From Paracoccaceae bacterium (GTDB lineage: Bacteria; Pseudomonadota; Alphaproteobacteria; Rhodobacterales; Rhodobacteraceae): DNA of 32,429 bases. Position numbers and translations under genes: made by a program. The stretch spans positions 1 through 32,429 of the forward strand of contig JASJDQ010000025.1 of the NCBI GenBank assembly GCA_030065075.1, given 5' to 3'. Below the pieces are notes generated by a model that worked only from the letters and a program-made list of their open reading frames with translations, was not told the DNA's origin and did not search any database. This document shows positions 1 through 32,429 of the stretch, one piece after another (position 1 is the stretch's first letter; the number at the start of each line of letters is the position of its first letter).

Positions 1-588
1 CGCACCTGGCAGACCGCCGACAAGATGAAGAAGCAGCGCGGGCGGCTCTCGGAAGAAAGCGGCGAGAACGACAATTTCCGCGTCCGCCGCTATATCGCGA
101 AATACACGATCAACCCGGCGATCGCCCACGGAATAGCGCACGAAATCGGGTCTATCGAGGTGGGCAAACGCGCGGACCTATGCCTTTGGCATCCCGCCTT
201 CTTCGGCGTCAAACCCGAAATTGTCCTGTTGGGCGGTACGATTGCTTGTGCGCAGATGGGCGACCCGAACGCGTCGATCCCGACGCCGCAGCCGGTCTAT
301 ACGCGCCCCATGTTCGGGGCCTATGGCCGGTCGGTCGAGAACTCAGCAGTCACTTTCGTCTCGGAAGCGGCGGCGTCGGAAGGCATCGGCGACGCGCTCG
401 GGCTGGCGAAAACCACGCTTGCTGTTCGAAATACGCGCAGTATCGGCAAGAAGGATTTGCATTTGAACGACGCCACGCCGGAAGTAGAAGTCCATCCCGA
501 AACTTACGAGGTGCGTGCCGATGGCGAGTTGCTCACTTGTGATCCAGCCACCGAATTGCCGATGGCGCAGCGTTATTTCCTGTTCTGA
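1..588 (+). CDS. ureC: Urease alpha subunit, C-terminal part (left-truncated)
   Basis: This is the last ~195 residues of the catalytic subunit of urease, the nickel enzyme that hydrolyses urea to ammonia and carbamate in the cytoplasm. The reading frame is open from base 1 and begins [10 protein letters not shown], a stretch that in ureases lies just after the active-site region. It continues with [20 protein letters not shown] and a [14 protein letters not shown] segment typical of amidohydrolase-fold ureases, and ends with the usual AQRYFLF terminus. The metal-binding His residues, the carbamylated Lys and the Asp ligand lie upstream and are outside the window. The accessory genes ureE, ureF and ureG follow on the same strand, so this is the 3' half of a urease operon. 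Only the truncation is unusual. Confidence 0.97.
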
Positions 589-721
589 GCCAAGACGAGG
601 ACACTTTCTATGAAGGCAAAAAACTTCGGAATTGCGCCACGGGAGCAGCTTTCTGTGGCCACAATTCTATGCAAAACCTTAACGCAGGTGAGAGGCGTAA
701 TTCGTAGTCGAGAGAGTTCCA

Positions 722-952
722 ATGGCTCATTCAGCATTTCTGGAAGACTCAGTTCAAATCGAACGCGGGCCAAGCGGCGTCGCGGCATTCTTCAACGTAG
801 TCGGGGCAGGTCTGGCGGCGGGTGCCGCGTCGGAAGCCCGCAGTCGCGAGATCGTGCGTTTGCAAGGGCTTACGGACGACGAACTTGGCCAGTTGGGCCT
901 GACGCGCGACCGGATCGTGCATCACGTCTATCAGGACATCGCCGCGTCGTAA
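722..952 (+). CDS. DUF1127-like small protein inside the urease operon
   Basis: This encodes a 76-residue protein. Residues ~40-70 (EIVRLQGLTDDELGQLGLTR followed by an Ile) match the short DUF1127 pattern, in which an Arg/Leu-rich helix is followed by an LGL-R-I element. The first half is a small-residue helix rich in Ala and Gly. It lies 133 bases after ureC and ends 10 bases before ureE, so it probably shares the urease transcript, although the gap in front could hold its own promoter. The ribosome site is weak (GAGAG before ATG). DUF1127 proteins in alphaproteobacteria have been linked to RNA binding and to phosphate or carbon metabolism. No role in urease maturation is known to me, and the function here is open. 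Confidence 0.7.
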   Translation: MAHSAFLEDSVQIERGPSGVAAFFNVVGAGLAAGAASEARSREIVRLQGLTDDELGQLGLTRDRIVHHVYQDIAAS

Positions 953-962
953 GGACTGCCCC

Positions 963-1433
963 ATGAGCGGGCCGTTCGCAGAACGGGTCCGCGAAGCCGG
1001 CGATTGGAGCGACGCGGTTGATCGCTGCGTCCTGACCTATGACGAGCGGTTCCTGCGTCGAAAACGCCTAACCTGCGTCAGCGGCTTTGCGTTCCTCTGT
1101 GATCTGGAGAAGACGACCTCGCTACAAGCGGGCGAGGCCTTCGAGCTTTCGGATGGTCGATTGATTGAAATCGAAGCCGCCGACGAGCCTCTCTATTCGG
1201 TCTCTGGCCCGAACCTGGCGCGCCTCGCCTGGCATATCGGCAACCGCCACACGCCTTGCCAGGTGCATTCTGATCACCTGTTGATCCAGCGCGATCCGGT
1301 GATCGGTCACATGCTGGAGCATCTCGGCGCCACGCTTTCAGAAATCGACGCACCGTTCACACCCGAAGGCGGCGCCTATGGCCACGGGCGAACCCACGCC
1401 CATGAACACGGGGCGACAGCGCATGCGCATTGA
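963..1433 (+). CDS. ureE: Urease accessory protein UreE (nickel chaperone)
   Basis: UreE is the cytoplasmic metallochaperone that hands nickel to the UreG-UreF-UreD-apo-urease complex. The 156-residue product has the family layout: an N-terminal peptide-binding domain (residues ~15-75, with LTYDERFLRRKR), then a metal-binding domain with AWHIGNRHTPCQ and DHVIGHML-like elements (here DPVIGHMLEHLG). The tail after residue ~138 is His-rich (GHGRTHAHEHGATAHAH), an extra nickel reservoir seen in many UreE proteins. The ATG sits 10 bases after the DUF1127-like gene and the stop is 3 bases before ureF, which fits one polycistronic message. Confidence 0.95.
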   Translation: MSGPFAERVREAGDWSDAVDRCVLTYDERFLRRKRLTCVSGFAFLCDLEKTTSLQAGEAFELSDGRLIEIEAADEPLYSVSGPNLARLAWHIGNRHTPCQVHSDHLLIQRDPVIGHMLEHLGATLSEIDAPFTPEGGAYGHGRTHAHEHGATAHAH

Positions 1434-1436
1434 GCC

Positions 1437-2057
1437 ATGAAAGACCTGCTGACCCTCACCCAATGGCTCTCGCCCGCGTTTCCGGTGGGCGCGTTCGCCT
1501 TCTCGCATGGTGTCGAAACCATGATCGCCGACGGCCAGATCGCCGACGCCCATGCGCTGCAGGACTGGCTGTCCGACCTGTTGCAGTACGGGTCTAGCCG
1601 TAGCGACATCGTCTTCCTCAGCGAAGCCTATCGCGCAAACGACGTCTCGACACTGGCCCGCGTGTTCCAACCCTCCGCCGAACGGCTGGAGGAAGCCGAA
1701 AAACTCGGACATGCTTTCGCGCGCACCGTCCGCAAAGTCTGGAACCTCGATGTGCCGGACGACCTCTACCCGCTGGTCGTCGGACGGGCCGCCGCCCTGC
1801 GCGGCCTGCCTCTCCCTGAAACCGCCGCGCTTTACGCGCAGGCCTTCGTGGCCAACCTCGTCTCGGCCGCTGTCCGACTGGTCCCCTTGGGGCAGACGGA
1901 AGGCCAGGCGGTCGTCGAAGCACTCGCCACCCAATGCGAAGCACTCGGCCACGCCGCGCCGGACCTGACGCTTGACGACCTGTCATCCTGCGCTTTCCTT
2001 TCGGATGTCGCCGCAATGCGGCACGAAACACTTCAACCAAGGGTATTCCAGTCATGA
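1437..2057 (+). CDS. ureF: Urease accessory protein UreF
   Basis: UreF is an all-helical protein that bridges UreD and UreG in the urease activation complex and gates the GTPase. The 206-residue protein starts with [20 protein letters not shown], close to the family hallmark ([18 protein letters not shown]), followed by [11 protein letters not shown] and a helical body ending in [12 protein letters not shown], whose H-E-Q-P-R-F pattern is the conserved UreF C-terminus. The ATG is 3 bases after the ureE stop, and the last four bases overlap ureG as ATGA, so the two are translationally coupled. Confidence 0.95.
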
Positions 2058-2680
2058 ATGGACCACTCCGCATCGGCATCGGCGGCCCTGTGGGCGCCGG
2101 TAAAACCACGCTGACAGCGCGCCTGGCCGAAGCACTGAAGGAAACGCATTCCATCGGCGTCATCACCAACGATATCTACACGCAGGAAGACGCCGAGGCG
2201 CTGATGCGGATGCAGATCCTGCCCGCCGACCGCGTGATCGGCGTCGAAACCGGCGGTTGCCCCCATACCGCCATTCGCGAGGATGCCTCGATCAACCTCG
2301 CCGCCGTCGCCGAAATGGAAAAGCGGCACCCCGGCGTGGAAGTCGTCCTGATCGAAAGCGGCGGCGACAACCTGTCCGCCACCTACAGCCCGGAACTGGC
2401 CGACCTGACCGTCTACGTTATCGACGTGGCCGCGGGCGAGGAAATTCCCCGAAAAGGCGGCCCGGCGATCACCAAATCGGACGTTCTTGTCATCAACAAG
2501 ACTGATCTTGCGCCTTACGTCGGTGCCGATCTCTCTGTCATGGAGCGCGACGCAACCCGCGTCCGCGCCGGGCGCCCCTTCGTCTTTACCCAGCTCAAAA
2601 ATCATCAGGGCGTGGCCGAGGTGCTGGACCATATCGCCCGGATCGGTGGCCTCCAACTGACCGCCAGCGCGGCGGAGTGA
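2054..2680 (+). CDS. ureG: Urease accessory GTPase UreG
   Basis: UreG is a SIMIBI-class GTPase that delivers nickel to apo-urease in a GTP-dependent step. The 208 residues show the P-loop GGPVGAGKT at residues 10-18, the nickel-binding Cys-Pro-His at residues 69-71, the switch segment [17 protein letters not shown] and the guanine-specificity motif [13 protein letters not shown]. Length and order match the family. It is the last recognised gene of the urease cluster in this window: the next gene is 60 bases away and functionally unrelated. Confidence 0.97.
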
Positions 2681-2740
2681 CTGGTTATTCGGCGCACGCG
2701 TGCTTAAACTAGGGAAGGCCGAGACACCCGAGGTCCGCCC

Positions 2741-3994
2741 ATGCCAGCCCTGTGCCGAGACTGCCTGCACACCTTCGAGACAGGCGCGCGCTGCCCGTCC
2801 TGCGGCCGCCCGCGCGTGCTGGAACACCCCGAGCTGTTCGACCTCTCCATCGCCCACATGGACTGCGACGCCTTCTATGCGGCGGTCGAAAAGCGCGACA
2901 ATCCCGAGCTTCGCGACAAGCCCGTCATCATAGGTGGCGGCAAGCGCGGTGTTGTCTCCACCGCCTGCTATATCGCCCGCATCAAGGGCGTGCGCTCGGC
3001 CATGCCGATGTTTCAGGCGCTCAAGCTTTGCCCTGAAGCGGTCATCGTCAGGGGTCGCATGGGCGCCTATGTTGAGGCCAGTCGCGAAATCCGCGCGATG
3101 ATGGACGACTTGACGCCCATCGTCGAACCCCTGTCGCTCGACGAAGCCTTTCTGGACCTCACCGGCACCACCCGGCTTCATGGGAAACCTCCCGCCGTGA
3201 TGCTGGCGGGTCTTGTGAAACGTATGGAGGACGAGTTGGGTTTGACTGGCTCCATCGGACTTTCGCACAACAAGTTTCTGGCCAAGGTCGCATCGGATTT
3301 GGATAAGCCAAAGGGCTTCTCGATCATCGGCAAGGCCGAAACGGTTGAGTTTCTCTATGACAAACCGGTGCGTCTGATCTGGGGTGTCGGCCATCAGGCG
3401 CAGGCGGCGCTGGAGAAAGCCGGGGTGCGCACGTTCTCGGATCTGCACCGGTGGGAAAAGCCTGACCTCGTGGCACGGTTCGGCTCCATGGGCGAACGGC
3501 TCTGGCATCTGGCGCGCGGCGAAGACCATCGCCGAGTGCAAAACAACGCGCCGGTCAAATCGATCTCCAACGAAACCACCTTTGGCGAAGACACCGCTGA
3601 TGCCGAGATCCTCGACGGCCACATCTGGCGGCTTGCCGAGAATGTCTCTGACCGGGCCAAGGCGAAGGATAAAGCGGGCCGTGTCGTGACACTCAAGCTC
3701 AAGCGCGCCAACCACCGGATCCTGACGCGACAAACCAGCCTGACCGAACCCACGCAAATCGCGGATCGTATCTATCGTACCGCCCGGCTCCTCTTCGATC
3801 AGGTGGGCGATGAGGGGCCGTATCGGCTCATTGGTGTCGGAATCTCCCACCTCGAACCGGCCGATGCCGCCGATACCGGCGGCGACCTCCTCGACCCGCA
3901 AGCGCGCCTCCGCGCTGGGGCCGAACGGGCTTCGGATGAAATCCGCGAACGCTTCGGTTCGGACGCCATCATCAAGGGCCGCGCGCTGCGCTAG
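2741..3994 (+). CDS. dinB: DNA polymerase IV (Y family) with N-terminal zinc ribbon
   Basis: This is an error-prone translesion DNA polymerase. Polymerase motifs are intact: catalytic Asp41 and Asp43 in AHMDCDAFYAAVE, Asp134-Glu135 in SLDEAFLD, then the little-finger region with SNETTFGEDT. The 417 residues are longer than the ~350 of the classical enzyme because of ~35 extra N-terminal residues holding two Cys-x2-Cys pairs (Cys5, Cys8, Cys18, Cys21), a probable zinc ribbon. The ATG at 2741 is chosen because the Cys pairs are in frame only from there. No clamp-binding motif is obvious at the C-terminus, which ends KGRALR. No GTTC-N7-GTTC LexA box was found upstream. Confidence 0.93.
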   Translation: MPALCRDCLHTFETGARCPSCGRPRVLEHPELFDLSIAHMDCDAFYAAVEKRDNPELRDKPVIIGGGKRGVVSTACYIARIKGVRSAMPMFQALKLCPEAVIVRGRMGAYVEASREIRAMMDDLTPIVEPLSLDEAFLDLTGTTRLHGKPPAVMLAGLVKRMEDELGLTGSIGLSHNKFLAKVASDLDKPKGFSIIGKAETVEFLYDKPVRLIWGVGHQAQAALEKAGVRTFSDLHRWEKPDLVARFGSMGERLWHLARGEDHRRVQNNAPVKSISNETTFGEDTADAEILDGHIWRLAENVSDRAKAKDKAGRVVTLKLKRANHRILTRQTSLTEPTQIADRIYRTARLLFDQVGDEGPYRLIGVGISHLEPADAADTGGDLLDPQARLRAGAERASDEIRERFGSDAIIKGRALR

Positions 3995-4069
3995 ACCACC
4001 GCCACCCTCGGGTGATATCGGCTTCTGCCGGTCGGCGCATTCACACCTTGTGAACCCACCGTGCAGTGT

Positions 4070-4110
4070 TCTGTACAAATGTGAATTCGCCCCTCTGAAC
4101 TCTGTACAAA
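4070..4110. repeat. Two phased copies of TCTGTACAAA between convergent genes
   Basis: The decamer TCTGTACAAA occurs at 4070-4079 and again at 4101-4110. The start-to-start distance of 31 bases is about three helical turns. Each copy contains the palindrome TGTACA. The repeats lie in the 196-base gap between dinB and the lytic transglycosylase, whose 3' ends face each other, so a promoter-operator role for either gene is unlikely. No gene, clear terminator or small RNA could be defined in the gap. Confidence 0.4.
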
Positions 4111-4190
4111 ACGTATGACGCACGTCTTTTCGCGAACGTACAGGTTACGATGCGGGAACGATGATTGCGGAACTCTGAAGGGTGCGCGCG

Positions 4191-6194
4191 CTAGTCTGTC
4201 AGCGGTTCAGGTCGGGGCTCCGGCCTTTGGAAACTGCCCTTGATCGCTTGCCTCTTGTGGCCCGGGCGCGCCATAAGCTCTTCTGCGAAATCAAGTGCGT
4301 GGACCTGACCGCTCAGCCGCGCGCGGTAAACCGGCAAGCTTTCGGCAACCCGCATCACGTAGTTGCGCGTTTCGTCGAAGGGGATGTGTTCGATCCAATC
4401 CACAATATCAACCGCCCCGCGCCGCGGATCGCCGCGCTCGCGCATCCAGCGTATCGGCCTGCCGGGACCGGCATTGTAACCCGCTGCAACCATTACGATA
4501 TTCCCGCTGAACTTGGCCATCAGTTCGTCTAGATAGGCCGTACCCAGTCGCGCATTATAGGCCGGATCTGCCAACAGCCGGTCCCGTTCGTAGGGCACCT
4601 GCAGATAAGAAGCCACGGCTCTGGCCGTCGCGGGCATGACCTGCATCAGCCCCTTGGCCCCCGCGCCGCTTTCAACCGAGTGGTCGAATTCGCTCTCGCG
4701 CCGCGCGATCGCCAGTGTCAGTTCTTGTGGGACCGGATCGTGAAGCAGGCCCAAACTTGCCACCGGATAGTAGGCCTTCGGGATGACGATACCGCGCCGG
4801 GCGGCCTGTTTGCCAATCATCACGGCAAGGTGCGGCTCATGTTGTGACAGAACGTAATCACCCAGACTTCCAATCTCTTCCGCAGGAAGGGTTTCGGTCA
4901 TGTGCCGCAGGAATTGTTCTGCTAAGTGCCTCTGACCACGGGATAAAAACGACTGAGCGGCTTGAAGGACCGAGGACTCTGCGAAGGATGTCTGCCGCCA
5001 GTCCGGGTAAATCGCGAGGCCTGTCAGTGCCGGATCAAGCGGTGCGTCGATCCGGTCGGCTGCAAGGAGGCCATAGAAACTGGTTTGGTATTCAGCACCG
5101 AAGGCATAGGCTAGGCGAGCGTTTTCGGTATCGCCCAAAAGCTCATGCGCGCGACCTTCCCAGTATCCGGCGCGACCGAGCGAGATCGGGGTCTCGACGG
5201 CACCCCTGAACCTCAGGAAGTGCTCTAGCGCCTTCGCGCCATTCTTCTGATATGTCAGGGAAATATAGCCCGATAGCCACTCAAGGTCAGCAAAGTGAGA
5301 GCCGGATATCAGGCCATGTTCGGACGCCAGCTTGTAGGCCCTGTCGGGGCGACCGGCCCGCATCTCGGCCCGCGCAAAACTACGCCGCCAACCCGCCCAA
5401 CGCTGGGGCTGGCCAAGCGCATCCGCGTTGGTTGCCAGCATCAGCGCGATTGCGTCGGCGGTCCGACCCTTGCGGGCCCGCCATTGCATTCGCTCAAACG
5501 TTAGGCCCGGGTCGGCCTGCAACTTCGCGGGCACGGCCTCGATAAGGGCGTCGACGCCGGACTTCTTTGCGCGCAGGCCAAGGCGCGCCGCAGCCAGCTT
5601 TCCCAAGTCTTCACTGACACGTGGCAGCATGCGATCAACAGAGGTTTCAGCGTTCCGCCAGAGCAGCATGTCCAGCCGCGCTTCGTGATGATCCGCTAAT
5701 AGCGAACCGTAAGCGCCCAGAAGCGCGTCTTCGTCCGCCTCGCTCAGAACCATCGTGCGCCAGGTCAGAATGGCAAGGTCATGGGCGGTGTCCAGATCAC
5801 CGCGCGCACGATGCGCCGCGATTAAGGCGCGCGCACCACGACCGGTCTGCGGCACCGTGGTGCCGAAGAAGCGGATGACATCATCGGCCCGCCGCCCGAT
5901 CGGCAACAAGGGTTCCATGCGCTTGCGCAAAAGCTTCAGGCCAGGCCAGTCGCCGCGACGCTCCAGAAAGGACAGCGCGTCGTCTAGGCTGCCCTGGCCG
6001 CTCCTTAGACGGTGCCAATTCGTGATATCTCGCAGGACCGCGGCGGGAATCGCATTGCCCGGTGTTTGGGCATCCTGGAAGGAAGTTGTGGGCGCAAGAG
6101 AAGCCACGCTGACCGTGGTTTCGGCAGCGACAGCGGTAGAACCAAACAAAATAGCCGCAACGAGGGCCCTGAACATTGGCAGCGTTCCGTTCAT
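4191..6194 (-). CDS. slt: Soluble lytic murein transglycosylase (Slt family), exported
   Basis: This periplasmic enzyme cleaves the MurNAc-GlcNAc bond of peptidoglycan with 1,6-anhydro product formation. The start at 6194 (MNGTLPMFRAL) gives a signal peptide with a hydrophobic core and an Ala-x-Ala site near residue 24, and it is preceded by GAGGGG. The mature protein has a long helical superhelical domain (residues ~40-470) and a C-terminal lysozyme-like domain with RRESEFD (catalytic Glu500), GAKGLMQVMPATA and AAGYNAGPGRP, the three canonical motifs. The 667-residue length fits the Slt70 class. An upstream in-frame Met at 6251 would destroy the signal peptide and was rejected. It is transcribed divergently from dapA. 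Confidence 0.93.
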   Translation of the reverse strand: MNGTLPMFRALVAAILFGSTAVAAETTVSVASLAPTTSFQDAQTPGNAIPAAVLRDITNWHRLRSGQGSLDDALSFLERRGDWPGLKLLRKRMEPLLPIGRRADDVIRFFGTTVPQTGRGARALIAAHRARGDLDTAHDLAILTWRTMVLSEADEDALLGAYGSLLADHHEARLDMLLWRNAETSVDRMLPRVSEDLGKLAAARLGLRAKKSGVDALIEAVPAKLQADPGLTFERMQWRARKGRTADAIALMLATNADALGQPQRWAGWRRSFARAEMRAGRPDRAYKLASEHGLISGSHFADLEWLSGYISLTYQKNGAKALEHFLRFRGAVETPISLGRAGYWEGRAHELLGDTENARLAYAFGAEYQTSFYGLLAADRIDAPLDPALTGLAIYPDWRQTSFAESSVLQAAQSFLSRGQRHLAEQFLRHMTETLPAEEIGSLGDYVLSQHEPHLAVMIGKQAARRGIVIPKAYYPVASLGLLHDPVPQELTLAIARRESEFDHSVESGAGAKGLMQVMPATARAVASYLQVPYERDRLLADPAYNARLGTAYLDELMAKFSGNIVMVAAGYNAGPGRPIRWMRERGDPRRGAVDIVDWIEHIPFDETRNYVMRVAESLPVYRARLSGQVHALDFAEELMARPGHKRQAIKGSFQRPEPRPEPLTD

Positions 6195-6237
6195 CCTTCG
6201 CCCCTCAGCAATCCAGAGAAAAGCACAAGAACCCCTC

Positions 6238-6266
6238 TCTTGGCAATTCACTTGAGCGCATATAGT
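6238..6266 (+). promoter_or_regulatory. Putative promoter of dapA
   Basis: TCTTGG (6238-6243) and TATAGT (6261-6266) are separated by 17 bases, 37 bases before the dapA ATG. The -10 is good and the -35 weak; TTGGCA two bases later would give a 15-base spacer. The call is based on resemblance to sigma-70 elements only. Confidence 0.4.
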
Positions 6267-6303
6267 GTCCGCGCGCTGAATGTCTGCTTAAGAGGGTGCA
6301 AAA

Positions 6304-7179
6304 ATGCTTCAAGGATCGATGCCTGCGTTGGTCACGCCGTTCAAGGACGGCGCCGTTGATGTTGATGCCCTTAAATCCCTAGTGGATTGGCAGATCGAGT
6401 GTGGCTCAACCGGCCTTGTTCCCGTCGGCACGACTGGCGAAAGCCCAACGCTCAGCCACGACGAGCACGAGATGGTGATCGAAGAAGTGACCAAGGCCGC
6501 GGACGGTCGTGTGCCGGTCATTGCGGGTGCGGGGTCGAACAACACCGCCGAAGGTGTGCGCTTCATGCAGCACGCCGAAAGGGTTGGTGCGGATGCCGCG
6601 CTGGTGGTGACGCCCTACTACAACAAGCCGACGCAGGAAGGGCTCTATCAGCACTTCAAAGTCATGCATGACGCGGCCAATGTGCCGATCATCATCTATA
6701 ACATTCCCGGTCGCTGCGTCGTCGACATGACGCCGGAGACCATGGGCCGTCTGGCCGAATTGCCGCGGATCATAGGGGTGAAGGATGCCACCGGCGACGT
6801 CAGTCGCGTTGCCAAGCAGCGCATCGCCTGCGGCAAGGATTTCATCCAGCTCTCGGGCGAAGATGCCACGGCCATCAGCTTCAACGCGCAGGGCGGTGTC
6901 GGCTGCATCAGCGTCACGGCGAATGTCGCGCCCAAGCTTTGCGCCGAGGTGCAGGCGGCCACGCAAGCCAATGACTACCAGACCGCGCTGGAACTCACCG
7001 ACCGGCTAATGCCGCTTCACATCGCGATCTTTCTGGAACCTGGTTTGATCGGGGCGAAATATGCGCTTTCGCTGCTGGGCAAGTGCTCGGACGAGGTGCG
7101 CTTGCCGCATGTGGACCTGACAGATGGTACCAAGTCGGCCATCAAGGACGCCATGGTGCACGCCGGGCTGCTTAACTAG
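6304..7179 (+). CDS. dapA: 4-hydroxy-tetrahydrodipicolinate synthase
   Basis: This enzyme condenses pyruvate with aspartate semialdehyde, the first committed step to diaminopimelate and lysine. The 291-residue TIM barrel carries the family residues: GTTGES at 42-47, Tyr132 in IIIYNIPGR, Arg137 and the Schiff-base Lys160 in IGVKDATGD. Length is standard. AGAGGG lies a few bases before the ATG. The product feeds peptidoglycan synthesis, while the divergent neighbour degrades or remodels peptidoglycan. This is a common adjacency in this bacterial group but not proof of co-regulation. Confidence 0.97.
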
Positions 7180-7181
7180 GC

Positions 7182-7210
7182 GGTCTGGACAGCAGAGGCC
7201 GGACCCCTTA
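7182..7210 (+). terminator. Weak hairpin after dapA
   Basis: GGTCTGG (7182-7188) can pair with CCGGACC (7199-7205), including one G-U pair, over a 10-base loop. It is followed by CCTTAT rather than a real T run. It could be a weak terminator or processing hairpin between dapA and smpB. Confidence 0.3.
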
Positions 7211-7223
7211 TCTCGCCACGGTC

Positions 7224-7697
7224 ATGGCGAAGAAAAGCGACAATGAAAACTACAAGGTGATCGCCGAAAACCGGCGGGCGCGCTATGACTATTCGATCGA
7301 AGATGACTTGGAATGCGGCATCCAGTTGATGGGGTCCGAAGTCAAGTCACTGCGGACAGGGCAATCGAACATCGCCGAGAGTTACGCCGCCGTTGAAGAC
7401 GGTGAGCTTTGGTTGGTCAACAGCTATATCGCGCCCTACGAGCAGGCCATGTTTGGGCACGAAGATCGCCGCCGCCGCAAACTTCTGGTATCGAAAAAAC
7501 AGCTTGCTGACCTATGGAACGCGACACAGCGCAAAGGCATGACGCTGGTACCGCTGGTCTTGTACTTCAACCACCGGGGCGTGGCGAAGATCAAGATCGG
7601 ATTAGCCAAGGGAAAGAAGACCCACGACAAGCGCGAAACCGAAGCCAAACGTGACTGGAACCGCCAGAAGCAAAGATTGCTAAAAGATCACGGTTGA
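7224..7697 (+). CDS. smpB: SsrA-binding protein SmpB
   Basis: SmpB binds tmRNA and guides it to ribosomes stalled without a stop codon. The 157-residue protein has the usual beginning ([20 protein letters not shown]), the central [19 protein letters not shown] and the [10 protein letters not shown] segment, followed by the basic C-terminal tail ([20 protein letters not shown]) that mimics the codon-anticodon helix in the ribosomal A site. It follows dapA by 44 bases. The ribosome site before the ATG is poor. Confidence 0.97.
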
Positions 7698-7783
7698 TGG
7701 TTCTGTCGCGCGCGCCATTGCCCCCCCTCGAAGGCTCGCATATCCTTTAGCTTGCGCTGGGGTAGAGCGTTTGCGGGTGGAGC

Positions 7784-8707
7784 ATGTTTGAGCTGCTGAA
7801 TACAAAGTGGGGCGAACCGACCTTTGGAACGCCAAGCGGCACGATCACGTGGTCGGAAGACATCGGCGGCGATCTGGCTCTTGCCGGCGGAACAAGTGAC
7901 GGTGACATTCTTGACGCCCTGAACGCAGCCTTTGATCGCTGGGAAAGCGTGGCAGCCGTCGACTTTCAGCAAGTCAGCTCAGGCGCCGATGTGCTTATCA
8001 CGACGGCGTCGTTGAACGAGGGACGTGAAATCGGTGATCCCTTTGTGGCCGGGCAAGCCTTCTACGGGCCGGTGTTCTCTGGCCTCAATTCGTTGTCGAG
8101 TGGTCGTGTAGAGTTTGCCGACGAATTACTTTGGTCGGAAGACGGTGTCGGCGGAACCAACTTTTACGCGGTCGCATTGCACGAAATCGGACATATTCTT
8201 GGCCTTGGTCATCCAATGCCTGAAGATCGCTCCGAGATCATGAACGCAACGATCTATGCCACCGATCTCGGCGACGGCGACATCCGCGGTATCCAGGAGA
8301 TTTATGGAACGGACGGCGCAAGCGCTGCGCCTTTGAGCGGAGGCGGTGGCGGCGGAGGTGGCGCCCTTGGGTTGCTGCTGGGCCTGTTGGCGCTTCTTGC
8401 GAGCCTGTTTACCGGCGGTGGCGGGGCGGCCGTTGCGATGGCGGCCGGCCGTGTCGCACACGATGATAATGACGACGACGAGGTTCCGGGGCAGGCCGAT
8501 GCACTGCTGGATCAGTTTCATGTGCATGATTCGGGCTGTGGCCACGGTCACGAAGGAGCGCATCAGGTTTATGCAGCCGAGACGTATGTCGAAGGTCTGC
8601 CGATGATCGACATGTCCGATCGTCCGAATCCCTGTGGCTGTGTGGGCCTTTGCGAACACCTGCGCGGTGAAACTTGCGAGGACGGCGAGGACGGCTTCCT
8701 CGTCTGA
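7784..8707 (+). CDS. Matrixin-like metalloprotease with Gly-flanked membrane segment
   Basis: This 307-residue protein has a metzincin/matrixin catalytic domain: the zinc motif HEIGHILGLGH at residues 133-143 (His133, Glu134, His137, His143) and a Met-turn around Met153. There is no signal peptide. After the catalytic domain come eight glycines (186-193), a hydrophobic segment ALGLLLGLLALLASLF (194-209) and four more glycines. An acidic stretch DDNDDDE then precedes a His/Cys-rich tail (HVHDSGCGHGHEG; CGCVGLCEH; C-terminal EDGEDGFLV). It probably acts as a secreted or membrane-anchored peptidase; lack of a signal peptide suggests type I-like export, but no RTX repeats are present. The substrate is unknown. 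GGGTGGAG precedes the start. It converges on the next gene with an 8-base gap. Confidence 0.8.
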   Translation: MFELLNTKWGEPTFGTPSGTITWSEDIGGDLALAGGTSDGDILDALNAAFDRWESVAAVDFQQVSSGADVLITTASLNEGREIGDPFVAGQAFYGPVFSGLNSLSSGRVEFADELLWSEDGVGGTNFYAVALHEIGHILGLGHPMPEDRSEIMNATIYATDLGDGDIRGIQEIYGTDGASAAPLSGGGGGGGGALGLLLGLLALLASLFTGGGGAAVAMAAGRVAHDDNDDDEVPGQADALLDQFHVHDSGCGHGHEGAHQVYAAETYVEGLPMIDMSDRPNPCGCVGLCEHLRGETCEDGEDGFLV

Positions 8708-8715
8708 TCCTGCGC

Positions 8716-9729
8716 TCAGGTGAAAATGCCGGTAACGCGACCAAGCAACATGAACGCTCGTGCCGTGCGCGTTTCAGCGATCGCGACGATGTCCTGATCC
8801 GACAGTTCGTCGATCATCTGCGAAAACGTCTTGTCGAAGGTCCGCAGGAAGTGGTGCGCCGCGTCCCGGAAGATCGTGTCCTGACGCATACGCGCCGCGC
8901 TCAGCGCAAGGGACGAGCGGTCACGAATGCCGCCGATCCCTGCGACTGCCGGCCCCCGCTCACCGCCGGCGAACTTGCGCCAGACCTCGGGCCGCGCGCG
9001 CTCAGGCGTCAAATCGTCCATATAGATGCCATCCTGGCTCAGAAGCGTCAGAATATCTTGGCTGGCTCGTACCAGGACCGACGCGCGCCTGTCGGCTAAT
9101 GCGCGCCTTAATGCTTCGAAGCCTGCTTTGTCTTCGGCGGTTTCGGGGAAGTTCAAGGCCGAGATGAAGTCCTGCTTGGCGATCCGCGTATCCGGCATGC
9201 TCGACGCAAGTTCCAGCGCGATTTGACCGTCGTTTGCCCGAGGCACTTCGGTCGATGGCGGCGTTTGCGGGTCAGGTATATTTGGTGGCGCGTGAACGGC
9301 AAAGTTCGTCAGGGTTTCTTCAGCGCGGCGTTGGGCTTTGACGATCTCGTCGATCTTCCGCTCGACGTTTGGACCCATCGTTGTTGCGGCGATCTGCGCT
9401 TGGCTCACATAGAGTTGGCGCATCGCATCCATGGAAGCCTGCAACCGCTCGCTTTCGTCGCGAATGATACGCGCGCTTTTCAGGGCGATTGCCGCGATCC
9501 AGATTAAGGCGACTGGTAGGAAGAGCGCCAGGATGACCACAAGAAAACGCAATGGTCCCAGAGAGTTGCCGTCGCCGACGCCAGATACGAAAAGAAAAAC
9601 CAGGGCCGCAAGGAACCAAGCGCTGCTGGCGACCAGCGCCAACCGGTCGATCGGGTCCATTCCAGGGGGTGTGTCCTGGCGACCGTAGATTCCAAGATCA
9701 ACTGGCGGAGATTGCCGCTCGTCGCTCAT
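8716..9729 (-). CDS. Two-pass membrane protein of unknown function
   Basis: I do not recognise this 337-residue family. Residues ~30-50 (ALVASSAWFLAALVFLFVSG) and ~60-84 (FLVVILALFLPVALIWIAAI) are membrane segments. They are followed by a charged helical region (~85-140, ARIIRDESERLQASMDAMRQ, IDEIVKAQRRAEET) likely to form a coiled coil, a Pro-rich linker (~145-165) and a soluble helical C-terminal domain (~170-337). It lies 10 bases downstream of greA on the same strand, so it is likely co-transcribed with it. The topology suggests an inner-membrane protein with a large cytoplasmic domain. Confidence 0.75.
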   Translation of the reverse strand: MSDERQSPPVDLGIYGRQDTPPGMDPIDRLALVASSAWFLAALVFLFVSGVGDGNSLGPLRFLVVILALFLPVALIWIAAIALKSARIIRDESERLQASMDAMRQLYVSQAQIAATTMGPNVERKIDEIVKAQRRAEETLTNFAVHAPPNIPDPQTPPSTEVPRANDGQIALELASSMPDTRIAKQDFISALNFPETAEDKAGFEALRRALADRRASVLVRASQDILTLLSQDGIYMDDLTPERARPEVWRKFAGGERGPAVAGIGGIRDRSSLALSAARMRQDTIFRDAAHHFLRTFDKTFSQMIDELSDQDIVAIAETRTARAFMLLGRVTGIFT

Positions 9730-9739
9730 TGAAAGGTCC

Positions 9740-10210
9740 CTAGCTATAAGAAATACTCAAAATCTCGTACCCCTTTTCGCCGCCCGGCGTCCGGACTTCA
9801 ACACTGTCGCCTTCGTCTTTTCCGATCAACGCGCGGGCAAGAGGGGATTTGATATTGAGCTTCCCGTTTTCGATATCGGCCTCGGGTTCACCCACGATCT
9901 GATAGGTGCGTTCTTCGTCGGTATCTTCGTCGACAATGGTGACCGTCGCACCGAACTTGATCGAGCCGGAAAGGGACGCCGGATCAATGACATCCGCCAG
10001 CGAGAGGATGCCCTCCAATTCCTTCACACGGCCTTCAATGAAGCTCTGCTTTTCGCGCGCAGCATGGTACTCTGCGTTCTCGGAAAGGTCGCCATGCTCG
10101 CGCGCCTCGGCAATCGCGCGGATCACCGCCGGGCGTTCTTGCGACTTCAATTTCTTCAATTCTTCATTGAGCGCGCTGTGTCCCGCGCGGGTAAGCGGTA
10201 TCTTTTCCAT
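9740..10210 (-). CDS. greA: Transcription elongation factor GreA
   Basis: GreA enters the RNA polymerase secondary channel and stimulates cleavage of backtracked RNA. The start at 10210 ([20 protein letters not shown]) gives 156 residues, the normal length; upstream in-frame residues do not resemble the family. The N-terminal coiled coil contains [20 protein letters not shown], with the acidic tip residues of GreA. The C-terminal FKBP-like domain follows ([38 protein letters not shown]). It heads a minus-strand pair with a membrane protein. Confidence 0.97.
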
Positions 10211-10392
10211 GGAAACCAACCTTACGAAAAGTCCCAAGGGTTTTACCGTCCCACGATAGCAAAGAGCAAGTCCTGTCGCGGATACAGCCATTTAACCGGG
10301 CAAATGCCAGTGAAAGAATGGCTGGGGTCATTAACCAAACAAAGAGCTTTCTTGGGCAAAAAGGCCGCCGGATCCATTGTGCCTCGCTTGAT

Positions 10393-11523
10393 ATGCCTTT
10401 CTATCTCGCTGTTTATGACTGGTCGCTCTATACGACCCCGGCCGCGCTTTCCACGGCGCGTCTCGAAGGCGATACCCAGCCCAATAACCCGGCAAATCCC
10501 GGCTACGATCCCGACGAGGCGAGCTGGCTGGGCGAAACCTTCACTTTCAATGGCGGGGCGTCCACGCAGCTTGCGGTCAACGACGACGATGGAAATTTCG
10601 AAGACGGTTATGTCGAAACCGGTGGTGCTGCGACCCTTGCGCAGGACGTAACGATCAACGGAACCACATATCTTGCGGGGTCCGTTGTCGAAAATGAGTT
10701 CTCCATGCTCGATTCCTCGGGGAACGAGATCTGGGTTGTCCGCATCGACGGTGTCAATGTCGGGTTTGCTTACCCAGAGGGTCTGGAACCAAGCAGCGGA
10801 GAGACATTTATCGGCGTTACCGGCCGCGATGGTGACGGTGCTTCTAGCGACGATGGCATCGGATCTTCCGAGCCATACAGTCTTCTTGTTTGTTTCACGA
10901 ATGGCGCGATGATCGCGACGCCAGATGGCCCGCGTCCAGTCGAAATGCTGCGGACAGGCGATACTGTCTCCACAGTCGATTGCGGACCACAGCCCATAAT
11001 TTGGACGTCTAGCCTGCAGGTGCGTTTCCGGGGTGATCCGAATGATGCCAAGCCGGTCTTGGTCAAAAAGGGCGCCTTTGCGTCTTGTTTTCCAACCCGT
11101 GATCTTGTGGTGTCTCCCCAGCACCGTTTCGTGTTTCACGATCAGCGCGGTGGTCAGTCAAAAGAGGTTTTGGTGGCGGCCAAGGCGTTGACCTGCCTTC
11201 CGGGAATTCGGTCGATGAACGGAAAGCGGACGGTCGAATACCGGCACTTTGCCCTTCGCCGCCATTCCGTTGTCGTCGCTGACGGTGTCCACACTGAAAG
11301 CTGCTACATCGGCCCCAGTGTCCTTGCTGGCGCATCGGAGTTGGATTGCCGCAGGCTGAAGCAACAATTCCCAGATCTTCTTTCTGGTCGTGGATATGGG
11401 CCGACTGCGCGCCCCGTGATAAAAGTTCAGGAAGCGCGCCGCTTGTTGATTTCAAAAGAACTGACTTTTGAGCAGGCATCAACAAGGCAAAATCATTGTA
11501 TCCTTGACAGCGTGCCTGCCTGA
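10393..11523 (+). CDS. Hint-domain protein
   Basis: This 376-residue protein begins MPFYLAVYDWSLYTT. The first ~165 residues form a beta-rich, Asp/Gly-rich region (NDDDGNFEDGY, GRDGDGASSDD). From residue 167 comes a Hedgehog/intein (Hint) module: CFTNGAMIATPDGPRPVEML, then a GDTVSTVDCGPQPIIW block, and SPQHRF as the internal His motif. Hint modules perform autocatalytic N-S acyl shift and can cleave or splice; here the first Cys and the His are present. The C-terminal ~70 residues are not recognised. Start choice rests on similarity to the N-terminus common in such proteins, because neither this ATG nor the one at 10318 has a good ribosome site. No signal peptide is seen. It is divergent from greA. 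Confidence 0.8.
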   Translation: MPFYLAVYDWSLYTTPAALSTARLEGDTQPNNPANPGYDPDEASWLGETFTFNGGASTQLAVNDDDGNFEDGYVETGGAATLAQDVTINGTTYLAGSVVENEFSMLDSSGNEIWVVRIDGVNVGFAYPEGLEPSSGETFIGVTGRDGDGASSDDGIGSSEPYSLLVCFTNGAMIATPDGPRPVEMLRTGDTVSTVDCGPQPIIWTSSLQVRFRGDPNDAKPVLVKKGAFASCFPTRDLVVSPQHRFVFHDQRGGQSKEVLVAAKALTCLPGIRSMNGKRTVEYRHFALRRHSVVVADGVHTESCYIGPSVLAGASELDCRRLKQQFPDLLSGRGYGPTARPVIKVQEARRLLISKELTFEQASTRQNHCILDSVPA

Positions 11524-11559
11524 ACAGCCATCGAATTCGCTCGTAACGCTCCGTTTCGA

Positions 11560-11588
11560 TTGACCAAGCGTCGGCTTCTGACTACGCA
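11560..11588 (+). promoter_or_regulatory. Putative promoter of the ETF-QO gene
   Basis: TTGACC (11560-11565) and TACGCA (11583-11588) are spaced 17 bases apart, 30 bases before the ATG at 11618. The -35 is near consensus, and the -10 keeps only the leading TA of the consensus. Confidence 0.35.
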
Positions 11589-11617
11589 ATGTCGGACGAA
11601 TTCGAGAGGGAACATCG

Positions 11618-13270
11618 ATGGCCGAGATCGAGCGTGAAAGCATGGAATATGACGTGGTTATCGTCGGCGCTGGACCTGCGGGTCTTTCGGCTGCGATCCG
11701 GCTGAAGCAACTCGATGCCGATCTGAACGTTGTCGTGTTGGAAAAGGGCTCGGAAGTCGGCGCGCACATCCTTTCTGGGGCGGTTCTGGACCCGTCGGGC
11801 CTGACGCGACTTATGCCGGATTGGAAAGACAAGGGCGCGCCCGTCACGGTCGAGGTCACGAAAGACAAGTTCTATATACTTGGCGAAGCGGGCAAACTGC
11901 GTCTGCCGAATTTCCTGATGCCGCCGCTGATGAACAACCACGGCAATTACATCGTGTCGATGGGCAATGTCTGCCGCTGGATGGCCGAGCAGGCCGAAAC
12001 GATGGGGGTCGAGATCTTCCCCGGCATGTCATGCTCGGAGCTGGTCTACGGCGAAAACGGTGAGTTGAAAGGCGTTGTCGCTGGCGTCTTCGGGCTGGAA
12101 CCCGATGGCTCCTACGGCCCGAACACCGAACCGGGGATGGAGCTTCACGGCAAGTACGTCTTCTTGTCGGAAGGCGTGCGCGGGTCGCTCTCGAAGGAGG
12201 TGATTGCGAAGTACGACCTCGATAAGGATTGCGACGTGCCAAAGTTCGGCATCGGCATGAAAGAGATCTGGGGGGTCAAGCCCGAGAACCACGACGAAGG
12301 CTCGGTCCTGCATACGATGGGCTGGCCGCTAGGCTGGAAGCAGTCGGGCGGCAGCTTCATGTATCACCTTGATAACAATCAGGTTTATGTGGGCTATATC
12401 GTCGATCTGAACTACAAGAACCCGCACCTTTTCCCCTACATGGAGTTCCAGCGGTTCAAGCATCATCCCGAGATCGCGAAGGTGCTGGAAGGCGGCAAGC
12501 GCGTGGCCTACGGCGCGCGGGCCGTGACCAAAGGCGGGTTCCAATCGATGCCGCAAGCGGCTTTCCCGGGTGGTGCGCTGTTGGGCTGTTCCGTCGGGTT
12601 GGTGAACCTGCCGCGCATCAAGGGCAACCACAACGCGATGCATTCGGGCATCGACGCCGCCGAAGCGGCCTTTGCCGCGCTTCAAGCCGGGCGCAGCGGC
12701 GACTCGCTGGAGGCCTATGACACGGCCTTGCGCGAGGGGCCAGTCGGCAAGGACCTTAAGCGCGTCCGGAACGTGGCGCCTTTGAACGCCAAGTATGGGC
12801 CGCTTGGCGGACTGGCGTTTGGCGGCTTCGACATGTGGTTCCAGACGATCTTCGGCGGTCTCAGCCTCTTCGGCACGCTCGCGCATGGCAAGACCGATGC
12901 CGAGGCGACCGAGGATGCCTCGAAGCATAAACCGATCGACTATCCCAAGCCCGATGGTGTTTTGAGCTTCGACCGTCTGACAAATGTCAGCTTCTCCTTC
13001 ACCAACCACGAGGAAAGCCAACCGGCGCATCTGCGTCTGACCGATCCAGATGTTCCGGTGAAGGTGAACTGGGCCAAATACGCCGGTCCCTCCGAACGCT
13101 ACTGTCCTGCAGGCGTCTACGAATTCGTGGGCGAAGACGCGGTTCGGAAATTCCAGATCAACTTCCAGAACTGCGTGCACTGCAAGACTTGTGACATCAA
13201 GGACCCAAGCCAGAACATCACATGGACCACGCCGCAGGGGGGCGATGGGCCGAACTATCCGAATATGTGA
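11618..13270 (+). CDS. Electron-transfer flavoprotein:ubiquinone oxidoreductase
   Basis: ETF-QO is a membrane-associated flavo-iron-sulfur enzyme that moves electrons from reduced electron-transfer flavoprotein (fatty and amino acid oxidation) to ubiquinone. The 550 residues start with an FAD-binding Rossmann motif VIVGAGPAGLSAA (residues 14-26) and a GAHILSGAVL segment. The [4Fe-4S] ligands are Cys496 in RYCPAGVYEF and Cys519, Cys522, Cys525 in NCVHCKTCDIKDPSQNI, all present. Length and C-terminus match the family. GAGAGGGA precedes the ATG. Its stop abuts the stop of the convergent gene with no spacer. Confidence 0.97.
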   Translation: MAEIERESMEYDVVIVGAGPAGLSAAIRLKQLDADLNVVVLEKGSEVGAHILSGAVLDPSGLTRLMPDWKDKGAPVTVEVTKDKFYILGEAGKLRLPNFLMPPLMNNHGNYIVSMGNVCRWMAEQAETMGVEIFPGMSCSELVYGENGELKGVVAGVFGLEPDGSYGPNTEPGMELHGKYVFLSEGVRGSLSKEVIAKYDLDKDCDVPKFGIGMKEIWGVKPENHDEGSVLHTMGWPLGWKQSGGSFMYHLDNNQVYVGYIVDLNYKNPHLFPYMEFQRFKHHPEIAKVLEGGKRVAYGARAVTKGGFQSMPQAAFPGGALLGCSVGLVNLPRIKGNHNAMHSGIDAAEAAFAALQAGRSGDSLEAYDTALREGPVGKDLKRVRNVAPLNAKYGPLGGLAFGGFDMWFQTIFGGLSLFGTLAHGKTDAEATEDASKHKPIDYPKPDGVLSFDRLTNVSFSFTNHEESQPAHLRLTDPDVPVKVNWAKYAGPSERYCPAGVYEFVGEDAVRKFQINFQNCVHCKTCDIKDPSQNITWTTPQGGDGPNYPNM

Positions 13271-13909
13271 TTACTTCTTGAACGCGACGCGCAGATCGTC
13301 GATGGCGGCCACTTGCTTGGTCGAAAGCTCGCCATCAACCAAGCCGGACAGCACGTCTTGCAGTAATTCGTAGGACGACGTGCCATCGATCCTGAACATG
13401 CGCCGTCCAAGGCGCGGGATCGCCTGTGCGGGACCGTCGCATTGGGTCATCAGCCAGCGGCCAAGCACCTCCATCTCTTCCGCCTCTTCCTCATCTGCCC
13501 GCAGATTGGAGCGAACCAGAACGTGCAACTTCTTGCGCTGGTCCTGGGTAGGAAGATCGTCGAGTTCCAGGAAGGATTGAGCGATGGCACAGATTGCGAT
13601 GCGCGGGTCGTCGATGCCTTCCACCGGATGCTCGCGTGTCTGACGTCGAAAGGCGATCCGGCGCGGCGCATTCTTGAGCGTCGTTGCAGCATCTGACGCA
13701 ACATGCAGAGCTTCGCGTGGGTTGTTGCGTGCCCACCACCAAATAGCGCCGCCGATGGCGGTGAGGATCAATATGACTATGGGCACAATACCATCCTTGA
13801 AATAGTGGCCTGCACCTGAGGTTAAAATCCATTCTGAGGAGAATTCGGGCCGAGTTTGTGGCAATTCCATGGGCGTTCGCGGGGAACTGATCGAGATCTG
13901 CGGGTACAT
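13271..13909 (-). CDS. Single-pass membrane protein, possibly TerB-like soluble domain
   Basis: The 212-residue protein has one membrane segment at ~40-60 (DGIVPIVILILTAIGGAIWW), a short basic linker (RRIAFRRQTREH), and a helical domain (~95-205) with IAICAIAQSFLELDD and an acidic EEEAEEMEVLGRWL stretch that loosely recalls the TerB fold. That resemblance is only by eye, and I assign no function. The first Met is at 13909; the Met at 13870 is an alternative start with no better ribosome site. The 3' end touches the stop codon of ETF-QO exactly, as the two genes converge. Confidence 0.65.
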   Translation of the reverse strand: MYPQISISSPRTPMELPQTRPEFSSEWILTSGAGHYFKDGIVPIVILILTAIGGAIWWWARNNPREALHVASDAATTLKNAPRRIAFRRQTREHPVEGIDDPRIAICAIAQSFLELDDLPTQDQRKKLHVLVRSNLRADEEEAEEMEVLGRWLMTQCDGPAQAIPRLGRRMFRIDGTSSYELLQDVLSGLVDGELSTKQVAAIDDLRVAFKK

Positions 13910-14007
13910 GTAACACTTGCGTCAGTATTCTGCGCCAAACTGTCCGCCTAAGTTGCCTCCCCACGCACTGCGCACTAGGGTTTCGGGAAATCAGGAAGGC
14001 TTTGCAT

Positions 14008-15720
14008 ATGCAACTTACCAAACTGAAGATGCTTGCTGTCGTTTTGTCGACGGGATTGTCGTCTGGCGCGGCTCTGGCGGATTCTGGCAGCTATCTTGCT
14101 GCGCGCTCGGCCATGGCGGTCAGCGATTACAGCGAGGCGGCTCAATATTTCTCGCGCGCTCTGGTGCGTGACCCGGGCAATCTGACACTGCTTGAAAGCG
14201 CGGCCACGGCCTATCTGGGCCTGGGCGATCTTGACCGCTCTGCCGAACTTGCGCGGCGGATGGTTTCCGCAGGTGGCACCGGGCAATTGGGCGGGCTGAT
14301 CTTGTTGGGCGAGAATGCGCGCGCTGAAGATTGGAACCAGATACAATCGGCGCTGGACGGCGGGCTGACCGTTGGGCCACTGTTCGACGGGCTGGCCAGG
14401 TCCTGGGCGCTGGTCGGGTCGGGCAACATGTCCGATGCATTGGCTTCTTTCGACGAGGTCGCCACGAATGCGGGTGTCGAGGCGTTTGGTCTGTACCACA
14501 AAGCGCTTGCCTTGGGATCGGTTGGAGATTTCGAAGGTGCGGCGACCATTCTCTCGGGCGAAGCGGGCACCACGCTGCGTCTTTCGCGACGGGGGGTCGT
14601 TGCCTATGCCGAGGTGCTAAGCCAGCTTGAGCGAAACGACGAGGCGATTGATCTTATTACGCAAAGTTTCGGGGCGTCGCTTGATCCTTACCTGGAGGAT
14701 TTGCGCACGCGACTTGAGGCGGGCGAGACTCTGGCGTTCAAAACGGTTGAGACACCTGTCCATGGCGTGGCCGAAATCTATTTCTCGATCGCAAATGCAC
14801 TTCGGACGGAAGCGCAACCGGCTTACACCGTTCTTTATACGCGCATGGCTGCAGCACTTCGGCCCGAACACACGGACGCGCTTTTGCTGACAGCAGAATT
14901 GCTGGAAAGCCTTGAACGCTTCGATCTGGCAACTGATGTCTATGACACCGTGCCGCGCGATGATCCGTTGTTCCATGCCGCAGAACTGGGCCGGGCCGAG
15001 GCGCTTCGCCGCGCGGGACGCGACGATGCCGCAATCGAGGTTTTGAACCAACTTTCGGAAAGTCATGCTCATCTACCGCTGGTCCATGTGACGCTTGGCG
15101 ACACGTTGCGTGGCCTTGAGCAGTTTGAAGACGCGATAGAGCCCTACAACACAGCCATTTCCCTGATCGAGACCCTGGAAGAGCAGCATTGGATCATTTT
15201 CTTCGCGCGCGCCATTACATTTGAGCGGACGAAGCAATGGGAAAAGGCCGAAGCGGATTTCCGGAAAGCGCTGGAGCTTCGGCCCGACCAGCCTCAGGTG
15301 CTTAACTATCTTGGATACTCGTTCCTGGAGATGCAGACCAATTATGACGAGGCGCTCGCAATGATCGAGCGCGCGGTCGAGTTGCGGCCTGACTCGGGGT
15401 ACATCATCGACTCGCTTGGATGGGGCCTTTACCGGCTTGGCCGCTATGAAGAGGCGGTAGGTCACATGGAGAACGCGGTCGAAAAGATGCCCATCGACCC
15501 GATCGTCAACGATCACCTCGGCGACGTGTATTGGGCGGTCGGACGTTATCGCGAGGCCGAGTTCCAGTGGCACCGGGCACTTTCGTTCATCACCGACGAC
15601 ACAGACTTGAACGACATCGACCCCGAGCGGATCCGGCGCAAGCTGGAAGTGGGGCTGTATCAGGTTCTGGAGGAAGAGGGTGCGGAACCACTGAAGGTCG
15701 CGAATGGCGAAGACGGTTGA
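14008..15720 (+). CDS. Exported tetratricopeptide-repeat protein
   Basis: The ATG at 14008, preceded by AGGAAGG at good spacing, gives 570 residues. The first ~24 form a signal peptide ending in GAALA before DSGSY; the TTG six bases upstream is not needed. The rest is built of helical TPR units: an early pair (~27-75, DYSEAAQYFSRALVRDPGN), a degenerate middle, and clear repeats from ~390 (KAEADFRKALELRPDQPQVL; EALAMIERAVELRPDSGYII; EAVGHMENAVEKMPIDPIVN). It is probably a periplasmic or outer-membrane-associated scaffold, as is common in alphaproteobacteria. The end overlaps the ispE start by 17 bases, so the two are coupled. Confidence 0.85.
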   Translation: MQLTKLKMLAVVLSTGLSSGAALADSGSYLAARSAMAVSDYSEAAQYFSRALVRDPGNLTLLESAATAYLGLGDLDRSAELARRMVSAGGTGQLGGLILLGENARAEDWNQIQSALDGGLTVGPLFDGLARSWALVGSGNMSDALASFDEVATNAGVEAFGLYHKALALGSVGDFEGAATILSGEAGTTLRLSRRGVVAYAEVLSQLERNDEAIDLITQSFGASLDPYLEDLRTRLEAGETLAFKTVETPVHGVAEIYFSIANALRTEAQPAYTVLYTRMAAALRPEHTDALLLTAELLESLERFDLATDVYDTVPRDDPLFHAAELGRAEALRRAGRDDAAIEVLNQLSESHAHLPLVHVTLGDTLRGLEQFEDAIEPYNTAISLIETLEEQHWIIFFARAITFERTKQWEKAEADFRKALELRPDQPQVLNYLGYSFLEMQTNYDEALAMIERAVELRPDSGYIIDSLGWGLYRLGRYEEAVGHMENAVEKMPIDPIVNDHLGDVYWAVGRYREAEFQWHRALSFITDDTDLNDIDPERIRRKLEVGLYQVLEEEGAEPLKVANGEDG

Positions 15721-16600
15721 GGTCTTCGCGCCTGCGAAGATCAACCTGACGCTTCACATCACCGGACAACGGGACGACGGGTATCACCTGTTGGACAGCC
15801 TGGTGGCCTTCGCCGATATCGGCGACCGGCTGACGATGACAGAGGCCGATCGCTGGTCGATTTCGGTGTCTGGACCCGAGGCGCAGGGGGTGCCTGCGGA
15901 CGAAAGCAACTTGGCCCTGAAAGCTGCCAAGCTGACGGCAAGCGCGGATCGCGCCGCATCCCTTGAGTTGGAAAAGTTCCTGCCCCCTGCATCGGGAATT
16001 GGTGGCGGTTCCTCGGATGCCGCGGCGGCGTTTCGTGGTGTGTACCGCCTGCACAAGGTGCCCGGTGGTCCCTTGAAGCAGTACGATGGCGAGGGCGATC
16101 GTTTTCTGGCGCTGGGTGCGGATGTGCCGATGTGCCTGGTTCCCTTCCCGAAACGCGTGCTCGGGATCGGCGAGGAGATGCAACATGTCACGCTTCCGTC
16201 CTTGGCGGCCGTTCTGGTCAATCCGCGGATCGAAGTGCCGACGCCTGTGATCTTTCGTGACCTGGAAGAGAAGCGAAACCCGCCAACGGCGACAGCGTTG
16301 CCAGACTTCGCGCATTCCGAGGCACTGATCAGATGGTTGGAGGATCAGAGGAATGATCTGGAAAAACCGGCGATCGCGAATGCGCCCGTGATCGCCCGCG
16401 TGTTGGAAGTCTTGCGCGGCTTGGCGGGATGCAAGTTGGCGCGGATGTCCGGGTCCGGAGCCACGTGCTTCGGGCTTTTTGCGGACGACGGCGCCGCGCA
16501 CTCAGCGGCAGACGAGCTGAGAGCGCGACACCACGATTGGTGGATCGAGGCCTGCTCAATTGGCGACCAGCTTGACCGATCAATGCCGCGGCTCAGTTGA
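15704..16600 (+). CDS. ispE: 4-diphosphocytidyl-2-C-methyl-D-erythritol kinase
   Basis: IspE phosphorylates CDP-methylerythritol in the non-mevalonate (MEP) route to isoprenoids. This GHMP-family kinase of 298 residues has FAPAKINLTLHI (Lys12) at the N-terminus, the ATP-binding glycine loop PPASGIGGGSSDAAAAF at ~95-110, the catalytic Asp in ALGADVPMCL (Asp141) and a C-terminal KLARMSGSGATCFGLF motif. The start lies within the last codons of the TPR gene. Its stop overlaps the stop of the convergent polyprenyl synthase by 8 bases. Confidence 0.96.
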   Translation: MAKTVEVFAPAKINLTLHITGQRDDGYHLLDSLVAFADIGDRLTMTEADRWSISVSGPEAQGVPADESNLALKAAKLTASADRAASLELEKFLPPASGIGGGSSDAAAAFRGVYRLHKVPGGPLKQYDGEGDRFLALGADVPMCLVPFPKRVLGIGEEMQHVTLPSLAAVLVNPRIEVPTPVIFRDLEEKRNPPTATALPDFAHSEALIRWLEDQRNDLEKPAIANAPVIARVLEVLRGLAGCKLARMSGSGATCFGLFADDGAAHSAADELRARHHDWWIEACSIGDQLDRSMPRLS

Positions 16601-17597
16601 TCCGGGCGACCACGTAGTCGGCGAGGTCGCGCAGCATGTCGCGCAGAGGATGGTCGGGCAGGACCGCAAGGGCATCCTTTGCCGTCGCGGACCATTCAAG
16701 CGCCTGAGCACGTGTGGCGTCCATCGTGCCATGCTTGGCGATGATGGCCAGCGCCTGATCCAGGTCGGCGCCGCTCTGGTCGCCCTTCTCGATGGTGCGG
16801 ACCCAGAAGGCTTGTTCGTCGGCATCGGCCTTGGCAACCGCCTTAATGACCGGTAGCGTTAGTTTTCGTTCACGGAAATCGTCGCCAAGGTTCTTGCCGG
16901 TGGCAGAAGTGTCGCCGCCATAGTCCAACAGATCGTCGGCAATCTGGAAGGCGATGCCCAAAGCGTCGCCATAGGTGTGGAGCGACTTAACCTGCTCTTC
17001 CGAGACGCCTGCGATCACACCGCCGACCTCCGCCGCTGCCGCAAAGAGCGCGGCCGTTTTGCCGCGGACGACTTTCAGATAGATGTCTTCGGTCGTTGCC
17101 AGATTGGCCGCCGCTGTAAGTTGCAGCACCTCGCCCTCGGCGATGGTGGCCGAGGCGTCAGCCAGGATGTCCAGCACACGGAGCGAGCCGGTGGCCGTCA
17201 TCAATTGGAACGAGCGGGCAAAGAGGTAGTCACCGACCAGAACCGAAGACTTGTTGTCCCACAGGAGATTGGCTGTCGGGCGGCCGCGTCGCTGCGCGCT
17301 TTCGTCCACGACATCGTCATGCAAGAGAGTGGCGGTGTGGATGAACTCCACCGTGGCGGCAAGGCGATGGTGATTGACACCCTCGTACCCGCAAAGCCGC
17401 GCCGCCGCCAAAGTCAGCATGGGTCGCACCCGCTTGCCGCCAGCGTCCACCAGATGTGCGGTGACCTCTGGAATGCGTGGCGCGTTTTCTGACGCCATCC
17501 GTTCGCGGATCAGCGCATCAACCGCCGAAAGGTCATCAGCCAGATACTCGGCCAGGCGCTCGTGCGGTTTCACCGATGTTTCGGTGTCCAGGCTCAT
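16593..17597 (-). CDS. ispB: Trans-polyprenyl diphosphate synthase (ubiquinone side chain)
   Basis: This enzyme elongates farnesyl-type diphosphates with isopentenyl diphosphate to a long all-trans chain, probably for ubiquinone. From the start at 17597 (MSLDTETSVKPHERL) it is 334 residues. The first Asp-rich motif HDDVVDE (Asp94, Asp95, Asp98) is followed by RRGRPTAN; the second motif QIADDLLDYGG (Asp220, Asp221, Asp224) follows. These define the class. Chain length (octa- or decaprenyl) cannot be read from the sequence; decaprenyl is usual in Rhodobacterales. An upstream Met at 17780 would run through the neighbouring gene and was rejected. Confidence 0.93.
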   Translation of the reverse strand: MSLDTETSVKPHERLAEYLADDLSAVDALIRERMASENAPRIPEVTAHLVDAGGKRVRPMLTLAAARLCGYEGVNHHRLAATVEFIHTATLLHDDVVDESAQRRGRPTANLLWDNKSSVLVGDYLFARSFQLMTATGSLRVLDILADASATIAEGEVLQLTAAANLATTEDIYLKVVRGKTAALFAAAAEVGGVIAGVSEEQVKSLHTYGDALGIAFQIADDLLDYGGDTSATGKNLGDDFRERKLTLPVIKAVAKADADEQAFWVRTIEKGDQSGADLDQALAIIAKHGTMDATRAQALEWSATAKDALAVLPDHPLRDMLRDLADYVVARIN

Positions 17598-17652
17598 CAC
17601 ACCCCTGTCAGGTCGCTCGACAAACCCTGCGGTCTGCCTTTTATTCCGTTTC

Positions 17653-17868
17653 ATGAAAGAACTTCTGCGCACAAATGATCCGACGGCAATGGCCTTCGCA
17701 AAAGCTCTGCTTGAGGGCGAGGATATAGACTGCTTCGAGATGGACGTCCATATGAGCGTCCTTGAAGGGTCGATTGGCATATTGCCGCGCCGGTTGATGG
17801 TGCGCGATGCGGATCATTTTCAGGCGCGCCATGTTCTGAAGGACAACGACCTGCTGGCAGACGAGTGA
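17653..17868 (+). CDS. DUF2007-type small protein
   Basis: This 71-residue protein (MKELLRTNDPTAMAFAKALL at its start) matches the short DUF2007 'putative signal transducing protein' pattern: an N-terminal strand with LRTNDP, a helix containing the family's AxALLEGEDI stretch, a variable middle and a C-terminal RHVLKDNDLL. The ATG at 17653 is the natural start; the longer upstream frame is antisense to the polyprenyl synthase gene. It overlaps the methyltransferase start and is probably co-transcribed with it. The biochemical role of the family is not established. Confidence 0.85.
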   Translation: MKELLRTNDPTAMAFAKALLEGEDIDCFEMDVHMSVLEGSIGILPRRLMVRDADHFQARHVLKDNDLLADE

Positions 17869-18617
17869 TGGAGACGACGCGCGACGCGTTTCTGGACGGT
17901 CGGCTTGCGATCTCTCAGCCGAAACGAGGGTATCGCGCGGGAGCGGACCCGGTCTTTCTGGCAGCCGCCGTGGATGCTCAGCCCGGCCAGACTGTTTTGG
18001 AGTTGGGTTGCGGGGCGGGGACGGCACTGGCTTGCTTGCTGGCGCGTTGCCCCGAGGTGCGGGCCACGGGGGTAGAGGTCAATTCCGATATGGCGGAGTT
18101 GGCAGTGCGCAATCTGTCGGGCAACAGTTTGAACGCAGAGGTCGTTGTGGGCGACGTGGCTGATCTGCCAAAGAAAATCCGGGCGCAATCGTTCGATCAC
18201 GTGATGATGAACCCGCCATTTTTTGATCGCAAAGAAGGTAGTGTGGCAGAGGATTGCACGCGTGAAGCAGGGCGCGGCGAAGGCACAAAACTGTCCACAT
18301 GGTTAGACACAGGGCTGCGGAGGCTTCGGCCTGGTGGAACGTTAACGATGATTAACAGGATTGAGAAGCTGCCTGCTGCACTTGCAGCACTTCATCCTAG
18401 GGCTGGCGATGTCATCGTTCTTCCGTTGGCGGCCCGCGAAGGGCGGTCCGCGAAGCTCTTTGTTTTACGGGCAAAGAAGGATGCAAATGGCCCCTTCAAG
18501 CTCTTGAGTCCGTTTGTCCTCCACCAGGGCAAGTCCCATGAAAGGGACGGTGACAGTTACACACCAAAGGCTTCTGGTATTCTGCGCCGCGGCAATCCTC
18601 TGCCGCTGCAGAATTAA
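17865..18617 (+). CDS. SAM-dependent methyltransferase, TrmN6/YfiC-like
   Basis: This probably methylates N6 of adenine in RNA: the class includes tRNA1(Val) A37 methyltransferase. The ~250-residue protein has an N-terminal segment (KRGYRAGADPVFLAAAVDA) shared by TrmN6 proteins, the SAM-binding motif VLELGCGAGTA at ~45-55, an acidic residue after the second strand (GVEVNSD) and the catalytic MNPPFFDR at ~115-122, which is the NPPF/Y motif of N6-adenine and N-methyltransferases. Start is GTG at 17865 (overlapping the previous stop) or ATG at 17868. Substrate is inferred from family resemblance only. Confidence 0.85.
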   Translation: MMETTRDAFLDGRLAISQPKRGYRAGADPVFLAAAVDAQPGQTVLELGCGAGTALACLLARCPEVRATGVEVNSDMAELAVRNLSGNSLNAEVVVGDVADLPKKIRAQSFDHVMMNPPFFDRKEGSVAEDCTREAGRGEGTKLSTWLDTGLRRLRPGGTLTMINRIEKLPAALAALHPRAGDVIVLPLAAREGRSAKLFVLRAKKDANGPFKLLSPFVLHQGKSHERDGDSYTPKASGILRRGNPLPLQN

Positions 18618-18719
18618 TCTTCTGATAAGGAATTGTCCCCAACTTGTACGACAGGCGTGACACGAATCGTATTTCGTGCTGCACTCACAGCACCGGTAAT
18701 CACGAACAGGAGGACGACT

Positions 18720-18890
18720 ATGAGCTTGAGTTCCCATCTGCAAGAACTCCGCAAGAAACATGAACATCTTTCAATTGAGGTCGAAGAGGCGCAGCGCAGC
18801 CCGGCATTCGATGATCTTCAAATCACTGCGCTGAAGAAACAAAAACTCAAACTCAAAGAAGAAATCGAGCGGCTTAGCCACCAGCACTGA
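18720..18890 (+). CDS. YdcH/DUF465 small coiled-coil protein
   Basis: The 56-residue protein starts MSLSSHLQELRKKHEHLSIE and is almost wholly a charged amphipathic helix, with the DUF465 pattern: H-L-E-E-x-R-x-K-H-x-x-L, then D-x-x-I-x-x-L-K-K-x-K-L-x-L-K-E-E-I near the C-terminus. A strong ribosome site (AGGAGG) lies before the ATG, which supports real expression. Family function is unknown. The last 17 bases overlap the 3' end of the convergent LysR gene. Confidence 0.88.
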   Translation: MSLSSHLQELRKKHEHLSIEVEEAQRSPAFDDLQITALKKQKLKLKEEIERLSHQH

Positions 18891-19824
18891 CGTCAGCTGA
18901 AGCTGCAAATATGCGATCTTTTGCAAGGTCGCGAAGGCTTTGAGCCTGGTCGTCAATCCAATCCATGAAGGCCGCCACATGCGGTCGGCCTTCGGTTTCG
19001 TGTGGGCACACAAGCCGATATTTCGAGGCTGTCGCCAGCGAAAGCCGAAATGGCATGACCAGCCTGTTGTCGCGCAACGCGGCCTCCGTCAAGGAGCCAC
19101 GGCCCATGATGGCGCCCGTTCCAGCGAGCGCAGCGCTTACGGCGTGATCGGACTGGTTGAAGCGTGCACCGTGAACTTCTGGCGCTGGTAGTCCTGCTGC
19201 TGCAAACCACGCATCCCAGTCGATGGACGGTTTGATGGCGGCCGTCACGTCGTCGGTGAGAAGCGGCACGTTCAACAGATCTTCCGGCGTCTTGACGGTC
19301 TCGGCAAGGCTTGGCGCCATCATTGGGGTGGCCCATTCGTCGGCAAGGGCCCTGGAAAACAGGCTGTCGTCGGGGCGTGGTCCAAATCTGATCGCCAGGT
19401 CCACGTCGTCACGGTCGAAATCGACCAGCTTCAGACTGGCCGAAAACCTCAGTTCGATCTCGGGGTGCTGGGTTGCAAAGGAAAAAAGCCGTGGAGCCAG
19501 CCAAAGCGCGGTAAAGGCCGGCCCTGCCGTAACGGTCAACAGGCTTTGATCCGATTGCCGCCGGGCCCGCGTCCAGGCGCTGGAGATCTCGGTGAACCCG
19601 TCCTGCAATCCCGGTGCCAGCATTTCGCCCACCTCTGTCAGTTTCACGGCTCGGTTCAGACGGTGAAACACGGGCTGGCCCAGGTGCTCTTCCAGTGACT
19701 TGATTTGAAACGAAAGTGCAGCGGGAGTGACGTTCAATTCCTCGGCGGCCTTGGCAAAGGACATATGGCGGGCCGCGGCCTCAAAGGCACGAAGGGCCGT
19801 TAGGGGAGGAAGGCGATCAGACAT
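18874..19824 (-). CDS. LysR-family regulator, GcvA-like
   Basis: This 316-residue DNA-binding transcription regulator has an N-terminal winged helix-turn-helix at ~6-65 (LTALRAFEAAARHMSFAKAA, then ELNVTPAALSFQIKSLEEHL) and a periplasmic-binding-like effector domain at ~90-300 (LLTVTAGPAFTALWLAPRLF; DDVDLAIRFGPRP). It resembles the GcvA subgroup. A perfect 9-base inverted repeat starts two bases upstream of the ATG, so autoregulation is likely. The divergent small gene at 19935 is the obvious candidate target. The effector ligand is unknown. Confidence 0.93.
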   Translation of the reverse strand: MSDRLPPLTALRAFEAAARHMSFAKAAEELNVTPAALSFQIKSLEEHLGQPVFHRLNRAVKLTEVGEMLAPGLQDGFTEISSAWTRARRQSDQSLLTVTAGPAFTALWLAPRLFSFATQHPEIELRFSASLKLVDFDRDDVDLAIRFGPRPDDSLFSRALADEWATPMMAPSLAETVKTPEDLLNVPLLTDDVTAAIKPSIDWDAWFAAAGLPAPEVHGARFNQSDHAVSAALAGTGAIMGRGSLTEAALRDNRLVMPFRLSLATASKYRLVCPHETEGRPHVAAFMDWIDDQAQSLRDLAKDRIFAASADVSAGG

Positions 19825-19825
19825 C

Positions 19826-19850
19826 TTCAGTTAAATACAGCTTAACTGAA
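19826..19850. promoter_or_regulatory. Perfect palindromic operator upstream of the LysR gene
   Basis: TTCAGTTAA (19826-19834) and TTAACTGAA (19842-19850) are exact inverted repeats around a 7-base spacer. The arrangement includes the T-N11-A pattern of LysR-type binding sites. It lies directly in front of the LysR start codon (19824), where bound protein would block its own expression, and about 85 bases upstream of the divergent small gene. Confidence 0.65.
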
Positions 19851-19867
19851 TGCCGGTAAAGTCTCGT

Positions 19868-19896
19868 TTGTCGCAAAGAAAATAATGATCATATTG
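19868..19896 (+). promoter_or_regulatory. Putative promoter of the 33-residue gene
   Basis: TTGTCG (19868-19873) is followed after 16-17 bases by CATATT/ATATTG (19890-19896), inside an A/T-rich patch that contrasts with the surrounding GC-rich DNA. It lies just downstream of the LysR palindrome, ~40 bases before the ATG at 19935. Confidence 0.35.
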
Positions 19897-19934
19897 GGAA
19901 CAGATCAGAAATTCAAAAGCCGAGAGGTCGCCCG

Positions 19935-20036
19935 ATGTACGAAACAACCGCCAACACCCGCACCCGTGATGCCATCCGGAAAGCCCACAACGAACATGCG
20001 CAAATCTTTGCCCGTATCTTCCGCGTCTTCCGGTAA
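19935..20036 (+). CDS. Very small protein (33 residues) divergent from the LysR gene
   Basis: An open frame from ATG 19935 to TAA 20036 encodes 33 residues. It begins MYETTANTRTRDAIRKAHNE and ends with an amphipathic, Phe/Arg-rich helix (QIFARIFRVFR). GAGAGG lies 8 bases before the ATG. The position, divergent from a LysR gene across a palindromic operator, is what a regulator target would have. I recognise no domain. The basic, aromatic tail could associate with membranes or nucleic acid. Confidence 0.5.
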   Translation: MYETTANTRTRDAIRKAHNEHAQIFARIFRVFR

Positions 20037-20061
20037 TCGTTGCAGCTTGTCCGAGAACGCG

Positions 20062-20091
20062 AAAAGGGCCGGCCCCAACCGGGACCGGCCC
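20062..20091 (-). terminator. Rho-independent terminator of phaB
   Basis: An 11-base-pair GC-rich stem with one mismatch (20066-20076 with 20081-20091, loop of four) is followed, reading the minus strand, by TTTT (20065-20062). It lies 19 bases after the phaB stop codon. The convergent small gene at 19935-20036 ends on the other side. Confidence 0.75.
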
Positions 20092-20109
20092 AAATCCAAC
20101 CGCCAACTC

Positions 20110-20835
20110 TTAAACGAAGAACTGTGCGCCATTGGCCGAGATGGTCGAACCGTTGATGAAGCCCGCGTCCTCGGATGTCAGGAAGGTCACGCAGCGCGCG
20201 ATCTCTTCCGGTTCACCTAGGCGTCCGGCAGGAATCTGCGGGATGATCTTGGAATTCAGAACCTCTTCCGGAATAGCGCGCACCATCTCTGTCCCGATGT
20301 AACCAGGGCAAACGGCATTCGCGGTGATGCCAGCGCGTGCGCCTTCCTGTGCCAGCGACTTTACGATGCCCAGATCGCCCGCCTTAGTCGCGGCATAGTT
20401 CACCTGGCCGAACTGGCCTTTCTGGCCGTTGATCGAGGAGATGACGACCACGCGTCCGAACTTGCGTTCCCGCATGCCCGGCCAGACCGGGTGGATGGTG
20501 TTGAAGACACCGGTCAGGTTGGTGTCGATCACCTCTTTCCAGGCTTCAGGCGTCATCTTGTGGAATGGCGCGTCGCGGGTGATGCCCGCATTGGCAACAA
20601 CCGTGTCGATCGGTCCCAGATCGGCTTCGACCTGTGCGATCCCCGCTTTCGATGCTTCGTAATCGGCCACGTTCCACTTGTAGGTCTTGATGCCGGTCGC
20701 TTCGCTGAAGGCGGCGGCCTTCTCGTCGTTGCCGGCATAGGTCGCGGCGACTTCGTAGCCATCCGCTTTCAGTGCTTTCGAAATTGCTTCACCAATTCCC
20801 CGGGAGCCACCGGTCACAAGGGCAACACGTCCCAT
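20110..20835 (-). CDS. phaB: Acetoacetyl-CoA reductase
   Basis: PhaB reduces acetoacetyl-CoA to (R)-3-hydroxybutyryl-CoA with NADPH, the monomer for polyhydroxybutyrate. The 241-residue short-chain dehydrogenase has the cofactor motif VTGGSRGIG (residues 7-15), NAG in VVANAGITRD, the catalytic Ser in VVVISSINGQKGQFGQ and Tyr-x-x-x-Lys in NYAATKAGDL. The phrase MTPEAWKEVIDTNLTGVFN and the ending ISANGAQFFV-like terminus are close to known PhaB. A strong GGAGG precedes the ATG. It follows phaA on the same strand, separated by a GC-rich palindromic element. Confidence 0.93.
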   Translation of the reverse strand: MGRVALVTGGSRGIGEAISKALKADGYEVAATYAGNDEKAAAFSEATGIKTYKWNVADYEASKAGIAQVEADLGPIDTVVANAGITRDAPFHKMTPEAWKEVIDTNLTGVFNTIHPVWPGMRERKFGRVVVISSINGQKGQFGQVNYAATKAGDLGIVKSLAQEGARAGITANAVCPGYIGTEMVRAIPEEVLNSKIIPQIPAGRLGEPEEIARCVTFLTSEDAGFINGSTISANGAQFFV

Positions 20836-20884
20836 CGTCTTTCCTCCATATTCATTCCGTGTATCCCCGAGCGGTCTCCATCGA

Positions 20885-20955
20885 CCGAAAAATATCCCCG
20901 GGGGTGCGGGGGGCGGAGCCCCCCGTTGGAGCGACCCGCGTCAGCGGGGCGCAAA
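20885..20955 (-). repeat. GC-rich palindromic intergenic element, copy 1 (phaA-phaB gap)
   Basis: The gap between phaA and phaB contains a perfect 8-base-pair hairpin (20907-20914 with 20918-20925, loop GGA). Reading the minus strand, this is followed by CCCCCGGGGATATTTTTCGG (20904-20885). The ending GGGGATA...TTCGG recurs in the second element at 23941-23953. Such composite elements are frequent in intergenic DNA of Rhodobacteraceae. The T run is too far from the hairpin for a textbook terminator, but it may attenuate or protect the message. Confidence 0.55.
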
Positions 20956-20960
20956 TCCAG

Positions 20961-22133
20961 TTACCGCTCGACGCACATGGCAACGCCCATACCGCCGCCA
21001 ATGCAGAGCGTGGCTAGGCCTTTCTTGGCGTCGCGACGCTTCATCTCGAAGAGGAGCGTATTCAACACGCGTGCGCCCGAGGCGCCAATCGGATGACCGA
21101 TGGCAATCGCGCCGCCGTTGACGTTCACGATCTCGGGGTTCCATCCCATGTCCTTGTTGACGGCACAGGCTTGCGCGGCAAAAGCTTCGTTGGCTTCGAC
21201 CAGGTCAAGGTCCTCGGCCTTCCAACCGGCCTTTTCCAGCGCCTTCCGCGAGGCGTGGATCGGGCCCACACCCATGATCGATGGATCAAGGCCAGCGGTC
21301 GCATAGGACACGATGCGTGCCAGCGGGTCGATGCCGCGCTTTTCGGCCTCGTCCGCGCTCATCAAGAGCACGCCCGCGGCGCCGTCGTTGATGCCCGAGG
21401 CGTTGCCAGCGGTCACTGAGCCTTCCTTGGTAAACGCTGGGCGCAGCTTCGTCATGTTTTCGATCGTTGCGCCGTGGCGGATGTATTCGTCCTTGTCGAC
21501 CACGATGTCACCCTTGCGGGTCTTGACCGTGAAGGGGGTAATTTCGTCGTCGAACTTACCGGCCTTCTGGGCAGCTTCCGCCTTGTTCTGCGAAGCGAGT
21601 GCGAATTCGTCCTGCTGTTCCCGGCTGATTTGCCATTTTTCGGCGACGTTCTCGGCGGTTTGCCCCATATGGTAGCCGTTGAAAGCATCCCAAAGGCCGT
21701 CCTTGATCATCGTATCGATCAGCTTCAGATCGCCCATCTTCTGCCCGGCGCGGATGGCCTGCGCGTGGGGGCTGAGCGACATGTTTTCCTGACCACCGGC
21801 GGCGACGATCTCGGCATCGCCCAGTTGGATGTGCTGAGCGCCTAGTGTCACGGCACGAAGGCCCGAGCCACAGACCTGGTTGATACCCCAGGCGGCGCTT
21901 TCAATCGGGAGACCTGCGTTCACATGTGCCTGGCGAGCCGGGTTCTGTCCCTGAGCGGCGGTCAGCACCTGGCCGAGGATGGTTTCGGACACGTCCGATT
22001 TTTCGACACCCGCGCGCTCGACCAATGCTTCCAGCATGGTGGCCCCAAGATCATGGGCGGGGGTATTGGCAAAACTACCATTGAAGCTGCCGACCGCGGT
22101 TCGGGCAGCTGAGGCAATAACGACGTTGGTCAT
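20961..22133 (-). CDS. phaA: Acetyl-CoA C-acetyltransferase (beta-ketothiolase)
   Basis: PhaA condenses two acetyl-CoA to acetoacetyl-CoA, the first step of polyhydroxybutyrate synthesis; the reverse direction serves degradation. The 390-residue thiolase has the acyl-accepting Cys88 in [11 protein letters not shown], His347 in [16 protein letters not shown] and Cys377 in LCIGGGMG, the full catalytic set. GGAGGAAG lies before the ATG. It is upstream of phaB on the same strand. The promoter region carries repeated TGC-N3/4-GC motifs of PhaR type. Biosynthetic thiolase is the favoured reading because phaB is adjacent. Confidence 0.95.
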
Positions 22134-22163
22134 AGGGCTTCCTCCTCAGAAGCAGAGCGTTTT

Positions 22164-22209
22164 CTGCAATGCAGCATCTATTATGCGATTGCAGAAATAA
22201 TGCAATGCG
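22164..22209 (-). promoter_or_regulatory. phaA promoter with PhaR-like binding motifs
   Basis: CTGCAATGCAG at 22164-22174 exactly fits CTGC-N3-GCAG, the site described for PhaR of Rhodobacter sphaeroides. Two related motifs follow: ATGCGATTGCAG at 22183-22194 and TGCAATGCG at 22201-22209. A minus-strand promoter TTGCAT (22205-22200), 16-base spacer, TAATAG (22183-22178) overlaps them, so a bound repressor would block transcription of phaA. Confidence 0.6.
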
Positions 22210-22244
22210 CGGAATGCCACGGTACACTCATACCCGTTATGCGT

Positions 22245-23114
22245 TCAACGCCCGTAGTAAAAGCTGACCACGTGTCGCGCTTCGGCAAAGAAAATCCATC
22301 GTTGGATCAGCACGCCCGCCAGATGCAACAGCACCGCCAGCGCTGCGAGGGTATGATGGAAGGGCAAGAACAACAGGAAGGTGGGCAGGATCATCGCGAG
22401 CAAAAGCGCCGCGACCTTGAGCACGGCGGCGTGTTTCCTGCCGACGCGAAAGACCATTTCCTTCGTAAGATAATTTTCACCCGTATGCGGGGCTTCGAAG
22501 GCGTGCACGCGACCGCGGTCGCCCAGGCCCGTGGCTGTGGCGATGTTCGTGTCATCCGCCTTTTCATGCCGATCCTGATCGATCCAAGCGAAGACCTGGA
22601 GGATCAAGAGAAGCGGCAGCAATGCGCGCACCAGCTCGACACGTCCCGTCAGAAGCGCGCCGCCAACGATGGCGTAGGCCAGAAAGACTATGGGCGTCGA
22701 CCAATGGTTCCAGCGCGGCACCGTCCGCATCTGTGCATAGATCATCGATGTCGCAACAACGGTGGCGATGGCCATCAGCCCGCCGGGAATGCCAAAGATG
22801 CGCAGCCGCGTGTCGAAGAAGACCAGCCCGATGGCGTAGAGCCCCATCAGCACGAGCGTGCCGACCGCCAGCCAAGCCTCGCGGCTGAGCCAGGAGGACC
22901 GCCATTGCGTGAAGGCTTTCAAGGCGCGCTCCGGGTGGCCAAGGTGAAAAGTCGAGGCCAGCAGCCCGCCAATGGCAAGCGCATAGGCAATCAGGAAGAA
23001 CCAGAAGGCGGTCCAGCCGCGGGGCGCAGGCACGTCGAGGCTAAGGAAGGCCAACATGCCGAAGCCGAGGCCCGAGAGCGTGGTGAAGAGGATTATCGAG
23101 GGTGCTGGATGCAT
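22245..23114 (-). CDS. soeC: Membrane anchor subunit SoeC (DmsC-like)
   Basis: This is a polytopic protein of 289 residues with about eight hydrophobic segments (for example SIILFTTLSGLGFGMLAFLS, then AFWFFLIAYALAIGGLLAS). It has the DmsC/NrfD-type membrane-anchor pattern, including FHLGHPERALKAFTQWRSSW. It would anchor the iron-sulfur and molybdenum subunits to the cytoplasmic face of the inner membrane and pass electrons to quinone. The start codon at 23114 overlaps the soeB stop by one base (TGATG). Assignment to Soe rather than another DMSO-reductase-type anchor rests on the partner subunits. Confidence 0.75.
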   Translation of the reverse strand: MHPAPSIILFTTLSGLGFGMLAFLSLDVPAPRGWTAFWFFLIAYALAIGGLLASTFHLGHPERALKAFTQWRSSWLSREAWLAVGTLVLMGLYAIGLVFFDTRLRIFGIPGGLMAIATVVATSMIYAQMRTVPRWNHWSTPIVFLAYAIVGGALLTGRVELVRALLPLLLILQVFAWIDQDRHEKADDTNIATATGLGDRGRVHAFEAPHTGENYLTKEMVFRVGRKHAAVLKVAALLLAMILPTFLLFLPFHHTLAALAVLLHLAGVLIQRWIFFAEARHVVSFYYGR

Positions 23115-23863
23115 CAAGACACCTTCGACAATGTGCGGTCGAGCCAGCCGAGGAAGCCCGCCGGCTCTTCGGCGACCGGCTCGAGGAACGGCGCCAGTAC
23201 ATCAAAATCGGGCACTTCGTCGCGCGGTCGCGGTGGCAGATAGCGGTTCACCGGGGCCGTGCCTTGTTCCGGCATCAATTCGAAGCCGCCGCGGTCCGCT
23301 ACCAGTTTCGAGACGTCGCTTTCCGGGTCGGAAAGGTCTCCGAAGTGGCGGGCGCCCGCAGGGCAGGTGCGCACGCAGGCGGGTTGTCGGTCTTCTTCCG
23401 GCAGGTTTTCGTTATAGATGCGGTCGACGCAGAGTGTGCATTTCTTCATCACCTGCTCTTCGGGGTCCATCTCGCGGGCACCATATGGGCAGGCCCAGGC
23501 ACAAAGCCCGCAGCCGATGCAATCGCTTTCGTTCACCAGCACGATGCCGTCTTCGACGCGCTTGTAGCTGGCACCCGTCGGGCAGACGGTGACGCAGGGC
23601 GCGTCAGCGCAGTGAAGGCAGCTTTTCGGCATGTGGAAAAGCTGGGCCGGACCATGTTCGTGCTGAACCTCGTAGGAATGCACCCGGTTCAGGAAACTGC
23701 CAACCGGGTTCGCGCCATAGGCATCCTTATCCGCGAGCGGTGCGCCGTAGTTTTCCGTGTTCCAGCCTTTGCAGGCGGTGACGCAGGCATGGCAGCCGAC
23801 GCAGGTGTCGAGATCGATGACGAGTCCGAGCGACTTTTCAGTGTGTTGCGGCAAAGTGGTCAT
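23114..23863 (-). CDS. soeB: Iron-sulfur subunit SoeB (DmsB-like ferredoxin)
   Basis: This 249-residue ferredoxin subunit has four [4Fe-4S] cysteine clusters: DTCVGCHACVTACKGWN near residue 20, CLHCADAPCVTVCPTGA, DCIGCGLCAWACPYGARE, and KKCTLCVDRI with ACVRTCPAGARHFGD. It would relay electrons from the molybdenum subunit to the membrane anchor. The start at 23863 (MTTLPQHTEKSLGLVIDLDT) is preferred to the GTG seven codons upstream. A palindromic intergenic element precedes it, separating it from the 84-residue gene. The C-terminal ~50 residues are Pro/acid-rich and outside the ferredoxin domain. Confidence 0.8.
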   Translation of the reverse strand: MTTLPQHTEKSLGLVIDLDTCVGCHACVTACKGWNTENYGAPLADKDAYGANPVGSFLNRVHSYEVQHEHGPAQLFHMPKSCLHCADAPCVTVCPTGASYKRVEDGIVLVNESDCIGCGLCAWACPYGAREMDPEEQVMKKCTLCVDRIYNENLPEEDRQPACVRTCPAGARHFGDLSDPESDVSKLVADRGGFELMPEQGTAPVNRYLPPRPRDEVPDFDVLAPFLEPVAEEPAGFLGWLDRTLSKVS

Positions 23864-23881
23864 GGGCAGTTCCCAGGCGGG

Positions 23882-23968
23882 CACGCCTGCGGCGTGGCTC
23901 TTTGTTTTTGCGCCGGCTTCGCCGTCGCGGTGCCTCCGGCGGGGATACTTCGGAATGGGCGAAAGAGT
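23882..23968 (+). repeat. GC-rich palindromic intergenic element, copy 2 (inside soe operon)
   Basis: This composite element sits in the gap between the 84-residue gene and soeB. It begins with the perfect stem CACGCC-TGC-GGCGTG (23882-23896), continues with a T-rich stretch TTTGTTTTTG and a GGCTTCGCC hairpin, and ends with CCTCCGGCGGGGATACTTCGG (23934-23953, part of it shared with copy 1), then GGGCGAAAGAG. It resembles the intergenic elements common in Rhodobacteraceae. Reading soe mRNA (minus strand) it could set different stabilities for soeA and soeBC. Confidence 0.55.
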
Positions 23969-24223
23969 TCACTCACCAATAGCATAGACGACCTCCATTC
24001 CTTGCATCCGTTCAAAGGCGACGCGGACTGTTGTCGGGATTTTTGGCAGGGAGAGGACACTGTCGATATGTGTGTCGAGAAGTTTGGTGTCTTCATACTC
24101 GGAAAGCTGCCATGCGACCGCATGTGCGTCCAACGACGCGTTGAGACATTCGATGTCGTGCGCCGACAGGCTGGCAATCGGGGCAGTCTTTCCGTCTCTG
24201 GTGGTATGGAAGGTCACGCTCAT
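23969..24223 (-). CDS. 84-residue protein coupled to soeA, unknown function
   Basis: The start ATG at 24223 overlaps the soeA stop as ATGA, which indicates translational coupling. The product begins MSVTFHTTRDGKTAPIASLS and includes SAHDIECLNASLDAHAVAWQ, LSEYEDTKLLDTHIDSVLSL and ends in MEVVYAIGE. It has no signal peptide, membrane segment or Cys pair (a single Cys), and looks like a compact alpha/beta domain. Longer upstream frames (to 24346) lie antisense within soeA sequence in another frame and were not used. Position between soeA and soeB suggests an assembly or maturation factor for the molybdoenzyme, by inference. Confidence 0.7.
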   Translation of the reverse strand: MSVTFHTTRDGKTAPIASLSAHDIECLNASLDAHAVAWQLSEYEDTKLLDTHIDSVLSLPKIPTTVRVAFERMQGMEVVYAIGE

Positions 24224-27024
24224 GCGCCGAGCTTTTGCTTGACGGATGTTGGGGCTTCGCTGACCGGGCTTTTCTGCGGCGGGTGCGATGGCTGGCTTTC
24301 TGAAGGTGCAGTGGCTTTCTCGATCTTGACGCGGAGGTCGAACCACGCGGCTTGCCCTGTGATCGGGTCCGAGTTGGCCCAGCGAAGGCCGTCGCCTTTC
24401 GGCGGCTGCAGTTCGTGGATAATGTGGTTCAGCAGGAAGCCTTTCGTTGTCTCCGGTGCATCCTTGTCCAGCGCCCAGGCTCCTTTCCGTTTGCCGATGG
24501 CGTTCCAGGTCCAGACCGTGTTTTCGTTAAGCGCGGCCATATGGGCGACGGGGACCGTAATTTCGCCATGGGGCGAGGTCACGCGTGCCCAGTCGCCTTC
24601 CTTGAAGCCATTGGCTACCCAAATCTTGGTTGGCACATAGAGCGGGTTTCGCCCGTGGATTTGTCGGAGCCAGGCGTTTTGCGAGCCCCAGGAGTGGTAC
24701 ATGGCCATCGGGCGCTGGGTCAGTGCATGGACCTCGAAGCCGTTGTCTGCGTCAGAAAACGGCGAATACCAGACCGGAAGTGGGTCCATGGTTTCTACGT
24801 ATCGGTCCTTCAAATGGCCGGGCGGTGAGAGGCGGTGTTTGCCCTCTGCGGCCAGTTGGAAGCGACGGAGCGGTTCGCACCAGAGCGTGAATAGATAAGG
24901 CGCAGGCGCGTCGAAGAGGCCGAGGTTCACTGCCCAGTCCTGATAAGTATTGTTCCAGGGTTTATAGAACTCGGCGTCTTCCGGGATGTGGCTGATCCAG
25001 AAGCTGCCGTTTTCGATGTACTTCTGTATCTGGTTCGGGTTTGGCGCGCCGCGGCCATGGTCTTCGCCATTACCTCGGAAGCCTGCCAATGGGCCGATGC
25101 CTGGCTTGCGCTCGTGGTTTTGAATGTAGTCGCCGTAGTCCGCATACTTCTGGCTTCCGTCCTCGTTCACGAACCCCGGCAGGTCGAGCATGGCCCCCAG
25201 TTCGCAGAGCACCGACTGGAAGCCGCGTACGTCACGGTCGGGTTCGACCACCGGCCAGCGGATGGCGTCGGCCGCGGCCTCGGCCTCGCAGATGGGACGG
25301 TCGAGGAGTGAGATGCAGTCGTGGCGTTCGAGGTAAGTCGTGTCGGGCAGGATCAGGTCGGCATAGGCCACCATTTCCGATGAGTAGGCATCGGAATAGA
25401 TGATGCGCGGGATGACATAGTCGCCGGTCTCGTCCTTGTCCGTCAGCATCTTCATGACACCCGAGGTGTTCATCGACGAGTTCCAAGACATGTTCGCCAT
25501 GTAGAGCATCAGCGTGTCGATCTTGTATGGATCGCCGGCGTGCGCGTTCGAGATGACCATGTGCATCAGGCCATGGGCGCTCATGGGGTTCTCCCAGGAG
25601 AACGCCTTGTCGATGCGTTTGGGCGTGCCGTTTTCGTCGATCAGCAGGTCGTCGGGACCGTGGAGGAAGCCGAGGTGCGGGCCGTCGAGCGGCTTGCCGG
25701 GTGTGACGCCGGCGTGGGGCTTCGGGTGGATGGTCGAGGGTTTGGGGTAGGGTGGCTTGAAACGGAAGCCTCCCGGCACCTCGACGCTTCCGAGAATGAT
25801 TTGCAGAAGATGCAGGGCACGGCAGGTCTGGAACCCGTTCGAATGGGCCGAGATACCGCGCATTGCGTGGAAGGCGACAGGCCGTCCGACCATCTTGTCG
25901 TGCTTGTCGCCCCGGAAGTCGGTCCATTCGCGATCAAGCTCGATCGCTTCGTCGAAGGCTACACGCGCGAGCTCGGCGGCGATGGCCCGGATACGATTTG
26001 CGTCGACGCCGACCTTGGAGGCGACAGTCTCGGGGGCGTAGTCGTCGCTCAGGTATTTCTCTGCCATGTGGTGCAGGACAGGGCGGTGCGTGATGCCCGC
26101 GTGACGGTAAGTGGCCGAGAGGTCAGGCCGGACGCCGGGCGTGTCGTAGGCTTCCGGCTTGCCGGTGCGGCGGTCGATGACCAGTTTCTTCCCCGCCTCG
26201 TTGGTCAGGATCAGCCCGTGTTCGTCGCTGTCCTTATCCCCGTTCACCAAGCACGGCGCGTCTGTGAAGCGGGCGAGGTATACGAGGTCAATCCGGCCCG
26301 CCTTCATCAGGCAATGGACAAGGCTGAGAATGAATAGGCCATCGGTGCCGGGCGTGATGCCGACCCATTCATCTGCGATGGCGTTGTAGCCGGTGCGGAT
26401 GGGGTTGACGCCGATCACTTTCGCACCCCGCGCCTTCAGCTTGCCAAGGCCCATCTTGATCGGGTTCGAGTCATGATCCTCCGCCACGCCGAAGATCATG
26501 AAGAGCTTCGTCCGGTCCCAGTCGGGCTGGCCAAACTCCCAAAAGGCCCCGCCCATCGTATAGATGCCTGCAGCCGCCATGTTGACGGAGCAAAACCCGC
26601 CATGTGCGGCATAGTTCGGGGTGCCGAAGGCTTGCGCCCAGTAGGAGGTGAAGGATTGTGACTGGTCCCGACCGGTGAAGAAGGCAAATTTGGACTGATC
26701 GGTCTCGCGCAGTGGCTTGAGCCAGGACACAGCAGTTTCCAGCGCCTCGTCCCACGAGATTTCTTCAAACTCGCCCGATCCCCTTGGTCCCACACGCTTC
26801 ATGGGCGCGCGAAGGCGGGCAGGCGAGAGATGCTGCATGATCCCCGACGAGCCCTTGGCGCAAAGAACGCCTTGGTTGACGGGATGATCGCGATTGCCCT
26901 CGATGTAGGCCACCTGACCGTCTTTCATGTGCACGTTGATGCCGCACCGGCAGGCGCACATGTAGCAGGTGGTTTTGCGGATCTCGTCCGACACCTTTGG
27001 TGATGTATCAAGATCCACGGACAT
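24220..27024 (-). CDS. soeA: Molybdopterin oxidoreductase SoeA (sulfite dehydrogenase)
   Basis: This is the 934-residue catalytic subunit, probably oxidising sulfite to sulfate in the cytoplasm with electrons to quinone. Start at 27024 (MSVDLDTSPKVSDEIRKTTC) has a strong AGGAGG. There is no Tat signal, so the enzyme is cytoplasmic, as SoeA is and most periplasmic relatives are not. N-terminal [4Fe-4S] ligands are Cys20, Cys23, Cys27 and Cys55 (CYMCACRCG ... GVLCAKGSSG). The molybdenum ligand is probably Cys145 in AHGGFCSVNMAA. The MGD-binding C-terminal domain includes LTQRPMAMYHSWGSQNAWLR. The family also contains thiosulfate, polysulfide and arsenate enzymes; sulfite is inferred from architecture and group. 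Confidence 0.75.
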   Translation of the reverse strand: MSVDLDTSPKVSDEIRKTTCYMCACRCGINVHMKDGQVAYIEGNRDHPVNQGVLCAKGSSGIMQHLSPARLRAPMKRVGPRGSGEFEEISWDEALETAVSWLKPLRETDQSKFAFFTGRDQSQSFTSYWAQAFGTPNYAAHGGFCSVNMAAAGIYTMGGAFWEFGQPDWDRTKLFMIFGVAEDHDSNPIKMGLGKLKARGAKVIGVNPIRTGYNAIADEWVGITPGTDGLFILSLVHCLMKAGRIDLVYLARFTDAPCLVNGDKDSDEHGLILTNEAGKKLVIDRRTGKPEAYDTPGVRPDLSATYRHAGITHRPVLHHMAEKYLSDDYAPETVASKVGVDANRIRAIAAELARVAFDEAIELDREWTDFRGDKHDKMVGRPVAFHAMRGISAHSNGFQTCRALHLLQIILGSVEVPGGFRFKPPYPKPSTIHPKPHAGVTPGKPLDGPHLGFLHGPDDLLIDENGTPKRIDKAFSWENPMSAHGLMHMVISNAHAGDPYKIDTLMLYMANMSWNSSMNTSGVMKMLTDKDETGDYVIPRIIYSDAYSSEMVAYADLILPDTTYLERHDCISLLDRPICEAEAAADAIRWPVVEPDRDVRGFQSVLCELGAMLDLPGFVNEDGSQKYADYGDYIQNHERKPGIGPLAGFRGNGEDHGRGAPNPNQIQKYIENGSFWISHIPEDAEFYKPWNNTYQDWAVNLGLFDAPAPYLFTLWCEPLRRFQLAAEGKHRLSPPGHLKDRYVETMDPLPVWYSPFSDADNGFEVHALTQRPMAMYHSWGSQNAWLRQIHGRNPLYVPTKIWVANGFKEGDWARVTSPHGEITVPVAHMAALNENTVWTWNAIGKRKGAWALDKDAPETTKGFLLNHIIHELQPPKGDGLRWANSDPITGQAAWFDLRVKIEKATAPSESQPSHPPQKSPVSEAPTSVKQKLGA

Positions 27025-27052
27025 GCCCGTGCCCTCCTCCTGCCTGCCGACG

Positions 27053-27088
27053 ATTTTGGCCCAAAATAAGGACGGATGCGAGCCGTCC
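27053..27088. promoter_or_regulatory. Two adjacent inverted repeats upstream of soeA
   Basis: ATTTTGG-C-CCAAAAT (27053-27067) and GGACGG-N7-CCGTCC (27070-27088) are both perfect inverted repeats, 29 bases and more upstream of the soeA ATG. The first could be an operator, the second a leader hairpin. No consensus promoter was fixed, and no regulator gene is next to them. The rest of the 253-base gap up to the divergent DUF1294 gene shows nothing else I can support. Confidence 0.4.
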
Positions 27089-27277
27089 CAGTGCGACAAA
27101 CTAGTTGCCTCGGTAGGCGTGGATTAGGACCAGTAGGCCTCTGCAGTTAAGTCCAGCCAGAAATGTCGGATTTCAAGGAAACTCATCTCAAATCTTACGG
27201 GCAATTCGTTAGGGATTTGGTCGGAATTCCGGTAATTTGCAGACACTGTCACTTGGGTCCTTTCAAGGGTTTGAACC

Positions 27278-27670
27278 ATGACCGAGACGATCCTTTGGTA
27301 CTTTGTCGCAATCAATGTTCTGACGCTGACCGTGTCGATAATGGACAAGGGTTTTGCGGTTTATGACAAGCGCCGCGTGCCTGAGAATGCGCTGCTGACC
27401 ATGTCGTTCGTCGGTGGCGCCGTTGGCGCCAAGCTGGCGCAGATCATTTCGGGGCACAAATCGCTCAAGATCGACTTTACGGCGTCGCTCAGCCTGATTG
27501 CGTTTCTGCAGCTGGCTGTTGCCTTGGCATTTTGGTCCGAAACCGTTCGGCAGGAGGTGGCGGCAGCCTATGAACGCGTCGCGGCGTCCTTCGAGAAGGA
27601 GGAGGCCGAGAATGTACGCTATGTCTCGCGCGACAAGGAATTGCCCCGTCGGTTTGGGCCGGGCAGCTAG
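27278..27670 (+). CDS. DUF1294-family membrane protein
   Basis: This 130-residue protein has the DUF1294 layout: a first membrane segment (ETILWYFVAINVLTLTVSIM, residues ~3-22), the motif DKGFAVYDKRRVPENALLTM, a second glycine-rich segment (FVGGAVGAKLAQII) and a third hydrophobic stretch (SLIAFLQLAVALAFW). The C-terminal ~45 residues are charged and cytoplasmic. The family has no firm function. Weak AAGGG lies before the ATG. It is divergent from soeA and converges on the aldolase gene with a 4-base gap. Confidence 0.8.
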   Translation: MTETILWYFVAINVLTLTVSIMDKGFAVYDKRRVPENALLTMSFVGGAVGAKLAQIISGHKSLKIDFTASLSLIAFLQLAVALAFWSETVRQEVAAAYERVAASFEKEEAENVRYVSRDKELPRRFGPGS

Positions 27671-27674
27671 GTCG

Positions 27675-28448
27675 CTAGGACGTCAGTTCTCGAAACGCCT
27701 TGAGCGTGGCAGCCGCGCCTTGCGCCAGGATGGCGCTATCCGTTGCAACTGTGACCATGTCATAGCCCCAGTCGACGGCCTTGGCGGCGTATTCCGGTGT
27801 ACCGCAGTGCAAGGCGGCGCGTTTTCCGTTGTCATGTGCGGCTTCTAAAATGCGTTTGATGGCGTCGATCATCTCGGGCTCTTCACGGTCCAGCTTGGGC
27901 GGAAGCGCGCCATTCGTCATTCCAAGCGATAGGTCCGATGGCCCGACATAGAGGGCGTCAAGATGAGGCGTCGCGGCGATTGCATCGACATTCTTGAACG
28001 CCTCAGCGGTTTCGATCATCGCGAAGGCCAGAACAGCATCATTCGCACCGTCCTTGTTGTAGTCGGGATAGGCGAACATCGCGCGCGTCGGTCCCCAACT
28101 CCGCTGACCCAAGGGCGGGTACCGCAGGTAGCTCACAAACTCTTCGGCCTCTTCCCGGGTATTCACCATCGGGCAGATAATCCCCATGGCGCCTGCGTCC
28201 AGGAACTTCATGATCCATGTCGGGTCGCACCACGGCACACGCGCCATAAGTGTCTTGCCCGAAGCGCGCATCGCCTGAAACATCGGTAGCAGGTTCGAAT
28301 AGTCGTTGGGTCCGTGCTGAGCGTCGATAGTGAGCGAGGTGAAATCCTGCGCCGCCATGATTTCGGCTGGAAAGGAGTGGGGCAGGTTGAGCCAGGCGTT
28401 GACCGCCGTTTCGTCGCGGTTCCAAACGTCGCGAACCAGGTTTTTCAT
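27675..28448 (-). CDS. HpcH/HpaI-family aldolase
   Basis: This metal-dependent (class II) aldolase of the 2,4-dihydroxyhept-2-ene-1,7-dioate/2-keto-3-deoxy-acid class typically releases pyruvate (or a related 2-oxo acid) and an aldehyde. The 257 residues contain the active-site His in LTIDAQHGPNDY, Arg in MARVPW, the metal-binding Glu in FAMIETAEAF and Asp in LYVGPSDLSLGM. Length is standard. It is the most downstream member of the right-hand minus-strand gene group and has a probable promoter of its own. The actual substrate is not readable. Confidence 0.88.
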   Translation of the reverse strand: MKNLVRDVWNRDETAVNAWLNLPHSFPAEIMAAQDFTSLTIDAQHGPNDYSNLLPMFQAMRASGKTLMARVPWCDPTWIMKFLDAGAMGIICPMVNTREEAEEFVSYLRYPPLGQRSWGPTRAMFAYPDYNKDGANDAVLAFAMIETAEAFKNVDAIAATPHLDALYVGPSDLSLGMTNGALPPKLDREEPEMIDAIKRILEAAHDNGKRAALHCGTPEYAAKAVDWGYDMVTVATDSAILAQGAAATLKAFRELTS

Positions 28449-28482
28449 GCGAGTATCCTTCGTGAGCCTTCAGTTGGAAGCG

Positions 28483-28511
28483 ACTTCACGTTGGACGACA
28501 GGTGATGTCAA
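28483..28511 (-). promoter_or_regulatory. Putative promoter of the aldolase gene
   Basis: On the minus strand TTGACA (28511-28506) matches the -35 consensus and is followed after 17 bases by TGAAGT (28488-28483), a weak -10, 34 bases before the ATG at 28448. It starts after the stop codon of the 58-residue gene. Confidence 0.35.
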
Positions 28512-28522
28512 CAAAGCTGGAG

Positions 28523-28699
28523 CTACTGGAAGTCTTCCGGGCGTACGCCGAACGCCACCGTGAACGAAGCCAGCGAGGCCACGCCAACAAAGGCGTAAAC
28601 GGCCAGGAAGTAGGCGACACCAAAGTCCAGACCAAGCATGCTGATGCATGTGATTGCCAAAGCCAAAGGAAGGCTGAGAAGGACTGCTCCGAATGCCAT
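28523..28699 (-). CDS. 58-residue two-segment membrane protein
   Basis: ATG at 28699 to TAG at 28525-28523 encodes 58 residues. It reads MAFGAVLLSLPLALAITCIS, then MLGLDFGVAY, then FLAVYAFVGVASLASFTVAF and a short hydrophilic end GVRPEDFQ: two hydrophobic helices with a short polar turn. GGGAG lies 6 bases before the ATG, a good ribosome site. A TTGACA-type promoter precedes it. It stands between the creatininase and aldolase genes on the same strand. I recognise no family; a small membrane partner or transporter subunit is possible. Confidence 0.6.
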   Translation of the reverse strand: MAFGAVLLSLPLALAITCISMLGLDFGVAYFLAVYAFVGVASLASFTVAFGVRPEDFQ

Positions 28700-28752
28700 A
28701 TTGCTCCCGCGGGTTTTCCCGTCCCGACCAGTAATCTTTACCAGTGGTAGGA

Positions 28753-28782
28753 TTTAAGTGGCATTGGGCCTTGTTTTGTCAA
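28753..28782 (-). promoter_or_regulatory. Putative promoter of the 58-residue gene
   Basis: On the minus strand TTGACA (28782-28777) is followed after 18 bases by CTTAAA (28758-28753), within a locally AT-rich stretch. It would drive the small membrane gene, and possibly the aldolase, independently of the larger upstream operon. A CGGG-AAAA-CCCG hairpin lies between it and the start codon. Confidence 0.4.
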
Positions 28783-28801
28783 TAAACCGTTGCCTTCGCG
28801 G

Positions 28802-29596
28802 TCAGTATGACCTGTTTGTAGGCGAAAACCCGCCGACAGATTGATCCCGGACGGTGCGCAACAGGTCTATGAAGCCCGAAATTTGGTGTTCTGCGGTCTT
28901 ATGGCCCTTTTCGGCTGTCGCCAGATGGGCCTCGCCAACGGTGCCAGCGGGATGCAAATCGGACGCAATCCACCCGTAGGACACAGGCCCAATGGGTGAG
29001 ATTGGCATCGTTTCGGCGGTCGAAGCGAAGTTGTCTGCCCGAGACATGTCGACCAACTCGGGCCGGAAATGCAGCATGAGCGACGTTTCGCGGTCGCCGC
29101 CGTGAATGCCGAATTGCACCTCGCCGTCAGAGTACAGGCCGTCCGGCGTACCGAAGTTGCCCCACTGGCATTTCACGCAAAACATGCCAGCATCTACGCG
29201 CAATTCGCGCGCGAGGATCGAGATAAGATCGAGGTTGCCGCCGTGGCTGTTGACGATGACCATCTTGCGAACGCCTGCGCGGGCGACTGACAGACCGATG
29301 TCTTTCCAGACACGAAGCGCGTTTTCGGCGGTATAGGTCAGCGTACCGGGTGCGTGCAGATGTTCGTTGGATTTGCCGACCGCCTGAACGGGCAAGATGC
29401 GTATGTCCAGATCGTCCGGGCAGTTCTTGCGAAGCTCGCCAAGCATGCCCTCGGCAATCATCGTGTCGACACCAACCGGAAGATGAGGCCCGTGCTGTTC
29501 GATGGCCGCCGTTGGCAGGATCGCGATGACCTGCCCTGGGTCGATGTCCTCGAACTCAGTCGTTCGGAATTCGGCCCAGTCGAAGCGGCGCGTCAT
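28802..29596 (-). CDS. Creatininase-family amidohydrolase
   Basis: The 264-residue product from ATG 29596 (MTRRFDWAEFRTTEFEDIDP) has the creatininase family metal site: Glu33, His35 and Asp44 in AAIEQHGPHLPVGVDT, His118 in VNSHGGN, and Glu170 in HGGDRETS. Members hydrolyse cyclic amides or formamides (creatinine, formamidopyrimidines, dehydro-inosose). The start codon overlaps the stop of the dioxygenase gene as ATGA, so it is the last gene of a coupled operon. The frame extends upstream into the dioxygenase gene but with no family resemblance there. Confidence 0.85.
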   Translation of the reverse strand: MTRRFDWAEFRTTEFEDIDPGQVIAILPTAAIEQHGPHLPVGVDTMIAEGMLGELRKNCPDDLDIRILPVQAVGKSNEHLHAPGTLTYTAENALRVWKDIGLSVARAGVRKMVIVNSHGGNLDLISILARELRVDAGMFCVKCQWGNFGTPDGLYSDGEVQFGIHGGDRETSLMLHFRPELVDMSRADNFASTAETMPISPIGPVSYGWIASDLHPAGTVGEAHLATAEKGHKTAEHQISGFIDLLRTVRDQSVGGFSPTNRSY

Positions 29597-30528
29597 GCCG
29601 TGATCTTCTCGGCATAGGTCGCATCGAGCCGCATCTTCAGATACTCGGCCCCAGTCACCGGCGGGTACTTCGCGGTGCCGGTACCAGGCAAAGCCTCGAT
29701 AACGGCGTCGGGGTTCGGGTCGAGGAAGAAGGCCAGTGAGCGTCGCGGATTCCTGGGCACCAACACGCGATGCGGGGTAGAGACATAGATGTCGTTGGTC
29801 CACCGCATCAGGCAATCGGCGATGTTGATGATAAAGGCGCCGGGAACCAGCGGCACGTCGATCCAATCCTTGTCGCGCGGCTGGACCTGCAGCCCCGGTT
29901 CGCCATCGCTGTAAAGCACGGTGATCGAGCCATAGTCGGTGTGCGCACCTGCACCGATCCCACCATCGCGGTCTCCGCCCGGATAACGCAGCATCCGAAG
30001 TGTCGCGAGCGGTTCGTCCAGATAGGGGGCGAAGTAATGCTCGGGCAGGCCAAGGTCCAAGGCAATGGCGCGGTGCAGATCGACACCAAGTGCGTGGACA
30101 GCGTTGAAATAGGCCATCACCGTGTCGCGGAACCCGGGCACATCGGGCCAGGCATTCATCCCCCGGAAGGGCTGGCTGGACAGACGCGGGTCGTCGGGTG
30201 CGAACTCGAGCCCGGTGTTGAAGGCCTCCTTTCGGTCGACCTGATCCGGCTTGCTGTCATCGAGGTTCTCGGTGCCCGGACCGGACCAGCCACGGTTGTT
30301 GCCCACCGTTCGGATGTCCAGCTTGACCTTCTCTTCGGTTGGGAGGGCAAAGAAACGATCGGCGACTGCGAGGGTGTCGTCAATCAGTGATTGGGGGATG
30401 CCGTGCCCGGTGACCAGAAAGAAGCCGGTGTCGCGGCAGGCTTTCGAAAGATCGGCGACGAACCCTTCGCGGTCGCTGCCAGAGGTGAAGCGCGACCAGT
30501 CGAGAACGGGGATGTGCGTGTCTGTCAT
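29593..30528 (-). CDS. Isopenicillin-N-synthase-family 2-oxoglutarate/Fe(II) dioxygenase
   Basis: This 311-residue non-heme iron enzyme has an N-terminal DIOX_N-like part (IPVLDWSRF, DTGFFLVTGHGIP) and a double-stranded beta-helix core. The iron triad is His196 and Asp198 in GAHTDYGSITVL and His253 in STPHRVLV; Arg262-x-Ser264 in NPRRSLAFFLDPNPD binds the 2-oxoglutarate carboxylate. The region PGLQVQPRDKDWIDVPLVPG is typical of plant-type and bacterial members. It could hydroxylate or ring-open a small substrate. Both ends overlap neighbours by ATGA, coupling it to the quinone reductase upstream and the creatininase downstream. Confidence 0.9.
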   Translation of the reverse strand: MTDTHIPVLDWSRFTSGSDREGFVADLSKACRDTGFFLVTGHGIPQSLIDDTLAVADRFFALPTEEKVKLDIRTVGNNRGWSGPGTENLDDSKPDQVDRKEAFNTGLEFAPDDPRLSSQPFRGMNAWPDVPGFRDTVMAYFNAVHALGVDLHRAIALDLGLPEHYFAPYLDEPLATLRMLRYPGGDRDGGIGAGAHTDYGSITVLYSDGEPGLQVQPRDKDWIDVPLVPGAFIINIADCLMRWTNDIYVSTPHRVLVPRNPRRSLAFFLDPNPDAVIEALPGTGTAKYPPVTGAEYLKMRLDATYAEKITA

Positions 30529-31124
30529 GAGAGAAAACGATCCATGGTCTTGGCCACCCGGTCAAGATGGGCTTTGCGACTTTCGGGTGTGGAGCTGTCC
30601 ATCAGGTAATGCGCGGCAAAGGCTTTTTTCAGCGGCTTTGCGCACAGAAGCCCGATGCCCCGAAAGAGCGTGCGTTTGCCGGGGGCGCCGACGAAGAATG
30701 TCAGCCAGCGCGAGGCGCCACAGGTTGTGAAGACGCCGAGGCGCTTGATGTGTGTCAGGCCCGGGCGGATGTCCTTGTTGTCGGCATCCGGCATCAAGAA
30801 GGCGACCTCGGGCACAAGGACGCGGTCAAGCCATCCTTTCAACATCGCAGGCAGACCGTACCACCAGGTCGGATAGATGAAGATAAGCGTGTCGCACCAT
30901 CGCAGGTCGCCAACATCCTGCGCGACCGGCTCGGTGTTCCGAGTGGCGTTCAGATAGATATCCAACTCGTGGCAGCTCAATACGGGATGGAAATTGCGCT
31001 TGTAGAGGTCAGAAACCCGGATTTCCGCCCCGTACGCCTGCAACTTGCCGACGACGGTTTCGCGGACGGCTTCGTTAAAGCAACCTTGTCGCGGGTGGCA
31101 GTAAACGACAAGGGCCTTCATCAT
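30525..31124 (-). CDS. Flavodoxin-fold NAD(P)H:quinone reductase, second copy
   Basis: The 199-residue protein starts MMKALVVYCHPRQGCFNEAV and belongs to the Flavodoxin_2 (NQO1/MdaB-like) family: FMN/FAD-binding CHPRQGCFN, IFIYPTWWYGLPAMLKGWLD with the flavin-contacting Trp-Trp-Tyr, and RVLVPEVAFLM. It probably performs two-electron reduction of a quinone or of a flavin substrate. It is a diverged paralogue of the gene just upstream, with which it overlaps by ATGA, and its stop overlaps the dioxygenase start. Confidence 0.88.
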   Translation of the reverse strand: MMKALVVYCHPRQGCFNEAVRETVVGKLQAYGAEIRVSDLYKRNFHPVLSCHELDIYLNATRNTEPVAQDVGDLRWCDTLIFIYPTWWYGLPAMLKGWLDRVLVPEVAFLMPDADNKDIRPGLTHIKRLGVFTTCGASRWLTFFVGAPGKRTLFRGIGLLCAKPLKKAFAAHYLMDSSTPESRKAHLDRVAKTMDRFLS

Positions 31125-31699
31125 AGCGCCTGCATTTCGCGTTCGACCTTGCTTAGGAAGGCTTGGCGTTGCCCATCGGTCGCACGGTTCATGTCGTAGA
31201 GCGCCAGATAGCGCATGCGTTCGGGCCGGGTGACATGCCAGACCGCGCGGGTGAAGTGTTTGCGTGGCGGGTCGCCCGCTCCGATGGCGCGGAAACGGGT
31301 GCCTCCATAGGTCGTGACGGCGACGAGTTTTCGGATATGGGTCAGGTTCGGTCGAACCTTGCCGTCCACCAGCTTGAACGACACGCCAGGCAGAAAGACG
31401 CGATCCAGAAACCCCTTCAGGATGGCCGGATAGCCGAAGTTCCAAACCGGGAAAGAAAAGATCAAGGCCTCCGTGGCCCGCAGCCGATCCACGTAAGGCT
31501 GCACCGGTCCGCAATTCTCGGGCTCGTCATGGTAGCCGCGACGTTCCTCGGTCGTCAGGATCGGCTGAAAGCCTTCGGCGTACAGATCGCAATCGTCAAC
31601 CTCCCAGCCGCGTTGGCTCAGCGTCTCCACGATCTTGGTGTGCAGCGCCGCGCCAAAGCTTTCCTCGCACGGGTGGGCGAAAAGGACGAGTGCTTTCAT
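31121..31699 (-). CDS. Flavodoxin-fold NAD(P)H:quinone reductase, first copy
   Basis: The 192-residue protein begins MKALVLFAHPCEESFGAALH, with the HPxxxSF nucleotide-binding motif of the Flavodoxin_2 family, and has IFSFPVWNFGYPAILKGFLD followed by RVFLPGVSF, matching the second copy. The C-terminal region differs between the copies, suggesting different substrates or dimer partners. It follows the FAD oxidase gene by 58 bases without a clear ribosome site, and overlaps the next gene by four bases. Confidence 0.88.
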   Translation of the reverse strand: MKALVLFAHPCEESFGAALHTKIVETLSQRGWEVDDCDLYAEGFQPILTTEERRGYHDEPENCGPVQPYVDRLRATEALIFSFPVWNFGYPAILKGFLDRVFLPGVSFKLVDGKVRPNLTHIRKLVAVTTYGGTRFRAIGAGDPPRKHFTRAVWHVTRPERMRYLALYDMNRATDGQRQAFLSKVEREMQAL

Positions 31700-31757
31700 G
31701 CGAGGCCAGTTTTTTTGAAGAAGATGGAGCTCAAAACTCGATTTCTCTGGTCCCCGC

Positions 31758-32429
31758 TCATTCGGCCGCCTGCAACTTCGGATAGGCGTACATCCTGTCG
31801 AAGGACCAATCGGGATCGTCCCAGGCGATCATCTTGCCGGGGTTCAACAACCCCTTGGGGTCGGCCTCTTGCTTGAATTTCAACTGACGATCATCGACCG
31901 TCTGTCGCCCGCCTTCTTCCAGCGTGTAGCGGTGCGGGTTGAAAATCATCGCGCCCGCGTCTTCATGCATCTTCACAATCTCATCCAGACGCTCTTCAGT
32001 CGTGAACTTTACAAGGCTCAACCCGGCGAACATGACCTTCCCGCTTTCGCGCAGAACCTCGAGGTGCTGCAGGACCTCGGGTGAGAGTGCGCTCTGCATC
32101 TTTTCGATCAGGTCCTTGTGTTCGGGATAGCCGTAGCGGACCTGCAGATAAGTGATCGACGGATCGACCTTCAACGCCCGCAGGGTTGTATGGTTCCAGC
32201 CATACTCGAACACCGGTCCCGGATCGCGCGCCCAGTCTTGATCGTCGTTGCGATAGATCAGCCTTGCCTCGGGTCGTCGCCCAAGGAACGTCAGAAATCC
32301 GTCCATCGAATGCGGCGCGATCATCAGTCCGATCAGGTTGGTGCTGCTTTCGACGTATGGCGCCACGCGCTGAAAATAGTCCTTGGCGACGGGCGCTTCG
32401 AAGACTGTGCCCAGCTTCATCAGGATGCC
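31758..32429 (-). CDS. VAO-type FAD-linked oxidase, C-terminal part (cut at right edge)
   Basis: The frame is open from base 32429 to the stop at 31758, ~223 residues, so the N-terminus (including the FAD-binding PP-loop domain) is outside the window. The visible part includes DDQDWARDPGPVFEYGWNHT, LTGLAL-like FAGLSLVKFTTEERLDEIVK, HRYTLEEGGRQTVDDRQLKF and the C-terminal DPKGLLNPGKMI, which is the family hallmark of FAD-binding oxidases such as vanillyl-alcohol oxidase and 4-cresol dehydrogenase. The apparent Met at 32420 is internal. It is the first visible gene of the cluster. Confidence 0.85.
   Translation of the reverse strand, partial: GILMKLGTVFEAPVAKDYFQRVAPYVESSTNLIGLMIAPHSMDGFLTFLGRRPEARLIYRNDDQDWARDPGPVFEYGWNHTTLRALKVDPSITYLQVRYGYPEHKDLIEKMQSALSPEVLQHLEVLRESGKVMFAGLSLVKFTTEERLDEIVKMHEDAGAMIFNPHRYTLEEGGRQTVDDRQLKFKQEADPKGLLNPGKMIAWDDPDWSFDRMYAYPKLQAAE

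Follow-up and report, generated by a model that had tools for sequence, protein, structure and literature searches.

A conserved operon of Rhodobacterales with a flavin enzyme orthologous to PDB entry 6v42: a candidate for pterin- or folate-type breakdown

Analysis of a 32,429-nucleotide stretch of Paracoccaceae bacterium DNA (contig JASJDQ010000025.1; hereafter the window) revealed that the genes at its end are the 3′ half of a larger conserved uptake-and-breakdown operon. We consider it probable (about 0.6) that this operon serves the uptake and degradation of a pterin/folate-type N-heterocycle. Since the solved relative of its key flavin enzyme was linked to folate breakdown by the depositors of the structure, use of a folate- or pterin-like ring is probable, rather than that of an unknown aromatic compound.

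Genetic organization of the operon

The minus strand of the window carries a row of five genes, the first of which is truncated by the contig end (contig G000:C36). In the order of transcription, they encode (i) the C-terminal 223 aa of a FAD-dependent enzyme (31758..32429; match to PDB 6v42 with E 1.4e-61), (ii) FldA, a Flavodoxin_2 NAD(P)H-dependent oxidoreductase of 192 aa (31121..31699; PF02525, 1.4e-28), (iii) FldB, a second Flavodoxin_2 paralogue of up to 199 aa (30525..31124; PF02525, 2.9e-30), (iv) DIOX, an IPNS-type 2-oxoglutarate/Fe(II) dioxygenase of 311 aa forming an optional cassette (29593..30528; PF14226 and PF03171), and (v) CREA, a creatininase-family amidohydrolase of 264 aa (28802..29596; PF02633, 4.6e-67). 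FldA and FldB are paralogues (36% identity), neither of which reached any NCBIfam cut-off. Direct reading of the sequence bore out the five minus-strand genes and three ATGA overlaps (31124-31121, 30528-30525 and 29596-29593) of a preliminary description of this DNA, with the first overlap depending on the start of FldB: since a second in-frame ATG directly follows the start at 31124, translation may begin at 31121, without overlap. Scanning of positions 27600-32429 identified no promoter-like sites (1.4 expected) and five terminator-like sites (4.8 expected), numbers too close to expectation to be informative. A search of six loci (119,505 bases) for riboswitches and other known RNAs gave no match at the gathering threshold.

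The remaining genes were identified on another contig of the same genome, C111, which carries, in operon order, genes for RidA (divergent, minus strand), SBP, an ATPase, a permease, AMID (a cytosine-deaminase-like amidohydrolase) and the N-terminus of the FAD enzyme. The latter is thus split over two contigs, with positions 244-465 of the A2 model in the window and 1-181 on G000:C111. The full gene order is: RidA (divergent), NMT1-type binding protein, ATPase, permease, AMID, FAD enzyme, FldA, FldB, the dioxygenase (where present) and the creatininase-family protein. The row of catabolic genes reported earlier is therefore real, but incomplete, as the importer, AMID and RidA of C111 were missing from it; these are the genes that tell most about the substrate.

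The earlier gene set also included an HpcH/HpaI aldolase, credited with a carbon-carbon cleavage step. The aldolase gene (27675..28448, minus strand; PF03328) is located outside the operon, 353 bases downstream and behind a 58-aa ORF, and its product scores below the cut-off of the HpaI model (136.8 vs 368.8). Among the best 80 of 572 loci, 70 of which extend at least 4.5 kb downstream, an aldolase gene follows the operon in only two (L046 and L047). It was therefore rejected as a pathway member, and the cleavage step was dropped with it.

Conservation of the gene unit

The conservation of the operon was examined in the best 80 of 572 loci, 72 of which extend at least 6.5 kb upstream and 70 at least 4.5 kb downstream. 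The SBP, ATPase, permease and AMID genes are present in all 72 loci with the upstream sequence, and RidA in 59 of them. In the 70 loci with the downstream sequence, FldA was detected in 66, FldB in 68, CREA in 61 and DIOX in 37. The comparison of neighborhoods across genomes, which had been proposed as a check, thus confirmed that an operon-like catabolic set stays together in many genomes. The order FAD enzyme-FldA-FldB-dioxygenase, as described earlier for the window, recurs in 16 of the 20 regions with a dioxygenase match that were retrieved from the same family, which places the gene block beyond chance.

The geometry of its insertion, together with its presence in 37 of 70 loci, identifies the dioxygenase as a clean optional insert and not a core step. 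Two genomes with CREA absent from the locus were checked: G148 contains a 73% identical copy elsewhere in the genome, and G084 only a 47% identical one. In some loci the FldA gene overlaps the FAD gene. Clustering of ORFs from 105 loci showed that groups with a median place outside the core span occur in at most seven loci. As a point against a folate substrate, no folate hydrolase was noticed as a recurrent neighbor, the neighboring genes being grouped as unnamed ORF clusters. Four rhizobial/agrobacterial plasmids lack the dioxygenase but carry CREA, the importer, AMID, the FAD enzyme, a RidA-type gene and a single Fld gene.

Relationships of the encoded enzymes

The 223-aa FAD fragment by itself matched no Pfam or NCBIfam model; a full-length orthologue (locus L033) carries FAD_binding_4. 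When a model of the Silicimonas algicola orthologue was compared with solved structures, the FAD enzyme matched 6v42 best (Z 46.5, 441 aligned residues, 55% identity), an entry entitled “Crystal structure of the flavin oxygenase with cofactor bound involved in folate catabolism”. Among the 45 matches listed, 6v42 shares 64-66% identity with the rhizobial-type and 56-60% with the Rhodobacterales members. Phylogenetic analysis placed 6v42 inside a rhizobial clade of 10 rows (support 90/86), itself within a clade of 44 rows (100/99), the remaining 34 of which constitute a mainly Rhodobacterales group. The FAD enzyme is thus orthologous to 6v42, as judged by the sequence and fold of full-length orthologues. 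A role as a flavin oxygenase of folate catabolism may be assigned to it from the 6v42 orthologue, for which it is taken from the PDB title alone. Moreover, the window fragment is just 50% identical to 6v42 (211 aligned residues), and so its substrate specificity may have shifted.

The sister clade of the 6v42/6v43 flavin oxygenase is also alike in gene content: of its nine other members, eight show CREA, the importer, AMID, Fld and RidA within the DNA inspected, while that of L212 contains no creatininase-family gene. In contrast to the window operon, a dioxygenase is found in none of these nine members, and the four plasmid operons of the clade are devoid of the second reductase, whereas L155 and L157 each possess a pair. 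The open-licence literature searched yielded no publication that mentions 6v42 or 6v43. The earlier statement that no described pathway has this gene set may consequently hold for the set as a whole, which was not found described in that literature, but not for the FAD enzyme, whose orthologue is titled for folate catabolism.

AMID proteins of orthologous loci pass the NCBIfam model NF005759 “cytosine deaminase” (610.9 bits for L033 and 699.5 bits for another, vs a cut-off of 403). Alignment of one sequence, the L033 AMID, with 4r7w revealed that the deaminase metal motifs are kept, and that the FPQEG segment of cytosine deaminase, the Gln of which we take to be the cytosine-binding residue, is absent. 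The Rut pyrimidine pathway employs an oxygenase, a hydrolase and a RidA-type protein on an N-heterocycle. The operon resembles it in this general idea; however, the L033 RidA falls far below the RutC cut-off (24.5 vs 169.1 bits), and the other operon enzymes belong to families different from those of the Rut enzymes.

A more distant cluster, identified in the beta-proteobacterial genome G915, comprises Fld, SBP, a FAD enzyme (39% identical), permease, ATPase and CREA. It adjoins a gene for a 400-aa amidohydrolase (identity with the listed rhizobial AMIDs, 35-37%), directly behind which lies RidA. As the FAD enzyme of this cluster branches far from the others in the tree, the link that it provides is an indirect one. 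This pair recalls the 399-aa deaminase of folic and pteroic acid of Variovorax sp. F1 (PMC9513972), whose V. paradoxus counterparts have a downstream “endoribonuclease” gene that may be read as RidA-type. The Variovorax enzyme is 37.0% identical to the pterin deaminase Arad3529 of Agrobacterium radiobacter (PMC9513972), and both appear to be of the same cytosine-deaminase-like kind as AMID, in a comparison confined to length, RidA-type neighbor and percent identity. In the text available for PMC9513972, the pathway stops at deaminopteroic acid, and the words “creatininase” and “oxygenase” do not occur.

DIOX has the marks of an IPNS-type 2-oxoglutarate/Fe(II) enzyme, i.e. DIOX_N and 2OG-FeII_Oxy domains and the HxD...H ligands plus Arg (H196, D198, H253 and R262, conserved without exception in 20 sequences). 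The top structural rows for the DIOX model are thymine 7-hydroxylase (Z 37.2, 282-285 aligned residues), including the Neurospora enzyme (5c3q; 1.8 Å over 282 residues, 36% identity). These are tied with TraH and Anc357 (Z 36.6-36.7) and others, so that the structural neighbors point to no single function. In CREA, residues E33, H35, D44, H118 and E170 are invariant in 19 sequences. The protein is placed in the Pfam superfamily PF02633, but reached the models of neither creatininase (EC 3.5.2.10; TIGR04448, 90.4 vs 235 bits) nor the MftE mycofactocin peptidase (TIGR03964, 97.7 vs 172 bits). Quinone handling had been proposed for the Flavodoxin_2 proteins, but supplying the oxygenase with reduced flavin would be just as plausible a role.

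Candidate substrates and pathway

An N-heterocycle, as considered in the preliminary description, remains a plausible class of substrate. The NF005759 score of AMID might indicate a pyrimidine operon (for cytosine, 5-methylcytosine or a thymine-like compound), in which AMID would be a true cytosine deaminase and DIOX thymine-7-hydroxylase-like, the FAD enzyme and CREA would open the ring and RidA would act as RutC. The top structural rows of DIOX also fit this scheme, as does the Rhizobium etli CIAT 652 operon, which has genes for urea amidolyase, allophanate hydrolase and isochorismatase-type enzymes in its vicinity. It is nevertheless unlikely, given the assignment of the solved FAD orthologue to folate catabolism in the PDB title, the missing FPQEG segment and low RutC score of the L033 proteins, and the 33 of 70 loci from which the dioxygenase is absent.

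The 6v42 family could also have switched substrate in Rhodobacterales, in favor of another N-heterocycle (a purine derivative, a flavin/deazaflavin breakdown product, a hydantoin, or a synthetic triazine or imidazole). The NMT1/THI5 family of binding proteins is broad, and clusters of a FAD enzyme, creatininase-family protein and importer occur in several diverged types, two of them with other dioxygenases, which suggests several substrates; on two plasmids a molybdenum hydroxylase set (paoABC) is located near the operon. Such a switch likewise seems improbable, since the Rhodobacterales clade is sister to that of 6v42 and has the same core genes (in eight of the nine other members of the latter), and nothing points to any specific alternative. 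Least probable is the version put forward earlier, namely oxidation, dioxygenation and cleavage of an aromatic compound, the HpcH/HpaI aldolase freeing a C3 unit. The aldolase gene does follow the operon in the window, L046 and L047, but its rarity (2 of 80 loci), the 353-base gap and the low HpaI score argue against its participation, and the importer, deaminase and RidA would be ill-suited to a plain aromatic substrate.

For the breakdown of a pterin/folate-type compound, we infer the substrate in the source organism, the order of steps, the electron route, the product and the role of the dioxygenase as follows. The compound would be taken up by the ABC importer, and AMID would hydrolytically remove its 2-amino (guanidine-like) group, as in pterin deaminases. 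The FAD enzyme, acting as a flavin oxygenase, would oxygenate the deaminated ring with reducing power passed on from NAD(P)H by FldA/FldB, and the creatininase-family metalloenzyme would hydrolyze the amide thus formed, whether cyclic or ring-opened. RidA may clear a reactive imine/enamine, and the IPNS-type dioxygenase may provide an optional extra oxidation, perhaps of the C6 side chain or ring.

A bolder proposal, which we advance tentatively and at somewhat less than even odds, is that the operon constitutes the missing downstream route mineralizing the pteridine ring after deamination. This route, widespread in Rhodobacterales and rhizobia, would combine a FAD_binding_4 (VAO-like) flavoenzyme, serving as an oxygenase with flavodoxin-like reductases, with a creatininase-fold ring-opening hydrolase, RidA and an optional 2OG dioxygenase. 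No paper on the gene cluster was found in the open-licence literature; PMC9513972 closes, in its available text, by asking whether and how bacteria degrade deaminated folate products. The conserved ten-gene unit, with its structurally solved enzyme, offers a concrete and testable route for these products. Relatives of the FAD enzyme (E <= 1e-90) were detected in 73 of 292 genomes of the order, 18 of 385 of the class and 32 of 398 of the phylum, counts that include the source genome and diverged paralogues. As this distribution suggests, marine bacteria and those associated with plants could be feeding on pterin- or folate-like compounds on a regular basis.

Extent and conservation of the operon

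According to the preliminary description, the minus strand of the window carries five genes, encoding an FAD enzyme (31758-32429), two reductases, FldA (31121-31699) and FldB (30525-31124), a dioxygenase (29593-30528) and a creatininase-family protein (CREA; 28802-29596), with three overlapping ATGA junctions. Both the order and the junctions are present in the sequence. Pfam analysis assigned the reductases to Flavodoxin_2, the dioxygenase to DIOX_N and 2OG-FeII_Oxy, and the last product to Creatininase. Contig C36, fully covered by the window, stops within the FAD gene.

Relatives of the dioxygenase (E ≤ 1e-60) were detected at 23 places in 22 of the 198 family genomes (own included), and 20 places were examined (all but the window's own and those of genomes G065 and G049). 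The neighbourhood proved to be conserved across genomes: 16 of the 20 regions contain the FAD enzyme-FldA-FldB-dioxygenase block, 14 of these with the creatininase-family gene (cut by the contig end in locus L026), while four contain the dioxygenase without the block. As far as the contigs of the 16 regions extend, genes for an NMT1-type binding protein (SBP), an ABC ATPase, a permease and a cytosine-deaminase-like amidohydrolase (AMID) lie 5' of the FAD gene; a divergent RidA gene is present in 12. In the window's own genome, contig C111 (5,071 bases) carries RidA (minus strand), SBP, ATPase, permease, AMID and FAD-enzyme positions 1-181, positions 244-465 being encoded in the window. From synteny, we infer that C111 adjoins C36. 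The operon is larger than the window's genes.

A scan of GTDB species genomes with an FAD-enzyme alignment yielded at least 572 relatives, of which the best 80, mostly from Rhodobacterales, were kept; this sample leans to near relatives, all its loci have the FAD enzyme because they were selected on it, and it overlaps in some contigs with the 20 dioxygenase regions. Within it, SBP, ATPase, permease and AMID occur in all 72 loci with at least 6.5 kb upstream, and RidA in 59 of them. Among the 70 loci with at least 4.5 kb downstream, FldA was found in 66, FldB in 68, the dioxygenase in 37 and the creatininase family in 61. At E ≤ 1e-90, FAD-enzyme relatives occur in 18/385 genomes of the class, 73/292 of the order and 32/398 of the phylum (own genome and diverged paralogues included).

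The operon had also been read as a pathway for aromatic or N-heterocyclic compounds involving an HpcH/HpaI aldolase (27675-28448). This reading is partly right: a conserved catabolic-type operon is present, but the aldolase is not conserved with it, being found behind the operon in only 2 of the best 80 loci. Its gene lies 353 bases beyond CREA, and a 58-aa hydrophobic ORF (28523-28699, minus strand; sequence beginning MAFGAVLLSLPLALAI) is located in between. Further along the minus strand (22245-27021) are genes for a molybdopterin oxidoreductase, whose top NCBIfam scores (thiosulfate/DMSO reductases) are under cut-off, a 4Fe-4S subunit and a hydrophobic protein of 290 aa that may be a membrane subunit.

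The dioxygenase as a cassette

Where the dioxygenase is present (30 loci from the best 80), 907-969 bases separate the aligned ends of FldB and CREA; where it is absent (29 loci from the same set), the distance is 3-131 bases. The gene thus behaves like a cleanly inserted cassette. Its ligands are intact, and the structure nearest to its model (pLDDT 91) is thymine 7-hydroxylase, tied with others, a predicted likeness that would suit an N-heterocyclic substrate. A. tumefaciens F2 has a related but diverged cluster with another, IPNS-type dioxygenase. The Ruegeria sp. TM1040 megaplasmid (L217, 4694-10261) encodes RidA, a class-I glutamine amidotransferase, a creatininase-family protein, an amidohydrolase, the FAD enzyme and a TauD-type dioxygenase; this is a diverged sister cluster, with the same setting and a different dioxygenase family. 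These other dioxygenases suggest that an extra oxidation step was recruited more than once. Two genomes encode, beyond RidA, a further dioxygenase that shares the type of the operon's enzyme but is distinct from it, at 31-34% identity (L031, 17665-18657; L040, about 17498-18397; both minus strand).

The FAD enzyme and a probable link to folate catabolism

The AlphaFold model of the orthologous FAD enzyme from Silicimonas algicola (mean pLDDT 82) matched best PDB 6v42 (Z 46.5, rmsd 2.1, 441 aligned, 55% identity), far ahead of the second structure (Z 30.2). The entry is titled "Crystal structure of the flavin oxygenase with cofactor bound involved in folate catabolism". A tree of 73 rows places 6v42 within a rhizobial group (10 rows, support 90/86); this group and another of 34 rows, mainly from Rhodobacterales, make up one clade (100/99). 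CREA, importer, AMID, reductase and RidA were identified in the stretches examined for 8 of the 9 other rhizobial rows (order rearranged in L157); CREA was not found in that of L212. Four Rhizobium/Agrobacterium plasmids carry a creatininase-family gene, a LysR regulator, SBP, ATPase, permease, "cytosine deaminase", the FAD enzyme, one reductase and a RidA-type gene. Given the 6v42 title, the tree placement and the common core genes, folate catabolism is the most fitting label at hand for these orthologues. Most likely, the operon serves folate/pterin catabolism and is the Rhodobacterales version of a gene set whose flavin enzyme has a solved structure.

A parallel with Variovorax may provide a second line for the folate link, weaker than 6v42. 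PMC9513972 describes a 399-residue Variovorax deaminase that acts on folic and pteroic acid; downstream of the V. paradoxus counterparts lies an "endoribonuclease" gene, which we read as encoding a RidA-type protein. In beta-proteobacterial genome G915, RidA directly follows a 400-aa amidohydrolase, adjoining Fld-SBP-FAD enzyme-permease-ATPase-creatininase family. The G915 FAD enzyme (only 39% identity to that of L033, a locus with a full-length orthologue) lies in a distant branch of the tree. Over 12% of its length, the G915 region is similar to a Roseateles plasmid; plasmid records of Variovorax and Comamonadaceae match it in segments about 100 bases long.

Predicted pathway and flanking genes

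The substrate would first be taken up by the ABC importer and then deaminated by AMID; the FAD enzyme would oxygenate it, with reduced flavin or electrons supplied by FldA/FldB, the creatininase-family enzyme would perform hydrolysis and RidA would clear the imine/enamine. In the open-licence literature, no printed description of the chemistry after deamination was found. The HxH, HxDE, H and D motifs of a solved cytosine deaminase are present in L033 AMID (one sequence), but the FPQEG segment of that enzyme is not. Residues E33, H35, D44, H118 and E170 of the creatininase-family protein are kept in 19/19 sequences, but the protein reaches neither the creatininase nor the MftE cut-off of the NCBIfam models.

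Molybdenum hydroxylase genes of the paoABC type, whose products could hydroxylate pteridines, lie near the operon in Rhizobium johnstonii 3841 (L127, 1875-5671; also xdhC) and Agrobacterium CFBP7129 (L174, 15196-19000). Genes for urea amidolyase, amidase, an isochorismatase-type protein and allophanate hydrolase flank it in Rhizobium etli CIAT 652 (L175, 1-3808 and 16840-20090). Some alphaproteobacteria carry tandem FAD-enzyme paralogues (three in L164, about 7834-11900; two in L165, about 8228-10900), which would fit a family that has branched out to several substrates. RidA, SBP, ATPase, permease and the FAD enzyme are also encoded in a 5.37-Mb Klebsiella pneumoniae record (CP125156.1), labelled a plasmid yet probably a chromosome.
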